A stretch of DNA of 64,000 bases, from positions 186,001 to 250,000 of the forward strand of contig NZ_RBKX01000001.1 of the NCBI RefSeq assembly GCF_003634615.1, written 5' to 3'. The notes beneath the pieces were generated by a model, which was not told where the DNA came from, did not search any database, and saw only the letters and a list, made by a program, of their open reading frames with translations. Source of the stretch: Flavobacterium sp. 102 (lineage in GTDB: Bacteria > Bacteroidota > Bacteroidia > Flavobacteriales > Flavobacteriaceae). A program made the translations under genes and the position numbers. Positions 1 to 64,000 of the stretch are shown here, one piece after another. Numbering within the stretch: the stretch's first letter is position 1; each line of letters opens with the position of its first letter.

Positions 1-187
1 CCACTTTATTAGTAATGGTATAATCAACCACGGAAGAATCTTTGACAGAAGTCAAATAGACGGTAGCCGATTCGATAGGTAATTTGTTGGTTTCATCAAC
101 TACTTTTCCTTTGAGTGAAATGGTTGATTGTGCAAAAGTAATAGAGGTAATAAAAAAGGCTAAAACAAGGTAGAGAGATTTTGGCAT
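1..187 (-). CDS. Outer-membrane receptor/beta-barrel protein, N-terminal fragment
   Basis: Only the first 62 codons are inside the window; the gene runs off the left edge. The reading frame starts at ATG 187 and gives a signal peptide (MPKSLYLVLAFFITSITFAQ) followed by STISLKGKVVDETNKLPIES, the opening strand of a carboxypeptidase-regulatory-like domain. In Bacteroidota this arrangement sits at the N-terminus of TonB-dependent receptors and of outer_membrane_beta-barrel family proteins. The signal and CarboxypepD_reg start are seen directly; the barrel is inferred because the rest is missing. A signal peptide points to export to the outer membrane. Confidence 0.7.
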   Translation of the reverse strand, partial: MPKSLYLVLAFFITSITFAQSTISLKGKVVDETNKLPIESATVYLTSVKDSSVVDYTITNKV

Positions 188-327
188 AAAAAAATAGCTG
201 TTATTAAGTTAGAAAGATTAATAACGGCTAAATTCTTATTTTAGTATGTGATGTGAAAATTTCTTACGAAAAATTTAACATTTTCAGATAATACTAACTG
301 ATTAGTGTTATCTGGAAACACTTGACT

Positions 328-1638
328 TTACTTTTCTCTGATGTAAATATCAATCGGCACGCCCGAAAAATCCCAGTTTTCTCGGATTTTATTTTCTAAG
401 AAACGCTTGTATGGTTCTTTTACATATTGCGGCAAATTGGCAAAAAACACAAATTGTGGTGTTGGTGTTGGCAATTGCATACAATATTTGATTTTCACAT
501 ATTTTCCTTTCAAGGCCGGCGGCGGATAAGCTTCAATCAATTTCAACATAAAGTCGTTGAATTTTGAGGTTGCAATACGCTGTTTTCTGTTTTCAAAAAC
601 TTTTACCGTTTCTTCCAAAGCTTTTAGCAAACGTTGTTTGGTTGTTACCGAAGTAAAAATAATAGGCACATCGGTAAACGGTTGTAATTCTTCACGAATT
701 TTGGCTTCGTAATCACGGGTTGACATGGTGTCTTTTTCTACCAAATCCCATTTGTTTACTAAGATGATAACGCCTTTTCTGTTCTTTTCGGCCAGCCAAA
801 AAATACTTTGGTCTTGTCCTTCAAATCCACGAGTCGCATCAATCAAAAGAATACAAACATCAGAATGCTCAATCGCACGCACTGAACGCATTACGGAGTA
901 AAATTCTAAATCTTCTTTTACTTTGGCTTTTCTACGAATTCCGGCGGTATCAACCAAGTTGAATTCGAAACCAAAACGATTGTATCTGGTATCAATCGAA
1001 TCACGAGTTGTTCCGGCGATATCGGTCACTACAAATCGGTCTTCACCGATTAACGCATTGATAAAAGATGATTTTCCGGCATTGGGACGACCTACTACAC
1101 AAAATCTTGGCAAAGCTTCCTCTTCATCAGTAACTTCGGGTAACTCCGGCAAAACTTCTACCAATTTATCTAACAAATCTCCAGTTCCGCTTCCGCTGAT
1201 ACTGGCAATGGTAAAATATTCCCCTAAGCCTAAATTATAAAATTCGATAGCGTCTTTTTCACGCATCGCATTGTCTACTTTGTTTACAGCTAATAAGATT
1301 GGTTTGGTTACTTTTCGCAACAACTTAGCTACTTCGGCATCCATAGGCGTGATACCTTCTTCCACATCGACTACGAAAATAATCGCATCGGCTTCATCAA
1401 TCGCTAACTCAACCTGACGGCGAATTTCACCTTCAAAAATATCATCCGAACCTTTGATATAACCACCTGTATCAATTACAGAAAACTCTTTTCCATTCCA
1501 TTCGCTTTTACCGTAATTTCTATCACGAGTTACACCGCTAACCGAGTCGACGATAGCTTCTCTTCTTTTGATTAAACGGTTAAAAAAAGTCGATTTCCCA
1601 ACATTTGGTCTTCCAACTATGGCTACAATATTGTTCAT
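328..1638 (-). CDS. der: Ribosome biogenesis GTPase Der (EngA)
   Basis: Der is a tandem GTPase that acts in maturation of the 50S ribosomal subunit in the cytoplasm. Two G domains are visible: the first has the P-loop GRPNVGKST and DTGG, the second has GRPNAGKSS and DTAG, each with its own NKxD (NKVD and NKWD). A C-terminal KH-like domain follows ([14 protein letters not shown] region). The length of about 436 residues is typical. I chose the ATG at 1638 because [11 protein letters not shown] matches the family start; an in-frame ATG two codons earlier (1644) is possible. The second essential GTPase era lies 600 bp away, with a small membrane protein gene between them. Confidence 0.97.
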
Positions 1639-1735
1639 AATCATTTTAAATATGCTGCAAAGGTAGTATTAAAGAGCACAAATTCAATTATTTTATTACT
1701 TTTAGTAACGTATTAACATCCAAAAAATCGTTTTT

Positions 1736-2245
1736 ATGGATACCCAACATGAGGTTAGACTTCGTCCACGGTTTTTTAAAGACCTCGAACAAAACATAGC
1801 TGTCGTCAGAGAGAAATTTGTCAATTACAGACAAAAGAACCAATCTACTGACTTCGTAATGAAAGTGAGAAACAACCACGTTCAGTTTACCTTTTCGAGT
1901 GAAAAAAAACACTATTGGTCGCCGCATTTAAGCGTAGAGTTAGAGGAAAAAGAAGGTAATGAAAAAAACGCCACTCACATTAGAGGATTGTTTGGTCCGG
2001 ATCAAACGTTGTGGACAATGTTTATGTTTTTGCATTTCATAGTCGCCGGTATTTTTACCTTATTTGGCATGTTTGCTTATTCTAATTACACGCTTAACGA
2101 ACCCATGTTAATGGATTTCATCGTGATGTTTATCATGGTGATTGTTTGGTTTTTACTTTATGTTATTGCCCGACAGATTCGAGAAAAAGGTCATGAACAA
2201 ATGGATGAACTCGAAGCCATCTTTTTGGACATCATCAAAGAGTAA
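1736..2245 (+). CDS. Two-pass membrane protein of unknown function
   Basis: I do not recognise a named family. The 169-residue product has a soluble N-terminal half that looks like a mixed alpha/beta domain (MDTQHEVRLRPRFFKDLEQN onward), then two hydrophobic segments at about residues 98-122 and 125-145, and a charged C-terminal tail. It sits between der and era, converging on era with no intergenic space: its stop ends at 2245 and the era stop begins at 2246. It starts at ATG 1736. A role linked to the neighbouring GTPases would be guesswork. Confidence 0.75.
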   Translation: MDTQHEVRLRPRFFKDLEQNIAVVREKFVNYRQKNQSTDFVMKVRNNHVQFTFSSEKKHYWSPHLSVELEEKEGNEKNATHIRGLFGPDQTLWTMFMFLHFIVAGIFTLFGMFAYSNYTLNEPMLMDFIVMFIMVIVWFLLYVIARQIREKGHEQMDELEAIFLDIIKE

Positions 2246-3130
2246 TTATTTTTGGTTGTACCCAAAACGACGCAACTGATACGCATTGCTTCTCCAGTCT
2301 TTGTTGACTTTTACATACAATTCGATATGAATTTGCTTGCCGAAGAACTTCTCTAAATCTTCACGAGATTGCATACCGACTTTCTTTAAAGCAGCGCCTT
2401 TGTGACCAATGATAATTCCTTTTTGAGTATCGCGTTCCACCATAATTACGGAGCGAATTCGGATGATTTTTTCATCTTCTAAGAATTCTTCGGTTTCGAT
2501 TTCTACTGCGTATGGAATTTCTTTGTCGTAGTTCATTAAGATTTTCTCACGAATGGTTTCGTTTACAAAGAAACGTTCCGGCTTGTCCGTCAAAGCATCT
2601 TTAGGGTAATACGGTGGCGACACCGGAAGCAAGTCCAAAATTCTGGCGAATACTTCTTTAACATTAAAATTTTCTAAAGCAGAGATTGGAAAGATTTCTG
2701 CATTAGGCACTTTGGCTTTCCACAACTCAATTTGCTCTTCTAATTCTTCTTGGTTGGATTTGTCGATTTTATTCAACAGCAACAACACCGGAATTTTAGA
2801 ATGAATTATTTTATTAAAAAAGTCTTCATCTTTTAATTCCTTCTCGCCTATTTCGACCATGTAAATCAACACATCAGCATCTTCGAAAGCCGATTTCACA
2901 AAGTCCATCATGGATTTCTGCATTTCATAAGCCGGTTTGATAATTCCGGGAGTATCTGAAAGCACCACTTGAAAATCTTCTCCGTTAACGATACCTAAAA
3001 TCCTGTGACGTGTAGTTTGAGCTTTAGAAGTAATGATGGATAATCTTTCCCCAACAAAAGCATTCATTAAGGTTGATTTTCCAACGTTTGGGTTACCGAT
3101 TATATTAACGAATCCGGCTTTATGTGACAT
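2246..3130 (-). CDS. era: GTPase Era
   Basis: Era is an essential cytoplasmic GTPase that binds the 3' end of 16S rRNA and helps assemble the 30S subunit. The G domain shows GNPNVGKST (G1), DTPG (G3) and NKID (G4), followed by a C-terminal KH RNA-binding domain containing GIIIGHKGAALKKVG. The product from ATG 3130 is about 294 residues, normal for Era. A longer open frame begins at 3163, but MSHKAGFVNIIGNPNVGKS is the family start. It is transcribed leftwards, away from the initiator tRNA gene upstream. Confidence 0.97.
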   Translation of the reverse strand: MSHKAGFVNIIGNPNVGKSTLMNAFVGERLSIITSKAQTTRHRILGIVNGEDFQVVLSDTPGIIKPAYEMQKSMMDFVKSAFEDADVLIYMVEIGEKELKDEDFFNKIIHSKIPVLLLLNKIDKSNQEELEEQIELWKAKVPNAEIFPISALENFNVKEVFARILDLLPVSPPYYPKDALTDKPERFFVNETIREKILMNYDKEIPYAVEIETEEFLEDEKIIRIRSVIMVERDTQKGIIIGHKGAALKKVGMQSREDLEKFFGKQIHIELYVKVNKDWRSNAYQLRRFGYNQK

Positions 3131-3204
3131 GTAATTTGATTTAATTTTTGCAAAGGTAGTCATATCAGTCCAATAGAAGAAAAAAGATTTTTTTATCTTT
3201 TTTG

Positions 3205-3234
3205 TTGCAAGTGTTGATATTCGTTGTATATTTG
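3205..3234 (+). promoter_or_regulatory. Promoter of the initiator tRNA gene
   Basis: A TTG at 3205-3207 is separated by 19 bp from TATATTTG at 3227-3234. This matches the Bacteroidota housekeeping promoter pattern TTG-N19-TAnnTTTG. It lies 12 bp upstream of the tRNA 5' end. Confidence 0.75.
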
Positions 3235-3246
3235 CACTCGAAACAT

Positions 3247-3319
3247 CGCGGGATAGAGCAGTAGGCAGCTCGTCGGGCTCATAACCCGAAGGTCACAGGT
3301 TCGAGTCCTGTTCCCGCTA
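3247..3319 (+). tRNA. Initiator tRNA-fMet (CAU)
   Basis: The 73-nt gene folds into a full cloverleaf: D stem GAGC/GCTC, anticodon stem TCGGG/CCCGA with loop CTCATAA (CAT at 3280-3282), T stem ACAGG/CCTGT with TTCGAGT loop, and acceptor pairs 2-71 to 7-66. Two initiator marks are present: position 1 (C) and position 72 (T) do not pair, and three G:C pairs abut the anticodon loop. No CCA is encoded. Its 3' part, from the anticodon loop on, is the left attachment repeat of the island. Confidence 0.97.
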
Positions 3320-3326
3320 CGAAGAG
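3278..3326 (+). repeat. attL: 49-bp attachment-site direct repeat in tRNA-fMet
   Basis: These 49 bp, from the anticodon loop to 7 bp past the tRNA end (CGAAGAG), are identical to 31246-31294. Sequence differs immediately on both sides of each copy. The tRNA 3' half duplicated next to a tyrosine integrase is the standard signature of tRNA-targeted integration. Confidence 0.93.
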
Positions 3327-3342
3327 TAATTCTTTTAAAACT

Positions 3343-3375
3343 AACGATTTAGAGCAATTTAAATCGTTTTTTTTT
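3343..3375 (+). terminator. Island-borne terminator after tRNA-fMet
   Basis: Arms AACGATTTA (3343-3351) and TAAATCGTT (3360-3368) form a stem followed by an uninterrupted T tract to 3375. It lies on the island side of attL and replaces the tRNA's original terminator, now at 31295. The T tract runs straight into the proposed integrase start codon. Confidence 0.7.
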
Positions 3376-4632
3376 ATGCCTAAATTTAACGTATTTTTAC
3401 TCAATGAATACAGAAATGCATACGTTTTGACTGCCAAGAAGAATTTTTCAGAGCCAAAAATCTATGACGCCAATGGTGACTTAACCAAGCGTTGGTATGT
3501 TTATTTCTCCTTTAGAAATCCTAAAACAGGATTACTCGAAAAGCAAACCCCTATTTACGGCAATGCGAACACTTTCAAAACCAAGCAAGAGCGTTATGAA
3601 ATTTTAAACGCTTATCGCAAAAGTCTTAAACAAGCATTAGAAGATGGATTAAGTCCGTATGATGATAGTGAGAAAAATTTGGGTGCTATTTCAGAAAAAC
3701 CGGTTTTGCAAAACACGCAAACAAATGAAGAGAATGGCATTGCAATTCCTGATGCATTTGCTATGGCAGTTAAAATAAAAGAGAGTGTTTTAAGCAAGAC
3801 GTCCTTTCCTAGTTTTAACAGTAACATCAAACGCTTTGAGAAATGGTTACTTGCAAGAGGTCTTGCAAGTGCAGATATTACAGCTATAACCAAAAAGCAT
3901 GTTATTGAATATCTCAATGAAGTTTTGGAAAACACTAGTCCGAGAACAAGAAATAATACCCGAATTGATTTAGGGTCATTATTTCAAACATTGGAGGATA
4001 ACGAACTCATTAAAGAGAATTTTATTAAAAAGATAAATGTTCTTAAGGCAACTCCTGAAAGAAACAAGACTTACACCAACACCTTGCAAGCAGACATCTA
4101 CAAGTATATGGAAGAGAATGATAAAATTCTGTTGCTGTTTGTAAAGTTCATCTCTTACAATTATCTAAGACCAATTGAAGTTTGCCGCTTGCAAGTAGGT
4201 GATTTAGACTTGGTAGATAGAAAACTATATGTTAGAGCAAAAAACAGTCCGGTAAAAACCAAAATAATCCCTGAGATTTTGATTAATGATTTGCCTGATT
4301 TATCCAAAATGGATAAAAAACATTACTTGTTTACTCCTCTTGCAATAGGTGGTGAATGGGAAACCGCCGAAACCGATAAAAGAGATTATTTTTCTAAACG
4401 ATTTAAAAAGGTAAAAGACCATTTCAAACTAGGGAAAGATTATGGTTTATATAGTTTTAGACATACTTTCATCACGAAACTGTATAGTGAGTTTGCAAAA
4501 GCCATGACACCTAATGAAGCTAAAAGCAAATTGATGCTAATAACAGGTCATAATACTATGGATGCATTGGAAAAATACTTAAGAGACATTGATGCTGTAC
4601 TGCCGGAGGATTATTCAAAGTTTTTGGATTAA
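3376..4632 (+). CDS. Tyrosine site-specific integrase of the island
   Basis: The 418-residue protein is a phage-type tyrosine recombinase that would integrate and excise the island at tRNA-fMet. An N-terminal arm/AP2-like region (1-115) is followed by a core-binding SAM-like domain (about 125-225) and the catalytic domain (230-418). Catalytic residues visible are Arg265 (YLRPIEV), Arg362 in YSFRHTF, His392 (TGHNT) and nucleophile Tyr401 (EKYL). The first His of the usual HxxR box is Tyr359 here. The ATG at 3376 directly follows the T tract of a terminator, so there is no normal leader; the frame is open further upstream without another clear start. It converges with the next gene, overlapping by 4 bp. 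Confidence 0.93.
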   Translation: MPKFNVFLLNEYRNAYVLTAKKNFSEPKIYDANGDLTKRWYVYFSFRNPKTGLLEKQTPIYGNANTFKTKQERYEILNAYRKSLKQALEDGLSPYDDSEKNLGAISEKPVLQNTQTNEENGIAIPDAFAMAVKIKESVLSKTSFPSFNSNIKRFEKWLLARGLASADITAITKKHVIEYLNEVLENTSPRTRNNTRIDLGSLFQTLEDNELIKENFIKKINVLKATPERNKTYTNTLQADIYKYMEENDKILLLFVKFISYNYLRPIEVCRLQVGDLDLVDRKLYVRAKNSPVKTKIIPEILINDLPDLSKMDKKHYLFTPLAIGGEWETAETDKRDYFSKRFKKVKDHFKLGKDYGLYSFRHTFITKLYSEFAKAMTPNEAKSKLMLITGHNTMDALEKYLRDIDAVLPEDYSKFLD

Positions 4633-4841
4633 TCCTCCCAGCCGCATAAATCCAATCCTTTTTCCTTGGCTACTTTTACCGTTACTTTGATAACTTCATG
4701 TTTGCATGCGCTTAATCCTCGGCAGAATTCCTTAAGATGGTATTTCTTGGCACCCTTACTATTGCAGATATATACCTTATCAGCCATTTCAACAAATGAT
4801 GTCAAGGTCATGAAGACCAAAAGTAATGCGGCTTTTTTCAT
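4629..4841 (-). CDS. Small secreted Cys/His protein
   Basis: The 70-residue product has a signal peptide (MKKAALLLVFMTLTSFVEMA) and a short mature part carrying Cys26, His35, Cys40, Cys46, His48 and Cys66, ending in LCGWED. The spacing (YICNS...YH...C.GLSAC.H) resembles short metal- or disulfide-bonded modules found in secreted bacteroidotal proteins, but I cannot name a family with certainty. It is the last gene of a leftward group with a lipoprotein and a secreted hydrolase, and its stop overlaps the integrase stop by 4 bp. Confidence 0.7.
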   Translation of the reverse strand: MKKAALLLVFMTLTSFVEMADKVYICNSKGAKKYHLKEFCRGLSACKHEVIKVTVKVAKEKGLDLCGWED

Positions 4842-4877
4842 TGGACGACTTTTAAAGTTTTATAAAGATAGATAAAT

Positions 4878-5282
4878 TTAATCAACCGCGAGTTCGTATT
4901 CGTTTCCGTCTTGGTCCGTTGCTTTTAATTCACCATAACCAATCCATTCAACATTAATATCGACTTCTTCACCATCTGAGTTAGTAATTGTTCCTGTTCC
5001 GTATTTGTCTTCCATACTCACATTACCGGTAACTTCATTTCCATTGTCATCATAACCTGAAACATTATAACTGTAACCATAATCACCACTTGTTCCGGTT
5101 CTGTATTCGTATTTGTAATTAGTGTCTGTATGAACCTTTTTTAATTCTTCTTCTGTTAAATCCTCTGCGTTAGCCGGGACAAAGTTTTGTGGTGGTTGTT
5201 GCTCCTTTTCTCTACAGCTGTTTAAACTAAGAAGTGCAATAATTAGAATTACTCGTATTGATTTTAGTAGTTTTTTCATCAT
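4878..5282 (-). CDS. Small lipoprotein of unknown function
   Basis: The 134-residue product starts with a basic, hydrophobic segment ending in LSLNSC, a lipobox that would anchor it by a lipidated cysteine at about residue 23. The rest is acidic and rich in Gly, Tyr, Asp and Asn, with repeated strand-like stretches (GYDDNGNEVTG, ITNSDGEEVD, ATDQDGNEYEL), suggesting a small beta domain on the cell surface or in the periplasm. It lies 11 bp downstream of the secreted hydrolase gene and is probably cotranscribed with it. ATG 5279 is an equally possible start. Confidence 0.75.
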   Translation of the reverse strand: MMKKLLKSIRVILIIALLSLNSCREKEQQPPQNFVPANAEDLTEEELKKVHTDTNYKYEYRTGTSGDYGYSYNVSGYDDNGNEVTGNVSMEDKYGTGTITNSDGEEVDINVEWIGYGELKATDQDGNEYELAVD

Positions 5283-5293
5283 AACTTATCACC

Positions 5294-6097
5294 TTATTTA
5301 AGTTCTAATTCTATTGTTAAAGGAATGTGGTCTGAAACTTCTTTGGCCTTGGCAAAGTCATTAAAATCATTGTAGAAGTGAATTGCTTTAGGATTCTTTA
5401 CCAATATCTTATCACTATTATACCAGACATTATCAAATTCATTGGAAAGACAATTGTCATTTTCGCAGCTTCGTTTTAGTGAAGTCTTTTGGTCAATAAA
5501 AGCTGGCTTATAACCCATCTTTTTTAGAGGATTGAATACAGTATGTGATTGTGGACAATTAAAATCTCCGAGAAAAACAATATTTAGATTTGGATATTGA
5601 GCAGGAAGGTTTTTGAAGTGTTTGATTTCGGTTTCGGGTTGCTTGCTTTTGGTGATGGCGTGGAAATTGGCTAAGGTGAATTGCTTTTTATTGTATTCAA
5701 ACGTGGCATAATAGGGTTCGCGGTCAATTAGTAAACTGTATTTTTTTTCCAACCAAGGTTTGTTGACCAATCTTACTTTTGCGGTTTTCCAGAGGAAAGC
5801 GTAACGCTCTGTTTTATAGGCAGAGCTGCTTGTTGGGTCGCTGATGGCATAGTCCCATTTGGCTCCTTTGCGGTTGAGTTCGGCTGCTAGTTTGGCTACG
5901 GCTTGGGCGCCACCTTCTCCTGCAACAACTTCTTGCAGGGCTACTATATCATAGGCTTTGACGGTGTTGGCGATGTAAGTGATGGTACTGTCTGATTTAG
6001 AGTTACCGAGGTTTTCGACGTTCCAGGTTAGGGTTTTGACTTGGGCGTTGAGTATCGTGGTTAATGAAAGGAAAATTAAAAGGAGTTTAGATTTCAT
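5294..6097 (-). CDS. Secreted endonuclease/exonuclease/phosphatase-family hydrolase
   Basis: This 267-residue protein has a signal peptide (MKSKLLLIFLSLTTILNA) and the DNase I-like fold. Signature residues are Asn27 (WNVEN), Glu56 (ALQEV), His146 (NFHA), Asp178/Asn180 (GDFN) and Asp256-His257 (SDH). Family members cleave nucleic acids or phosphodiesters with Mg2+. The GDFNCPQ motif and TERYAFLWK are closer to DNase I-type nucleases than to sphingomyelinases, so an extracellular DNase is the best guess; substrate is not shown by sequence. It heads a group with a lipoprotein and a small Cys/His protein at the left end of the island. Confidence 0.85.
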   Translation of the reverse strand: MKSKLLLIFLSLTTILNAQVKTLTWNVENLGNSKSDSTITYIANTVKAYDIVALQEVVAGEGGAQAVAKLAAELNRKGAKWDYAISDPTSSSAYKTERYAFLWKTAKVRLVNKPWLEKKYSLLIDREPYYATFEYNKKQFTLANFHAITKSKQPETEIKHFKNLPAQYPNLNIVFLGDFNCPQSHTVFNPLKKMGYKPAFIDQKTSLKRSCENDNCLSNEFDNVWYNSDKILVKNPKAIHFYNDFNDFAKAKEVSDHIPLTIELELK

Positions 6098-6178
6098 TGC
6101 TTTTAATCATTAAAAAGTGTACACTATGGATAAAATAATCGATGATTAGGTATTAATGAAGAGATCCTAAGATGTAGT

Positions 6179-6687
6179 TCATATTAATAATTTCATTTGC
6201 TCTTTAAACCTAAACCAAATCGCAGAGTAATAATTCCATTCTGCTTTCGTTGAAAAAAAGGTAATTGCAAAAACTAAATGCCCGTTTTTAATAGAATAAT
6301 TTTTATAATAATAAGCATCATTATCAGTCGTATAATCTAACCAAAATGCATCATAGTTATTGATTTTTGTTTTACCATATTTTATTAATTTAGGAGTATT
6401 AAATATTTCATTTGCTCCTTGTTTCCAATAATTTGCATAATCTTCTAAATTTCCTAATACTTGATAAATTGTTTGATTCTTATATTCAATAGGTATTTTT
6501 TTACAACTATAACAATTGAACTTCCAAAGTTGTTACAAACTTTGAAATCAACATTTACTCCGATTGCTTCTTTAATTTTAAACCCTTTTGGAATTTCAAC
6601 TTGATAATTATATTTCACGCTTTTCCAGTTTGTTTGACAAAATGAAAAATTATAAAATAATAAAATGGAAAGTAAATATTTATACAT
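6179..6687 (-). CDS. Secreted protein split by a -1 frame change at an A7 run
   Basis: The first frame starts at ATG 6687 with a signal peptide (MYKYLLSILLFYNFSFCQ) and stops after 77 codons at 6454. A run of seven A on the coding strand (6496-6502) falls as GTA AAA AAA, the classic A_AAA_AAA slip site. Slipping back one base gives an open frame to a TGA at 6179, for a 169-residue protein continuing IPIEYKNQTIYQVLGNLEDY and ending in WFRFKEQMKLLI. The joined protein looks like a single secreted alpha/beta domain, perhaps PsbP/Mog1-like. It lies 12 bp after the kinase gene. It could be a programmed frameshift, phase variation, a decayed gene or a sequencing error. Confidence 0.6.
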
Positions 6688-6699
6688 ACTAATTCCTTT

Positions 6700-8478
6700 T
6701 TAATTTCCGATTCTATAAGCACTATATACTGTTTCAGTACCATCCTCGATATATCTAAATGAATTGGATTCAAAAGATAACACATACTGTCTAATCATTG
6801 AATTATTATAGCCTGTGCCAAAATACAATTTCCCGTCATAATATTCCCATTTTGTCCATTTTGAATTTCCATTATCCCACTTTATAAAATAATCCCCATC
6901 ATCATAAAAAACAAAAGTTGAGTTTTCATCTGACCAGCGTCCAACAAAATAATTTCTGTACAAATTTGTAGCAACATCTATGTGATTTGTAATTGGAGCA
7001 GCTGCACTATCAACAGCCTCTTCTTGTATTAAAGTTGGAATTGAATCTGAATCAATAAAGGCTGCTGAAGTATCAATAATAGCTGCTGTACTATCTGCTA
7101 CAGCTTCACTTGAATAATCATTATTATAATTATTCTTATCGTTCTCATAAATAGCTCCACAAATTATCATTACTATTAGTATCAGACCAATCCAAATAAT
7201 TGGATTATTAGAATTACTTTGATTTTCTTCAATTATTGGTGTAATAATTGGCTCTGTCTTTTTAATGATTGGTTTGCTGAGTATAATTTTATCAAAATCA
7301 ACGTTAATGTCATTTGAGAATTCATCAATAATTATACTTTTTGATTTTGTACCAAAAATGATTTTTATCTCTTCATTTAAATATCTGCTCCTATCAATTT
7401 TAATTGGTGTTTTTCCAATATTTATATAATTCTTATTTCGCACAGAAGCACTATTTGGGATGCTTGTAATATTGATGTGTTCAACTTGATTCGAACTTCT
7501 AATATTTAGAGGTGTAGATTTATCGAATTGCTGTTCATTTTCAATAATTTGTAATTCTTCATCTACATTTTCAATTTGTCCAAATAATTTTACTAGCCCA
7601 ACTGTTGAAGTAATTAATGAATTTTTAATTTGTTCAAGATAAAAATTTAAAGACGGTTGGTTTAAATTTTCAAGCCTATTAAATAACTTTGATTGATTTG
7701 GATCGTTGAAATCACTTGCAACAAATAACAAATTATCCAAGGTATTAAATCCTCCTTGCATTATTTCTTTCCAAAGGGTTTTGTCAAATTTTAATGCTTC
7801 AAGTGCACATAAAATTACCCAAAACGAGAAACGGTCAATTTTTTCATTAAATGCAAAGGAATTTCTGTTAGGATGTTGAAATTCTGACCTTCCTCTTTCA
7901 ATCTGTTTTTCTCCTATAAAATCCGGAATATACATTCCGTCATAATCAATTAATTTGATTTTTGGTTTTCCGTTAACTTCTTTAATGATAATATTACCAC
8001 ATTGTATGTCACCATGTGCAATTCTATTTTTTTCAAGATTTCTACTTGTTTTAAATATTTGCTTTTGAAGTTCTGATAATACTTCATTATTTTGAAGGTT
8101 GATATTTAAAAATCTATCTAATAGTTTACCCTCAACCCAATCCATTTTTACAACTGGAAATAACTTCCCATTGATTTCAATTTCATTATCTAAAAATTGA
8201 ATATTAGTTTTCCAATTTTCTTTGATAGTTTTAAGATAATTATCTATTTTTCTGTATCGTTCGACATAATCAATATCAGTTCCTATAAAACATCTAATTG
8301 CAATTTCTTTGTCATTTTCTAATGCTTTAAAAACAACAGCAAAAGAACCTGAACCAAAACTATAAATTTTAATTGGTGAAGTTCGAGCAGGAATAAAAAA
8401 TATATTATTTAAAGTGCGAAAAGCATTCACTCCTTGTGCTTGTATTGTTTTATTGTATTCTGATAATGTTGGAAACAT
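6700..8478 (-). CDS. Membrane-anchored protein kinase of a TerY-P-like triad
   Basis: The 592-residue protein has an N-terminal kinase-like domain (about 30-250), a linker, one membrane segment (IIWIGLILIVMIICGAIY, about 427-444) and an extracytoplasmic C-terminal beta domain (about 505-592). Kinase features are the glycine loop GSGSF (42-46), an Arg at the VAIK lysine position (AIRCF, Arg62), catalytic loop HGDIQCGN (155-162) and metal-binding LIDYDG (176-181). HGDxQ and the Arg are, as I recall, traits of the kinase branch linked to TerY-like vWA and PP2C proteins. It lies 4 bp downstream of the phosphatase gene and probably phosphorylates the vWA protein or its partners in response to an envelope signal. 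Confidence 0.85.
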   Translation of the reverse strand: MFPTLSEYNKTIQAQGVNAFRTLNNIFFIPARTSPIKIYSFGSGSFAVVFKALENDKEIAIRCFIGTDIDYVERYRKIDNYLKTIKENWKTNIQFLDNEIEINGKLFPVVKMDWVEGKLLDRFLNINLQNNEVLSELQKQIFKTSRNLEKNRIAHGDIQCGNIIIKEVNGKPKIKLIDYDGMYIPDFIGEKQIERGRSEFQHPNRNSFAFNEKIDRFSFWVILCALEALKFDKTLWKEIMQGGFNTLDNLLFVASDFNDPNQSKLFNRLENLNQPSLNFYLEQIKNSLITSTVGLVKLFGQIENVDEELQIIENEQQFDKSTPLNIRSSNQVEHINITSIPNSASVRNKNYINIGKTPIKIDRSRYLNEEIKIIFGTKSKSIIIDEFSNDINVDFDKIILSKPIIKKTEPIITPIIEENQSNSNNPIIWIGLILIVMIICGAIYENDKNNYNNDYSSEAVADSTAAIIDTSAAFIDSDSIPTLIQEEAVDSAAAPITNHIDVATNLYRNYFVGRWSDENSTFVFYDDGDYFIKWDNGNSKWTKWEYYDGKLYFGTGYNNSMIRQYVLSFESNSFRYIEDGTETVYSAYRIGN

Positions 8479-8482
8479 AAAA

Positions 8483-9772
8483 TTATTGTTTAATACTGTC
8501 TTTTTTAGTTTCAGCTTGTGGTATATTATTTTTTATTTCCTCTACTGTTTTTGAAATTGTATTTTCGAGCTTACTATTTGTAATTTTCTTCTCTTTGATA
8601 GTATTTGGCTTTGTAATTTCCGTTTCGGTCTTCACCTTTTTCTCGGTTTCCTTTTCAACAGTTGTTTTCTCAACAGTTGTTGTTTCATTTAGTTCTTTAT
8701 CTGTTTTTGTATTCACAGTTTCAAGCTCTTCAATCGGCTCTTTCTCTTCATACTGTGTTGAAATTTTATCTTCTGAAACAATTGAATTTTTCTTATCTAT
8801 GAAATAAAACAGGAGTAAAGTGTTTAAAATTAGTATTACTAATGTGCTAATCAATAGGGCTTGTGTAAGCTTTAATTTGTTCTTTAAAAAATTGGTTTCT
8901 GTAGAGAGTTGTTGTATCATCCGGTGTAATTGTTCCATTTCTAAATTATCTATGTTGTTGATAAAGTTTTGATTTTCTGCGGAGGGAATAAATTCATTTT
9001 CGACTATGGGCGGAAAAGAGAAATCTTTTGGCGGAATTATTTCTATAATGTTATTTGAGGAAATTGGAGAAACTATAAGAATCGAAATATCATCTTCTTC
9101 TAATTCATTGTTTTCCCAACTTGTTTCGCAAAAACTTTTAAAGTCTTCAAAATTATTGCATTTTAGTAGCAAGGAAATACTTTCCGGTTTTCTGAAGATA
9201 AATCTACTAATAGCATCTGTTGCTAAAATAATTATGTCATCTTGTAAAATGTTAATTTCAGCGAAACTGAAGTATTCATTTTCTATTTCATCTTCTAACA
9301 ATTTATTAGTGTTTATGAAATAGTTGTTATTATCCAATTCCTCAAGCGTTTTGAATGGAAATGAATTGATTTTATTACTTCTTAATACAAATAAACAAGT
9401 GTCTCCACAATTCAAAACCTTAATCGAGGTATCATTAATGAACTGCAAACCTATGAATGTGGCTGTGCCACCTTTATTTTTTTTTGCTTTTTCTAAAGAT
9501 GCTTTAGCAAAGTTGGAACTGAATTCAAAATCTGTGCTTTTAAATTCGGCAGCTAAGTTTTTTAAATTTTTCTTAAGTAAATTAACATCAAACAATGGAT
9601 TGTTAACGAAATTATCCACCAATATTCTCGCCCATAATTCAGATTTAAAACTTTGAGTTGTTCCGTCTGAAAGTGCAATACATTTGTTGAAATTTGAAAA
9701 ATTATACTTATCCTGAATATGTTTATATTCGATTGAAGCTTTTTTGTGTAATTGCAGAACTTTTAATTCCAT
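8483..9772 (-). CDS. PP2C-type Ser/Thr phosphatase with membrane anchor
   Basis: The 429-residue protein starts with a PP2C-like domain (about 1-237) bearing the metal-site motifs in order: SDG (Asp36-Gly37), GGTAT (101-105), CGDT (122-125), ATDA (184-187) and DDIS (227-230). A membrane segment follows (LLISTLVILILNTLLLFYFI, 306-325) and then a Lys/Glu/Thr-rich tail that is probably disordered. Its ATG shares a base with the stop of the vWA gene (TAATG), so the two are translationally coupled. With the kinase downstream it makes the reversible phosphorylation pair of the triad. TDG is changed to TDA, so activity should not be assumed. Confidence 0.86.
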   Translation of the reverse strand: MELKVLQLHKKASIEYKHIQDKYNFSNFNKCIALSDGTTQSFKSELWARILVDNFVNNPLFDVNLLKKNLKNLAAEFKSTDFEFSSNFAKASLEKAKKNKGGTATFIGLQFINDTSIKVLNCGDTCLFVLRSNKINSFPFKTLEELDNNNYFINTNKLLEDEIENEYFSFAEINILQDDIIILATDAISRFIFRKPESISLLLKCNNFEDFKSFCETSWENNELEEDDISILIVSPISSNNIIEIIPPKDFSFPPIVENEFIPSAENQNFINNIDNLEMEQLHRMIQQLSTETNFLKNKLKLTQALLISTLVILILNTLLLFYFIDKKNSIVSEDKISTQYEEKEPIEELETVNTKTDKELNETTTVEKTTVEKETEKKVKTETEITKPNTIKEKKITNSKLENTISKTVEEIKNNIPQAETKKDSIKQ

Positions 9773-10575
9773 TATTGTGGAGTTCCTATATTTAAGAAAT
9801 TTATTAAATCAACTGCATTTCCGTTATAAATATATCCTTTAGGATTGTTAGAAATATTATAGCCTTTTTGTATTGCGATTCTAACCATATTTTCGTTTAA
9901 TGGTGTAGAAATATCAAATAATAATCTTGAAAATTTATTATTTAGGTTGTCAACTTCATTAGGAAATAATACTCTTTCAGAAATTTTTTCAGAAATATGA
10001 ATGTTTAAAATATTTACTAAACCATAATTAGTTCTTAATTGTTTTAGTTTGTTTACTTCGTTTATCAAATTTTGATAATTATTTCCGCCATCTGTCGCTT
10101 CACCATCTGTAATATTAATAATAATTGGCGGATGACATTCTCTATGATTCCCCCAATTAATCCAGTCTTGACATAATCGTTTTGCATTTTCAAAAGCTCT
10201 TTTCATTGGTGTTGAGCCACTTGCGATAGGAGTAATCCATACTGGCTTATCATCTTCTTCTCTTAATGGATACTCAAAAATATTTTTAATTGAAACTACC
10301 CATTTGTTTAATAAAGCACCTTCCCAACCAGATTGCACATTATTTTCTTTGCCATATCCAATTATTCCAATTTCAAATCTATTTTTTATATCATCCCCAG
10401 AATAACATCGCAAACCAACTTCATATAATAATTCATTTATTGCGTTTGCAACTTCTTTAGATTTTGTATGAGTTTCGTTCCCAAAATTTTCTCCCATAGA
10501 ACCGCTTTGGTCAATTAGAAATATTATTAGACATGGATTTGTACTGCTTATGGTAAAATTTCTTAAATCTGTCAT
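9772..10575 (-). CDS. TerY-like von Willebrand factor A domain protein
   Basis: The 267-residue cytoplasmic protein is a single vWA domain with a complete MIDAS metal site: DQSGS (Asp22, Ser24, Ser26), Thr122 in SGSTPM and Asp157 in ITDGEATDG. vWA domains of the TerY group act as metal-dependent docking hubs. It is encoded directly upstream of a PP2C phosphatase and a kinase, the three-gene arrangement described for TerY-phosphorylation systems. No TerC, TerD or tellurite genes are in the window. The stop overlaps the phosphatase ATG by one base. No signal peptide is present. Confidence 0.88.
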   Translation of the reverse strand: MTDLRNFTISSTNPCLIIFLIDQSGSMGENFGNETHTKSKEVANAINELLYEVGLRCYSGDDIKNRFEIGIIGYGKENNVQSGWEGALLNKWVVSIKNIFEYPLREEDDKPVWITPIASGSTPMKRAFENAKRLCQDWINWGNHRECHPPIIINITDGEATDGGNNYQNLINEVNKLKQLRTNYGLVNILNIHISEKISERVLFPNEVDNLNNKFSRLLFDISTPLNENMVRIAIQKGYNISNNPKGYIYNGNAVDLINFLNIGTPQ

Positions 10576-10587
10576 GCTATTTAATTG

Positions 10588-11091
10588 TTATTTGTATAAT
10601 TCTCCACTATTATATTCCCCCGATGAATTATTTTTGTTGTAGTTAGGATTAGATTGATTATTTAAATAATCTAAATTATTGTTATTATTATGTCCACCAC
10701 TATAATTCCCTTGGTTATATCCTCCAGAAGAGTTAGTGGGTTGTTGATGGCTTGTATTTGTTGAATTATGAGTATAGGTATTTTGCTGTTTTCCTTTTGG
10801 ATTATCACCATATTGATTTTGACCCGGTTCACCTTCTTGAAATAATAACCAAAGACCATAAAAAGGGATTAATTGCCACCATCCACTATTGCCTACATCA
10901 TGACATCTTTTTGCGCCTTGTGACCAAAGAAACCATAACATAGGAATATATGCGAATGCTAAAAAGCTAGCGTCTCTGCTCTCTTGTAATATCAAATTTA
11001 TTATCACTGCTAAAATTGTATATATAATAATAGATATACCATATTCAGTCCGCCTAATTCTTCCATCGAAGGAAAATACATTTTCAAACAT
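10588..11091 (-). CDS. DUF805 membrane protein with Asn/Gly-rich tail
   Basis: The first 90 residues match the DUF805 (YhaH/YhaI-like) pattern: FSFDGRIRRTEYG, two membrane segments, KRCHDVGNSGWW, and FQEGEPGQNQYGDNPKG. The last 70 residues are low-complexity Asn/Gly/Ser/Tyr, an unusual addition that may be a flexible or sticky cytoplasmic tail. It is the first gene of the kinase/phosphatase/vWA operon, 12 bp upstream of the vWA gene, with the operon's promoter just before it. Its function is unknown; being lead gene suggests it supplies membrane context to the triad. Confidence 0.85.
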   Translation of the reverse strand: MFENVFSFDGRIRRTEYGISIIIYTILAVIINLILQESRDASFLAFAYIPMLWFLWSQGAKRCHDVGNSGWWQLIPFYGLWLLFQEGEPGQNQYGDNPKGKQQNTYTHNSTNTSHQQPTNSSGGYNQGNYSGGHNNNNNLDYLNNQSNPNYNKNNSSGEYNSGELYK

Positions 11092-11119
11092 AAATCAACT
11101 TTTTAATTAATAATTAATA

Positions 11120-11153
11120 CAATTTTAACATTTCCCACTGCAATCAAAATGCA
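11120..11153 (-). promoter_or_regulatory. Promoter/operator of the TerY-P-like operon
   Basis: On the minus strand TTTG (11148-11145) is followed after 17 bp by TAAAATTG (11127-11120), about 29 bp before the DUF805 start codon. The segment 11138-11153 (ctgcaatcaaaatgca) and the whole -33/-7 layout recur at 23885-23918, upstream of the island's HTH gene. The 16-mer contains TGCA-N7-TGCA, a likely operator overlapping the -33 region. Confidence 0.6.
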
Positions 11154-11490
11154 TTTCATTGGTTTTTATTAACAATTGTAGCTATCAAGCATTTGCTTCC
11201 GGAACAGCTGTATACAATACCGTTCCGGTGCAAATACTACCACAATTATTTTATCTTGGACAAGACCAAATAAGGCTATCTCCTTTTCTACATTATTTTT
11301 TTACAATTGAGCACTTGAAAATTGTTTGTATAATCATTTCCACCCATAGCGAACGTTCCTCAGCTTTAGCAGTTGCAATGATTCATCACTGACGATTCCA
11401 AGTACAAAACTCATTTTTGAATTTTCAGCGAAACTTCGGTAATTAACCTGAGCCTTGCAATTGCTACAAACTGATGTTGGCAGTAGGATT
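11154..11490. other. Gene-free region, possible decayed repeat
   Basis: No coding frame here is convincing. There is an inverted repeat CCGGAAC (11199-11205) / GTTCCGG (11222-11228), and the stretch 11440-11480 (around GCAATTGCTACAAACTG) has the look of an interspersed flavobacterial noncoding repeat or insertion remnant. It separates the kinase operon promoter from the end of the three-gene secreted operon. I cannot assign a function. Confidence 0.4.
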
Positions 11491-12387
11491 TTATCTAATT
11501 ATGACATTGTATTTTACCGTTCTTACAGAATTAGAATAATATGCCTTTGCGATTTCTTTTATAGCATTGATTCTTCTGATTTCTAAATCAAGCTCTTTCT
11601 TTTCATTTTTCTCAATTTTGTCAGAAATCTGATTAATTAGTTTTTCAACTTCTACATAACAACTTGAACTGTTGTCAATCATATTTAAATACGATAAAGC
11701 ACTTTCATAATTTTTAATAGCTATTTCAGATTTAGCCCTATTTATATTCTCTTTGCAAAGTTTTGATTGATAACCTATATAATAAACAATGGCACTTTTT
11801 TGAGCTTCTTCAAAACAATTGTTTCCTGTTTCTGGTATTGATTGAAGCAAACTTATTGCCTGTTCAAAATCTTGTTTTGTATAAAGATTAGCTGCTTTAT
11901 TTTGAGTACTCAAACAGGTTTCGTTAAAATATTTATAAATACTTTCTTTACCTTTTGTTATAAATTCAATTAAATCTTTGTCAGTAACTTTAATCAAAGA
12001 AAATGCATTAGTTATAGCAAGTTGTTCAGTTTTTCCGCTTCCTTTCAATTTCTTTGAAACAATATTAAAGAATTTGTTTGATGAAACTTGCTTAATATTT
12101 AAGGTTAAATCAATTGTCGTAACAGTGATGTTTTCCATTCCGCCTTGAACAACACTCGTGTCGTCAATATTTATGATTGGAAAAATTACAAAATCATTAT
12201 TGTAACCGTAAGTCACAACACCTGATTTATTTATTAAATTGGATAATTTGCTCTCTAATTTTGTAATTTGAGATTCACTAATTTTAAGACTTGGCTCGGG
12301 AAGTATTAAACCAATTGTGAAATCAGTAGATTGAGCAAAGCCATAGTTTGACAGAATTATTGATAATAATAAAATTGCATTTTTCAT
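11491..12387 (-). CDS. Secreted TPR-like protein, last gene of CsgG operon
   Basis: The 298-residue product has a signal peptide (MKNAILLLSIILSNYGFAQ). Residues 20-140 form an alpha/beta domain similar in style to the N-terminal part of the neighbouring gene products (FTIGLILPEPSL, then an ITVTTIDLTLNI strand). Residues 150-285 look like TPR/helical repeats (AANLYTKQDFEQAISLLQSI; SEIAIKNYESALSYLNMI). I do not recognise a named family. It is 2 bp downstream of the middle gene of the operon, so the three products probably form one periplasmic or outer-membrane assembly. Confidence 0.72.
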   Translation of the reverse strand: MKNAILLLSIILSNYGFAQSTDFTIGLILPEPSLKISESQITKLESKLSNLINKSGVVTYGYNNDFVIFPIINIDDTSVVQGGMENITVTTIDLTLNIKQVSSNKFFNIVSKKLKGSGKTEQLAITNAFSLIKVTDKDLIEFITKGKESIYKYFNETCLSTQNKAANLYTKQDFEQAISLLQSIPETGNNCFEEAQKSAIVYYIGYQSKLCKENINRAKSEIAIKNYESALSYLNMIDNSSSCYVEVEKLINQISDKIEKNEKKELDLEIRRINAIKEIAKAYYSNSVRTVKYNVIIR

Positions 12388-12389
12388 CT

Positions 12390-13253
12390 CTAATTGATTG
12401 TTATATAAATTGTACTTCCCTTAATTTCTTTGTTTGGTTCTAATCCAATAGATTTTAAATATTTGAAAATTTCGAGTGCAAATTTATTTGTAGTGTAATT
12501 GTTTTGATTTTTGTCTTTTACTGGAATTTTAACATCATCAAAAATCATCTTTAAGTTTGTTGTTCCTTGAATATGATAATTATTGTTAAAAGAATTTGTA
12601 GAAAACCATTCTTCAAGCACATCAGATAATGCTAATTTGTCATTTCCAACTGGAGTTGTCATATCATAACTTGAATTTTCAGAAAAAGAAAAATCTACCA
12701 AAACAGAACGACCATTTTTTAGAATGTCTGCAAATTTCAGATTCATTGTAGCAATAAATTCTTCCATTGATTTATCAACAGCTTTAGAGACAAGTCTTCC
12801 AACATCATCAGTCTCAAATTTCCCTGAATTGCTAACTTTATTTGAAAGTGAATTGCCTGTTGATGTATCGTAAGAAGAAATAATAACGCTGGCGCTTGCA
12901 CCTGTGTTATCTTTTTTCACATCTACTTCTGCAACTACATAAACATCGCAACCTGACATTTCAATAACTTTTGACTTAATATCACTTTGATTATCAGAAG
13001 TGAAAATTTGATTGTCTTTTGCAGCTTTTAGTTTTCCAATAAAGTCAACAGTTGTAAAACCACGACTGTCAAAGCCTTCTTTTATTTTTGTAATAGCAAT
13101 TCGGCGATTTATATTTTGATCTAAAATCGTTCTTAAATCTTCACCATCTTTTGTAAATGGAATTACCATTATTTTTGGTAATTGTTGTGATGTTTGAGCG
13201 AAATTAACTGCTGTTGAAAAGCAGACAACAAACAATAAAAATATTTTTTTCAT
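12390..13253 (-). CDS. Secreted protein, DUF6175-like
   Basis: The 287-residue product has a signal peptide (MKKIFLLFVVCFSTAVNFAQ) and begins its mature part with LPKIMVIPFTKDGEDLRTIL, then INRRIAITKIKEGFDSRGFT. This pattern matches proteins I know as DUF6175, which sit next to CsgG/HfaB-type proteins in Bacteroidota; the exact family name is from memory. The fold looks like the nucleotide-free, lipoprotein-type CsgG/TolB-N alpha/beta domain. It lies 4 bp downstream of the CsgG-like gene and 2 bp upstream of the TPR-like gene. Confidence 0.72.
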   Translation of the reverse strand: MKKIFLLFVVCFSTAVNFAQTSQQLPKIMVIPFTKDGEDLRTILDQNINRRIAITKIKEGFDSRGFTTVDFIGKLKAAKDNQIFTSDNQSDIKSKVIEMSGCDVYVVAEVDVKKDNTGASASVIISSYDTSTGNSLSNKVSNSGKFETDDVGRLVSKAVDKSMEEFIATMNLKFADILKNGRSVLVDFSFSENSSYDMTTPVGNDKLALSDVLEEWFSTNSFNNNYHIQGTTNLKMIFDDVKIPVKDKNQNNYTTNKFALEIFKYLKSIGLEPNKEIKGSTIYITIN

Positions 13254-13257
13254 ATAC

Positions 13258-14118
13258 TTATTCGCTAATTATTTCACATTTTAAATTTGCACCGGCTTCT
13301 GATTTAGTTGCTATTGCTAAGCCACCTGTAACAACATTACAAATTGAAAAATTTTCATCTTCTACTTTTTCAACCACAATTTGTCCAATTTCTTTTTTTC
13401 TAGGTATTTTTTTACCATCAACCATTAAAGTAGTTAGTTCATAAACTTTTAAAGTTGTTAGTGGTTTTAATCCTATTCCTGTTCCTCCTGAAATTAAAAC
13501 TTTTGTAGCTTCATTTGATGTGGTTTTTTCTTCAATACTTGCAATTGAAGCAGTTATTTTGAAGTTGTCTTTTATAAACTTTTCGATGTTTGGTTTTATA
13601 ATTTTTAAAGCGTCATCAAAACCATTTTTCCCATTAGCTTCCGCAGAAAATTTTTCTGAAGCCATAATTTCTCCTGTAGAAACATCAATTACTTTTATAT
13701 TAAAAGAGATTTTTGCTTTTCTACTAGGAATATTGAAACTTCCAACTGCGCTTGACTTTTCTTCAAAAGATGCTTCTGTTATGTTTCCTGTTACGATATA
13801 ACTCGCACCCATTGATTTTGATTGCTCAACAGTTTGACCATCGATATAATCTTCACTTTGCTGAGTTTTCTTTTCTCCTTTAATTAAAGCCATTTTTTCT
13901 CTTTCCACAAGTGTGAATCTTTTGGCATTTAAAAAGGCATCAGAAACTGCATCTTGTATTGCAATTACGTTAGCACTTTGATTTTGACTTCCTCGATTGT
14001 AATAATTGCTATTGTTGCTTGAAGTTGTATTGAATGGCATTATACCAACAATAGTTTTCGTTTGCGAAAATCCTGTAAATGTTATTAATGCTAAAATTGT
14101 TAAGTAAGCGTTTCTCAT
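13258..14118 (-). CDS. CsgG/HfaB-like secreted protein
   Basis: The 286-residue product starts at ATG 14118 with a signal peptide (MRNAYLTILALITFTGFSQ); a longer open frame to 14232 lacks a signal and is rejected. CsgG-type features are VGIMPFNTT, AFLNAKRFTLVEREKM, SMGASYIVTGNITEA and FNIKVIDVSTGEIMASEKFS. CsgG family proteins make outer-membrane pores or their periplasmic bases. There is no lipobox cysteine, so it may be soluble, unlike E. coli CsgG. No curlin genes are near, so curli export is not implied. It leads a tight three-gene operon. Confidence 0.82.
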   Translation of the reverse strand: MRNAYLTILALITFTGFSQTKTIVGIMPFNTTSSNNSNYYNRGSQNQSANVIAIQDAVSDAFLNAKRFTLVEREKMALIKGEKKTQQSEDYIDGQTVEQSKSMGASYIVTGNITEASFEEKSSAVGSFNIPSRKAKISFNIKVIDVSTGEIMASEKFSAEANGKNGFDDALKIIKPNIEKFIKDNFKITASIASIEEKTTSNEATKVLISGGTGIGLKPLTTLKVYELTTLMVDGKKIPRKKEIGQIVVEKVEDENFSICNVVTGGLAIATKSEAGANLKCEIISE

Positions 14119-14413
14119 TGTTCTTGGTTTTAATTTATTGATTATTTCTGTTTTGTTTTCTCTCTTTTTTGCAGATAGTTCGGAAATCTTAACGCTAACT
14201 ATTAGAATAGATATGATCAATTCCCCAACCATATATAGAATCTATCACCATAATCGATATACCGTATGGCAAAGCGACAAATATCTCTTCTCCAAAATTC
14301 GGGCGCATAATTTGGGAATGGATTCGCATTTTTCACATTGTTTCTTTAATATCTTGTGGCCAAGGCACCCTTGCCGCCTGTATTATAAACTCTTACCATA
14401 CTATGTAGATGAT
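14119..14413. other. Gene-free region upstream of the CsgG operon
   Basis: Almost 300 bp without a supported gene. On the minus strand a 17-codon frame (14400-14350, MVRVYNTGGKGALATRY) ends early and may be the tail of a lost gene. I see no clear promoter box for the CsgG-like gene and no terminator for the upstream nuclease gene. Confidence 0.4.
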
Positions 14414-15469
14414 TTAATCCACTTCATATAAACTCACAGTTGCCAATAACTCTTTTTCAAACATATAAATATCATCAACAGATTGAATAGGTTCTTTCTT
14501 TTCATTTTTATCATTATTAAAAAGACCTATGTATTTTTTACCACCATTAAAGTGTAAACGACACAAGGGTTTACGGTTATTATCATCTAAAAGAATTCCA
14601 AAATAGGATTGTGTATCACGACAAATTATTCTATTTACTGATAACTTTCTACGTAAAATGGCAACAACAATTCTATATCCTTCCATTTCTTCATCGCTAG
14701 TGAAAATTTTACTTTCGTCTTCAATAGTTTCAATTTGATCGGCTCTTTGATTTTGGGCTTCTTTGTTCAGCGCCGCATTTAGTCGGTCGTTGATTTTCTC
14801 ATTGATGAATTGATTAAATCCTTTGCTAACAAGCTCTTTGAATTCTTCCATTACTTTTTCGGTTAATCTCCCTGAATAAACTTTATTAGCAAAAAGCTTT
14901 ACAAAATCAAAAGATGGATTGGTCAATTCGTTATCAATTTGCTTTCTAATTTCCCTGATATACTTTAAGGAACTTGCGTTGGTAACAATATTATTGACAT
15001 CAAAACTTGATTTATGGAACTTGGCTATTTCATTGATGCTATTATCCTTTAAATTGGTGATGTCAAATTCCAGAAATGGCTTTTGATCCATTTTATTTTT
15101 CTCGTCTAAGTCGGTAAAGAATTGATAGAAAATACCGTTGGTCAATAAAGTAAAACGTGTTTTGGTGACATGGAAATATCTGAACAATTGTGACCCATGA
15201 ATCGATAGGTTATCTTTCCAGTTTTTACATTCAATGATTAGAATGGGCTCATCATTCTGAAAAATAGCATAGTCCACTTTTTCTCCTTTTTTTAGTCCTA
15301 AATCGGCTGTGAATTCAGGAACTACTTCTGTAGGATTGAAGGTGTCGTAACCTAATATGTTTATAAAAGGTAAAACAAAGGCATGCTTCGTTGATTCTTC
15401 CGTACCGATTTTGTCTTTTAGCTGATTGATTTTATCGGCTAGGGTTTTGAGTTGTATTTGTAGTTCCAT
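14414..15469 (-). CDS. Orphan HsdR_N-type PD-(D/E)xK protein
   Basis: The N-terminal half (about 15-160) matches the nuclease domain of type I restriction R subunits: ESTKHAFVLPFINILGYDTF, Glu48/Glu52, Asp66 (KVDYAIF) and Glu80-Cys-Lys82 (LIIECKNW). The C-terminal part (250-351) is a second conserved domain (EGYRIVVAILRRKLS, CRLHFNGGKKYIGLF). There is no helicase, specificity or methylase gene nearby, so it is a stand-alone nuclease of a type often carried on mobile DNA. A defence role is plausible but unproven. Its promoter region holds a perfect 8-bp inverted repeat. Confidence 0.82.
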   Translation of the reverse strand: MELQIQLKTLADKINQLKDKIGTEESTKHAFVLPFINILGYDTFNPTEVVPEFTADLGLKKGEKVDYAIFQNDEPILIIECKNWKDNLSIHGSQLFRYFHVTKTRFTLLTNGIFYQFFTDLDEKNKMDQKPFLEFDITNLKDNSINEIAKFHKSSFDVNNIVTNASSLKYIREIRKQIDNELTNPSFDFVKLFANKVYSGRLTEKVMEEFKELVSKGFNQFINEKINDRLNAALNKEAQNQRADQIETIEDESKIFTSDEEMEGYRIVVAILRRKLSVNRIICRDTQSYFGILLDDNNRKPLCRLHFNGGKKYIGLFNNDKNEKKEPIQSVDDIYMFEKELLATVSLYEVD

Positions 15470-15491
15470 TTGTCTTGAATTAGATGTAGAA

Positions 15492-15538
15492 CAAACTTAA
15501 AACCATTAAAAATGTGTTCTTTACGGTTTTCCGTAAAG
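15492..15538 (-). promoter_or_regulatory. Promoter and perfect palindrome upstream of the HsdR_N gene
   Basis: On the minus strand TAAGTTTG (15499-15492) fits the TAnnTTTG -7 box, 23 bp before the start codon. Twenty bases further upstream is CTTTACGG-TTTT-CCGTAAAG (15519-15538), a perfect inverted repeat placed where an activator or -33-overlapping regulator would bind. A near copy, TTACGG-AAAA-CCGTAA, is at 23962-23977, and both copies are followed by AGCCA. Confidence 0.6.
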
Positions 15539-15542
15539 CCAT

Positions 15543-15566
15543 AAAAAAACACCCCAAAGGGTGTTT
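15543..15566 (-). terminator. Terminator of the adhesin-porP/sprF operon
   Basis: The arms AAACACCC (15547-15554) and GGGTGTTT (15559-15566) enclose a 4-nt loop. Read on the minus strand the stem is followed by a T tract, 21 bp after the PorP/SprF stop codon. Confidence 0.85.
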
Positions 15567-15586
15567 ATATAATAACTGCTTGAGTG

Positions 15587-16630
15587 TTACATCTTCTGAT
15601 AACCTGATTCTCCGTTGCGTTTTAATTTAACTTTATAGTTATCGCAGCGGTCACAACGGTAACTGGATTGCCACGTTAGGGATAATTCGTGTACGCCTTG
15701 TGTCCTTCCGATTTTGGAGGTGTTCCAATCATAGGAATAGCCAAAAGTAAACTCATCGGTTTTGAATGAAAACACCGGATTTATAGAAGTAATCAGATGG
15801 CTGTTGGTGGCTCTTCCTTCGGGGTTGGTTACCGCTATAAGTCCAAAACTTATCCGGCTGTATTCCATTACGGTTCCAACATCCAAACGGTTGTATTGTC
15901 CCTGACGCATGTAGTTGGCGGTCAGTAACAGGTTAGTCCCTTCGGGAATCAGTTTGGATGGCGAATTAAAGAACTCAATATAATAGCCGCCATGTACCGT
16001 TAAAAACAAATCTAACGGCACATTAGCATTTTCGCGGAAGGAAATGTCAGGTCTGTTTAAGTGTTTTACGGCTACGCCAAACCACGTATCTTCCTGGTCT
16101 AATACAAAACCGGCAGAAAAATCCATAAAGTTGATTTTGTTGCTGTAGTTCATCACGCCCGGATCAATACTTCCGGGGCTAATGGCGCCAGTATTAATAT
16201 TAATTTGGTCTTCTAATAATAAGTTATTAAAATTAAAATCTTTGCGGCCGTAACCAGCTTCGAGCCCTAACCGTAATCTCCAGTCATAGTCTAAATCTAT
16301 TCGATAAGAAAAAGCGCCATTGAACTTGAAGTAATTGTACCCTGTAAATACTTCACTATGGTTTAAAACTGTCATGCCGACACCGATTTCGTCACTAACT
16401 AAATTGTTAGCGAATCCAAATTGAGTATCCATTTTTCGATTCCCATCGGGCCATTGGCGTCTGTGAATTAACCCTGCATTCCATGTATTGGAAACTCCTG
16501 TAAATGCCGGATTTAATGTTTCCGGAACAAGATAAAATTGAGTGAATATTGGGTCTTGAGCATTACTGAACGTTGTCATCAAAGTGAATGCTGCAATCAG
16601 GATAAATTTGAATTTCATAGGATTAGGCAT
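15587..16630 (-). CDS. PorP/SprF family outer-membrane protein
   Basis: The 347-residue product has a signal peptide (FKFILIAAFTLMTTFSNAQ) followed by DPIFTQFYLVPETLNPAFTG, the hallmark of the PorP/SprF family, and alternating beta-barrel strands to the end. In Flavobacterium johnsoniae, SprF is needed to secrete or attach SprB, and type-B T9SS cargo is usually encoded beside such a protein. The ATG at 16630 overlaps the adhesin stop (TAATG), implying coupled translation; a second ATG lies at 16618. It is thus the dedicated partner of the adhesin upstream. Confidence 0.92.
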   Translation of the reverse strand: MPNPMKFKFILIAAFTLMTTFSNAQDPIFTQFYLVPETLNPAFTGVSNTWNAGLIHRRQWPDGNRKMDTQFGFANNLVSDEIGVGMTVLNHSEVFTGYNYFKFNGAFSYRIDLDYDWRLRLGLEAGYGRKDFNFNNLLLEDQININTGAISPGSIDPGVMNYSNKINFMDFSAGFVLDQEDTWFGVAVKHLNRPDISFRENANVPLDLFLTVHGGYYIEFFNSPSKLIPEGTNLLLTANYMRQGQYNRLDVGTVMEYSRISFGLIAVTNPEGRATNSHLITSINPVFSFKTDEFTFGYSYDWNTSKIGRTQGVHELSLTWQSSYRCDRCDNYKVKLKRNGESGYQKM

Positions 16631-19600
16631 TACTTGATTAAAACAAAAGTTTGATTCTCATTTACGATAGTTCCATAAAACGTTTCAGCAGTCACTTTAC
16701 TGTAATAGTTTCCGTTTTCCGCATTGAAGCCTTTTATTTTTCCATCCCATCCTACAAGAACTTCACCTTTCTCTGTATAAATGAGGGAACCCCAAGTATC
16801 ATAAATATCTAACTGAACCTCCTTAAGTCTTTTGGCTACTGGACGGTAAGTGTCGTTTACAGTGTCGTTGTTAGGTGTAAATGCTGTTGGCACCACTAAT
16901 AAATATCCTTTTTCAACTATTAATGTTATGGTCTGCACATACACACAGCCAAATGGATAAGTAACTGTTTGTGTTACCACATAATCTCTAGGGATAAGAT
17001 AAGTATGTTCCGGATTTAATTCAGTTGAAAAAGTACCATCTCCAAAATCCCAAGATACTGAAACATAATCACCTGTAATGGTACTGTTAAACTGAATAGG
17101 GTCGCCAATGGAATAGATACCGTAAGTTGTATAGCCAAACGATGTTGGCTCAAACGATGCATATCCTATTTCAAGATTATCAACGTTGACGGAATAGGTT
17201 GTGGTGCATCCGATAGAGTCGGTTAAGGTAAGGATTACTGTTCCGTTTGTATTGGAATTCATTATTTCGTTGTTGGTTCCGCTGACATTGCCGCTTGACC
17301 ATTGGTAATTATAAGGTGGCACTCCGCCTGAACCCTGCGCTATAAAACTCTGATTTACTTCGTGTGTTGTACAATTAAACGTAGTTTGCGTATTGACTGC
17401 GATCTGAAGTGGATTTGGCCTAATCAAAGTATATTGTCCTGTTGTTGTACATCCTTTGGCGTCGGTTACTGTTACTGCATAATTTCCGGAAGTCAGATTG
17501 CTCAAATCTTCGGTGGTTGCACCGTTTGACCATGAATAAGAGTAGGGAAGCGTTCCACCTGACACTATTAAATCAATGGCTCCACTATTGGTATTGGTAC
17601 AATTAATAGGATTGGAAATGTTGACAGCTGCGACCAATGGCTGTGGTTGTACAATAGTAAATGTTCGCACGATAAAACATGGCGTTCCGTCTGAAATTGT
17701 TGCTGTGTAGGTTCCGGGTGCTAAATTATTCCGAATCAAACCCGAAGTGCTTCCATCGCTCCATGATAAAGCGACAGGCGCAATACCTCCGGTTAAGTTT
17801 AAGTTTATGCTTCCGTTGTTTGCCCCAAAGCACGAAACCTGAACGACTATAGGATTCACCGTAAACACAGGCGCATCCGGAATAATTATCGTTTGCGTTT
17901 TGATACATCCTACATTGTCGGTGACTGTTATGATGTATGTTCCTGCCGATAGATTTGTTTGGGTTAATGTAGTAGCCAAGTTATTCCATTGGTATTGGTA
18001 TGGAGCGTTTCCACCTGAAATCGTAGCGGTTAACGAGGCATTATTTGCACCGTAACAGGTTATGGGTGTTGTTGTGTAAGCAATAATGATTTCAGTAGAT
18101 TGTGTTATCACTACAGACAGATTCTTGACACAGCCATTTGAATCGGTAACCGTAAGATTATAGGTTCCTGCCGGAATAGCATTTACATTTTGATTCGAAC
18201 TTGTAAACGTATTCGGGCCTGTCCAAAAGAAATTATAGCCAGTACCCGGATTTCCTCCGATAACATTTACGTTTATGGCACCGGTTGAAGCCCCATAGCA
18301 CAGTACGTTCGTTTGATTAACCAAAGTGATTACCAAAAGCGGTGGTTCTGTAATCGTAAAAGTCGCTGTTTTTGGGCCACAATTATTGGCATCTGTCACC
18401 GAAACGACATAAGTTCCCGGACTTAAACCAGAGATGTCTTCGCTTGTTGCGTGCGGATTTCCATTGTGCGTCCAAGTGTAAAAATAAGTGCCGGTTCCAC
18501 CGCTAACGGTCAAGTTAATACTTCCGTTGGCACTGCCGAAACAGGTAATGTCGTTTTCATCATCTACAGTAATCACAATATCTGTTGGTTCTGTAATGGT
18601 GTAGGAATTAGAAAACGGACAACCTCCGGCATCGTTAATGGTTACATTATAAGTTCCTGGAGCCAGATTCCCAATGCTGGCTGCAGACGATGTAAAGCCG
18701 TTTGGACCAGTCCAATTTATCACATACGGCGTTCCGGTTGTAAAAGGAATTCCGCCAGTGATGTTCGTTGTAATGGAAGCATTATTGACTCCAAAACAAG
18801 TATTGTTATTTACCACCACATTTGGATTTATGGCTGGGTTGACTGTTACCGATATGGTGAAATTATTTCCTATACAAGTTCCGGAAGTAGGAGTGACCGT
18901 GTAAACAACTGTCGCGGGACTTGTAGTGGTATTGATTAACGTTTGGCTAATGGTGGTTTGTGGTGTAGTTTCGGAAGTGGCGCCAGTAATCGAACCGATT
19001 GGATTTATAGTAGGCGCTGACCAAATGTAGGTTGTGCCAGTAGGAACAATATTGCTTCCGGCATTCGTTGGTGTAACGGTAAACGAAGCGCCACTGCAAA
19101 TGGTTAGGCTTTCAGAAGCTATAACCGGATTTTGGTTTATGGTTACTTCGGTAGCATTTGTAGCAATGACGGAACATCCGCCGGTTATTGCCGAAAAAGT
19201 CACTACGCAATAATAATACGTTGTTCCTGAAACCGCTGCGGGAGGATTATAGGTGGCATTTGTAGCTCCTAAAAGTAAAGTTCCTCCTGAATTTGAGTTG
19301 GTTGTGTTGGAGTACCATTGATAAGATGGAGTCCCAACACCATTAGTAATTGTAAATGATAGTAGGTTTGGACTTTGACCAAGACAAATAGTACTTGATA
19401 TTGGTTGATTGGTAATAGCTGGTGCTAAATTAAATGTTATAGCTGATATATTACTTGTTACGCTACACCCAGCTCCATTTGGTTGAGAAATTATACAATA
19501 GTAATATAATGTTCCTGGGCTATTGTTTGTTGGGATATACATAGGATTAGTTTCTCCTACAATTGCAGTACCGGATGAAGTATTGTTAACTGAAGAAACA

Positions 19601-22600
19601 TACCATTGATAGGTATAATTACCACCTATCCCTCCTGTGACTGATACTGACAGCGTATTTGCAGTTGCATTTTGACATAAAGTTTGGGTTGGAGTTGGCT
19701 GTACAGTTATTATCGGATCATCAACTACAACTACTGTTGCCACATCACTTGTAATAGTTCCACAACCACTTCCAGAAAAGCTAATTATTACATAATAATA
19801 AGCATTTCCAGCAGAAGTAAAAGCAGGTGGTGTGTAGTTTGCATTTGCGGCTCCGTTGATCAATGCTCCTCCTGTATTGGAGCTTGAAGTATTGGAATAC
19901 CATTGGTACGAAGGCGTTCCGGTTCCTCCGGTATAACTTACGCTTAGCGGCGTAGTAATAGTTCCACCCACACATAAATTTTGTGAAATTACGGGTTGTT
20001 GATTGATAGTTGCTCCTGCGGTAACGTTTATGGCTGCTGTATTAGTGGCAATCGTAGCACAGCTGCCGGTAATATTTGGGAAAGTAAGCAAACAATAATA
20101 ATACATTATTCCTACCGTATTAGCGGGTGGTGTGTATGTTGGATTTGTTTCGCCTGATATTGGTGTACCAGAAGTAGTATCGTTGTTCGTATTGGAATAC
20201 CATTGATACGTTGGCGTCCCGGCGCCATTGCTATACGTTAGGGACAATACTGTTGGCGTTCCGCCCGAACAGACAGTACTTGATTGCGGTTGGGTAAGAA
20301 TGGTAGGCGATGCATTTATGATTACTGCCGCCGTTGCACTAGTAGCGCTACATCCCTGCGTAGCCTGAGAAACGATGCAGTAATAGTATACAGTTCCTAC
20401 TGATGTTGTTGGTGGATTGTAAGTCGCATTAGTAGCTCCGCTAATTAAAGTACCCGAAGTCGTATTGTTGTTCGCATTGCTATACCATTGGTAGGTAAAA
20501 CTACCATTACCTCCGGAAGCAGTTACTTCAAGGTTTGTTGCTGTAGCTCCTTGACATAAGGTTTGTGTTACTAATGGTTGTGCCGTTATGATGGGATCAC
20601 TAAAAACAACTATTTCCGCTATGTTGCTTGTAACTGAACCACAACCATTCCCAGTTAAAGTTACTGTAGCATAAAAATAATAAGTTGTTGCAACAGTAAA
20701 AACTGGTGGTGTATAGGTTGCGTTTGTAGCTCCCGAAATTGCTGTTCCGCCTGAGGTTGTATTAACCGTATTGGAAAACCATTGATAGGTTGCTGTGCCT
20801 ATTCCTCCTGAAGAGACGATTGATAACGCTGAAGGGATTGTACTTCCCACACATAAATTTTGTGTTGATAATGGATGAGTCGTAATTGTTGGTAAAGGAT
20901 TGACAGTAACAGAAGCTGCCAATGTAGATAAACCGAAACATCCACCGGATGACAATGTGATGACGCAATAATAATAGAGTGTTCCTGGTGTATTTGTTGG
21001 AGGATTGTACGTACTTGAAGTGGCTCCATTAATTAATGTTCCGCCCGAATTGCTATTACTGCTGTTAGAATACCATTGGTAGGTTGGCGTTACTGATGTG
21101 TTGCTTAGGGTCACCGATAAGATTGTTGCCGAACCATTTAAGCAAACGGAACTTGAAGCCGGTTGTGCTGTAATGGACGGTGCCGGATTTACATTAATTA
21201 CATAATTGACGGTTGGCCCAGCACAACCATTAAAAGTTGGCGTAATCACATAGGTAACCGTACCCGGATTGGCATTGGTTGTTGATATGGTCTGAACCGG
21301 AATGGTATTGGTTGTCCCTGATGGTGTGAAACCCGTAATTCCTGCCGTTGCTGTAGCATTCCATGAAAATGTTGTTCCCGGTTGGTTGGCTGTTAAGTTG
21401 ACTAAAGTAGTTTGTGAGCCTGAACAGATAGTTTGATTTAACGTCGTGTTGGTTAATGTTGGAGCTGTCCCAACGGAAAAGCTTTGCGTTGCGGTATTGG
21501 AAACACCACATTCATTTGTAACCTGTAAGGTTACTGAGTAAGGACCTCCTGATGGATATGTTATTGTACCTGGGTTTAAGGTATTGGCTGTTGCAGGTAT
21601 CCCTCCGGTGAATGTCCATGCATAGGTTAAAGCTCCTCCTGTTGGGGCACAATTAGTAACATTTGTCGTAGGGGTTATAGTTGCGGAACCACAAGCATTC
21701 GGTATTGAAGCAATGGTTACTGTGGGTGGTTTTTTGACGGTAACGGTCTGGGTTGATGTTTGTGGAGGTGCACAGGAGTTTGTAGCAGTGAGTGTTATGG
21801 TATAGGTTCCTGATTCTGTAAAATTAAAAGAGGGATTTATTGAACTGGCATTAGTTCCTCCAGTAAATGTGTAATTTGAAGTAGTTCCGCAATTACCGCT
21901 AGCGTAAGTAACTTGCCAATTATAAGTTGGAGGAGAACATTGATTTGCTGTGCTGGTAGTGTTATTAGTAGTGATTGCAAAAGGTGCGCATCCACTAGTG
22001 TTACTTAGAATAAATAGAGGTGTTAATGGTGGTTCAATACAAATTTGTTGAGTTTTAGTTGTTATTCCACAAAAGTTTTGTGCTGTTAAAGTTACCGTAT
22101 ATGTACCTGGAGTAGTAAATGTATGACTGATATTTTGAGGAGGCGAAAGCGGTGTTGTAATAATTGGTGTTCCATCTCCGAAATTCCACGTATAAATAGA
22201 ACTTAGAACACAGTTTTGACCATAACCAGCTACAGTCGTATTTGTAAATAATATATTTGTGTTGATACAGCCATTTAATGGAGCTGTAAAATTTGCTGTT
22301 GGTTTTGTTAAAATAGATATATTACCTAGTGTAAATGGTGTTGTACCACATGCATTTGTTACATTCAACTTTACTTCATAACTAGCAGCTGGACAACTAC
22401 TGGCTGTATAAATGTGCGGAATAGGATAATTAGCAGAATTAGCAGGAGAACCTGAATTATAGTAACTGGAACTTATCAATTGGTTTTGAGTTAAAAGCAG
22501 TATTGGTGTACCATCTCCATAATCGACGGAATATGTAGTATCTAAAGAGTTAGCACCCCAATTTGATATTGAAAATTGAAGATTAGCAGTCGGCGCACAC

Positions 22601-23547
22601 AAGTTTTGTGTTGAACCAGGACTATTTAAGCCACCGAGAGGATTAGAAACATTCTTTATTATATAAGTTTTTGTATTAACACAGCCATTACTACCTACAG
22701 CAGTTATAACCATAGAATAAGCTCCAATCAAAGGATATGTATGTGAAATTGGAAAATTTATGTTATTCTCGCTATTTCCATCTCCCCAATTTATTGAAAA
22801 TGATGTGATGCACGAAGATGTTGTACTGACGTCATTACCTACTGTAATTGAATATATAGGATTAGAAGATGCTCCTGAACAGTTATTAAATGGATCTGAA
22901 AAGGGATTAATTACATCGATGAAATTAATATTTGGTTTTTGCTTTACAGTAATTACATTTGTTTTACTTACTATACATCCTCCTCCACCAGTAATGGTTA
23001 ATGTTACATTAAAAGTAGCTATACCACATCCCAACGATACAAATGAATGGATTGGATTCTGTTGTGTCGACAAGGCAGAAGAATCTCCAAAATCCCAAGA
23101 ATAAGTATATGGACCTCCGGTTACCAATGATGTAAATTGTATAGATGTACCTGAGCAGGAATTATTGTTGTTAAAACTAAAATCCAAATTTGGGAGTGGA
23201 ATTACATTCACCACTACAGGCGCCAAAGTCAGATTCTGAATACCAGACGAATCTTGTACACTAACCAAATTATAAGTAAATTGTCCTGTTGCGGAAGTAA
23301 CTATTGGTAATGTTACAACACTTCCGCTAGTAGTACTTATAGGCGGTTGGGCATTTCCATTTAGTGTATAGGTAAATGTGTAAGTTCCAGTTCCTCCGGC
23401 ACCTGTAAATGTTATAACCTGTCCTGTCGCATTCTGACAAATCGTTGAAGGTCCGGAAATAGTAGCCGAAGCGGCAATCGGGTTTTCATTAGCAAATCCG
23501 GATTGAACCCCAAACAGCAGCAAAAGGACAAAATAAATCTGTTTCAT
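16630..23547 (-). CDS. Giant T9SS type-B surface adhesin (SprB-like)
   Basis: This 2305-residue protein has a signal peptide (MKQIYFVLLLLFGVQSGFA), several PKD-type domains (about 130-620; WDFGD, NWGDGN, VDYGDGT, NFGDGT), further Ig/PKD-like domains, seven 98-residue Ig-like modules (about 790-1475) and seven SprB-type repeats (about 1576-2055; TCFGxxNGSI...GGTxPYxYxW...TVTDxxGC). A last PKD domain (WDFGDGT) and the type-B sorting domain (VVPTAFTPNNDTVNDTY to the C-terminus, about 2213-2305) follow. It should cross the outer membrane through T9SS and act in gliding, attachment or cell contact. It is coupled to a PorP/SprF gene and lies inside the mobile island. Confidence 0.93.
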   Translation of the reverse strand: MKQIYFVLLLLFGVQSGFANENPIAASATISGPSTICQNATGQVITFTGAGGTGTYTFTYTLNGNAQPPISTTSGSVVTLPIVTSATGQFTYNLVSVQDSSGIQNLTLAPVVVNVIPLPNLDFSFNNNNSCSGTSIQFTSLVTGGPYTYSWDFGDSSALSTQQNPIHSFVSLGCGIATFNVTLTITGGGGCIVSKTNVITVKQKPNINFIDVINPFSDPFNNCSGASSNPIYSITVGNDVSTTSSCITSFSINWGDGNSENNINFPISHTYPLIGAYSMVITAVGSNGCVNTKTYIIKNVSNPLGGLNSPGSTQNLCAPTANLQFSISNWGANSLDTTYSVDYGDGTPILLLTQNQLISSSYYNSGSPANSANYPIPHIYTASSCPAASYEVKLNVTNACGTTPFTLGNISILTKPTANFTAPLNGCINTNILFTNTTVAGYGQNCVLSSIYTWNFGDGTPIITTPLSPPQNISHTFTTPGTYTVTLTAQNFCGITTKTQQICIEPPLTPLFILSNTSGCAPFAITTNNTTSTANQCSPPTYNWQVTYASGNCGTTSNYTFTGGTNASSINPSFNFTESGTYTITLTATNSCAPPQTSTQTVTVKKPPTVTIASIPNACGSATITPTTNVTNCAPTGGALTYAWTFTGGIPATANTLNPGTITYPSGGPYSVTLQVTNECGVSNTATQSFSVGTAPTLTNTTLNQTICSGSQTTLVNLTANQPGTTFSWNATATAGITGFTPSGTTNTIPVQTISTTNANPGTVTYVITPTFNGCAGPTVNYVINVNPAPSITAQPASSSVCLNGSATILSVTLSNTSVTPTYQWYSNSSNSNSGGTLINGATSSTYNPPTNTPGTLYYYCVITLSSGGCFGLSTLAASVTVNPLPTITTHPLSTQNLCVGSTIPSALSIVSSGGIGTATYQWFSNTVNTTSGGTAISGATNATYTPPVFTVATTYYFYATVTLTGNGCGSVTSNIAEIVVFSDPIITAQPLVTQTLCQGATATNLEVTASGGNGSFTYQWYSNANNNTTSGTLISGATNATYNPPTTSVGTVYYYCIVSQATQGCSATSATAAVIINASPTILTQPQSSTVCSGGTPTVLSLTYSNGAGTPTYQWYSNTNNDTTSGTPISGETNPTYTPPANTVGIMYYYCLLTFPNITGSCATIATNTAAINVTAGATINQQPVISQNLCVGGTITTPLSVSYTGGTGTPSYQWYSNTSSSNTGGALINGAANANYTPPAFTSAGNAYYYVIISFSGSGCGTITSDVATVVVVDDPIITVQPTPTQTLCQNATANTLSVSVTGGIGGNYTYQWYVSSVNNTSSGTAIVGETNPMYIPTNNSPGTLYYYCIISQPNGAGCSVTSNISAITFNLAPAITNQPISSTICLGQSPNLLSFTITNGVGTPSYQWYSNTTNSNSGGTLLLGATNATYNPPAAVSGTTYYYCVVTFSAITGGCSVIATNATEVTINQNPVIASESLTICSGASFTVTPTNAGSNIVPTGTTYIWSAPTINPIGSITGATSETTPQTTISQTLINTTTSPATVVYTVTPTSGTCIGNNFTISVTVNPAINPNVVVNNNTCFGVNNASITTNITGGIPFTTGTPYVINWTGPNGFTSSAASIGNLAPGTYNVTINDAGGCPFSNSYTITEPTDIVITVDDENDITCFGSANGSINLTVSGGTGTYFYTWTHNGNPHATSEDISGLSPGTYVVSVTDANNCGPKTATFTITEPPLLVITLVNQTNVLCYGASTGAINVNVIGGNPGTGYNFFWTGPNTFTSSNQNVNAIPAGTYNLTVTDSNGCVKNLSVVITQSTEIIIAYTTTPITCYGANNASLTATISGGNAPYQYQWNNLATTLTQTNLSAGTYIITVTDNVGCIKTQTIIIPDAPVFTVNPIVVQVSCFGANNGSINLNLTGGIAPVALSWSDGSTSGLIRNNLAPGTYTATISDGTPCFIVRTFTIVQPQPLVAAVNISNPINCTNTNSGAIDLIVSGGTLPYSYSWSNGATTEDLSNLTSGNYAVTVTDAKGCTTTGQYTLIRPNPLQIAVNTQTTFNCTTHEVNQSFIAQGSGGVPPYNYQWSSGNVSGTNNEIMNSNTNGTVILTLTDSIGCTTTYSVNVDNLEIGYASFEPTSFGYTTYGIYSIGDPIQFNSTITGDYVSVSWDFGDGTFSTELNPEHTYLIPRDYVVTQTVTYPFGCVYVQTITLIVEKGYLLVVPTAFTPNNDTVNDTYRPVAKRLKEVQLDIYDTWGSLIYTEKGEVLVGWDGKIKGFNAENGNYYSKVTAETFYGTIVNENQTFVLIK
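17340..18845 (-). repeat. Seven SprB-type coding repeats in the adhesin
   Basis: Seven tandem modules of roughly 70-75 codons each contain a cysteine motif (TCFGANNGS-like), GGxxPYxYxWxxG, LxAGTYxVTVTDxxGC and a turn into the next unit. They are divergent at DNA level, unlike a recent expansion. The same repeat family builds most of the F. johnsoniae gliding adhesin SprB. Confidence 0.8.
19130..21185 (-). repeat. Seven Ig-like coding repeats in the adhesin
   Basis: Seven modules with a period near 295 bp (98 residues) begin with a QP motif (ITAQPASS, ITTHPLST, ITAQPLVT, ILTQPQSS, INQQPVIS, ITVQPTPT, ITNQPISS) and contain YQWYSN...SGxxxxGATNATYxPP...YYY. Modules alternate between a GGCS/Q-type and a GCGT-type second half, so the true expansion unit may be a pair of about 590 bp. 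Confidence 0.85.
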
Positions 23548-23635
23548 AATGTATTTTTATGATTATCATTTTTAATTTCTTAAAGCTTTGGGGACTGATG
23601 ACGAACTAAAATTAATTTTAAGCTAACTTGTCTGA

Positions 23636-23643
23636 CAAACATA
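23636..23643 (-). promoter_or_regulatory. -7 box of the adhesin operon
   Basis: TATGTTTG on the minus strand fits TAnnTTTG and lies about 89 bp upstream of the adhesin ATG, just after the HTH gene's stop. No clear TTG is found at the expected -33 position. Confidence 0.45.
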
Positions 23644-23661
23644 GTTAAAATTTTCTTAATT

Positions 23662-23877
23662 TTATCCTCTAAAATTTAATTCGCATTCTCTTTCATAATT
23701 GTACTTCTTGTTTTGCGAATCATAGGCTATCGGAGCATTTAGTTCTGTTTTCATGAATGTAATATAGTTGTACACGGTACGGACAGAAATTCCCAATCTT
23801 TCAGCGAGATCTTCTGAATTTCCTGCACGCTTCGCCTTAATGAGGTCGTGTATCTTTATGATGATTCGTATATCCAA
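23662..23877 (-). CDS. Small HTH transcriptional regulator
   Basis: The 71-residue protein is a winged/HTH_11-type DNA-binding domain: DLIKAKRAGNSEDLAERLGI, then SVRTVYNYITFMK as the recognition helix. It lies between the two-component genes and the adhesin operon, transcribed the same way. Its promoter (23885-23914) has the same boxes, spacing and a 16-bp identical segment as that of the kinase operon 12.8 kb away, which suggests that it controls both. The predicted transcript start is only a few bases before the ATG, so the mRNA would be nearly leaderless. Confidence 0.8.
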   Translation of the reverse strand: MDIRIIIKIHDLIKAKRAGNSEDLAERLGISVRTVYNYITFMKTELNAPIAYDSQNKKYNYERECELNFRG

Positions 23878-23884
23878 AACAGTA

Positions 23885-23918
23885 CAATTTTAAACATTAA
23901 CTCTGCAATCAAAATGCA
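23885..23918 (-). promoter_or_regulatory. Promoter/operator of the HTH gene
   Basis: On the minus strand TTTG (23913-23910) is followed after 17 bp by TAAAATTG (23892-23885). The segment 23903-23918 (ctgcaatcaaaatgca) is identical to 11138-11153 and here has perfect CTGCA/TGCAG arms around 7 bp. Overlap with the -33 region suggests repression or autoregulation. Confidence 0.6.
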
Positions 23919-23961
23919 GTACTACTATTTTGTAAACATAAAGGCATTATAGCCTCTGTCC

Positions 23962-23977
23962 TTACGGAAAACCGTAA
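23962..23977. promoter_or_regulatory. Inverted repeat TTACGG-AAAA-CCGTAA
   Basis: The palindrome lies about 50 bp upstream of the HTH gene's -33 box and 31 bp after the response-regulator stop. It is a near copy of the palindrome at 15519-15538 upstream of the HsdR_N gene. The dyad form fits a LuxR/FixJ-type dimer, and such a regulator is encoded next door. Confidence 0.5.
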
Positions 23978-24007
23978 AGCCAGTAAATAATTGAAAAAAT
24001 AGTGAAT

Positions 24008-24679
24008 TTAAATTATGCCAAAGTCCTTGGCAAACACAATAAGCTGAACCGTATTAGCAGCCTTAAAGTAATCTTTGAGTTTACTGATGCGCTTTTCGAT
24101 AGAACTTTTACTGTTCGGCGTGATGCCTAATTCCTTGAAACGGGATTCCATTTCGCCTTGTTTGATTCCGAGGGCTAATTGTTGGATAATCTGTACATCA
24201 AAAGCATCGATTTCCCGAGTGACATCTCCTTTGAAAATGTGTTGAAGATGCGGAGATATGTAAGTTCCGTTCTCTTCTTGAATCCTATGTATTGCTGTTT
24301 TCAAATGTTCAATACTGTTCCTTCCTTTATGTACAAAGGCATTAACATGCAAATCTTCGAATAATGATTTTACCCGAAAGCTTTTATCTTCTATGGAATA
24401 AACGATAATTTTCAATTCGGGTTGTAATTTTCGAATGGCAGTTATGCCTTCTTCTCCCGATTTGATTTTGACTTCCCGATGATCCTGTTCAAAGGAAAGA
24501 TCGGAAACCAATAAATCATATGGTACATTATCCAGTATCGCTTTTTTTATTTTCAGTACCGCATCATCACAATATTTGACATGGTCAACTTGTATAATGC
24601 CCAACTCACTAAGGGTTTGGCTTACGGCTATATTGATACTGTCTATATCTTCGGCAATTAGAACTTTTTGGAACATCAT
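24008..24679 (-). CDS. Response regulator (receiver plus LuxR-like HTH)
   Basis: The receiver domain (about 1-130) carries the acidic pocket AED and phospho-acceptor Asp in LLVSDLSF (Asp67 counted from the upstream ATG at 24700). The C-terminal region (about 165-230) resembles a LuxR/FixJ HTH (QIIQQLALGIKQGEMESRFK, SSIEKRISKLKDYF). The ATG at 24679, just after the kinase stop, or 24676 looks better than the overlapping 24700. It is the output partner of the adjoining sensor kinase. The nearby ACGG palindromes are candidate targets. Confidence 0.88.
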   Translation of the reverse strand: MMFQKVLIAEDIDSINIAVSQTLSELGIIQVDHVKYCDDAVLKIKKAILDNVPYDLLVSDLSFEQDHREVKIKSGEEGITAIRKLQPELKIIVYSIEDKSFRVKSLFEDLHVNAFVHKGRNSIEHLKTAIHRIQEENGTYISPHLQHIFKGDVTREIDAFDVQIIQQLALGIKQGEMESRFKELGITPNSKSSIEKRISKLKDYFKAANTVQLIVFAKDFGII

Positions 24680-24683
24680 CTGA

Positions 24684-26327
24684 TTATTTGGGTATGGCAA
24701 TAGTTACTCTGAATCCTTTTGTAGTCTCCGGTTCAAAAATAATCGTTCCCTTAATGTCATGAATACGGTTTTCCACATTTTGAAGTCCTTTTTTTGAAAT
24801 GGATAAATGTTCTGTTCCCAGACCGTTATCAGAATACTTGATTTCAATCATTTTCTCTGATGAAGTAAAGCCAATAACAACCAAGGAACTTTGGCTGTGC
24901 TTTTTCATATTGACCATCAGTTCCTGCAATACTCTATAAAGTGTAATCTTGGATTCTTTTTTTATCGAAGTCCAATCAACGTTTTGGAAATTATTGACAA
25001 TAACATTCACCTTTTCACTATTAAAGCTGTTGAGCAAATCCAATAGGGCAGTGTTGTATTTTTCGTCAGTCGGGATTTCGCTGTTCTGTCTTGATATATT
25101 GCGTGTTCGTGTATAAATATTGTCCAGACTTTCCAATAAAAATTCTCTTTTATCGGAATCCTGCAAATTCTGAGTTTCGGCATACGTCATGGTTTGGAAA
25201 ACATCGTTAGCCAATTCGTCATGTATTTTCTTGGCAAGACGTGTTTCTGTTTCATAGGAAATAAACTTTAATCGGTTTTTGTTTCGGGAACGGATTAAAA
25301 AATATAAAAGTGTACTCAGTATAATTGCTGAAATAAAAAGGATAAAATAGAGTTGCTTTTGTCCTTTTTGAATCTCAACATCTTTCAATGCTGTTGTTGC
25401 ATCATACTTAATTTTAGCAAACTGGTTTTTAGCCAATGTTCTTGCTAAATTTAAACTGTCATTTAATTTAATGTAATCAATGGCATAATTATTAGCCTTA
25501 GCAAAATCGCTGCTTTCAGCCAACCATCGTAATGCCTGAAGTTTGTCATCGGGACTATTCCTTTTTTTTGCCGCAAGAAGAGCATCTGCCGCATATTTTT
25601 TAGATTTTGACTTATCGTTTTGAAAGTATTCTGACAAATGAATGTTTGAAGCCATTAAGCCGTTATAATCCTGTAAACTATCCCGTAATTGTAATGCTTT
25701 CATAAGATTATCGTTGGCATCGGGAGAATTTAGTTTGAATTGTGCATATCCGAGGTTATCCAAAACACGTGCTATTTCATTTTTTTTATTTTGAAGGAAA
25801 GGATCTTTCAATTGCGGTTTCAACACTTCAAGGGCTTTATGATATTGCTTTCTTTCCAGATAATTCAGCCCGATGTTATTTTTTGTAATGGCTTTTGCGG
25901 TTTCGTCCTTAAAGGTAGCAAAGGCTTTCTCATAATAAGGAAGAGCATCAGCATACTTTTTCTGCTTATCATAAATAATGGCCAAAAGTTGGTAAAAATA
26001 CGGTTGGTATGTTGCGCCGGAATAATTCGCCAAACCTTCTGTTATGGTTTCCTCTGCACCACTAAAATCACCTATATATTGTTGAACAGTTGCCATCTGA
26101 AGCAAAACATACCCATATTCATCACCGGTTTTGTCTCGGCTGGCTTCTTTTGCCTGATTGTAATAAAGATAGGCACTATCCAATTGTGCTCTAGCGTAAA
26201 AAGCTTCTGCCTCATCCTTTGCTGTATAATACTTTTCGGTGTTCCTTACAGGTGAATCTATACAGGAACCTGTAAATGCGAGTAGTAATAAAAACAAAAT
26301 CGGGAAATGTACCTTTTCACGTATCAT
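24684..26327 (-). CDS. TPR sensor histidine kinase (HisKA_3/NarL type)
   Basis: The 547-residue protein starts with a hydrophobic segment ending in FTGSC, which may be a lipobox, then a periplasmic TPR sensor region (about 30-300), a membrane segment (QLYFILFISAIILSTLLYFL, 325-344) and the kinase core. Phospho-acceptor His369 lies in KKIHDELAND, and the ATPase domain has ELMVNMKKHS, DNGLG (500-504) and KGLQNVENRI. This form pairs with LuxR-type regulators, one of which follows immediately. A small proline-rich lipoprotein gene sits 47 bp upstream and could be its signal or accessory. Confidence 0.92.
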   Translation of the reverse strand: MIREKVHFPILFLLLLAFTGSCIDSPVRNTEKYYTAKDEAEAFYARAQLDSAYLYYNQAKEASRDKTGDEYGYVLLQMATVQQYIGDFSGAEETITEGLANYSGATYQPYFYQLLAIIYDKQKKYADALPYYEKAFATFKDETAKAITKNNIGLNYLERKQYHKALEVLKPQLKDPFLQNKKNEIARVLDNLGYAQFKLNSPDANDNLMKALQLRDSLQDYNGLMASNIHLSEYFQNDKSKSKKYAADALLAAKKRNSPDDKLQALRWLAESSDFAKANNYAIDYIKLNDSLNLARTLAKNQFAKIKYDATTALKDVEIQKGQKQLYFILFISAIILSTLLYFLIRSRNKNRLKFISYETETRLAKKIHDELANDVFQTMTYAETQNLQDSDKREFLLESLDNIYTRTRNISRQNSEIPTDEKYNTALLDLLNSFNSEKVNVIVNNFQNVDWTSIKKESKITLYRVLQELMVNMKKHSQSSLVVIGFTSSEKMIEIKYSDNGLGTEHLSISKKGLQNVENRIHDIKGTIIFEPETTKGFRVTIAIPK

Positions 26328-26374
26328 TTCCCGAAGTTATTAAATAATTTTAAGTTGCAATGCAAATCTTTAAA

Positions 26375-26563
26375 TTACATCGTTTTACCACCTCCCATTG
26401 CCGGTGGCGGTGGTGGTGGCGGTGGTGGTGTTGGAATACCATGTTGACCTCCGGTATCATCGGCTGTTTGGTTTTGAGTTGGTACCTGCATTTCATCAGC
26501 AGTACAAGATGTCATCGCGATTGACGACAAGATAAAAAACGAAAATAAAAGTATTTTTTTCAT
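26375..26563 (-). CDS. Tiny proline-rich lipoprotein
   Basis: The 62-residue product has a lipoprotein signal ending in AMTSC and a mature part of about 42 residues rich in Gln, Thr, Gly and a run of nine prolines, ending PAMGGGKTM. It is probably exported to the periplasm or outer membrane. Function is unknown. It is transcribed with or just ahead of the sensor kinase gene, and its long upstream region contains a strong inverted repeat. Confidence 0.72.
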   Translation of the reverse strand: MKKILLFSFFILSSIAMTSCTADEMQVPTQNQTADDTGGQHGIPTPPPPPPPPPAMGGGKTM

Positions 26564-26900
26564 GATTTTGACATTTTAAAATTGGACATAGTTGTGGCTA
26601 TTCGGGTACTGCCCGAAGCCCTTGCAAAGGCTAAAACCGATGCGGATTTTTAAGTATTTGAAATACCTTTTTGGGAAGTGAAGTGCGCTGTTACAGAACC
26701 GTTTGATTATACTTCCCGAATAAAAATTCAGTCCTGCTAAGCGTCACTTTTTAAGAAGTAGTTTTGTACATTTGTTCTTATCGCGAAATAGAACAAGAAC
26801 TAATTCTGAAGCAAAGGAATGTGGTTTTTGTATGAGTGTTTATAGGGAATTCCGGTATTTCCGATGTTTCCTGACTTTTCCTAAAAAATCCTGAACCAAT
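26564..26900. other. Divergent intergenic region with hairpin and promoter box
   Basis: The region separates the leftward lipoprotein/sensor genes from a rightward gene. An imperfect inverted repeat, GGCTATTCGGG (26596-26606) with CCCGAAGCC (26612-26620), would form a GC-rich hairpin in the leader of the lipoprotein mRNA. TACATTTG at 26767-26774 fits the -7 box of the rightward gene, with no clear TTG before it. I find no coding frame. Confidence 0.5.
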
Positions 26901-27743
26901 ATGAAACAAGATGACTTTGAAGCTTATAAAAAGGCTATAAAACAGCATTATGAGAAAGAAAAAAAAGGCAATTACTCGAGTTTTTTATTGCAACCGAGTA
27001 GAGCCAATTTGAGAAAGTTATGTGTAGAACGTTTGAAAGAGAATGCAGCTTATGATGACCCAAACACTTTTAAAATATTCATGGGATTTGAATTCAAACC
27101 TGAAAACATGAATAAGCTTAAAAATGAAACAGATCGTTTCAGAGCTATTGAGAATTTTTTAAAAGGAAGTACAGACAGTAATGATCTTGAAACCATAAAT
27201 CTGACTGCAATTTTAGTTGATTTTTCACCAAGACCTTTTTTGAAGTTTGTAAGATCCAATAACGGCGAAAAAAATGCCACAACAGATATTGTAGTAGAAA
27301 AGGATGAAGCTAAGACAGGAATAACTTCGGCTTTACCTCTGGGAAAAGAGCCAAGAAAAAAAAAGAAACTGATTTTAGGTCTACTTGGTTTTACAGCTCT
27401 TTTTTCTATAGGTTATACTGCAAAAGATTTGGTGCTGCCTGAAAAGGAATGTATGCAATGGCAAGACGATCATTATGTGGAGTTAGCATGTGAAAGTCAG
27501 ATATTGGGAATAAGAAAGTTTAATGAGCCAATACCCTATAATGAAATTGAATTTAACCGCAGAAAGTTAAAGGTCTGTGATACCACAACTTTTTTTAAAA
27601 ATGGAAAAGCTATTATCTGGTACAGCAAAGAAAATAATGTAGTTGCGTTTTACAATATGGACGGTATTGATCCTATTAATGGAAAAGAACTAAAACGGAT
27701 AACCCAACATATGATTCATAATCATGTTGACCCTTGTAGATGA
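26901..27743 (+). CDS. Single-pass membrane protein of unknown function
   Basis: The 280-residue protein has a basic cytoplasmic N-terminal part (1-150) with a helical region (DDFEAYKKAIKQHYEKEKKG, then PSRANLRKLCVERLKE), an RKKKK stop-transfer-like stretch, one membrane segment (about 157-172) and an extracytoplasmic C-terminal domain with four cysteines. Hypothetical proteins of this type occur in Flavobacterium, but I know no function. Its stop codon overlaps (ATGA) the start of a decayed copy of the tiny gene repeated downstream, so it may have belonged to that locus. Confidence 0.75.
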   Translation: MKQDDFEAYKKAIKQHYEKEKKGNYSSFLLQPSRANLRKLCVERLKENAAYDDPNTFKIFMGFEFKPENMNKLKNETDRFRAIENFLKGSTDSNDLETINLTAILVDFSPRPFLKFVRSNNGEKNATTDIVVEKDEAKTGITSALPLGKEPRKKKKLILGLLGFTALFSIGYTAKDLVLPEKECMQWQDDHYVELACESQILGIRKFNEPIPYNEIEFNRRKLKVCDTTTFFKNGKAIIWYSKENNVVAFYNMDGIDPINGKELKRITQHMIHNHVDPCR

Positions 27744-27921
27744 GAACTGAAGAAGTATATAACATTGTCATCCATCTTCATGAAAATGAATCAAAATAAC
27801 TTCATACTTAACTCAAAAGAAGTTATGCAAGAAAGACATTAAAAAAATAATCATGAATGTATTAATTTATAAATTTTATTAAAATCTCTTTCTTAAACTT
27901 ATATCAGTCTTGTAATAATAT
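27740..27921 (+). pseudogene. Decayed first copy of the tiny MRAEEVYN gene
   Basis: ATG 27740 begins MRTEEVYNIVIHLHENESK and then meets a stop at codon 20. Downstream to about 27921 the sequence still aligns with the intact copies (TTATGCAAGAAAG; ATATCAGTCTTGTAATAAT), but with indels. Its start overlaps the stop of the upstream gene as ATGA. Confidence 0.7.
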
Positions 27922-27949
27922 AACCGTAAATCACTTTGCGGCATTAATT

Positions 27950-28226
27950 CAACGCACTTACATCAATAAAACCATCCTTTTACAACCTACTCAACGCTAA
28001 CAACGTTCTATCAACGTAAATTCCACGGTAGCGTTGAAACTTTTGCAACGGTAAATCAACGGTGACCGCAATAACCATTCAACGCTAAGTAAACGTTACC
28101 ATAAAAGCCATGTAACGGTAAAACAACGCTATTGCAATGAGCGTTGCAAAATCCTCACGAATCCTCCGAAATGCTCACGAATGCGATGAAAAGCGATGAA
28201 ATGCTCACGAAAGCGGTGGAATCCTA
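27950..28226 (+). repeat. Helically phased arrays i and ii, first unit
   Basis: From 27950 to 28147 about a dozen CAACGSTAA-like words recur every 9-12 bp, some inverted (GCGTTG). From 28151 to 28226 nearly eight decamers follow in exact 10-bp phase, for example ATCCTCACGA, ATCCTCCGAA and ATGCTCACGA. The period is close to one DNA helical turn. No frame is open through it. Confidence 0.85.
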
Positions 28227-28248
28227 TTTTTTATTTTTTGCTCTCTTC

Positions 28249-28256
28249 TACATTTG
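28249..28256 (+). promoter_or_regulatory. -7 box for the second-unit tiny gene
   Basis: TACATTTG fits TAnnTTTG and lies between array ii and array iii, about 148 bp upstream of the tiny gene. The other complete unit has the same octamer at 28938-28945. Array iii would therefore lie in the mRNA leader. Confidence 0.6.
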
Positions 28257-28280
28257 AATCAACTTTAATGAACTTGTTCA

Positions 28281-28355
28281 GCTCGAAGCAAACCTGAACA
28301 AATGAAGTTAAATACAATTAAATACAAGTAAACCCAAGCAAATCCAAGCAAACCG
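28281..28355 (+). repeat. Array iii (leader), first unit
   Basis: Seven decamers in exact 10-bp phase share the form AAYnCAAGYA, for example AATACAAGTA, AACCCAAGCA and AATCCAAGCA. The array lies in the predicted leader RNA of the tiny gene and would be A-rich and poorly structured. Confidence 0.8.
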
Positions 28356-28403
28356 GAATTGATAAAATCGAATTTATAACATTTGTCAATCAAATGATTA
28401 TAA

Positions 28404-28607
28404 ATGAGAGCAGAAGAAGTATATAACATCGCCATCCATCTTCCCGAAAAGGAATTGGAGCGACTGTATACTTTACTCGAAAAGAGGGTTTGCAAGAAAC
28501 CAACTAAATCTTGCAAGACCACTAAAAAAAAATTGATAACAGATCAAGAAGCTAGATTGTATATATTGAAAACTGTTTTCAAAATTGATATTTCAGTCTT
28601 GCAATAA
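28404..28607 (+). CDS. Tiny basic protein, tandem copy 2
   Basis: The 67-residue protein (MRAEEVYNIAIHLPEKELER...) has a predicted helical N-terminal half and a very basic middle (KRVCKKPTKSCKTTKKK) with two cysteines, then ITDQEARLYILKTVF. It resembles small hypothetical proteins of Flavobacterium that begin with an EEVYNIA-like helix and end in a DEEARxYIL-like helix; function is unknown. The high identity to copy 3 together with different third positions supports real coding. It is preceded by phased repeat arrays. Confidence 0.75.
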   Translation: MRAEEVYNIAIHLPEKELERLYTLLEKRVCKKPTKSCKTTKKKLITDQEARLYILKTVFKIDISVLQ

Positions 28608-28691
28608 TAAAATGTGAATATAACCGCAGCATTCTTACAACGTTAAATAAGTACAATTGCAATCAATAAATCATTTTATTTAGATCCACTT

Positions 28692-28916
28692 CAACGCTAA
28701 CAACGCACCTTCAACGTAAACTTAACGGTACTGTTGCATTCTCATGCAATGTTAATTCAACGAATCGAGCAACGCTATATCAACGACCAGTTGAAAACGG
28801 TACAACGCTAATGCAACGCTCGTTATATTAGCATTGCAAAAGCTTCGAAATCCTCCTAAATCCTCCGAAAAGCTATGAAATGTGTCGGAATGCGGTGAAA
28901 AGCGATGAAATCCTAT
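28692..28916 (+). repeat. Helically phased arrays i and ii, second unit
   Basis: CAACG words recur every 9-12 bp from 28692 to about 28837. They are followed from 28841 to 28916 by nearly eight decamers ending GAAA in exact 10-bp phase (AGCTTCGAAA, TCCTCCTAAA, TCCTCCGAAA, AGCTATGAAA). The word content differs from the first unit but period, order and length are kept. Confidence 0.85.
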
Positions 28917-28937
28917 TTCTTATATTTTCCACTGTTC

Positions 28938-28945
28938 TACATTTG
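28938..28945 (+). promoter_or_regulatory. -7 box for the third-unit tiny gene
   Basis: TACATTTG is identical to the box in the preceding unit and lies at the same place between array ii and array iii, about 136 bp before the tiny gene. Confidence 0.6.
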
Positions 28946-28960
28946 ACTTAAGTTTTAAAA

Positions 28961-29033
28961 TGCAAACAAATCCCATCAAACGAAGTTAAATGGCACAAAA
29001 CACAATCAAACGCCATCAAACCCAATCAAATGG
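28961..29033 (+). repeat. Array iii (leader), second unit
   Basis: Seven decamers in exact 10-bp phase end in CAAA or TAAA (TCCCATCAAA, CACAATCAAA, CGCCATCAAA, CCCAATCAAA). They lie between the promoter box and the tiny gene copy 3, in the same position as in the previous unit. Confidence 0.8.
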
Positions 29034-29080
29034 AAATTGACAAAATACATTTTATACCATTTGTTGGTCAAAAAATTATA

Positions 29081-29272
29081 ATGAGAGCAGAAGAAGTATA
29101 TAACATCGCCATCCATCTTCCTGAAAAAGAATTGGAACGATTATATACTTTACTCGAAAAGAGAGTTTGCAAGAGACCAATTAAGTCTTGCAAGACCATT
29201 AGAAAGAAATTGATCACCGATGAGGAAGCTAGGAAATATATATTAAAAACTGTTTTTAAGATTGGTGTTTAG
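29081..29272 (+). CDS. Tiny basic protein, tandem copy 3
   Basis: The 63-residue protein is nearly identical to copy 2 over its first 31 residues (MRAEEVYNIAIHLPEKELER region) and keeps the basic KSCKT and IRKKLITDEEARKYIL parts, ending KIGV. An in-frame ATG at 29030 would add 17 residues, but copy 2 lacks that extension, so ATG 29081 is preferred. About 60 bp downstream is the end of an IS1-family element, which has displaced the next array. Confidence 0.75.
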   Translation: MRAEEVYNIAIHLPEKELERLYTLLEKRVCKRPIKSCKTIRKKLITDEEARKYILKTVFKIGV

Positions 29273-29333
29273 GTTTTGCAAAAGTATAATGGTTAATTGC
29301 AAGTATGAAAACCAATAAATCTCATTTTGATAA

Positions 29334-30029
29334 TCAACTCCAAAAGTAAATTTTCAAAATACAGAGTAGAATACTAAAACTTCGTGAGAAGCAAATTGTC
29401 TTTCTGTTCAACCTTTTTAAGTGTGTTCTTAAAGAGAGATTATTTCTTTCAATGCGGTTAGTTCCAAATCTTTTTACCTTGTGAATCTTTGAATCAATAA
29501 TTGATTTATATTGTCTTAAGCCATCCGTATAAATCGCTTTAGGTCTTGATAGCAAAAGTAAATCAATGACATTTTTCAATGTGCGTTTGGTTCTTTTTCC
29601 TATTGAAAAACTGACAACTCTTTTTGTTTTTCGTTCTAGCGCATAAACAATCCAAACCAAATTATCCTTTCTCGTTATAAAACTTCTCATTTCATCTACT
29701 TCATATGTTTTATCACTTGTAATTATTGGGTTTGAAATTCGCCTTGCAATGGCAACAATTCGTTTCAAAAGTGTTGTTGTTGATATTTGCAATATTCTTG
29801 CTGTGCTTCTAATTCCTAATCCTTCTTTTATGAATTTAATAATAGTCTCATCTTTAACTTGATAAGAATTATAACAATAAAAATCAATACTTCGTTTGCC
29901 ACAGCTTTTGCAAACGTATTGCTGCTTTTGGTTTTTAGCAAAGCCATTTTTAATGATACTTTTTGATTTACAATTAGGACAAATTCCTGCATCACTAATT
30001 CTGAAACAAGAGGTGTCATTTTTAATCAT
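29334..30029 (-). CDS. IS1-family transposase
   Basis: The 231-residue protein has an N-terminal zinc-ribbon (CPNC...CKSC), an HTH region (GLGIRSTARILQISTTTLLK) and the IS1-type DDE catalytic core: Asp in YEVDEMRSF, Asp in IYTDGLRQY and Glu in RIERNNLSLR. It is in one frame with no frameshift, as in many bacteroidotal IS1-like elements, and appears intact. It is inserted between the tiny-gene tandem and the zeta-type module. Confidence 0.92.
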   Translation of the reverse strand: MIKNDTSCFRISDAGICPNCKSKSIIKNGFAKNQKQQYVCKSCGKRSIDFYCYNSYQVKDETIIKFIKEGLGIRSTARILQISTTTLLKRIVAIARRISNPIITSDKTYEVDEMRSFITRKDNLVWIVYALERKTKRVVSFSIGKRTKRTLKNVIDLLLLSRPKAIYTDGLRQYKSIIDSKIHKVKRFGTNRIERNNLSLRTHLKRLNRKTICFSRSFSILLCILKIYFWS

Positions 30030-30058
30030 TTTATTCGTTTTAAGACATTTTCAAATGT

Positions 30059-30086
30059 AAAAAGGAGTGCAATAGTGCACTCCTTT
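30059..30086. terminator. Perfect 12-bp hairpin in the transposase leader
   Basis: Arms AAAAGGAGTGCA (30059-30070) and TGCACTCCTTTT (30075-30086) enclose ATAG. The hairpin lies 30 bp upstream of the transposase start, inside the IS. Such hairpins commonly stop outside transcription from activating transposase; its T-rich flank could also terminate. Confidence 0.6.
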
Positions 30087-30261
30087 TCGGGATTAATTTT
30101 TGTATGTATTTTGATTTACAAATTGTTAAGCGATGGATAATGGTTCATCACTAACTTTGGAACATTACCGTTTCTCCAAAAGTTTAGTGATTCTTAAAGC
30201 AATTTTAAAAATTTATTTTTGGGGCTAATTTTTTTAACTGAAAGAATGCTATCTCTAAAAA

Positions 30262-30289
30262 TAAAAAAGCTCCCAAATTGAGAGCTATT
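30262..30289 (-). terminator. Terminator of the zeta-toxin operon
   Basis: On the minus strand a 7-bp stem AGCTCTC/GGGAGCT (one G-T pair) with an AATTT loop is followed by TTTTTT. It lies about 20 bp beyond the stop of the small downstream gene. Confidence 0.8.
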
Positions 30290-30307
30290 AATTTATATTA
30301 AAAAAAA

Positions 30308-30454
30308 TCATGGTTTAATTCTAACAATTTTATCGTCTTTTAAAATAACTAAATCACTATTCATCTTCTTTTTGAATTCGATTAACTTTTCGTAAACCTT
30401 ATCCATTCCCTCCAAAATTTTAATCTGAGTTGGTGTTCTTTTATAAGTTTTCAT
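30308..30454 (-). CDS. 48-residue partner of the zeta-type toxin (antitoxin candidate)
   Basis: ATG 30454 to TGA 30308 encodes a 48-residue basic protein, MKTYKRTPTQIKILEGMDKV followed by a helical EKLIEFKKKMNSD part and a strand-like LVILKDDKIVRIKP end. It overlaps the last 14 bp of the toxin gene and precedes the terminator, so the two form one operon. Overlap with a zeta-like kinase suggests an antitoxin, although partners of classic zeta toxins (epsilon) are usually upstream and larger. Confidence 0.65.
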   Translation of the reverse strand: MKTYKRTPTQIKILEGMDKVYEKLIEFKKKMNSDLVILKDDKIVRIKP

Positions 30455-31025
30455 AGTAATATTTTTTTAGTTTATCGAATTTAACATTTTCAATAACATC
30501 TATTTCTGTTTCAAAGGTTTTCTCTGCTATTAGTACAGGCTTTCCCTCTGAGTTGTCAAAAATCATAGCCTCGTTAACTAATGGCAAATATATATCAAAT
30601 AAATTTATTATACCATTTCGGTATCTTCGCTTTATCACCTCTGTTGGAATATTATGACCGCCTTCTTGAACTCTTGTTTTGACCCTTTCGATAGCCAATT
30701 CAACATTTTGCAACCAAAAGAAAAGAAGCGTAACAGTATAGCCTTGTTTTTGCGCCTTAATTACCTTTGACTTATAACTCTTTGTTGCCAAAGTTGTTTC
30801 AAAAGCAAAGTTTTGATTAAGCTCAAAAAGCTCATTGATTCTATGAAGCATTATTCTTCCTGCTTCAAATGAAACCTTCTCAGGTTGAAATGGAGACAAC
30901 CCTTTTGCAATCTCATCTGCGTTGACAAACTCTTTGCAGTCTAATATTTCTGGTAAAATAGTAAAAGAAGCTGTGGTTTTTCCTGCTCCATTGCAGCCTG
31001 CAATTATGTATAGGTTTTTATTCAT
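30441..31025 (-). CDS. Zeta-toxin family P-loop kinase
   Basis: The protein (about 194 residues from ATG 31025; an ATG 8 codons earlier is less likely) has Walker A GCNGAGKTT, an EFVNADEIAKGLSPF region, FAFETTLA and the Arg-rich IKRRYRNGIINL lid, all typical of zeta-like toxins of the AAA_33/zeta group. Zeta toxins phosphorylate UDP-N-acetylglucosamine or related sugars; this short form's substrate is unknown. It stabilises mobile DNA in many hosts and is here close to the island's right end. Confidence 0.85.
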   Translation of the reverse strand: MNKNLYIIAGCNGAGKTTASFTILPEILDCKEFVNADEIAKGLSPFQPEKVSFEAGRIMLHRINELFELNQNFAFETTLATKSYKSKVIKAQKQGYTVTLLFFWLQNVELAIERVKTRVQEGGHNIPTEVIKRRYRNGIINLFDIYLPLVNEAMIFDNSEGKPVLIAEKTFETEIDVIENVKFDKLKKYYYENL

Positions 31026-31114
31026 TACAACAAATATAAGCAAATTCAATTTTTATAAGTAATCCCGTTTTACAATTCGAAATAATACAAAAATAGAAAT
31101 CAAAATAAAAATGC

Positions 31115-31174
31115 TATCTTTGCAACTGAAACAGGAATAATTTTATTAATCTGATTGCATACTAAATTGCATAC
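31115..31174 (+). promoter_or_regulatory. Outward promoter box and ATTGCATAC direct repeats near attR
   Basis: TATCTTTG (31115-31122) is a good -7 box pointing across attR, and its context TTTGCAACTGAAACA resembles that of the tRNA-fMet promoter. Two copies of ATTGCATAC (31154-31162 and 31166-31174, 12 bp apart) follow. Paired repeats near an att end are candidates for integrase arm or excisionase sites. Confidence 0.5.
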
Positions 31175-31245
31175 GTTTTAATGAACTTACTCTTCGGATG
31201 AGCGGAAAATGGTTGTTTTTGAGGGGTTTTTGATTGTGAAATCAA

Positions 31246-31294
31246 CTCATAACCCGAAGGTCACAGGTTCGAGTCCTGTTCCCGCTACGAAGAG
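31246..31294 (+). repeat. attR: 49-bp copy of the tRNA-fMet 3' region
   Basis: The 49 bp are identical to 3278-3326. It covers the anticodon loop, T arm, acceptor 3' strand and 7 bp beyond, without the tRNA 5' half, so it is not a second tRNA gene. It marks the right end of the island. Confidence 0.93.
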
Positions 31295-31328
31295 AAGCCA
31301 TTCTGAAAAGAGTGGCTTTCTTTTTTTA
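31295..31328 (+). terminator. Original chromosomal terminator of tRNA-fMet, displaced
   Basis: Directly after attR are 10-bp arms (31295-31304 and 31309-31318, one T-G pair) with a GAAA loop, followed by a T-rich tract. In the uninterrupted chromosome this would sit 7 bp after the tRNA. Confidence 0.8.
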
Positions 31329-31342
31329 TCAAAAGTATTCTT

Positions 31343-31795
31343 ATGAACATGAAAAAAATTGTCGAGTACAGAGCGTTACTTGGTGTTACAAAGACAGCAA
31401 CTCTTAAAGAGTTAAAGACCATTTACAGAAACAGCATGAAAGATTCACATCCGGATGCTATTACAGATGATGCTGAACGTCTGGCAGCAGAAGAAAAAAG
31501 TAAAGAAATCATTGCGGCTTATCATTTCTTGGTAAGTATAGCCCCTGAAACTTTGGAAAAAGACAAAGCTGAGTATACACGAATCACTACAAGCACTAAC
31601 ATTGCTGATTTTTATTATGAAAATAGTGTTTTGTATATTACTTTCTTAGACGGCAATTCTTTTGAATACTTTGGTGTTCTTAGACCTATTTACATTAAAA
31701 TGGTAAACGCTGAATCACCAAGTCGTTTTGCCCGAAGACATATTTATAATGAATTCATTTACCGAAGCACTTCCAAACTAGTAGCTGCGGAATAA
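31343..31795 (+). CDS. J-domain-like / KTSC domain protein
   Basis: The 150-residue protein combines a short DnaJ-like segment (YRALLGVTKTATLKELKTIY, then SHPDAI with the HPD motif) and a C-terminal KTSC domain (YENSVLYITFLDGNSFEYFG...SPSRFARRHIYNEFIYR). The KTSC domain is found at the end of some lysyl-tRNA synthetases and in phage and bacterial small proteins. Its role is unknown, but the HPD motif suggests an Hsp70 contact. It is the first gene outside the island and ends before a strong terminator. Confidence 0.8.
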   Translation: MNMKKIVEYRALLGVTKTATLKELKTIYRNSMKDSHPDAITDDAERLAAEEKSKEIIAAYHFLVSIAPETLEKDKAEYTRITTSTNIADFYYENSVLYITFLDGNSFEYFGVLRPIYIKMVNAESPSRFARRHIYNEFIYRSTSKLVAAE

Positions 31796-31801
31796 ATCAT
31801 A

Positions 31802-31836
31802 AAAAAAGGTCTCAAACAATAAGTTGAGACCTTTTT
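31802..31836. terminator. Bidirectional terminator
   Basis: Arms AAAGGTCTCAA (31805-31815) and TTGAGACCTTT (31824-31834) are flanked by an A run and a T run, so it can serve both the KTSC gene and the convergent LRR gene. Confidence 0.85.
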
Positions 31837-31863
31837 CTTCTTAATAAACCAACACAAAACATC

Positions 31864-32718
31864 TTATTCATCTGCAGCAAATGCTGAGTTTTTATCTATA
31901 CTCACTTTTAAAGTAGTAGCAACACCTTGCTCATTGACCATCGTCATATTTAAAGTATCCAGTTTAGCTAAATTTCTTGAAACAAAACCGTTGAACATAT
32001 TGTAAGAAATATTCATCTCTTTCAAGTTGTGTAGTTTTTCTAAATCGAAAGGTACTTGTCCGTCCATTTTGTTTTCAAATAAACTTAAGGTTTCTAAAGA
32101 AGAAAGGTTTGATACTTCTTTCTCTAATTTCCCAGTCAATTTATTACTGTTTAGTAACAACACTTTTAAAGATTTCAACTGGTAATAAGAAGTTGGAATC
32201 GCACCTTCGATTTCATTATTAAATAAAGAAAGCGTTTCAAGATTTGTTAAAGTTCCAATATTTACCGGCAAAACACCTGTCAGTCTGTTCATATGCATTT
32301 CGATTGATTTCAATTGAGAAGCATTACCTAATGTTTCCGGCAAAGCACCTGTTACTTTATTGAAAGCAACATTCAATTTAGTCAAACTTTTTAAATTACC
32401 TATAGATTCAGGTAAAACACCAGAAATATCATTTCTGAACAAATTTAAAACTTCTAGGGAAGTCAAATCACCTATTTCTGTTGGCAACTCTCCTACAAGG
32501 TTATTGTTCATTAATTTTATCCCTATAACTTTATCGTTTTTGATTTCAACACCGTACCAAGTTGTGGTTGGTGATTTTAAATCCCATTTGTTGGTCCATT
32601 GTGAACCTTTGGTCGCTTTGTATAATTTGATCAAAGCATTTTTTTCTGTTGAAGATATTTCGGCGAATACTGAGGTTGAAACCAAAAGCACAGCTAAACA
32701 AGTAAAAATAGATTTCAT
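31864..32718 (-). CDS. Secreted leucine-rich-repeat protein
   Basis: The protein of about 284 residues starts at ATG 32718 with a signal peptide (MKSIFTCLAVLLVSTSVFA), then a cap region with W residues (GSQWTNKWDLKSPTTTWYGV) and about seven LRRs of the plant-like type (LxGxLPxxIGxLxxLxxLxL). No C-terminal T9SS sorting domain is visible. It probably acts outside the inner membrane as a binding scaffold. A longer open frame from 32778 lacks a signal. Confidence 0.88.
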   Translation of the reverse strand: MKSIFTCLAVLLVSTSVFAEISSTEKNALIKLYKATKGSQWTNKWDLKSPTTTWYGVEIKNDKVIGIKLMNNNLVGELPTEIGDLTSLEVLNLFRNDISGVLPESIGNLKSLTKLNVAFNKVTGALPETLGNASQLKSIEMHMNRLTGVLPVNIGTLTNLETLSLFNNEIEGAIPTSYYQLKSLKVLLLNSNKLTGKLEKEVSNLSSLETLSLFENKMDGQVPFDLEKLHNLKEMNISYNMFNGFVSRNLAKLDTLNMTMVNEQGVATTLKVSIDKNSAFAADE

Positions 32719-32934
32719 ATCACTTAGATTTGAGGTTAATGACGACGTAAAACTATAAGAACTGTCGTTTAAAAACAAATATAATCGATGAAATGCACTT
32801 TATGTTTTAATTTTAATATACTTATCTTACAAATACTATTGAAATTTAACAATCCATCACAATTCCTTACAGAGGAAATGAGATTAAAAAATATTTTATA
32901 CATTTGAAACACTAACCAATTAAAAACTAACATT

Positions 32935-33423
32935 ATGCCATTTAATTTTTACGCAGTTTTTGTCTCAGCACTAGTTACACTTGTAGTTGGATTTGTATGG
33001 TACAACCCGAAAGTATTCGGAACCATTTGGATGAATGAAACCGGAATGACCGAAGAAAAAGCCAAACAATCGAACATGTTAAAAGTTTTCGGCTTGACTA
33101 TTTTTTATTCCTTAATGTTGGCCTTTCTTATGCCGGCTTTGGTAGTTCATCAGCTTGGTGCACTAGGAATGATTGGCGGACCAGAATTTGTAACTACAGC
33201 AAAACCCTCTTACGCTGCTTTCTTAGCGGATTATGGTAATGAATTCAGAACTTTCAAACACGGTGCTTTACACGGCTTTATGTCGGGATTATTTTTAGCC
33301 TTGCCGATTACTGCCATAAACGGTTTATTCGAACAAAAATCATGGAAATACATTCTGGTAAATGCCGGTTATTGGATTGTATCGATGACGATTATGGGCG
33401 CTATCATCTGTGGCTGGAAATAG
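32935..33423 (+). CDS. DUF1761 membrane protein
   Basis: The 162-residue protein has four hydrophobic segments and matches DUF1761 at its start (FVSALVTLVVGFVWYNPKVF, then FGTIWMNETGMTEEKAK) and at KHGALHGFMSGLFLALP. Function is unknown. It is monocistronic, followed by a strong terminator at 33445-33476. Confidence 0.88.
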   Translation: MPFNFYAVFVSALVTLVVGFVWYNPKVFGTIWMNETGMTEEKAKQSNMLKVFGLTIFYSLMLAFLMPALVVHQLGALGMIGGPEFVTTAKPSYAAFLADYGNEFRTFKHGALHGFMSGLFLALPITAINGLFEQKSWKYILVNAGYWIVSMTIMGAIICGWK

Positions 33424-33444
33424 TTTAACATTTTATTATAAACC

Positions 33445-33476
33445 AATCGCTCTACATTTGTGGAGCGATTTTTTTT
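33445..33476 (+). terminator. Terminator whose loop holds a -7 promoter box
   Basis: Arms AATCGCTC (33445-33452) and GAGCGATT (33463-33470) with a T tract end the DUF1761 transcript. The loop contains TACATTTG (33453-33460), a consensus -7 box placed to start the next transcript about 15 bp before its TTG start codon. Confidence 0.7.
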
Positions 33477-33479
33477 ACT

Positions 33480-34625
33480 TTGGACACACATTCATTTAAG
33501 ATTTACTCTTCTGCAACTCAACTCCCAGATTCCTGGGACAAGGTTGCTCACGAGAATATTTTTTTGCAAACCCATTATTTAAAAGTGCTTGAAGATTCTG
33601 CACCTACAAACATGCAGTGTTTTTACATTGGTATTTATGAAAAGTCAGTACTTATTGGCGTGGCGCTGGCACAATATCTCAATTTGAACCAACTGGAATC
33701 GTTTGGCGAAAGAGATCAGTGTTTCAAAACTTATGCTCGGAATTTTGTCTTTAAAAATTTTGCTTCTCACGTTTTATTCTTAGGTAACAACATGATTACC
33801 GGGCAAAACGGTTATGAGTTCACTAAAGAAATCGATTTTAAAGATATTGGCGATTTACTATTAGAATGTGCCAATGCCATCACGAAATACTTTAAAGAGC
33901 AAAAAATCAAAATACACATTGTTTCCTTTAAAGACTTCTACCAACATTGTGCAGACGAATTAAAAAAACACCAGTTTTCAAATATATACGAGTTCAACAC
34001 GCAACCTAATATGATTTTTGAGCTGAAGAATAATTGGCAAACCAATGAAGATTATATTGCCGCCTTTTCCAAAAAATACCGAGATCAATACAAACGCTCC
34101 CATAAAAAAGCGGAAGGAATTACGATTAAAGAATTGTCATTGGAAGAAATAATTCAGAGCGAAAAACGCATCTACGAATTGTATCATCATGTTGCCAAAA
34201 ATGCGCCCTTTAATACTTTTTTCTTGTCCAAAAATCATTTCTCCTCTTTTAAGAAACAATGTGGTGACCGATTTAAATTGGTAGGTTATTTTTTAAACGA
34301 AGAATTAATTGGATTTCACACACTGCTTTTGAATGGCAATGTGTTAGAAACTTATTTCTTAGGTTATGACAACCAAGTCCAAAAGGAAAAAATGCTGTAT
34401 TTGAATATGCTGTACAACATGACCAAATTTGGTATTGAAAACCGATTTGAAAAAATTATCTTTGGAAGAACCGCATTAGAAATCAAGAGTTCTATTGGCG
34501 CCGAGCCTATTTTGATGTCGGGTTTTATTTATCACACTAATAAATGGGTGAATAAATTAATGCCTAAAATATTCCCACAATTAGAGCCTACTTTGGCTTG
34601 GCAACAGCGTCATCCTTTTAAATAA
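33480..34625 (+). CDS. GNAT-fold acyltransferase (BioF2-like)
   Basis: The 381-residue protein has a C-terminal GNAT-like domain (about 170-340) with KYRDQYKRSHKKAEG, FKLVGYFLNEELIGFHTLLL and a YLGY-like core, as in BioF2/FemAB-type acyltransferases. These transfer acyl or aminoacyl groups to small molecules or peptidoglycan precursors; the substrate is not evident. The start is TTG 33480, since no ATG is available before the conserved N-terminus; the mRNA leader would be very short. It converges on the lipid kinase gene. Confidence 0.75.
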   Translation: MDTHSFKIYSSATQLPDSWDKVAHENIFLQTHYLKVLEDSAPTNMQCFYIGIYEKSVLIGVALAQYLNLNQLESFGERDQCFKTYARNFVFKNFASHVLFLGNNMITGQNGYEFTKEIDFKDIGDLLLECANAITKYFKEQKIKIHIVSFKDFYQHCADELKKHQFSNIYEFNTQPNMIFELKNNWQTNEDYIAAFSKKYRDQYKRSHKKAEGITIKELSLEEIIQSEKRIYELYHHVAKNAPFNTFFLSKNHFSSFKKQCGDRFKLVGYFLNEELIGFHTLLLNGNVLETYFLGYDNQVQKEKMLYLNMLYNMTKFGIENRFEKIIFGRTALEIKSSIGAEPILMSGFIYHTNKWVNKLMPKIFPQLEPTLAWQQRHPFK

Positions 34626-34630
34626 AGATT

Positions 34631-35500
34631 TTAAGGAATAGCCACTTTCATTTGAGAAGGTAAAATTCTAATGTCCAAATGGGTTTCTTCGCCTATATAT
34701 TCGCCATCAATTTGAAAACTAACCGGAGAAGTTGTAGTAATAGTGGCTTTATCAGTAGAAATAATTTCAACATCTTCTAAATCAACGGGCATATTCCCCG
34801 TAATTATTTTTCCGAAAACCATTAAATCGAGATTTTTTAAAATGACAATCTCAAATTTCCCATCATTCATTATACCGTTTGGATTTATGGTAACTCCGGT
34901 TCCATATTTTTGAGAATTGGCTATTACAATCATTCTTGCCGTACATTCTATTGTTTGATGATTGGCTGTAATTTTGGCCGTAAAAGGCTCTTCCAGTTCC
35001 GTTAAAGTCGTAATTATTTGTAAAGCGTAACCTAACTTTCCGCGTGTTGAACCGTTTTCATAGTTTCTCACCAATTCGGCATTCAAACCCAAATCGCTTA
35101 AATGAATACTTTTTCTTCCGTTTATAGAAATCATGTCCATTTCCATAAAATGATTGTGAAATGCCACCGCAAGATTTTCTTCCATAGTCGCAGGCAAATT
35201 CAAATCTACTGCCAATCCATTGGCTGAACCGGCCGGAAGAATTCCGAAAATTACATCTTGTTTTTCTAAAGCTTCGCCAACCATTTTGATAGTTCCATCG
35301 CCACCTGCAATTAAAATACGTTCCGGTTTGTGCAAATTATAAAGTGTTTTTATGACTTCGCCATCATTTTCACCAGACGTTTCATAAACTATAATCTCAA
35401 CCTGAAACTCTTCGGCGAAAGCCAAAGTTTTATTCAAAATCTCACTTTTATCTACATCTCCAGAAATTGGATTTATCACTAAAATATACTTCTTCTTCAT
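34631..35500 (-). CDS. Diacylglycerol/lipid kinase family protein (YegS-like)
   Basis: The 289-residue protein has the DAGK catalytic pattern: INPISG (9-14), GGDGT (66-70) and ILPAGSANGLAVDLNL. It would phosphorylate a lipid such as diacylglycerol using ATP at the inner membrane. It is divergent from the App1-like phosphatase gene 65 bp away, and TACATTTG on the minus strand (35557-35550) is its likely -7 box. The two neighbours may act on related lipid substrates. Confidence 0.9.
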   Translation of the reverse strand: MKKKYILVINPISGDVDKSEILNKTLAFAEEFQVEIIVYETSGENDGEVIKTLYNLHKPERILIAGGDGTIKMVGEALEKQDVIFGILPAGSANGLAVDLNLPATMEENLAVAFHNHFMEMDMISINGRKSIHLSDLGLNAELVRNYENGSTRGKLGYALQIITTLTELEEPFTAKITANHQTIECTARMIVIANSQKYGTGVTINPNGIMNDGKFEIVILKNLDLMVFGKIITGNMPVDLEDVEIISTDKATITTTSPVSFQIDGEYIGEETHLDIRILPSQMKVAIP

Positions 35501-35565
35501 GGCCCTAAAGGGTATTCTCTAAATAATTTGTAATTTGTCAATCGAAACTCAAATGTAGACAATTA

Positions 35566-36534
35566 ATGAAGCCCATCCTGAAATTATATCGCGGATATGC
35601 CAATGACCAAGAATTAATTGTCATGGGTCATGTTTTTAAACCTACTTCTAAAGAAGATTACGATTTTCAAAAGAAGAATTTTAAAAATGCCACTTCAGTA
35701 ATCAAAATGTTTCGGATTAAAACACAAGCCAATGCAGATGTTTATCTCGAGCATAACGGAGAAAAAATCCATACCAAAACATTGGACGATGGTTATTTTA
35801 AATTTTGCATTCCGCTTACCGAAAAATCAGATTTTGGTTGGATAAATTATAGTGTAAGTATTTTTTATAATAACGAAGAAATCCAAGAAACCGCCAGTTT
35901 TATAAAACCTCATAAAGGAGATTACGGATTTATATCAGACATTGACGATACTTTTTTGGTGTCGCATACCAGAAATCCGTTAAAAAAATTATACATTTTG
36001 TTGTTTAAAAATGTTTATGACCGAAAAGTTTTTGAAGATGTCGCTGAACATTATCATGCCTTAAGTAATGCAGGAAAAAAAGACAAGACCGAAAAAAATG
36101 CCTTTTTTTATGTCTCGAGTAGTGAATGGAATTTGTATCGATTTATTACCCAATTTGCCGAAATCAATCAATTACCCAAAGCGGTATTGTTACTAAAAGA
36201 CATTAAAACCAGTTTAACTGATTTATTCATAACCGGACGCGGCGATCACAACCATAAGTTTGATAAAATCAAACACATTTTAGAATTTTATCCCAATTTG
36301 CAATACACGCTTTTGGGTGATGACTCGCAACACGACCCCTATTTATATGAAAATATCTGCAAAATTTTCCCGGTAAATGTCAAAGCGGTTTACATCAGAC
36401 AAACCGGTAATTCTAAAAAAGAAAAAGCAGTATTGGCTTTAAAAAATTTAGAAAGCCTAAACGTAAAAGTGTGTTACTTCAAGAAAAGTTCAGAGGCCAT
36501 TGCGCATTCTAAAAGCATAGGCTTGATTTCGTAG
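35566..36534 (+). CDS. App1-family (DUF2183) phosphatase
   Basis: The 322-residue protein has an N-terminal beta domain (1-115) and the DUF2183 catalytic domain with DIDDT (125-129), the DxDxT of the HAD-like phosphatidate phosphatase App1, plus YVSSSEWNLY, TGRGDHNHKF and LLGDDSQHDP. It probably dephosphorylates phosphatidate or a related lipid. The divergent neighbour is a lipid kinase, giving an opposed pair. Confidence 0.88.
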   Translation: MKPILKLYRGYANDQELIVMGHVFKPTSKEDYDFQKKNFKNATSVIKMFRIKTQANADVYLEHNGEKIHTKTLDDGYFKFCIPLTEKSDFGWINYSVSIFYNNEEIQETASFIKPHKGDYGFISDIDDTFLVSHTRNPLKKLYILLFKNVYDRKVFEDVAEHYHALSNAGKKDKTEKNAFFYVSSSEWNLYRFITQFAEINQLPKAVLLLKDIKTSLTDLFITGRGDHNHKFDKIKHILEFYPNLQYTLLGDDSQHDPYLYENICKIFPVNVKAVYIRQTGNSKKEKAVLALKNLESLNVKVCYFKKSSEAIAHSKSIGLIS

Positions 36535-36550
36535 AAAAACTAAAATTTTT

Positions 36551-36686
36551 TGTCATTTCGACGAAGGAGAAATCACATAATGTTATTCACAACATCATTT
36601 CGTAATCTCTAACAACGACCTATTTATAACTTAAAATCATGGAGTAGCCTTGGTTTATGTGATTTCTCCCTTTGGTCGAAATGACA
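36551..36686. repeat. Long inverted repeat (REP/MITE-like)
   Basis: The left arm starts TGTCATTTCGACGAAGGAG (36551) and the right arm ends CTTTGGTCGAAATGACA (36686). The arms are about 29-30 bp and include GAGAAATCACAT/ATGTGATTTCTC, separated by some 75 bp. Elements of this form are common between flavobacterial genes. Confidence 0.8.
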
Positions 36687-36734
36687 AAGCAGAACGTCAA
36701 GCCTGAAACCGCTACCAAATTCGCAATTCGTAAT

Positions 36735-38645
36735 TTACAACGAATCAATTTCGCCTTGCACAATTTCCCAATCTTCGAGTAGCTTGTCTAATTCTGCTTT
36801 CTTTTTGTTGTAAGCCGTGAAGAAATTTGCGTTTTCGATGTGTTTGTCATAATTGGAAGCCAATTCTTTGTCATCATTTTGAATGTCGATTTCGAGTTGT
36901 TTGATTTGACTTTCTATTTTGCTTAGACGATTTTGCAACGATTTGCTTTTCTTTTGGTCATCATAAGACAAGCTTTTGTTTTCTTTATTCGAATTGTTAT
37001 TCACCACTACGTCTTTTTTCTCAATTTCACGCATGTTGGCTGCGTTACGCTGTTCTAAGAAATAGTTGATATCACCTAAATATTCTTTGATTTTTTGGTC
37101 TTTGAATTCGTAAACCAAATTCGACATGCCTTGAAGAAAATCCCTGTCGTGCGAAACTAACAGCAATGTGCCCTCATATTTCTGCAATGCGGCTTTCAAA
37201 ACATTCTTCGATTTGATGTCTAAGTGGTTCGTTGGCTCATCCATCAGCAACACGTTGATGGGTTGCAATAATAGTTTACACAACGCCAAACGGTTTCTTT
37301 CGCCTCCGGAAAGCACTTTAACTTTCTTTTCAACATCATCTCCACGGAATAAAAATGAACCCAACATATCACGCACTTTCGAACGATTGGTATCCGTTGC
37401 GGCATTGGTCATGGTTTCTAACAACGTAATTTCTCCGTCTAAATATTCGGCTTGATTTTGGGCAAAATAACCAACTTGCACATTATGTCCCATTTTTATC
37501 GAACCTTGGTACTTGAATTCGTTTACAATGGCTTTGATGAAAGTCGATTTTCCTTGACCATTTTGTCCAACGAAAGCAATTTTACTACCTCTTTCCACCA
37601 AAAGCGAAATGTCTTTTAAAATCACTTTATCGCCATAGGCTTTGGTTACATGTTCGGCTTCAATCACAACTCTTCCCGGTGTCATGGAAACCGGAAACGA
37701 AATATTCATTACTGAATTGTCATCTTCATCGACTTCAATACGTTCTACTTTATCTAATTTTTTAATCAACGATTGCGCCATCGAAGCTTTAGAAGCTTTG
37801 GCACGGAATTTTTCGATTAGTTTTTCGGTTTCTTCAATTTTCTTGGCTTGATTTTTTTGGGTAGCCAATTGCTTTTCCCTAATTTCTTCACGCAATACTA
37901 AATATTGAGAATACGGTTTGTTGAAATCGTAAGCTTTCCCAAGGGAAATCTCGATGGTTCTGTTAGTTACATTATCTAAAAACATTTTATCGTGCGAAAC
38001 GATTACGACTACGCCCGGAAAATTTCTTAAAAAACCTTCTAACCAAATGATACTTTCGATATCCAAGTGATTCGTCGGCTCATCTAGTAGAAGAATGTCG
38101 TTAGATTGCAATAACAATTTGGCCAATTCGATACGCATGCGCCATCCGCCCGAAAAAGTATCAGTTTGATTTTCGAAATCTTCTCTTTTAAAACCTAAGC
38201 CTAAAAGGATTTTTTCGGTATCGCCTACATAATTGTAACCGCCAAGCAATTCAAAACGATGCGTGTAATCGGATAAATCTTCAATGATTTGGGCGTATTC
38301 CTCACTTTCATAATCGGTTCTGGTGACCAAAAGATGGTTGATTTTTTCCAACTTTTTCTCCACCACTTTTATGTCCACAAACGCTTCATAAGCTTCTTCT
38401 AATACAGTTCTTCCTTGTTCAAAATCGATATCCTGACGAAGAAAACCCATCTTTACTTCTTTCTCGGTAGCAATTTGGCCGCTATCAGGTTTGAAATCAC
38501 CGGCTAAAATTTTGAGCATGGTCGATTTTCCGGCACCGTTTTTTCCCACTAATCCTACTCTATCACCTGAACCTAATCGAAAAGTTACCTCTTCAAAAAG
38601 ATATGTACCACCAAACGAAACCGATAAATTGTGTATGTTTAACAT
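36735..38645 (-). CDS. ABC-F family ATP-binding protein
   Basis: The 636-residue protein has two ABC domains: Walker A GKNGAGKST, signature FSGGWRMRIELA and LLLDEPTNHLD in the first; GQNGQGKST, LSGGERNRLA and LLMDEPTNHLD in the second. A charged linker joins them and a coiled-coil C-terminal domain (about 560-636) follows. There are no membrane segments. ABC-F proteins act on the ribosome or in DNA/translation stress rather than in transport; this layout is nearest to the Uup/YheS group. Confidence 0.93.
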   Translation of the reverse strand: MLNIHNLSVSFGGTYLFEEVTFRLGSGDRVGLVGKNGAGKSTMLKILAGDFKPDSGQIATEKEVKMGFLRQDIDFEQGRTVLEEAYEAFVDIKVVEKKLEKINHLLVTRTDYESEEYAQIIEDLSDYTHRFELLGGYNYVGDTEKILLGLGFKREDFENQTDTFSGGWRMRIELAKLLLQSNDILLLDEPTNHLDIESIIWLEGFLRNFPGVVVIVSHDKMFLDNVTNRTIEISLGKAYDFNKPYSQYLVLREEIREKQLATQKNQAKKIEETEKLIEKFRAKASKASMAQSLIKKLDKVERIEVDEDDNSVMNISFPVSMTPGRVVIEAEHVTKAYGDKVILKDISLLVERGSKIAFVGQNGQGKSTFIKAIVNEFKYQGSIKMGHNVQVGYFAQNQAEYLDGEITLLETMTNAATDTNRSKVRDMLGSFLFRGDDVEKKVKVLSGGERNRLALCKLLLQPINVLLMDEPTNHLDIKSKNVLKAALQKYEGTLLLVSHDRDFLQGMSNLVYEFKDQKIKEYLGDINYFLEQRNAANMREIEKKDVVVNNNSNKENKSLSYDDQKKSKSLQNRLSKIESQIKQLEIDIQNDDKELASNYDKHIENANFFTAYNKKKAELDKLLEDWEIVQGEIDSL

Positions 38646-38746
38646 AATGAATTGTTACAAAAGTTACAGGTTAAAAGATTTCTAAAAAGTACCTTTGTAA
38701 ACCCGAAGCTAGAGTGTTTATACTAATAAAAATAAAATTTTTGCAA

Positions 38747-39130
38747 ATGTTAAAAAAAGGATCCAAATTAAATAGCATTTTAACAGGAAGTTGTCCGAAA
38801 TGTCAAGAAGAAAGCATGTATGTTGACCCAAATCCGTACAATCTGAAAAATATTTACAATATGCATGAGAATTGCAGCCATTGCGGATTGCATTATCAAA
38901 TTGAACCTTCCTTTTTTTATGGTGCGATGTATGTAAGTTATGCGCTAACGGTTGCCATCGGCGTTGCCGCTTTTATCATTGCAAAAGTATTTATTGGTTT
39001 AGATTTAATTGCTTCATTTATTGCTATTATAGTAGCTTTAATTGCGTTGATGCCTATAACAGCAAGGCTGGCTCGAAATATTTACATCAATATTTTTGTG
39101 CATTTTGATAAGAATGCGGTTAAGAAGTAG
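38747..39130 (+). CDS. DUF983 membrane protein
   Basis: The 127-residue protein starts at ATG 38747 (MLKKGSKLNSILTGSCPKC). It has two CxxC motifs (CPKC and CSHC), which could bind zinc, and two membrane segments in the C-terminal half, the DUF983 pattern. A -7 box TACCTTTG is at 38690-38697. The open frame to 38714 is longer but unlike the family start. Function is unknown. Confidence 0.88.
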   Translation: MLKKGSKLNSILTGSCPKCQEESMYVDPNPYNLKNIYNMHENCSHCGLHYQIEPSFFYGAMYVSYALTVAIGVAAFIIAKVFIGLDLIASFIAIIVALIALMPITARLARNIYINIFVHFDKNAVKK

Positions 39131-39211
39131 GAGCGAATGGTTTGGGCATTTTTTGAGCAACCCTATTCCCGCTGTTCGTTATACTTCGTGCCACTGCCAT
39201 CGGGGCTAATT
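39130..39211 (-). repeat. Interspersed flavobacterial intergenic repeat, copy 1
   Basis: Read on the minus strand it contains TTAGCCCCGATGGCAGTGG, AGCGGGAATAGG and an end TTCGCTCC. The same ordered landmarks occur in the opposite orientation at 49139-49255. It is noncoding and lies after the DUF983 gene. Confidence 0.75.
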
Positions 39212-39247
39212 AGGTTTTGTCTTGTGTGAAATCAATCATTCAAAACA

Positions 39248-40294
39248 CTACTTTGCTAAACCATATCTTTTAATATCCGTAGTCTTATCCAAAGGCTTAC
39301 TGTTCTCTATATAATCGTACAAATCTAAAGCCATAGCCGGTGCGAGCATTACACCGCGTGTTCCGAGTCCGTTTAGAATATGGATATTTTGATGCAAATG
39401 ATGCGACCCTAAAAGCGGTCTTCTGTCTTTCACCGTTGGGCGAACTCCTGCAAAATGATCTATAATTTCGAAATCACAAGTCAGAATTTCTTTGATTCTG
39501 TCGATGAGTTCTTGTTTCCCTTCTGCTGTTGGCAAATCAGTTTTATCTTCCCAGTTGTAGGTTGCACCAACTTTAAAAAGATTATTATCCAAAGGCAAAA
39601 TAAAGACACTGGTATTGACAATGACATCCAAATCCAAATCGGGCGCTTTAATGATGAATAATTCACCTTTTGTTCCATCGAGTGGCAAATGTTTAAAAAA
39701 TGGGTTAGCATGCATTCCAAAGCCTTCAGCAAATACAATGTGTTTGGCTTTTAGATTTTGATACACTAAATAATCTTCAAAGAAATTCAAATCACTGTGA
39801 ACAAAAGCTTCTTCCACAAATGAAGCCAGACTTTTCAAATAAGTATGATAAAGATTTAACAATGCTTCTGTATCAACATAACCTGTATGCAAAACTTGAC
39901 CATAGCCAAAAGGAGAATCGATAGCAGTATACTTTTTGTGAACTATTTCAGTTGAGAGAAATGGCGCTAAATTGGGTTTATCCGAAGCGGCGAACCAATT
40001 ATTTTGCTCTTCAACTGAAAAAAACTTTCTGTAAATGGGTATTTTAAAATCGACTTGTGTATTTAGTTTAGTTTCTATTTTTTTATAAAACACTTCGGCT
40101 AAATTGAGTTGTTCATTAGCGTTCCAAACCTGACTGAATCTTTTAAGAATTACAGGATTGTATAAGCCGCCGGCTATTTTAGAAGAGTTTTGAGAATGGT
40201 TGTCAAAAACCACGAAAGATTTATTGTTTTGCAAAAGGGTTTCTGCAAAAGCAATTCCGGCCAAACCTGAACCAACTATTATATAATCAAGCAT
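39248..40294 (-). CDS. FAD-dependent oxidoreductase (DAO family)
   Basis: The 348-residue protein opens with the FAD-binding Rossmann motif VGSGLAGIAFAE and ends with a GLGTRGVMLAPAMAL segment, as in D-amino-acid-oxidase-like (DAO) enzymes such as ThiO, SoxA and MnmC. The substrate cannot be told from sequence. It lies after the gldN terminator, transcribed in the same direction, as is usual in related genomes in my recollection. Confidence 0.85.
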   Translation of the reverse strand: MLDYIIVGSGLAGIAFAETLLQNNKSFVVFDNHSQNSSKIAGGLYNPVILKRFSQVWNANEQLNLAEVFYKKIETKLNTQVDFKIPIYRKFFSVEEQNNWFAASDKPNLAPFLSTEIVHKKYTAIDSPFGYGQVLHTGYVDTEALLNLYHTYLKSLASFVEEAFVHSDLNFFEDYLVYQNLKAKHIVFAEGFGMHANPFFKHLPLDGTKGELFIIKAPDLDLDVIVNTSVFILPLDNNLFKVGATYNWEDKTDLPTAEGKQELIDRIKEILTCDFEIIDHFAGVRPTVKDRRPLLGSHHLHQNIHILNGLGTRGVMLAPAMALDLYDYIENSKPLDKTTDIKRYGLAK

Positions 40295-40305
40295 AATGTT
40301 AAACT

Positions 40306-40339
40306 AAAAAAAACTCTCACCGTAAAGATGAGAGTTTTT
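40306..40339 (-). terminator. Terminator of the gldKLMN operon
   Basis: Arms AAACTCTCA (40311-40319) and TGAGAGTTT (40329-40337) form a stem with an A-rich side, which is a T tract on the minus strand. It is 23 bp beyond the gldN stop. Confidence 0.85.
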
Positions 40340-40361
40340 ATATTGTAATTAGAAATTTTTC

Positions 40362-41276
40362 TTAGTAATTCCACATATCAGACTCGAAACTACGAATCTT
40401 TTCTTTGATACGTTCCGATTCAAGAAGTTGCATTTGAGAGTTCTCTTTCATGTATTGTTGAATTTCTCTGTCACCGTATACATTTTCTTCTTTATAAATC
40501 ACCCCATTAAATCTACGGGAATTCAATAAGTGGTCAAAGGTAATAGGCATGGCTGAATTCTTATCATTGAAAGCTTTAGCATCATGCAATATGTCTCTTA
40601 CAGCAGGGAAATAAACCCAGAATAAATCAATAACATCTGCATTGTCATTTCCGGCATCTCTTGCCTCCGGAGTTACCGGACAAAGTGCCAATAATCTGTA
40701 TTTCAATTCACCTTGACGTTTGTCAAAATACCAATATCCTTTTATCTTGTAGCCAGAAATATAACTGGCATCCAATTCTTTTTTATTGATAAACTGTGGA
40801 TCTAATACTTTAGCACCTGATTTGTATTCGTCATAATAATTATTAATCTCGTCTTTTCCAGCTTCAATCGTGTCAACATAAGTAAATGAAGACTCCATAT
40901 CTTTGAAAGTTTTCTTTGTATTGAAATAGTCATCTACATAAACTTCTGTTATTTTTCCGTTCTTGATATTTTTAACAAGTACATCAAATAAAGACCTTCT
41001 CTCTTTACCCACAAACGCAGTATCGATAGGATAATACAAAGGAAAATTAATTCTTTCATCCACATCCACAAACTCCCAAATGGTTTTACCCATCAATACG
41101 TCTCTGTCGTGAACATAACCATAAGGCAATGGTTTGTCATTGTCAGAAATTAACTGAGCAGGCGTTTTCTTTCCAATCTCATCCGGAGTTTTGGAATTCA
41201 ACAAGTTTGACTGAGCAAAAGTTGAAGCGCCAATTGCTACTGCAAAAACTACTGATAAAAGATTTTTAATTTTCAT
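40362..41276 (-). CDS. gldN: Gliding motility/T9SS protein GldN
   Basis: GldN is a periplasmic component of the type IX secretion trans-envelope complex that forms a ring with GldK under the outer membrane. The protein starts at ATG 41276 with a signal peptide (IKNLLSVVFAVAIGASTFAQ) and has family motifs PLPYGYVHDRDVLMGKTIWE and RINFPLYYPID. It is the fourth gene of gldKLMN, 48 bp after gldM. The open frame from 41315 has extra residues before the signal and is rejected. Confidence 0.96.
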   Translation of the reverse strand: MKIKNLLSVVFAVAIGASTFAQSNLLNSKTPDEIGKKTPAQLISDNDKPLPYGYVHDRDVLMGKTIWEFVDVDERINFPLYYPIDTAFVGKERRSLFDVLVKNIKNGKITEVYVDDYFNTKKTFKDMESSFTYVDTIEAGKDEINNYYDEYKSGAKVLDPQFINKKELDASYISGYKIKGYWYFDKRQGELKYRLLALCPVTPEARDAGNDNADVIDLFWVYFPAVRDILHDAKAFNDKNSAMPITFDHLLNSRRFNGVIYKEENVYGDREIQQYMKENSQMQLLESERIKEKIRSFESDMWNY

Positions 41277-41324
41277 AATATTATAATATAAGTTATTTAA
41301 GTAGGTTTCTATCAACTTAAATTA

Positions 41325-42869
41325 TTATTGAATTTCGTAAATAACTGGTGCAGCTGTTTTAATCTCTATTCTTGCGTCATTTCCAACAATTTTCGACTTG
41401 ATATCAAAAATAGAAATTTGATCACCTTTTGTTGCTCTCGCCAAAGCAGCTTTACATTGAGCATTAACTCTGTTTCCACTAACAATAACAGCAGCTTGAC
41501 CTGGCACTTTAAAACTGAAACGAGTAACTTCAAAATTCAAATCATACAAGAAATCTTGCAATACTGCGCTAATTTGAGAAACTTCTAAACGTGATTTGGC
41601 ACCTTTGATAATTCCAACCTGACCAGCAATTGCACCGGCAGGAGCAGGAATATTCTTGATTCTGAATACTTTTTTATCCGAAGCAGAAGAACCATCAGGC
41701 ATTTTTGCTGTTACAGAAACTGTTACTTCAGTACCAGAACCAGGGTTTAGATTATACTTCCCATTCCCACCTGCTTTTGTTAAACCGGCAGCAGAAGCAG
41801 AAACATTACTATCTGGTATACCTGCAAATGAAATTGTCATTGGATTTGGTAATCCTCTGTATACTACATTCATTTTATCAGCTGATATATTTGCAGTTTT
41901 TGGACGAGGCACTACCACATATTTTCCTTCGAATTTTAATGGCAAAGGTTTTCCGTCTTCCATAAATGAGAACGTACCGTTGATCGTCTTTTCTCCAACA
42001 CCACCTGCAGTCATCGAGATAACAGCTTGTCCGTTTTCGATTTTACCAGGACCATCGAAATCTGTTGGCACAGTATTAGCATCATATTTCCCTAAAACAA
42101 CTTTACCTTTTACCGTTTCTCCTTCAAAATAAACATTTTTTTCTAAAATCACCATTGCTTGGAAATTTTTTAACGAAGCTGCTTTTGTTACTGTATTACC
42201 AATTATCGCATTGTAAATATCAAGCTCAGTAGCTTTTACATCATTTTGCATACTTGTCAATTTAGCAATTGAAGCAATCGCTGGAAAACCTTCAAAGTGA
42301 TAAGACAGATATTTTTTCGAAACACCTTCTTTGTCTTTTACGTTATCTAAATTAAATTTCGTTTTGATGTTTTCAATTACCGGTTGATATTTAACATCTT
42401 TTCCTAAAGCGGCAATTACGTCTTTTTTGTATTTTTCAATTTTTGCAATGATTTCATCACCCTTTTTTGAATATCTATCTCCTTCAAACCAATTTTCGTC
42501 TATGTAAGAACCTTTATCCATTGCTTCGTAAGGTAATTTACCGTTTTCTTCTCTTTCGAAATCCTTAGAAACATCGGTTTTTATTGTACCTAAATAAGTG
42601 TACAATTCTTTAGAAATAGCCTCCACTTTTTTAGCGGCCTGAAAAGGCTCGCCATAACGTTTTGGCTCATCACTTGCTTTCAGTTCCAAAGATTCTAATA
42701 AACTGTTGTTATAATCTTCAGAAAATTTATTTACGCCTTCAAATTTTTCGTTCATCAATCCAAAAGCAGTCAATACTTCTTTGGACATGTTTAATGCCAA
42801 CATCGCGATGAAAACCAAATACATTAGGTTAATCATCTTCTGTCTAGGGGTTAGTTTTCCTCCTGCCAT
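41325..42869 (-). CDS. gldM: Gliding motility/T9SS motor protein GldM
   Basis: GldM is an inner-membrane protein with one N-terminal membrane helix (INLMYLVFIAMLALNMSKEV) and a long periplasmic domain. Together with GldL it is the proton-driven rotary motor that powers T9SS and gliding. Length 514 and the Ig-like periplasmic domains fit the family. It lies 51 bp downstream of gldL. The charged start MAGGKLTPRQKM is conserved. Confidence 0.97.
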   Translation of the reverse strand: MAGGKLTPRQKMINLMYLVFIAMLALNMSKEVLTAFGLMNEKFEGVNKFSEDYNNSLLESLELKASDEPKRYGEPFQAAKKVEAISKELYTYLGTIKTDVSKDFEREENGKLPYEAMDKGSYIDENWFEGDRYSKKGDEIIAKIEKYKKDVIAALGKDVKYQPVIENIKTKFNLDNVKDKEGVSKKYLSYHFEGFPAIASIAKLTSMQNDVKATELDIYNAIIGNTVTKAASLKNFQAMVILEKNVYFEGETVKGKVVLGKYDANTVPTDFDGPGKIENGQAVISMTAGGVGEKTINGTFSFMEDGKPLPLKFEGKYVVVPRPKTANISADKMNVVYRGLPNPMTISFAGIPDSNVSASAAGLTKAGGNGKYNLNPGSGTEVTVSVTAKMPDGSSASDKKVFRIKNIPAPAGAIAGQVGIIKGAKSRLEVSQISAVLQDFLYDLNFEVTRFSFKVPGQAAVIVSGNRVNAQCKAALARATKGDQISIFDIKSKIVGNDARIEIKTAAPVIYEIQ

Positions 42870-42920
42870 TTTTTCTAATTAGTTATTGTTTTGTTAATAA
42901 AAATATAGTTCAAAAACTAA

Positions 42921-43553
42921 TTATCCTTTGTTACTCATAGCAGATAACATACCACCGTATACATTGTTCAATGTAGACAAGTTAGATGTTAAAGATTGCA
43001 TTTGATCTTTTAATTTAAGGTTGTTTTCAGCAACTTCGTCGTTGATTTTTGCGTTTCTTTCAGCACTTTGTAATTGTACTAAGTACAAACCATTCAAAGT
43101 TTCTAATTGAGTTGCTGCTTTAGTCATTTCTTCAGCATATTTTTTAGTTGAAGCAACAGAATCAACAGTTGGAGAAATTGCTTTTGCAGCTCCTTCGAAA
43201 TTTTTGATACTGTTTCCTAAGCTTTCCATTAATTGACCATCAATTTTTGCTTCTTTCAACATGTTATCCAATTTTTGAGACAATAAACCTTGAGCATCCT
43301 TTGGATCTTCTTTTTTCCCTCTTTCTTTTGCTTCTCCTCCTGCTAATTCAGGATATACCAATGACCAATCTAATTCATTATCTACCGGATCAAAAGCCGA
43401 TAAACCGAAGATTAATGCCTCAACTGAAAGTCCAATAATAAGCATTTCACTTGCTCCGGTCCAGTGTTGTATTTTGAATAGTGCTCCGATGATTACAACC
43501 GCCGCTCCCATCCCGTAAGCGAAATTCATTGCTTTTTTGCTTAATAATGCCAT
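42921..43553 (-). CDS. gldL: Gliding motility/T9SS motor protein GldL
   Basis: GldL is the inner-membrane stator partner of GldM. Two membrane helices are in the first 60 residues (FAYGMGAAVVIIGALFKIQH and MLIIGLSVEALIFGLSAF), with the conserved Glu in the second (SVEALIF). The cytoplasmic helical tail has the usual Gld pattern. It is 210 residues, within family range, and sits between gldK and gldM. Confidence 0.97.
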   Translation of the reverse strand: MALLSKKAMNFAYGMGAAVVIIGALFKIQHWTGASEMLIIGLSVEALIFGLSAFDPVDNELDWSLVYPELAGGEAKERGKKEDPKDAQGLLSQKLDNMLKEAKIDGQLMESLGNSIKNFEGAAKAISPTVDSVASTKKYAEEMTKAATQLETLNGLYLVQLQSAERNAKINDEVAENNLKLKDQMQSLTSNLSTLNNVYGGMLSAMSNKG

Positions 43554-43606
43554 AATAATAAAAATTTTAGTTAGTTAAGTTAAATATAATTAAGTTGGTT
43601 TTGAAA

Positions 43607-45025
43607 TTACTTTCTAGGTGCTTTTCCGTTTTTGGTCACTTGAGTTCCCATATAATCTTGTACTGTTCTGAAGCCGATATAACTTCTGGCTGTGTCAGCA
43701 TATTCGAAATCCCTGGTTCCATTCTCAAGGAAGTAATCAACATCTTTCCAAGATCCACCGCGAACCACTTTTCGCATGTTTTTGTTATCTTGTACTGTTG
43801 GATTCATGGAAGAAACATACTCATAGGCTGCTGCATCATAAGATGAGTCTGTCCATTCTGCAACGTTTCCTGCCATGTTATATAAATTGTAACCGTTTGG
43901 CTCGTATGATTTTGCTTCTACTGTATATAACGCCTGGTCAGCTGCATAATCTCCTCTGTTTGGTTTAAAGTTAGCCAAGAAACAACCTCTGTCATTTTTA
44001 GCATAAGGACCACCCCAAGGAAAAGTAGCAGATTCTAAACCACCTCTAGCTGCATATTCCCATTCTGCTTCAGTAGGCAATCTGAAAGAATTGATCAAAT
44101 CTGTCCTATTCTTTTTCTTTTTAGATTTGATATAAGAGTTTTTGTTTAGTGTTCTCCAAGCACAAAATGCTTTTGCTTGTTTCCAAGACACACCGACTAC
44201 AGGATATTCTCCATAGGCTTGGTGCCAGAAATAATCATTGTGCATTGGCTCATTATAAGAATACTCAAAATCTTTAATCCAAACCGTTGTATCAGGATAA
44301 ACTTCTTGTTGTTCTGTTCTAATAAACGAACTTCTTTTCCCTACTTTAGCTTTTGCTGCCGCTTGAATATCCATCCAAGAATATCTGAACTTTAATTTTT
44401 TAACATCAACAGTCCTTAAACCGTTGAAAGACTCTGCTACCGGCAAATACATAGTATCCATAACCTCTGAGTAATACTCATCAGGATATTTACTAGTATC
44501 TTTTATCAATTTAACTTTTCTGTTTAATCTTCTTCCCGCATAAGGATCATCGTCAGTCCCAACACTGTAATAATTCTCATACATATACTTGTCGTAAGGC
44601 GTCATTTTCGCAGGATCAGCGTCATTGAAAGCAAAATCACCAATACTTCCGGCAGTTTTACCCTTTCCTTTTCCACCTGATCCCGAAGTTTGCCCTACCT
44701 CATCTGCGAGTATAGCCAAACGAACCCTAATTGTAGAGTCTTTTACCCATTCCACAAACTGACGGTATTCGCTATTTGTGATTTCTGTTTCGTCCATATA
44801 AAATGCTCTAACAGTTACCGTTTTAGTTGGGGCGTCTTGTACATTGGCTAAATCGTCATCGGATTTACCCATAATGTATGCTCCACCCGGAATCAAAGTC
44901 ATACCAAACGGCTTCTCAGGATGCCATTTCTTTCCTTTAACTCCTACTAACTCACCTTTGTCGCTTGATCGTCCACAGCTCGTTAATAAAGCTAAAACTG
45001 ATGCGAATACAATGACCTTCTTCAT
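43607..45025 (-). CDS. gldK: Gliding motility/T9SS lipoprotein GldK
   Basis: GldK is an outer-membrane lipoprotein with a formylglycine-generating-enzyme-like (FGE-sulfatase) fold; with GldN it forms the periplasmic ring of T9SS. The signal ends LALLTSC (lipobox). FGE-like landmarks are FGMTLIPGGAYIMGKSDDD, EITNSEYRQFVEWV, RLPTEAEWEYAARGG and GNVAEWTDSSY. It is the first gene of gldKLMN; a 270-bp upstream gap has AT-rich sequence with a possible TATTTTTG -7 box near 45149-45156 (minus strand). Confidence 0.97.
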   Translation of the reverse strand: MKKVIVFASVLALLTSCGRSSDKGELVGVKGKKWHPEKPFGMTLIPGGAYIMGKSDDDLANVQDAPTKTVTVRAFYMDETEITNSEYRQFVEWVKDSTIRVRLAILADEVGQTSGSGGKGKGKTAGSIGDFAFNDADPAKMTPYDKYMYENYYSVGTDDDPYAGRRLNRKVKLIKDTSKYPDEYYSEVMDTMYLPVAESFNGLRTVDVKKLKFRYSWMDIQAAAKAKVGKRSSFIRTEQQEVYPDTTVWIKDFEYSYNEPMHNDYFWHQAYGEYPVVGVSWKQAKAFCAWRTLNKNSYIKSKKKKNRTDLINSFRLPTEAEWEYAARGGLESATFPWGGPYAKNDRGCFLANFKPNRGDYAADQALYTVEAKSYEPNGYNLYNMAGNVAEWTDSSYDAAAYEYVSSMNPTVQDNKNMRKVVRGGSWKDVDYFLENGTRDFEYADTARSYIGFRTVQDYMGTQVTKNGKAPRK

Positions 45026-45295
45026 ATAAATTGGGGTTATTTGAATGTTTTATTTTTAAGGGCGTAAACCTATTTATTATTTTTCAAAAAAGCAATTAAA
45101 TAATACTAAATTTTATTATGCTTGCCTCCTATGTATAATTTGACTTTTCAAAAATAGAATTTTAAAAGTTATTAAAAAAACTTTTTATCGATAAAAAGCA
45201 CTTTTTATCTGTTAAAATACCTTTTTTATGTTTTTTTGTAAGTTATAAACTATATTTTTGTACACTTTTATTTTGTAATCTATTTTGTTTTTCTA

Positions 45296-46447
45296 CTAAA
45301 TACTGTTTTTTCTTTGTGCTTTCCACCATCTTTCAGGTATTTCATGATTGCAAGCAGCTAAATACTCATCATGCGAACAAGGTAATAACGAGTTTTTTTT
45401 CAGTTTATTGTGTTGCCCTGCAAAAAAGTTTATTTCAATCCACCAACGATCTGTTTTATTGCTTTTATAAAAAACCAATTCTTCGTTCTCCAAAGGAACG
45501 ATGTACTTCAGATAATTTTCTTTGGTTCCAAAAGGATATTCATTAGAGCGATAATTTACACCTTCTATAAAATACCAAATCATCTGAGCAATCAGCACAG
45601 ATTCCTCTTTACTATTATTGTGGTTAAACAGTCCGAAAGAACTAACCTTATCGCTTATACCGGCATATCTTGACAGACTACAAATTTCTTTTCCGTCAAA
45701 TCCATTTGGAGTAAAGTTAATTAAATTTCCTGAATCTGAGGACTTTACAGAATTTAAATCTACACAAACAATATCGGCATCTCTAAAAACCGGTTCAGAT
45801 AGAGCTATGTTATTTGAAATTTCTCCTAATCTGTAAGCATCGAAATATAATTTTTCAATCAAATCAATTTCTTCCTGTGAATTGTAATAGGTTTGATAGC
45901 CAATATTACTGAAGTTAAAAAGGTTATTTGGCTCATCCAATATTATCTTTGACAAATAAGAATTGGAAGTGATTCCTTCTTCCTGTTTACCAATATCAAA
46001 CTTACTGTCTATAGAAACCAAATTGACCATCTGCTCTAAACTGTCGTAAGCTCTGTACAAAGGATAAGTCAGGTCTTGAGTTCCACCAATAATGATGGGA
46101 ATTACACCTTTTCGGATTAATTTGGCACAAACTTTCTGTAAAGCAAAAAAAGTGTCTTCCAATGAATTTCCGGGAAGTATATCCCCTAAATCAGCTATAG
46201 AACTCTGCCAATTCCCCGGAAACAAGCTGTACAATTCTTTCCGAATAGCATTCAGCTTAACCTCTTCAAAAGCTTTTAAATCACCGCGGTTTTCTAAAAC
46301 ACCAATAACAGCAATCTTTACTTTATCAGTATCCGGAAAATCTTTCTCAGTATGAAATGCGACTTTACTTCCCAAGTGTTGAGAAGACAATCCGTTTATA
46401 AATTGTAGCATCTCTTGATTGATCGGCGACAGAAAATCGAATTCCAT
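45296..46447 (-). CDS. Arginase-fold protein lacking metal ligands
   Basis: The 383-residue protein has the ureohydrolase fold (arginase/formiminoglutamase) but key metal ligands are changed: GGxHD is GGTQD (Gln124), DxHxD is DSKFD (147-151) and the later SxDxDxxDP is VCVDLNSVKSSD. Without these the di-manganese site should not form, so it may be a non-catalytic family member. It lies 3 bp downstream of topA and upstream of gldK; formiminoglutamase-like annotations would be unsafe. Its position in the core operon suggests selection on a structural role. Confidence 0.82.
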   Translation of the reverse strand: MEFDFLSPINQEMLQFINGLSSQHLGSKVAFHTEKDFPDTDKVKIAVIGVLENRGDLKAFEEVKLNAIRKELYSLFPGNWQSSIADLGDILPGNSLEDTFFALQKVCAKLIRKGVIPIIIGGTQDLTYPLYRAYDSLEQMVNLVSIDSKFDIGKQEEGITSNSYLSKIILDEPNNLFNFSNIGYQTYYNSQEEIDLIEKLYFDAYRLGEISNNIALSEPVFRDADIVCVDLNSVKSSDSGNLINFTPNGFDGKEICSLSRYAGISDKVSSFGLFNHNNSKEESVLIAQMIWYFIEGVNYRSNEYPFGTKENYLKYIVPLENEELVFYKSNKTDRWWIEINFFAGQHNKLKKNSLLPCSHDEYLAACNHEIPERWWKAQRKNSI

Positions 46448-46450
46448 AAT

Positions 46451-48967
46451 TTATTTCTTTTTAGCAGGCGTTTTTTTAGCAGTGGCTTTTTTGGTAGCAG
46501 GTTTTTTAACAGCAGTTTTCTTTTCAGGCGTTTTCTTGGCAATCATTTCTTGGACTTGTTCCAAAGTCAATTTCGTAGCATCAACATCTTTATTCAATTC
46601 GATTTTGATTTTGCCTTTGGTAATGACTGATTTTCCCCAACGGGCTTTCTCAACCAAAATGCCTTCCGCTGTCCAATTGTGGATTACTTTGTCGATGTCT
46701 TTTTGCAGTTTCTCTTCAATCAATTCTGCTACATCAGATTGTGATAAATTATCGAAGTTGTATTTTTTATTGACATTAATGAACATTCCGTTCCATTTTA
46801 AGAATGGCCCAAAACGACCAACGCCTTTTTGAACATCCATATCTTTATAAACCGCAATAGGGGCATCGGCTTTTGCTTTTTCATCAATCAATTCCTGTGC
46901 ACGAACCATCGTTACATCCAATGGATCTTCGCCTCTTGGCAAGGAAATGAATTGTTTTCCGAAACGAACATACGGTCCGAAACGACCATTGCTCACTTCC
47001 ACTTCTTCACCTTTGTATTCACCAAGATTTTTTGGCAACAAAAATAAATTCAACGCTTCTTCTAAAGTAATGTTTCCGATATTCTGCTCCTGACGCAAAC
47101 TTGCAAACTGTTTTTCTTCATCTTCGGCATCGCCAATTTGAGCCATAGGACCAAATTTTCCTAAACGAACCGAAACCGGTTTGCCTGATTTTGGGTCGAT
47201 TCCTAATATTCTTTCACCGCTTTCACGATCTGCGTTTTTCTCGACTTCAACAACATTCGGATGGAATTTATTGTAAAAATCCTGCATCATTGTCGCCCAA
47301 TCGATATTTCCTTCCGCAATTTCGTCAAAATCTTGTTCTACTTTCGCAGTAAAATTATAATCCAAAATAGCAGCAAAGTTTTTAACCAAGAAATCATTAA
47401 CGATGGTTCCGATATCTGTGGGTACCAATTTCCCTTTATCGGAACCGGTATTTTCTTTTAAAATCTTTTCGTCCACTTTACTGTCTTTCAAAGTAAGCTG
47501 AACATATTTTCTTTCTACGCCTTCCAAGTTTCCTTTTTCAACATAGTTTCTATTGATAATAGTAGAAATCGTTGGTGCATAAGTCGATGGACGACCGATT
47601 CCCAATTCTTCCAATTTCTTTACTAATGAAGCTTCTGTATATCTAGAGGCTGCACGCGTGTATCTTTCTGTTGCAGTGATATTATTGTTGGTCAACTTCT
47701 CATTAACTTTCAACGCAGGCAACATCCCTTCTTGCTCTTCTTCATCGTCGTCACTTCCTTCTAAGTATACTTTCAAGAAACCTTCAAACTTGATTACTTC
47801 TCCTGTGGCCTGAAAAACTTCAGAATGATTATTAGCTTCAATCTTAACGTTGGTTCTTTCCAATTCGGCATCGCTCATTTGCGAAGCCAAAGTTCTTTTC
47901 CAAATCAATTCGTATAAACGGGCTTGGTCTCTTTCTACATTCACTGTGTGACGTGACATATCGGTTGGGCGAATCGCCTCGTGAGCTTCCTGAGCACCTT
48001 TTGATTTGGTGTTGAAATTTCTTGGCTTACTGAATTCAGCACCGTAGTAACTGGTAATTTCGGCTTGTGCTGCGGCTTGCGCTTCTTGAGACAAGTTCAC
48101 ACTATCCGTTCTCATATAGGTAATCAATCCGGCTTCATATAAACGTTGCGCGATTTGCATGGTGATTCCAACGGGTAAATATAATTTACGAGCCGCTTCC
48201 TGTTGCAAAGTGGAAGTTGTAAACGGTGCAGCCGGTGTTTTCTTAGTAGGTTTGGTTTCTAAATCGGCTACTTTATAAGTGGAACCGATATTTTTTTGCA
48301 AAAAATCTTCTGCTTCTTTTTTGGTGGCGAAGTTTTTTGGCAATTTGGCTTTCACCACTTTTCCGGCTTCGTTGGTAAATTCTGCTGTAACAGAATAAGA
48401 AGCGACTGCTTTGAACTCTTGTATTTCTCTTTCGCGTTCTACAATTAATCTAACCGATACCGATTGTACACGTCCGGCAGACAAACCGCCTTTTACTTTT
48501 TTCCAAAGCACGGGAGAAAGTTCGTAACCAACTAATCGGTCTAAAACTCTACGAGCTTGTTGGGCATTGACTAAATTGTAATCGATGCCGCGTGGATTTT
48601 CAATCGCTTTTTGAATCGCGGTTTTGGTAATTTCGTGGAAAACAATTCTCTTGGTTTTGTTTTTGTCTAATTTTAATTCTTCCGCCAAGTGCCAAGAAAT
48701 GGCTTCTCCTTCGCGGTCCTCATCGGAAGCTAACCACACCATTTCGGCGTTTTTGGCTAATCCTTTTAATTTGGTGACCAAAGCTTTTTTATCTGCGGAG
48801 ACTTCATATTTGGGTTTAAAACCATTCAAAACATCTACTCCAATTTCTTTTGATGGCAAGTCGGCAATGTGCCCATAACTCGACTCTACCTGATAATCAC
48901 TTCCCAGAAATTTTTCGATTGTTTTTGCCTTTGCCGGCGACTCCACGATAACTAAATTCTTTGCCAT
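46451..48967 (-). CDS. topA: DNA topoisomerase I
   Basis: TopA relaxes negative supercoils by a type IA mechanism. The Toprim domain has LVIVESPAKAKTIEKFLG and SDEDREGEA; the active tyrosine is Tyr284 in ITYMRTDS. Further zinc-free C-terminal repeats follow (GRFGPYVRFGKQF, GRFGPFLKWNG), ending in a Lys/Ala/Pro-rich tail (KKTPAKKK), common in Bacteroidota. At 838 residues it is full length. The arginase-fold gene follows after 3 bp. Confidence 0.97.
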   Translation of the reverse strand: MAKNLVIVESPAKAKTIEKFLGSDYQVESSYGHIADLPSKEIGVDVLNGFKPKYEVSADKKALVTKLKGLAKNAEMVWLASDEDREGEAISWHLAEELKLDKNKTKRIVFHEITKTAIQKAIENPRGIDYNLVNAQQARRVLDRLVGYELSPVLWKKVKGGLSAGRVQSVSVRLIVEREREIQEFKAVASYSVTAEFTNEAGKVVKAKLPKNFATKKEAEDFLQKNIGSTYKVADLETKPTKKTPAAPFTTSTLQQEAARKLYLPVGITMQIAQRLYEAGLITYMRTDSVNLSQEAQAAAQAEITSYYGAEFSKPRNFNTKSKGAQEAHEAIRPTDMSRHTVNVERDQARLYELIWKRTLASQMSDAELERTNVKIEANNHSEVFQATGEVIKFEGFLKVYLEGSDDDEEEQEGMLPALKVNEKLTNNNITATERYTRAASRYTEASLVKKLEELGIGRPSTYAPTISTIINRNYVEKGNLEGVERKYVQLTLKDSKVDEKILKENTGSDKGKLVPTDIGTIVNDFLVKNFAAILDYNFTAKVEQDFDEIAEGNIDWATMMQDFYNKFHPNVVEVEKNADRESGERILGIDPKSGKPVSVRLGKFGPMAQIGDAEDEEKQFASLRQEQNIGNITLEEALNLFLLPKNLGEYKGEEVEVSNGRFGPYVRFGKQFISLPRGEDPLDVTMVRAQELIDEKAKADAPIAVYKDMDVQKGVGRFGPFLKWNGMFINVNKKYNFDNLSQSDVAELIEEKLQKDIDKVIHNWTAEGILVEKARWGKSVITKGKIKIELNKDVDATKLTLEQVQEMIAKKTPEKKTAVKKPATKKATAKKTPAKKK

Positions 48968-49138
48968 ATTCGGTTTGTTTCTGCGGACAAAAGTAAACGT
49001 TTTTTTTAAAATACCGATTTAGTGTAGTTTTTTAACGATGATTGACTTAAAAAAATTTAATTTATACCTTAATATATAATATATATTTTGGATGTTATTT
49101 TGAATCCTAAATTCCCAACACAAAAGACGCCAACTCTT

Positions 49139-49255
49139 TAGCCCCGATTGCAGTGGAAATCAACTTTATCAAAGTTTTAAACTTTGACAAAGTTATTGTA
49201 ACGGAAAGCGGGAACAAGGATTCTAAGTGCGCTCAAGTTATTCGCTCCAAAACTT
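49139..49255 (+). repeat. Interspersed flavobacterial intergenic repeat, copy 2
   Basis: The order TTAGCCCCGATTGCAGTGG, a central inverted repeat of AACTTTGACAAAGTT type, AAAGCGGGAACAAGG and TTCGCTCC matches the minus strand of 39130-39211. Such GCCCCGAT...GCGGGAA elements are abundant in flavobacterial intergenic DNA and can form a hairpin. Confidence 0.75.
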
Positions 49256-49277
49256 TTGTTAAACCACCTCTGCCATC

Positions 49278-49309
49278 TTGTCATATTTTATAATTTAGTA
49301 TTATCTTTG
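49278..49309 (+). promoter_or_regulatory. Promoter of miaB
   Basis: TTG (49278-49280) is followed after 21 bp by TATCTTTG (49302-49309), a close match to the Bacteroidota pattern. The miaB ATG is 26 bp downstream of the -7 box. Confidence 0.6.
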
Positions 49310-49334
49310 CTGTCCCGAAAGCGAAACATTAGAT

Positions 49335-50783
49335 ATGGAAAAGGAAATTGACGAGAAAAAACAAGGCACTAGTATGGTGCTGGAATACAAAGAAGGCAAT
49401 ACTAAAAAACTATTTATAGAAAGCTATGGCTGTGCGATGAATTTTTCGGACAGTGAAATTGTAGCGTCTATTTTGACCGAGCAAGGTTATAATACGACTC
49501 AGAATTTAGAGGAAGCCGACTTGGTTTTGGTGAACACTTGTTCTATCCGAGACAAAGCAGAGCAAACCGTACGAAAGCGTTTGGAGAAATACAATGCGGT
49601 AAAACGCAGTATCAATCCGGGGATGAAAGTGGGTGTTTTGGGCTGTATGGCGGAACGCTTGAAAGACCAATTTTTGGTACAAGAAAAAATCGTTGACATG
49701 GTTGTTGGTCCTGATGCTTACAAGGACTTACCGAATCTGTTGAAAGAAGTAGATGAAGGTCGCGATGCGATTAATGTTATCCTTTCCAAAGATGAAACTT
49801 ATGGCGATATTTCACCGGTTCGTTTGAACAGCAACGGTGTAAATGCGTTTGTTTCGATTACGCGTGGTTGCGACAATATGTGTACGTTTTGTGTAGTTCC
49901 TTTTACCCGCGGACGTGAACGCAGTCGTGAGCCGCAAAGTATTATGGAAGAAATTCAGGATTTGTGGAACAGAGGTTTCAAAGAAGTTTGTCTTTTAGGT
50001 CAAAATGTCGACAGTTACCTTTGGTATGGCGGCGGTTTGAAGAAAGATTTTGACAAAGCCACTGAAATGCAAAAAGCCACAGCGACAGATTTTGCGCAGT
50101 TGTTAGAACAATGTGCGATTGCTTTCCCGAAAATGCGTTTCCGTTTTTCGACTTCAAACCCGCAAGATATGCATGAAGAGGTATTGCATGTGATTGCCAA
50201 ATATGACAACGTTTGCAACTATATTCACTTACCGGTTCAAAGCGGAAGTACCCGAATATTGAAAGAAATGAACCGCCAACACACTCGTGAAGAATACATG
50301 GAATTGGTGGATAAAATCAAAAGAATAATTCCGAACTGTTCGATTTCTCAGGACATGATTTCAGGTTTCCCAACGGAGACTGAAGAAGATCACCAAGACA
50401 CTTTGACTTTGATGGAATATGTAGAGTATGATTTCGGTTATATGTTTGCGTATTCAGAAAGACCTGGAACTTTGGCTGCTAGAAAAATGGAAGATGATGT
50501 TCCGGAAGAAGTTAAGAAAAGACGTTTACAAGACATTGTAGACTTACAACAAATATTAAGCGAGAAAAGAACCAAACGTTTCTTAGGTCAAACGGTGGAA
50601 ATTTTGATTGAAAAAGAATCTAAAAAATCAGACAAACACTGGAGCGGCAGAAACTCTGAAAATATGGTGACTGTTTTCCCGAAAGGCGATTACAAAGTAG
50701 GTGATTTCGTAATGGTTAAAATAAGTGATTGTACTACCGCAACTTTGATTGGAGAAGCAGTTGGCTATTCTGACATGAATTAA
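49335..50783 (+). CDS. miaB: tRNA methylthiotransferase MiaB
   Basis: MiaB adds the methylthio group to i6A37 of tRNAs using two iron-sulfur clusters. The N-terminal UPF0004 domain has Cys33 (ESYGCAMN), Cys69 (NTCSIRD) and Cys104 (LGCMAER). The radical-SAM motif is Cys179-x3-Cys183-x2-Cys186 ([10 protein letters not shown]), and a C-terminal TRAM domain ends the protein. Length 482 is normal for Bacteroidota, which have a short N-terminal extension. The sigma-54 activator gene follows 10 bp later. Confidence 0.97.
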
Positions 50784-50793
50784 CAATTAAAAA

Positions 50794-52056
50794 ATGGAAT
50801 CAGTTCAAAACATAAAACAACGCTTTGAGATTATCGGGAACGACCCGAAACTCAATCGTGCCATTGAGAAAGCGATACAAGTGGCTCCAACGGATATTTC
50901 GGTATTGGTTGTAGGTGAAAGTGGTGTTGGTAAAGAAAGTATTCCGAGAATTATCCATTCGCTTTCGCATAGAAAACATGGCAAATACATCGCTGTAAAC
51001 TGTGGTGCGATTCCGGAAGGAACCATTGACAGTGAACTTTTTGGTCACGAAAAAGGCGCTTTTACGGGTGCCAATAATGCTCGAGATGGTTATTTTGAAG
51101 TAGCCGATGGCGGAACCATTTTCTTGGATGAAGTAGGCGAATTGCCACTGACAACACAAGTTCGTTTGTTGCGTGTTTTGGAAAATGGTGAGTTTATTAA
51201 AGTTGGTTCCTCACAAGTACAAAAAACGAATGTTCGAATTGTAGCGGCTACTAATGTCAATATGTTTGACGCGATAGAAAAAGGAAAATTCCGTGAGGAT
51301 TTGTATTATCGATTGAGCACCGTAGATATTCCTTTACCGCCATTACGCGATAGAAAAGACGATATTCATTTATTATTCAGAAAATTTGCTGCCGATTTTG
51401 CGCACAAATACAAAATGCCGCCAATCAGATTGAGTGATGATGCGGTTCAGTTTTTACAAAAATACCGTTGGAGTGGTAACATTCGTCAGTTGCGAAATGT
51501 AGCCGAACAGATTTCGGTTTTGGAAACCAATCGTGATATTTCTCTGTCGACTTTACAATCTTATCTTCCTGTTGAAGGAAGCAATTTACCTTCAGTAATT
51601 AGCGGAAAGAAATCCGATAGTGATTTTGCCACTGAGAGAGATATTTTATACAAAGTACTTTTTGACATGAAAAGTGACTTGAATGATTTGAAAAAACTGA
51701 CTTTGGAACTGATGAAAAACGGGGCGAAAGTGCAAGACATTAATCCGAGTTTGATTCAGAAAGTTTACGGAGCTAAAGAAACAGAAAGCGAAATTTCGTT
51801 TGAAGAATCTCCAAGAGTTAATGTAATTCCAACACAAAATCAAACACAACAAGAAGAATTTGACGATGAAGAGGATCAAAATTATTTAGATGCCGAAACC
51901 GTTGAAGAGGAAGAAGTATTGAAATTGGAACAAAAAGAAATCGAACTCATTAAAAAATCATTGGAACGCCACAAAGGCAAACGAAAAGCTGCAGCTGATG
52001 AATTAGGCATTTCAGAGAGAACTTTGTACCGAAAGATTAAGCAGTTTGATTTGTAA
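50794..52056 (+). CDS. Sigma-54-dependent transcriptional activator without receiver domain
   Basis: The 420-residue protein starts directly with the AAA+ domain: Walker A GESGVGKE (41-48), sigma-54 contact loop GAFTGA (88-93), FLDE (110-113) and an arginine-finger region. A variable acidic region (320-385) precedes a Fis-type HTH (GKRKAAADELGISERTLYRK). No receiver or GAF sensor domain is present, so activity is probably controlled by expression or a partner. It follows miaB in a tight arrangement seen in related genomes. A sigma-54-like site precedes groES 2 kb away. Confidence 0.93.
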   Translation: MESVQNIKQRFEIIGNDPKLNRAIEKAIQVAPTDISVLVVGESGVGKESIPRIIHSLSHRKHGKYIAVNCGAIPEGTIDSELFGHEKGAFTGANNARDGYFEVADGGTIFLDEVGELPLTTQVRLLRVLENGEFIKVGSSQVQKTNVRIVAATNVNMFDAIEKGKFREDLYYRLSTVDIPLPPLRDRKDDIHLLFRKFAADFAHKYKMPPIRLSDDAVQFLQKYRWSGNIRQLRNVAEQISVLETNRDISLSTLQSYLPVEGSNLPSVISGKKSDSDFATERDILYKVLFDMKSDLNDLKKLTLELMKNGAKVQDINPSLIQKVYGAKETESEISFEESPRVNVIPTQNQTQQEEFDDEEDQNYLDAETVEEEEVLKLEQKEIELIKKSLERHKGKRKAAADELGISERTLYRKIKQFDL

Positions 52057-52115
52057 CTCAATTGATAATTGAAAATTGATAATTAACAATTGAAAAATAT
52101 ATCTTTGAAGCTTCT

Positions 52116-52622
52116 ATGAAAAATATACATTACATTTTACTTTTACTTATCGCTTTCAGCATCAACAGTTGTTCGGTATACAATTTTACCGGAACTAGCG
52201 GAAACATCAACGCCAAAACCTTTCAGGTGAATTATTTCCAAAATGCTTCCGATTTAGTAGAACCCGGAATTGAAAGAACATTCACTTTGCGCTTGCAGGA
52301 TTTAATTCAGAATCAAACCAATTTAAATCTGACGAATTCCAATGGTGATTTGTTGTATGAGGGTGAAATTACCGATTACCGAATTACGCCTATGACAGCA
52401 ACAGCGGATCAAAAAGCAGCACAAAGTCGATTGACTATTGCGGTTATGGTTCGTTTTACCAATAAAAACAAGGAAGCGGATAACTTCGAAAAAAGATTTT
52501 CTTTCTTCTATGATTACAGCGGACAAAACCAATTGGTTGGCTCGCAACTAACAGAAGCACTTGATGTCATTTTTGAACGAATCACTCAAGATATTTTCAA
52601 CGAAACATTAGCCAAATGGTAG
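52116..52622 (+). CDS. lptE: LPS-assembly lipoprotein LptE
   Basis: LptE is the outer-membrane lipoprotein that plugs LptD for lipopolysaccharide export. The 168-residue product has a lipobox (SINSC) and the Bacteroidota LptE pattern SVYNFTGTSGNINAKTFQV, ...YEGEITDYRITPM and RFSFFYDYSGQ. It is encoded right after the sigma-54 activator, with an AT-rich short-repeat linker (52057-52096, variants of AATTGATAATTGA) between. Confidence 0.88.
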   Translation: MKNIHYILLLLIAFSINSCSVYNFTGTSGNINAKTFQVNYFQNASDLVEPGIERTFTLRLQDLIQNQTNLNLTNSNGDLLYEGEITDYRITPMTATADQKAAQSRLTIAVMVRFTNKNKEADNFEKRFSFFYDYSGQNQLVGSQLTEALDVIFERITQDIFNETLAKW

Positions 52623-52714
52623 AAATAGTTGACCGTATTCAGTCGCAGTTGGCAGCTCTTGTAACTTTACAATCCAACCGAAACTGAACACTGAACACTA
52701 AACACTGAACAAAT

Positions 52715-53539
52715 TTGAATTTAACCGATTACACATACTTACTCAACAAACCCGAAGCCATCAATGATAGGTATGCGGAAACCTTAGACAATGTACTGAG
52801 CGCTTTCCCGTATTTTCAAAGTGCACGTGTGTTGAAGTTAAAGCATTTGTACAATCAGGATAGTTTCAGTTATAATTACGCCCTGAAAATTTCGGCAGCT
52901 TACACAACGGATAGAAGTATTTTGTTTGATTTTATCACTTCAGATTCTTTTGTTTCAGTGCAAAAAGGTTTGTATGAAAAGAAACTCGAAGAGTTAATGA
53001 ATATGAATGTCGTTGGTCTCGAGGAAGTTATTGTTGACTATAAACCGTTACCCATTGACCCATTGGAACAATCAATTCTTACGTCAATTAAAGAATCATT
53101 ACCTTCGGAGGAACAAAAAGCCGAAGAAAAATTAGCCATTGGCAAACCCTTAGAATTTTCTAAAGACGAAAAGCACTCTTTTCAGGAATGGTTACAATTA
53201 TCGAGATTTAAACCAATCGTTAGAGAAGAATCGTCAAAAAATATATCCACTGCAGAAGAAGACAAAAAGAAAAAAATCGATTTAATCGACAAATTCATCG
53301 AGAACAACCCGAAGATTACGCCTATCGCCAAAGACACTACAGTACCAGTAATAGCGCCAATTGCAGAAGACACTTCTTATTTAATGACCGAAACTTTGGC
53401 CAGAGTTTATTTAGAACAAAAAAAATATTCGAAAGCAATACAAGCTTATGAAATATTAATTTTGAAATATCCGGAAAAAAGTAGTTTCTTTGCAGACCGA
53501 ATTTCGGATATTAAAATTTTACAACAGAATAACAATTAA
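52715..53539 (+). CDS. Cytoplasmic protein with C-terminal TPR motif
   Basis: The 274-residue protein has an N-terminal helical region (LTDYTYLLNKPEAINDRYAE, then LDNVLSAFPYFQSARVLK), an acidic linker and a TPR-like C-terminus (TETLARVYLEQKKYSKAIQA, then YEILILKYPEKSSFFADR). It is a conserved flavobacterial neighbour of lptE and secG but has no known function. The start is TTG 52715, the only one that keeps the conserved N-terminus. Just before it, CACTGAA words repeat at 52684-52711. Confidence 0.75.
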   Translation: MNLTDYTYLLNKPEAINDRYAETLDNVLSAFPYFQSARVLKLKHLYNQDSFSYNYALKISAAYTTDRSILFDFITSDSFVSVQKGLYEKKLEELMNMNVVGLEEVIVDYKPLPIDPLEQSILTSIKESLPSEEQKAEEKLAIGKPLEFSKDEKHSFQEWLQLSRFKPIVREESSKNISTAEEDKKKKIDLIDKFIENNPKITPIAKDTTVPVIAPIAEDTSYLMTETLARVYLEQKKYSKAIQAYEILILKYPEKSSFFADRISDIKILQQNNN

Positions 53540-53551
53540 TTACAATATATC

Positions 53552-53890
53552 ATGTTTACTATTTTTTTAGCAGCAATAACTTTAGTTTGTTTCTTATTAA
53601 TCATCGCTGTGATGGTGCAAAACCCTAAAGGTGGCGGTTTATCTTCTTCATTAGGCGGAACTCAAATGTTGGGTGGCGTTCAAAAAACTACAGACTTTTT
53701 AGATAAAAGTACTTGGTTTTTAGCCGGAACTTTAATCGTTTTGATTTTATTGTCAAGTATCAGCTTCCCAAGTATGGTTGGCCAATCAGATTCAAAAGTA
53801 ATTGACCAAACAGAAATTGCTCCAAAAACAGCTGCACCAACAACACCAGCAACTACTACTCCGGCGAAACCGGCGGAAGAGAAAAAATAA
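53552..53890 (+). CDS. secG: Preprotein translocase subunit SecG
   Basis: SecG is a small subunit of the SecYEG channel. The 112-residue product has two membrane segments (FLAAITLVCFLLIIAVMVQN and WFLAGTLIVLILLSSISF) around the conserved cytoplasmic NPKGGGLSSSLGG, then a low-complexity Ala/Thr/Pro tail typical of Bacteroidota SecG. It is 12 bp after the TPR gene and ends before a strong terminator. Confidence 0.95.
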   Translation: MFTIFLAAITLVCFLLIIAVMVQNPKGGGLSSSLGGTQMLGGVQKTTDFLDKSTWFLAGTLIVLILLSSISFPSMVGQSDSKVIDQTEIAPKTAAPTTPATTTPAKPAEEKK

Positions 53891-53911
53891 TAAAGACATA
53901 TCTTTATCCTA

Positions 53912-53942
53912 ATGCCAGCGCTGACATGCTGGCATTTTTTTT
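53912..53942 (+). terminator. Terminator after secG
   Basis: Arms ATGCCAGC (53912-53919) and GCTGGCAT (53928-53935) are followed by a T run. It separates secG from groES. Confidence 0.9.
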
Positions 53943-53967
53943 AGGAAAAAATGACAGTTTTTAAGGC

Positions 53968-53984
53968 TTGGCACAATTTCTGAA
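53968..53984 (+). promoter_or_regulatory. Sigma-54-like promoter upstream of groES
   Basis: TTGGCAC at 53968-53974, then 5 bp and CTGAA, resembles TGGCAC-N5-TTGCW; the -12 GC is GA here. No good TAnnTTTG box is seen in this short interval. It starts about 44 bp before the groES ATG. Confidence 0.4.
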
Positions 53985-54027
53985 ATGACGAAAAACAAAA
54001 TCATAATAACACAAATAACATAGCATT

Positions 54028-54303
54028 ATGGCATTAAATATTAAACCTCTTTCAGACAGAGTGATTGTGGAACCGGCTGCCGCTGAAACACAAACGGCTT
54101 CCGGAATTATTATTCCCGATACTGCTAAAGAAAAGCCACAAAAAGGAAAAGTGGTAGCAGTAGGAAACGGTAAAAAAGACGAACCTTTAACGGTTAAAGT
54201 TGGCGATACGGTTTTATACGGAAAATATGCCGGAACCGATTTAAAGTTCGATGGCAAAGATTATTTAATCATGCGCGAAGATGACATCTTAGCAATTATC
54301 TAA
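54028..54303 (+). CDS. groES: Co-chaperonin GroES
   Basis: GroES is the heptameric lid of the GroEL chaperonin in the cytoplasm. The 91-residue product has [20 protein letters not shown], a mobile loop [24 protein letters not shown] and the end [13 protein letters not shown]. It is full length and followed 56 bp later by groEL. Confidence 0.98.
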
Positions 54304-54341
54304 TTAGTATTAAGATTTAAAAAAGTAAGTATTAAGACTAA

Positions 54342-55991
<1,650 letters not shown>

Positions 55992-56034
55992 AATTCCTTG
56001 GAATAAGTTCCAATATTCAAAATACACCTACCAA

Positions 56035-56066
56035 AAACGTCTCGATATTTCGGGACGTTTTTTTTA
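56035..56066 (+). terminator. Terminator after groEL
   Basis: Arms AACGTC (56036-56041) and GACGTT (56054-56059) with flanking A and T runs end the groESL transcript. Confidence 0.85.
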
Positions 56067-56122
56067 GCCCTTTTGTAAATAAAATTTTATATTTTTGAGA
56101 GTAAAATTCTAATCTTTTGGAA

Positions 56123-58489
56123 ATGTATAAAAATTTGCTTTTACTGATTATACTGTTTATTTCAAATACTCTTCAAAGCCAAGAAGCCCATGATGAAACC
56201 GTTTCTAAAATCTCAACAGCTCTTGAAAAATATTTCTTTTTAGAAAGAGAAAACATCAATCTTCATCTTAACAAAACTACTTTCTTATCCAATGAAAAAA
56301 TTTGGCTAAAAGGATACATAGTCAATAGAAAAACACAGCAACCCTTTTTTAACACCACCAATGTTTTTGCGCTGCTGTATGATGACAAAGGGAACAAATT
56401 GTTTGAAAAATTATTTTTTGCCAATAATGGAACATTTACAGGGAATTTCGAACTCGACAAAAACTTTCATTCCGGTGATTATTATATTCAAGTTTACACC
56501 AATTGCATGAATAATTTTTTGGAAAACGAATCAACAATTCAAAAAATAAAAATCATCAATCCAACTGAAGGCGCTATTTTAGAAAATAAAAATCCCAACG
56601 AATCTCTTACCATAACACTAAACCCCGAAGGCGGCACTTTAATTAAAGGCGTCAATAATGTAGTAGGAGTCAAATTAGCCGATTGTCACGGAAGAACTTT
56701 TGAAAATGCGGAGATTGCAATTCAAGACAACAATGACATTATTTTACAAACCATAAAATTGAATCAGTTTGGTTACGGAAAATTTGAAATTATACCTTCA
56801 AATAATCCAATAAAAGTGGTATTTCATTCAAACAATAAAAAAATTGAAACCCAATTATCCATCGCGTCAAATATTGGTATCGCACTTGAAGTCAACAATT
56901 TTTCTTATGCAGATCAAGCTATTATTAAAGTAAAAACTAATTTGGAAACTATTTCTCAGTTAAAGAACAAAAAGCTTTATGTCGTTGTTCATCAAGATGA
57001 TAAAAAATCCATTATACCGTTACAATTGAATAATGACAATTATGAACAAACTATGTCAATTGCCAACAAATATCTCTTTGAAGGCATCAATACCATCAGA
57101 ATAATTGACAACGATTCAAAACAATGGTGCGAAAGAATCACTTATGTTCATCAAAAGGAAAATAAACCTTTGAGTATAATGTCAAACTTTAAGAAAGATG
57201 GTAAAATAAAAATGGCCGGCTATTCAGAATATGCCAATGCGAACTTAAGTATTTCCATATTACCGGAGGAAACCAAAGCACAAGACATTGAAGACAACCT
57301 TATTTATTCTTCAACTATCAACCCATACATCAGTGAAAATTTTACAAACCCAAACTATTATTTCACCGAACCCTCAAGAAAAAAAAATTATGAATTAGAC
57401 TTGGTTTTACTAAATCAAAGTAAGCCTAAATATGATTGGGAAAACATTCTTTCAAACCCGCCGAAATCTAACTACAGTTTTGATATTGGTTTAACCCTAA
57501 AAGGAACCATAAATCAAGAATTGAAAAATAATGAAGACTACAAAGTGAGGTTATATTCTGTTAAAGACTTTATTTTAGTGTTGTCTGAGGTAAATAAGAA
57601 AAACGAATATCAATTTGACAACATAGCTGTTGGTGACTCTACTGTTGTCGAATTATCACTATTAAAATCTCCTGAATTAAATGTTATTTCAACCAACTTT
57701 GCAACACAAGTTTTGAACAGAAATAAACCCTTTAAAAAACCTTTTGTAGCACCATTCAGTGATTGTCCTAAACCTCAAGTTTATGATTATGACACTTCGT
57801 TTGATTTACCGAAATTCAACGGAGAAATCATCAATTTAAAAGATGTTGTGGTCAAAGCCAAACCCAAAAAAACCTTAGTAAATGAAAATAAATTTGGAAA
57901 TTCTTATCTACGTGGATACAAAATAGATGAAAATGACACCACCAGTTTGTTGGTTTTTATTGAACAAAATGGTTTTAATGTAAACAGAACCGCTACGGGA
58001 GAAGTTTCCATAACCACTAGACAAGTATCTTCCCTTTTAGGAGCCAGACCAACACCCGAAGTATTTATTGATGACAGGGTTTTGTTTTCGTTTGCAGAAC
58101 TCGACATGATGGACATGGTCGAGATTGATGAAATCTACATCAACGCAAATGCCATCGTGCCTTCAACCAGAAACAAACAAGGAATTATCAAAATTTACAG
58201 GAGAAAAAACTTTACTTCAAAATCAATGGTAAAATCGGTTCCTTTTTTAATTAAAGAAGGTTTCGAAAGCAATTCGAGTTTTATGAATAATGAGTATCAA
58301 AGTTTTGCCAATAAAGGATTTGAAAATTACGGAATTGTAGATTGGTGTCAAACCATTCTGACTGACGAAAAAGGCAATTTTTTATTTGAATTTCAAGACG
58401 CCAACATCAAAAATTACAAAATCGTCATTCAAGGTTTTACCATTGATGGCAAACTAATCAATAAAGAATTTAAAATGGCTGTTGATTAA
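56123..58489 (+). CDS. Large secreted MG2/TonB-plug-like protein
   Basis: The 788-residue protein starts at ATG 56123 with a signal peptide (YKNLLLLIILFISNTLQSQE); a TTG two codons earlier is also in frame. The N-terminal half looks like alpha-2-macroglobulin MG-type beta domains (NINLHLNKTTFLSNEKIWLK and FELDKNFHSGDYYIQVYTNC). Near 630-690 a plug-like region occurs (TPEVFIDDRVL...VEIDEIYINAN), which resembles a TonB-receptor plug without a barrel. Proteins of this form are common in flavobacteria as unannotated or plug-domain proteins; function is unknown. Confidence 0.72.
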   Translation: MYKNLLLLIILFISNTLQSQEAHDETVSKISTALEKYFFLERENINLHLNKTTFLSNEKIWLKGYIVNRKTQQPFFNTTNVFALLYDDKGNKLFEKLFFANNGTFTGNFELDKNFHSGDYYIQVYTNCMNNFLENESTIQKIKIINPTEGAILENKNPNESLTITLNPEGGTLIKGVNNVVGVKLADCHGRTFENAEIAIQDNNDIILQTIKLNQFGYGKFEIIPSNNPIKVVFHSNNKKIETQLSIASNIGIALEVNNFSYADQAIIKVKTNLETISQLKNKKLYVVVHQDDKKSIIPLQLNNDNYEQTMSIANKYLFEGINTIRIIDNDSKQWCERITYVHQKENKPLSIMSNFKKDGKIKMAGYSEYANANLSISILPEETKAQDIEDNLIYSSTINPYISENFTNPNYYFTEPSRKKNYELDLVLLNQSKPKYDWENILSNPPKSNYSFDIGLTLKGTINQELKNNEDYKVRLYSVKDFILVLSEVNKKNEYQFDNIAVGDSTVVELSLLKSPELNVISTNFATQVLNRNKPFKKPFVAPFSDCPKPQVYDYDTSFDLPKFNGEIINLKDVVVKAKPKKTLVNENKFGNSYLRGYKIDENDTTSLLVFIEQNGFNVNRTATGEVSITTRQVSSLLGARPTPEVFIDDRVLFSFAELDMMDMVEIDEIYINANAIVPSTRNKQGIIKIYRRKNFTSKSMVKSVPFLIKEGFESNSSFMNNEYQSFANKGFENYGIVDWCQTILTDEKGNFLFEFQDANIKNYKIVIQGFTIDGKLINKEFKMAVD

Positions 58490-58506
58490 TTCAAAACTAT
58501 CTTTAG

Positions 58507-59196
58507 TTAGTTTTCCGTTTCCTCTTTTGGATGTTTTTTAATCATTTTAAGCACTACCGGCAAAGTAGAAACCAATATAATAATAATTATAATTTTCTCA
58601 ATGTGGTGTTTCAAATCGATATCAAACTTCTCTAAAAACAAACCATATAAATAATGTCCGGCAAAGATCAAGATAAATGACCAAAGGAAAGAACTTAACA
58701 CGTTGTAGAACATAAATTTCTTTTTATCCATCGTAACAATTCCGGCCACAATTGGCGCAAAAGTTCTTACTACAGGTAAAAAACGAGCAAAGATGATGGC
58801 TTTCCCACCATATCTTTCAAAGAAGTCTTTCGATTGGATTAAGTATTTTTTCTTCCAAAAAAAACTATCTTCTTTTTTATATAAATAATAGCCACTTTTG
58901 GAACCAAACCAATAGCCAATCATATTCCCTAAAATTCCGGCAACAGCTACTAAAAAAGCCAATAAGGTTACATTAATCAAATCACTTTCGATAATAGTGA
59001 AATTCTCAACTAAATCACGGCTGTAAATTCCGGCCAAAAACAACAAACTGTCTCCGGGTAAAAAGAAACCTGCGAATAAACCGGTTTCGGCAAATACAAT
59101 AAACAATACAATCCAAAGCCCAATTTTCACACCACCAACTGTCATGGTTATGTAAAACTCAGGATTCAATAATTGCATCCAATCAAAATCACTCAT
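58507..59196 (-). CDS. DedA family membrane protein
   Basis: The 229-residue protein has five or more membrane segments and DedA/VTT-domain motifs: ETGLFAGFFLPGDSLLFLAG, GNMIGYWFGSKSGY, and FARFLPVVRTFAPIVAGI with the conserved Arg. DedA proteins are involved in membrane lipid flipping and envelope homeostasis. It is monocistronic and converges on the secreted MG2-like gene. Confidence 0.93.
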   Translation of the reverse strand: MSDFDWMQLLNPEFYITMTVGGVKIGLWIVLFIVFAETGLFAGFFLPGDSLLFLAGIYSRDLVENFTIIESDLINVTLLAFLVAVAGILGNMIGYWFGSKSGYYLYKKEDSFFWKKKYLIQSKDFFERYGGKAIIFARFLPVVRTFAPIVAGIVTMDKKKFMFYNVLSSFLWSFILIFAGHYLYGLFLEKFDIDLKHHIEKIIIIIILVSTLPVVLKMIKKHPKEETEN

Positions 59197-59268
59197 GGAT
59201 TATAAAATTAAAATGGGTAAAAAATTCGAGCGTGAAATTAGTGCTTTTTTTTGGGATAACATCCAATT

Positions 59269-60021
59269 TTAAGGTTTTTGCAACACTAGATTTTGAATTA
59301 AAGAAACCGATACCGTATGATTCATCGTGTTGTTTGAAGATGAAGAAGTTAGGTAATGATTTAGATACCCAACTTCAAATCTTGTGTTGTTATTATGGTT
59401 AAATCCAAGTCCGATTAAAAAGCGATTTTGGTCAAAGAACTTATTGTTAACCTCATTATTGCCCAAGTTTAAAAAAACTTCGTTTTGTAAAACAGCATAA
59501 ATTTCTTCTTGATTGGATTTTAAACTTACCAAACGAAACAAATTTCGATTCAAATAACGCAATCGATTTTGGTAATTGCTTCCGAAAGAAACCACATCGC
59601 CGTCAATTAAACCAATCTTTTCAACCCAACGTTGTTCCAATCGAAATCGATGCAAAATAGCATTTTTCCCGTTGCTCCATTTTTTATTGACTTGGTATTG
59701 TTCCCAAAATCGATGCTCTTTAAAAAAATCATCTGCTGAAGCACTAAAAGTATTGACCAAAGCATAACCTGCCGTAATATTTTTAGTGTCCGAAAGATGG
59801 TAAATTGTTCCTATTCTGAATAAATTTTGTTGGTTTTGTTCCAATTGGTTGTCCATTCGAAATTGCGCTTCTAAATGAAAACCCCAATGATCTGAAACTT
59901 TATACTGACCGGTATAGGCAAACCAAACTCTTTGGTCTTGTGTGGTTTGTTGCGAAAATCCAACTGCATAAAATGCTAAGCAAATAAAAGTGTAAAGTGT
60001 TTTCAAAAGTTTTTTTTGCAA
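59269..60021 (-). CDS. DUF2490 outer-membrane barrel protein
   Basis: The 250-residue protein has a signal-like N-terminus (LLKTLYTFICLAFYAVGFSQ) and the DUF2490 pattern of alternating beta strands: QRVWFAYTGQYKVSDHWGFH, HRFRLEQRWVEK, NRLRYLNR and a terminal Phe/Leu-rich strand. It is likely an outer-membrane beta-barrel of unknown cargo. It lies beyond the terminator of the copper-type cluster but could be an associated gene. Confidence 0.85.
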   Translation of the reverse strand: MQKKLLKTLYTFICLAFYAVGFSQQTTQDQRVWFAYTGQYKVSDHWGFHLEAQFRMDNQLEQNQQNLFRIGTIYHLSDTKNITAGYALVNTFSASADDFFKEHRFWEQYQVNKKWSNGKNAILHRFRLEQRWVEKIGLIDGDVVSFGSNYQNRLRYLNRNLFRLVSLKSNQEEIYAVLQNEVFLNLGNNEVNNKFFDQNRFLIGLGFNHNNNTRFEVGYLNHYLTSSSSNNTMNHTVSVSLIQNLVLQKP

Positions 60022-60031
60022 AAATAAGCAT

Positions 60032-60062
60032 AAAAAAACTCCTTAAAAGTTAAGGAGTTTTT
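60032..60062 (-). terminator. Bidirectional terminator after the HMA gene
   Basis: Arms AACTCCTTAA (60037-60046) and TTAAGGAGTT (60050-60059) sit between an A run and a T run. It terminates the leftward HMA gene. Confidence 0.88.
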
Positions 60063-60066
60063 AAAA

Positions 60067-60408
60067 TTATTTTCTTTCATACATGCAACAACCATGAAGT
60101 TTATTATAATCTTCTTCTGTTGCTTTTACATCATCGGTGTCGTGACCAACTTTGGCAATCGCTTTTTTCACATCAGTTATAGAACATTTTTCTTCATTTA
60201 TGATTAAATGTAAAATACTGTCATCAATATGCCATTCTGCACTTTTAACACCAGAAACGGAAAAAGCCGCTTTCTCTATTCGTTTTTTACACATTTCGCA
60301 ATTGCCATTGACTTCAATATCGTGTTTGGCATTCTTGCTTTTTTTATCTTGAGCTTGCGCCGAAAATGTTACTACTAATAACATCATTCCAATTATTATA
60401 TTTTTCAT
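60067..60408 (-). CDS. Secreted heavy-metal-associated (HMA) domain protein
   Basis: The 113-residue product has a signal peptide (KNIIIGMMLLVVTFSAQAQ) and an HMA domain with GNCEMCKKRIEKAAF, the CxxC copper(I)-binding loop in a ferredoxin-like fold. A second Cys pair (GCCMYERK) is at the C-terminus. A periplasmic copper chaperone is likely. It is 42 bp downstream of a TonB receptor gene. Confidence 0.88.
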   Translation of the reverse strand: MKNIIIGMMLLVVTFSAQAQDKKSKNAKHDIEVNGNCEMCKKRIEKAAFSVSGVKSAEWHIDDSILHLIINEEKCSITDVKKAIAKVGHDTDDVKATEEDYNKLHGCCMYERK

Positions 60409-60450
60409 TTATGTTGAATTTTTAATCTAAACTTGTTTCAGATTCTATTG

Positions 60451-62472
60451 TTATTTTATCTTAAATCTCAATCCGGCATAATACATAGCACCGAAAACCG
60501 GCGCATAAACAATTGACGTATCAAAAGTGGGTCCAAAAGGATTTTCTGCTCCCAAAACTGCTTTGTGTTGCGTGTAATTTCCAATGTTTTCTCCACCAAC
60601 ATAGACTTCAAAAGTACTGGAAAAGGTTCTGGTAATTTGCGCATTCATTGTCGAGAACGAAGGCGAAAACTCCGGCAATCGGTCGTGATGCGGATTGGTT
60701 GACGTGTTGGGCAATTGTTGTTTGCCTAACCAATTCCATGTGTAATCAAATTTCCATTGCTGTCCTTTTTCTTTGATGTGGGTTTCAAATTCCAGGTTAC
60801 CAAAGAAACGGTGCTTCGCTTGCAAAGGTCTTTGATAACTGCCCGAAAGATAATCGGTAGAAATATCATAATATTTATAAGCCGTTCTCAAATTCAAGTG
60901 CTTAATAATTTCTAAGTTAAAATCCAATTGCAAACTATTGGCGTATGACTTTCCATCCAAATTGTAAAACAAAACTTGTTGCGGTGAATTCATTACGTCA
61001 ACTACCGCTTGGTTTTGAAAATCGGTTCTGTAGAAGTCAATGGTTGTATCGGCTTTCAACCCGAAAAGCATAAAGTTTTGCGTAAAACTTAATCCATAAT
61101 TCCAAGCAATTTCAGCATCTAAACCATAGATTTTTCCATTGGTATCCAAAACTGAAAACGTTCTGGAACTGGCAAAAAGATTTTGATTTTCGGCAAAAAT
61201 ATTCGCCGCACGTTTGCCTCTTCCGGCAGAAAACCTAATCACTGATTTGTCCCAAGGATTATATTTCACGTGTAATCTTGGGGTAAAAAAGGCTCCTAAC
61301 CTATTGTGATAATCCATTCGCCCGCCTAAAATATAACTGAACTTGTCATTGTCATCAAAAGTATATTCAAAGAATGCGCCAACGGAATTGTCAATTCGAC
61401 TCACATCAGACAAGTTTACGAATTCAGCATATTTGTCATATGAAAAGTTTAAACCTGTAGCAAACTTATGCATCGTATTGCTGATAATCGAATTGAAAAT
61501 CAGGTTCGAATAATAGCTTTGCTGTTTGATATCATATTGGTTCAAACCAAAATACGATTCTTGATTGTGTGTCGTAAAGGCATTTTGAAAACCAATACTT
61601 TGGTAAGGCATGTCTTTGAAAACATAACCTATTTTAGAAGAGAAATCCAAACGTTCGGTGTTAATTTCTGAACCCCAATAATTGGTGGTCAATTTATCTC
61701 TGTCGGGATCAAAATCAAGTTCTCCGGTTTGTTTTTGATCATTCATATAACGAACATTTAAAAAAGAAACCCAACCCGATTCAGGATTGTAATACTGCCA
61801 ACGATTGGCTACATTCAATTGTTTTCCCAAAGGATTGTCCATAAAACCATCGTCATTCATGTCGTTTTTAGAAACACGAGCATTGCCGTGAACAAATAAG
61901 CTCGTCGACCATTTATCAGAAATTTTTTTATTAAAATGCGTATTCACTTCAAAACGACTTCCGGTATCGCCATAAGCATTTAAGAAGAATGGAATGTCGC
62001 CCAAAGGCTTGATTAATTCAGTGTTAATTTGACCCGAAATACTCTCGTAGCCATTGACAACGCTTCCGGCGCCTTTAGTGATTTGGATGCTTTCTACCCA
62101 AGTTCCTGGTGTAAAGGACAAACCATAAGCTTGTGAAGCACCTCGAACCGAAGGAATGTTTTCCTCGGTAATCATGATATATGGACTCGTCAGTCCAAGC
62201 ATTTTGATTTGTTTGGTTCCGGTCAAAGCATCCGAAAAATTCACATCGATTGACGGATTGGTTTCGAAACTTTCGGCCAAATTACAGCAAGCGGCTTTTA
62301 GCAATTCTTTGCTAGTAACCAAAGTAGTATTGGCAGCGCCTTTTATTGATTTTTTTATTCCCTTTCGGCTACCTTCAACTGTTACGGTTTTCAGAGTGTC
62401 TTGTTTCAAAGATTCTTGTGAAAATCCCAAAGCAGAAAATAACAACGTTAGGAATAACGGTATATTTTTCAT
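60451..62472 (-). CDS. TonB-dependent receptor, probably copper-linked
   Basis: The 673-residue protein has a signal peptide (KNIPLFLTLLFSALGFSQ), a plug domain with the Cys pair LKAACCNLAESFETNPS, TGTKQIKMLGL and a 22-strand-type barrel ending MYYAGLRFKIK. It takes up substrate through the outer membrane with TonB energy. The AACCNLAESFE plug and the neighbours (HMA protein, HYC_CC_PP protein) point to copper or a copper-binding ligand; this is inference. A CarboxypepD_reg domain is not present. Confidence 0.9.
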   Translation of the reverse strand: MKNIPLFLTLLFSALGFSQESLKQDTLKTVTVEGSRKGIKKSIKGAANTTLVTSKELLKAACCNLAESFETNPSIDVNFSDALTGTKQIKMLGLTSPYIMITEENIPSVRGASQAYGLSFTPGTWVESIQITKGAGSVVNGYESISGQINTELIKPLGDIPFFLNAYGDTGSRFEVNTHFNKKISDKWSTSLFVHGNARVSKNDMNDDGFMDNPLGKQLNVANRWQYYNPESGWVSFLNVRYMNDQKQTGELDFDPDRDKLTTNYWGSEINTERLDFSSKIGYVFKDMPYQSIGFQNAFTTHNQESYFGLNQYDIKQQSYYSNLIFNSIISNTMHKFATGLNFSYDKYAEFVNLSDVSRIDNSVGAFFEYTFDDNDKFSYILGGRMDYHNRLGAFFTPRLHVKYNPWDKSVIRFSAGRGKRAANIFAENQNLFASSRTFSVLDTNGKIYGLDAEIAWNYGLSFTQNFMLFGLKADTTIDFYRTDFQNQAVVDVMNSPQQVLFYNLDGKSYANSLQLDFNLEIIKHLNLRTAYKYYDISTDYLSGSYQRPLQAKHRFFGNLEFETHIKEKGQQWKFDYTWNWLGKQQLPNTSTNPHHDRLPEFSPSFSTMNAQITRTFSSTFEVYVGGENIGNYTQHKAVLGAENPFGPTFDTSIVYAPVFGAMYYAGLRFKIK

Positions 62473-62551
62473 TGATGTTGATTTAAAATTAATTCGATTT
62501 CAAATGATTCTCAGTAGAAATAAAGAGAACCAGAACGGAATTCAGATTAAA

Positions 62552-62971
62552 TCAGGCGTAAAAAGTGTATTGGCAATAGAGTTTATAAAGCGGCGGCGCA
62601 TTTGAATCGCAATAGAATGCCACTTTTTCATCCACAAATTTAGGAGTTTCAGCTACCGCAAAAATGTGACTATTATATTCAGAGAAAAAAGCCGGTTCAA
62701 AATCAAGAGAAATGGTCTTAATGATGATTTTTTCGGTTTTATTTTTTAAGTCTACTTTCTTATCAGAGCAACAGTCTTTGTGAGTAGTTTCAACTTTGGC
62801 ACAGCAAGTTTTTTCGACTACAACAGGCTCATCACAAACTTCTTCATCTGAAAAAACAGAAGATATTGAAGCAATTTTACCTTCACAATAATGCACACTA
62901 AACGCCAAGCCCGAATTGGAAACCAATATCAGTAAGGCGGTTAAAAGACTAATGTGCTTTTTAAAATTCAT
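62552..62971 (-). CDS. HYC_CC_PP family secreted protein
   Basis: The 139-residue protein has a signal peptide (FKKHISLLTALLILVSNSGL) and the three marks of the family: HYC (HYCEGKI), CC (EKTCCAKVE and DCCSDKK) and PP (SNAPPLYKLYC). The Cys/His content suggests metal binding at the envelope. It is the first gene of the cluster with the TonB receptor and HMA protein. Confidence 0.88.
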   Translation of the reverse strand: MNFKKHISLLTALLILVSNSGLAFSVHYCEGKIASISSVFSDEEVCDEPVVVEKTCCAKVETTHKDCCSDKKVDLKNKTEKIIIKTISLDFEPAFFSEYNSHIFAVAETPKFVDEKVAFYCDSNAPPLYKLYCQYTFYA

Positions 62972-63023
62972 AGCGCAAAGTTAATAATATTCAGATACCA
63001 ATAACTTAAAATGCTCTTAAAAC

Positions 63024-64000
63024 TTACAACTCAAACTCTTGCCCCATCATGGGAACCGAACAGTCGAAACCGTATTTTTCGTGTATTTTGATGCGCAATT
63101 CATCTGCAGGTTCATTTTCTCCATGAACTAAAAACACTTTTTTTGGTTTGTTTTTTAATTCCGAAAGCCAATTCAATAAATCAGTTTGGTCTCCGTGAGC
63201 CGACAAACCTTCTATCTCTATAATCTTCGCCAAAACCGAATAATATTTACCATAAATTTTAATATCAGTTGCGCCTTCGAGTAGTTTTCTTCCTCTGGTT
63301 CCTTCGGCTTGATAACCAACAATAATTACGGTAGTTTCGGGCAAGCCAATATAATGCTCTAGATAACTTAATACTCTTCCTCCGGTTATCATTCCGCTGG
63401 CGGCAATAATCACTTTAGGTTGTTTGTCAAAAATAGTGACGATGGTTTCCTGATAGTCCGAATTCATAGTAAACATTTTACACATGTCTACACATTCCTG
63501 TTCGGATAATTTGTGCCATTTTCGGTTATCCATAAAAACTTCCAAAACACTGATGCCCATTGGCGTGTCAATCACATAAGGAATATCGGGAATTCTGTCT
63601 TCTTTTTTCAGTTGCCAAAGCAGATACATCAAAGTCTGCGCGCGTTCAACCGCAAAACTCGGAATAATGACAGTTCCGTTATTTTGAACGGTATTGTTGA
63701 TGTAGGTTTCCAACAGCAATTTGACATCTTCTTCAGGATGAATTCGATTGCCATAAGTACTCTCTAAAAACACATAATCTGCTCGTTTTGGTTTCAGTGG
63801 CGCATACATCAACACGTCGTCATCACGACCAATATCACCGGAAAAAACTAAAGTTTTATTTTCCAATGTCAATTCGATGGAACAAGCGCCAATGATATGT
63901 CCTGCATTGGTAAACTTAGCCGAAATTTCCGCATCCAAAGCCACTACTTCATTCGGTTTTATGACTCGGAACAACGGAAATACTTTTTCGGTTTGGGCCA
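63024..64000 (-). CDS. MBL-fold/beta-CASP RNA-processing nuclease, C-terminal part
   Basis: The gene runs off the right edge; its frame is open to 64000 (AQTEKVFPLFRVI). Visible motifs are LVFSGDIGRDDD, YVFLESTYGNR, VIIPSFAVERAQ, VIIAASGMITGGR and the RMMBL-type SAHGDQTDL with VHGE. These are the later motifs of metallo-beta-lactamase RNases of the beta-CASP group (CPSF-73/RNase J-like, MBL fold metallohydrolase with RNA-specificity domain). The Zn-binding HxHxDH motif would lie beyond the window. Confidence 0.9.
   Translation of the reverse strand, partial: AQTEKVFPLFRVIKPNEVVALDAEISAKFTNAGHIIGACSIELTLENKTLVFSGDIGRDDDVLMYAPLKPKRADYVFLESTYGNRIHPEEDVKLLLETYINNTVQNNGTVIIPSFAVERAQTLMYLLWQLKKEDRIPDIPYVIDTPMGISVLEVFMDNRKWHKLSEQECVDMCKMFTMNSDYQETIVTIFDKQPKVIIAASGMITGGRVLSYLEHYIGLPETTVIIVGYQAEGTRGRKLLEGATDIKIYGKYYSVLAKIIEIEGLSAHGDQTDLLNWLSELKNKPKKVFLVHGENEPADELRIKIHEKYGFDCSVPMMGQEFEL

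Follow-up and report, generated by a model that had tools for sequence, protein, structure and literature searches.

Phased 10-bp repeat arrays around the promoters of tandem small genes in a tRNA-Met integrative element of Flavobacterium sp. 102

The window, the whole stretch of 64,000 nt from Flavobacterium sp. 102 that was analysed, contains an element of 28 kb that is bounded by 49-bp tRNA-Met repeats, with tandem small-gene units near one end and a tyrosine integrase at the other (all coordinates are those of the window, + strand). An intact tRNA-Met(CAT), the integration target, was detected with ARAGORN at 3247..3320; its 3′ end forms the left direct repeat (att, 3278..3326), and the right att (31246..31294) is an exact 49-bp match. 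The integrase (418 aa, 3376..4632, left element end) was recognised with Pfam, with 27.0 bits and E 4.6e-6 for Phage_integrase (cut-off 27.1) and 23.6 bits for Phage_int_SAM_1 (cut-off 22.3). With this integrase beside att direct repeats at a tRNA gene, the element is a tyrosine-recombinase integrative element. Two TGCATAC words 12 bp apart (31156..31174) stand beside the right att and one more occurs at 3417, near the left att; these words are possible candidates for integrase arm sites and are unlike the 10-bp arrays described below. An Rfam search of 20000-36000 gave one chance-level match and nothing relevant.

Two full tandem copies of a unit of 677 bp were found, each composed of a small gene, a TACATTTG box between decamer arrays and a distal CAACG cluster. 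The small protein has 67 aa in unit 1 (28404..28607, ORF translation) and 63 aa in unit 2 (29081..29272), which confirms the units of about 670 bp with genes of 63-67 residues proposed in the sequence-only reading. The ORF of unit 2 is open from 29030 and would at its longest encode 80 aa from there, and the start was set at 29081 because of its likeness to unit 1. The units number three and not two, since a first, broken copy of the small gene begins at 27740 (27740..27799, 19 codons before the first stop). The ATG of this copy at 27740 overlaps the stop of a 280-aa ORF without a Pfam family (26901..27743), the 5′ neighbour of the units. Units 1 and 2 can be aligned as tandem duplicates, with identities of 63/89 in the decamer array, 52/74 in the leader array and, gaps counted, 166/204 in the CDS. 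Besides single-base gaps, their alignment contains two larger internal gaps of 11 bp each; the first falls in the CAACG zone and the second in the stretch from the -7 box to the leader array. A further 10-bp gap, 5′ of the CAACG zone, is present in one of two alignments. The idea that the tandem units are relics of successive integrations was rejected, as no att remnant of at least 10 bp lies between them.

Array significance was assessed by the lag-10 match score against 500 dinucleotide shuffles per array. The upstream decamer arrays, AATCCTCACG-like in unit 1 (28150..28229), reach z values of 5.92 and, in unit 2 (28834..28918), 7.21, with 0/500 shuffles each, and the arrays in the leaders reach 5.47 in unit 1 (CAAATCCAAG-like, 28287..28360; 0/500) and 3.69 in unit 2 (28962..29035; 1/500), so both kinds of array in 10-bp phase were recovered as proposed. 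The third proposed array, of CAACG words every 9-12 bp, was upheld only as a dense cluster, consisting of CAACG/CGTTG words in unit 1 (27950..28146) and of CAACG words in unit 2 (28638..28833), with 8 and 8-9 CAACG words per ~200 bp, respectively; 20 own-genome stretches of 20 kb nowhere exceed 4 such words per 200 bp. A strict array was rejected here, since the lag match of the zone lies within the shuffles (158/500 in unit 1 and 24/500 in unit 2 reach the value); neighbouring words lie 9-12 bp apart or are separated by gaps of 22-54 bp, in approximate multiples of 11. The leader of the 280-aa ORF also carries words of the type TTTCC/ATTCC every 9-10 bp (26835..26905; lag-10 z 4.63, 3/500 shuffles reach the value). 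These words recur in relatives of the ORF, and such relatives precede small genes in L090 and L092 as well (read by eye). For three loci with this ORF, the Rfam search gave one chance-level match each and nothing relevant.

The proposed promoter box was found in each unit, TACATTTG at 28249..28256 and 28938..28945, agreeing with the Bacteroidetes -7 consensus TAnnTTTG in the available text of PMC6847099. From these positions and the spacing of 4-5 nt to the transcription start given in the same text (PMC6847099), the starts are predicted near 28261 and 28950, close to the earlier 28260 and 28950. The leaders would accordingly be 143 and 131 nt long, and the mean leader of F. johnsoniae is 33 nt (PMC6847099). 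The leader fold analysis covered 25 of the 30 fetched loci, with L179, L184, L187, L193 and L195 left out.

A comparison of the two units revealed that the AA step changed at 0/28 sites, whereas the other columns changed at 41/112 (p = 3e-5, the AA columns having been chosen after a consensus that itself includes the arrays of both units). AA periodicity exceeds that of 305 regions upstream of other ORFs at 10-10.5 bp and, weakly, at 11 bp, and shows no excess at 7-9 and 12-13 bp. In windows that were chosen for lag 10, the mean match reaches 0.66 for lag 10 and 0.55 for lag 20, and stays at 0.20-0.35 for the remaining lags. The array words differ between loci with the AA step kept each turn, and a shared core, CAAATSCT, scores 1.707 against a null of 1.117 ± 0.067, a value reached by 0/200 column-permuted sets and computed with related locus pairs included. 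The proposal that the helical-turn spacing is conserved is supported by lag 10 in 17 of the 18 strong upstream arrays and 0/41 control arrays, the 18 counting one array twice in each of L090 (8729/9096) and L092 (8069/8419), by the AA periodicity, by the size of the larger gaps between the units, and by two near-identical loci whose arrays differ by a single 10-bp unit. The companion claim of free drift of the word sequence was not supported: the AA step is unchanged, the units remain alignable, and the core lies above all 200 permuted sets. In the G273 units of L090 and L091, near-identical proteins stand behind arrays of quite different words, which counts against the small protein reading the sequence tightly.

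Arrays of 10 bp were detected upstream of 17/51 family members compared with 0/871 control windows, the latter being mostly coding DNA. The 51 upstream regions represent 45 distinct loci, picked mostly by score from the search hits. Among the strong arrays, L118/L119, L112/L114 and units 1/2 of the window are related pairs. A spurious array that spanned a stretch of N in L111 was discarded. As 33 of the 51 regions have no strong array, the claim that an array always precedes the small gene was not borne out, and about a third of the small-gene upstream regions examined carry words repeated each helical turn. The refuting case named earlier, arrays at random places without the small gene, was looked for in a sample of 400 kb of the own genome, where one lag-10 array without a small gene was found (L172); 11-bp arrays without a small gene in reach were found in L137, L084 and L089. 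Among 22 integrase loci, three have lag-10 arrays, all where a small gene stands, and L137 has its lag-11 array without one. The order array-promoter-array also occurs in the independent locus L029, so that repeats are split around the promoter in both window units and L029 but not in most relatives. In L090 b and c the array runs into a TATTTTTG box, and a TAnnTTTG box adjoins the array in only 5 of the 19 loci examined. The gene order helicase (AAA_25)-small-primase-like (DUF6371 and zinc ribbon) was observed in 12/45 loci; in L106, L109 and L115 the array precedes the helicase gene of such an operon and not directly the small gene, and an array of z ≥4.4 stands before the helicase in only 3 of the 12 operons.

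The small gene or its tail was found in 51 of 398 Flavobacterium genomes sampled and in 4 of 247 genomes of a phylum sample, all four from Flavobacteriaceae (the share of the 247 outside the family is not given), and the protein family is likely restricted to Flavobacteriaceae. Neither tblastn against phage and plasmid collections nor an IMG/VR scan gave a match. In the 14 genomes with gene or tail up to handle G120, a set that assumes that handle numbers follow the drawing order, 13 also hold the integrase, on the same contig and 1.25-28.6 kb away start to start, with G059 holding the tail only and several others, e.g. G024 and G113, being weak profile matches; integrase was found in 21/121 genomes overall. 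This co-occurrence ties the small gene to elements that carry one family of tyrosine integrase. No Pfam, NCBIfam or PHROGs family among those scanned matched the small protein or its tail-bearing partners. A small fold model gave three helices and no strand (pLDDT 81, pTM 0.33), and the predicted layout is a helical hairpin, a lysine-rich linker with a net charge of +7 over residues 31-46, and a C-terminal helix. Fold searches retrieved no match at E <0.001, either in the PDB for the small protein, where the N-terminal helical hairpin of L12 came closest at E 6.5, or for a 227-aa tail-bearing protein (best E 0.67). The C-terminal segment is common to the small protein and other proteins coded beside the integrase (hhalign 95.6%, E 1.2e-8, 32 columns), these partners having first been found with the small-protein profile.

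Our preferred reading, to which we assign a probability of only about 0.38, is that the units carry a control and assembly site of Flavobacteriaceae tRNA-Met elements, in which a parC-like operator spanning the promoter also acts as a scaffold and is bound cooperatively at each turn, most likely by the small protein. The small protein would oligomerise along one DNA face, with its basic linker touching the AA step of each turn; filled arrays on both sides of the promoter would fold it into a loop and shut off the protein's own operon, and the aligned C-terminal helices might offer multivalent docking to a partner from the element's replication or recombination machinery. In architecture this would resemble the action of ParR on parC in plasmid R1, although the small protein is not a member of that family. 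For parC, contacts on 10-bp repeats, a promoter loop and clustered C-tails are described in the available text of PMC5016525: two blocks of direct repeats of about one turn enclose the promoter that drives the small DNA-binding protein's operon, looping represses, and the clustered C-terminal tails recruit a partner. Unlike ParR, the small protein has 60-70 aa and is predicted to be all-helical, not ribbon-helix-helix (pTM 0.33, a weak test); a Pfam scan of 17 window ORFs (E ≤1e-5), covering part of the element's ORFs, gave no filament-forming partner of the ParM, ParA or TubZ families, and the site belongs to a chromosomal integrative element with the whole unit in tandem copies. Omega/ParG repressors of type Ib partition differ from the small protein in being ribbon-helix-helix proteins with a ParA partner, and their repeat unit is 7-8 bp. 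They resemble the present case in that a very small protein with an unstructured part goes with short-repeat arrays overlapping promoters, according to the available text of PMC5016525.

A wider version, which we consider doubtful, is a new nucleoprotein assembly in which a protein of 60-70 aa would read DNA mainly by phase, through one AA step per turn, leaving the word between the steps free to diversify, and in which a row of docking helices, the helix being shared with the C-terminus of other element proteins, would switch the element between silence and excision or replication. If true, this would be a DNA site where helical phase, and not word sequence, carries most of the information; the diverged arrays behind almost identical proteins would offer a natural series to test how cooperative proteins read spacing, and an unnamed protein family with a shared docking helix would be marked in a family of integrative elements.

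The arrays might instead be iterons of the replication origin of the excised element, with the helicase-like, primase-like or small protein as initiator and melting of the A+T-rich stretch between the arrays, a reading that we regard as unlikely. As at iteron-Rep origins, the arrays are direct repeats adjoining A+T-rich DNA, and the 12 loci with helicase-small-primase-like order agree with it; many iterons have a period of about 20 bp, in contrast to 10 bp here, and the word varies by locus behind near-identical proteins, unlike in such origins. In satellites such as PLE, iterons serve as sites for a Rep protein, as described in the available text of PMC7145576. However, the same 17 window ORFs yielded no helicase, primase or Rep-like family (Pfam, E ≤1e-5), in most array-bearing loci the fetched stretch, in some cases short, contains neither a helicase nor a primase gene, 9 of the 12 helicase operons lack a strong array, and two tandem copies 677 bp apart are not expected for a single-copy origin. 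Still less likely is an extended phased A/T element that boosts the promoter through contact with RNA polymerase, as a counterpart of the UP element for the sigma factor of Bacteroidetes. The constrained part of the word is AA, and counted from TACATTTG the AA steps of unit 1 lie at about -41, -51 and onward to -101, with the last one of the unit 2 upstream array also at -41, the classic E. coli UP-element positions being -43 and -53. Further in its favour, A/T motifs of F. johnsoniae at -18 and -28 lie at consecutive turns from the -7 box (PMC6847099, available text). It accounts neither for the leader arrays nor for the C and G positions in the shared core, and it leaves unexplained why such arrays occur in 0/871 control windows and at one place in 400 kb.

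Slippage could also have produced a neutral minisatellite that was carried along with the gene through tandem duplication and hitch-hiking, its period being kept through recency. The duplicate origin of units 1 and 2, the near-identical loci L118 and L119, which differ in the array by one 10-bp unit, and the array of about eight near-perfect copies in L115 fit this explanation, but we hold it to be improbable: the AA columns stayed unchanged while the others changed, loci of different words share period and core, and the arrays of L091 d/e change fastest beside an identical gene start, yet keep period and position. Binding of the small protein to its own mRNA leader every 10 nt, the repeated RNA target of the sequence-only reading, is in our view quite improbable. 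The leader length relative to that of F. johnsoniae, the basic small protein and the ATTCC words just 5′ of the start codon in the 280-aa ORF family are consistent with it; the same word type in the same phase stands upstream of the promoter as well, which speaks for a DNA target, and it is not obvious what a period of one helical turn would mean on single-stranded RNA. In type III toxin-antitoxin systems, the repeat unit is tens of nt long and the repeats end in a terminator before the toxin gene, unlike the 10-bp unit here, and the small protein had no toxin-like family match. Least probable among these readings is intrinsic curvature by phased A-tracts with no dedicated protein. The predicted curvature, calculated with assumed wedge values, is slightly above that of column-permuted arrays (mean z 0.63, n=17), but L110, L112, L114 and L096 fall below their permuted controls (z -0.9 to -1.5), and curvature was rejected as a general common denominator of the arrays.

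At the level of the whole element, NBU/CTn-type elements of Bacteroidetes also have a tyrosine integrase, small ORFs and primase-like genes near att; they differ from the present element in that its small protein and tail-bearing partners lack a family among those scanned. We know of no description of NBU/CTn-type elements that includes such arrays. A literature search, with most subscription journals outside its reach, retrieved no paper on such arrays, on array control of such elements or on the protein family. NBU1 excision needs further proteins (PMC6764341, available text). The window element additionally carries a kinase-phosphatase-TerY set resembling a defence system.

The two tandem units, repeated at a distance of 677 bp, share one order of elements: a distal CAACG cluster, a 10-bp array, the box TACATTTG, a 10-bp leader array and the small gene, which spans 28404–28607 in unit 1 (67 aa) and 29081–29272 in unit 2 (63 aa; the ORF itself is open from 29030). 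A broken third copy starts at 27740, overlapping the stop codon of the 280-aa ORF, and stops after 19 codons; no copies other than these three were found in the whole genome (3.8 Mb, one contig). Lag-match z-scores, each computed against 500 dinucleotide-preserving shuffles, bore out the periodicity that the sequence-only reading had described for the upstream decamer arrays (z 5.92 in unit 1 and 7.21 in unit 2, 0/500 shuffles in both) and for the second arrays, in the leader (z 5.47, 0/500, and z 3.69, 1/500, respectively). The CAACG zone did not hold as a periodic array, its score being reached by 158/500 and 24/500 shuffles, but stands as an extreme word density, with 8–9 words per ~200 bp in the units; across 20 stretches of this genome, 20 kb each, the density never exceeded 4 per 200 bp. 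As for arrays at random places, which the sequence-only reading had named as evidence against it, these 400 kb held 34 periodic stretches at z ≥ 4.5, one of them (locus L172) with lag 10.

The units lie near the right end of a 28-kb integrative element, bounded by an intact tRNA-Met (3247–3320) and by a repeat of the tRNA's 3′ end (31246–31294, 49 identical bp), with a tyrosine integrase (3376–4632) at the left end of the element. Of 14 genomes in which the small gene or the C-terminal tail was detected (handles up to G120), 13 also contain the integrase, on the same contig in every case, a count that takes handle numbers as drawing order and includes one tail-only genome (G059) and several weak profile matches. 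The distance from integrase to small gene or tail was 1.25 to 28.6 kb in the 13 genomes and 20–29 kb in six, the window included, and tRNA-Met adjoins the integrase in 7/8 loci mapped in detail. No relatives were found among phages, plasmids or IMG/VR. The cargo of the window element includes a kinase-phosphatase-TerY triad (6700–10575; STK_OB, PP2C and TerY models of PADLOC), and an IS1-type transposase (29334–30029) and a zeta-toxin-like gene (30441–31049) separate the units from the right att.

At E ≤ 0.001 the protein collection yielded 482 relatives of the small protein, and none of the 120 listed carries a Pfam domain. Matches, which include proteins with the tail alone, were obtained in 51/398 genomes of the genus sample and 34/299 of the family sample, and the phylum sample gave 4/247, all four within the family. 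The AlphaFold2 model (pLDDT 81, pTM 0.33) predicts helices at residues 3–11, 15–30 and 47–57, and the linker 31–46 has a net charge of +7. The last ~30 residues (KK.LITDEEA..YLLKTVFK) also terminate proteins of 220–330 aa (hhalign 95.6%, E 1.2e-8), which have at least two apparently different bodies and whose genes nearly all directly follow an integrase of the same family. In a 227-aa example the tail is modelled as a helix preceded by a low-confidence stretch (residues 211–222, pTM 0.72), and a fold search with its body gave a best PDB match of only E 0.67. The small gene takes the place of these proteins, between integrase and zinc-finger ORF, in loci L121 and L123, is flanked by AAA_25 helicase-like and DUF6371/zinc-ribbon primase-like genes in 12/45 loci, and occurs together with the tail-bearing form in L110. 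The tail may be a docking helix, provided either in cis or in trans.

Forty regions of relatives were fetched. The array test covered 51 upstream regions of 650 bp, the two of the window among them, drawn from 45 loci. A z of at least 4.5 was reached in 18/51 (17 with lag 10, one with lag 11), two of these strong arrays being counted twice (L090 8729/9096 and L092 8069/8419, the same array each), and in 41/871 control windows, none with lag 10. The mean match over 16 arrays, in windows chosen for lag 10, was 0.66 at lag 10, 0.55 at lag 20 and 0.20–0.35 at other lags. With 305 other upstream regions as reference, AA periodicity exceeded the 95th percentile in 15/51 regions at 10 bp and 14/51 at 10.5 bp (p = 0.003 and 0.0002), was weakly raised at 11 bp (p = 0.015) and was not raised at 7–9, 12 or 13 bp; three loci that the word test had not picked up, L030, L031 and L093, reach the upper end of the control values. 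Lag-10 arrays occur in 3/22 integrase loci, every one where the small gene is present, and before the helicase in 3/12 helicase operons (z ≥ 4.4; L106, L109 and L115). The integrase locus L137 has a lag-11 array in a flank without the small gene, and a further small-gene locus, L080, carries ~20 copies of AAAACCTTCC/GC directly before the gene. From this distribution, the array accompanies the operon holding the small gene; that it always precedes the gene itself was not upheld, with no strong array in 33/51 upstream regions.

Other arrays were observed as well. Arrays of 11 bp lie beside tail-bearing ORFs in the 3-kb loci L089 (1124–1293, CACCGTTGCTC ~10×) and L084 (624–730, GTTTGTTGCGG ~4×), where the small gene was not seen. 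A second array type, made of CGTAAT words in either orientation and with a spacing of 9 bp, lies between the small gene and the primase-like gene of helicase-small-primase elements (L104 7815–7901, L106 7984–8083, L107 7976–8073 and L109 8117–8218).

Twenty arrays, related pairs included, share a word (S)CAAATSCTn when rotated to fit (1.707 vs 1.117 ± 0.067, above all 200 column-permuted sets). When unit 1 is compared with unit 2, changes fall on 0/28 sites in the AA columns, which were chosen once the consensus was known, and on 41/112 sites in the rest (p = 3e-5); under a looser definition, all A-runs of unit 1, changes were 2/19 vs 18/51 in the upstream array (p = 0.07) and 3/35 vs 18/35 in the leader array (p = 2e-4). 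In the array copies b and c of L090, the A-runs of b changed at 1/22 sites and the rest at 30/66 (p = 3e-4), and counting A-runs of either copy gave 5/26 vs 26/62 elsewhere. In agreement with the earlier claim of spacing by turn, the larger internal gaps in the alignment of the two units measure 11 and 11 bp; one of two alignments has a further 10-bp gap, and single-base gaps occur too. L118 and L119 (339/349 identical) differ by a single 10-bp unit within the array and by one base beyond it, and L112 and L114 differ by 30 bp within the array, by 7 bp beyond the leader array and by another 33 bp farther upstream. Copies d and e of L091 differ by 13 bp and several 1–2-base gaps in the array, with an identical start of the adjoining gene, which shows that this array changes far more quickly than the gene that follows.

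R1 parC offers a comparison: there, ParR occupies two repeat blocks, loops out the promoter, represses, and offers clustered tails to ParM (PMC5016525). The likeness lies in one-turn repeats on either side of the promoter and in the protein encoded behind it, which is small and basic and ends in a conserved tail. The predicted fold does not match ParR, and no matching partner was found among 17 window ORFs scanned against Pfam; therefore the small-gene system most likely resembles parC in its working rather than by membership. By this analogy, the small protein would fill the arrays on both promoter sides, loop the promoter out and repress, and its clustered tails would be presented to a partner. 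It would read the words loosely, AA per turn alone being strictly kept, which would explain different words behind near-identical proteins.

TACATTTG agrees with the Bacteroidetes −7 box TANNTTTG, and F. johnsoniae promoters have A/T motifs at −18 and −28 (PMC6847099); measured from the box, the AA step nearest to it on the upstream side is at about −41 in both units. The array-box-array order recurs in L029, and the array of L090 b and c continues into TATTTTTG; no TAnnTTTG-type box was seen next to an array in 14/19 loci examined. Other readings appear less likely than the parC-like working: the arrays might form an extended promoter element, or could be iterons, an RNA target, as had been proposed for the leader, or neutral repeats. 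Intrinsic DNA curvature is a further rival; predicted curvature, tried as a feature common to the arrays, does not unite them. A literature search found no description of such arrays or of the small-protein family; the component parts are of known kinds, and the combination, with its constraint on phase over word, appears new to us.

Some loci showed further features. The integrase genes of L136, L144, L145 and L152 contain, at their start, 12-bp repeats (GTACACGATTTA-like) that resemble words near the other att and are possible arm sites within coding sequence. A Cas9-like ORF, named by eye from its start, directly follows the integrase of the same family in L152 (from 2911, integrase strand), and in L096 (upstream of 893) small gene and array come, by eye, after an apparently cut-off integrase gene start.

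The family of the 280-aa ORF is present in 143/299 genomes of the genus, and an Rfam search of three loci with this ORF gave no family. Its leader (26740–26905 in the window, loci L173–L202) seems by eye better conserved than the protein. An alignment of 25 of the 30 fetched loci showed, around TACATTTG, a 44-column interrupted palindrome in which 4/12 pairs carry compensatory changes. After the palindrome, ATTCC words at 9–10 bp reach the start codon, and lag 9 or 10 was found at z ≥ 3.9 in 23/30 related loci.
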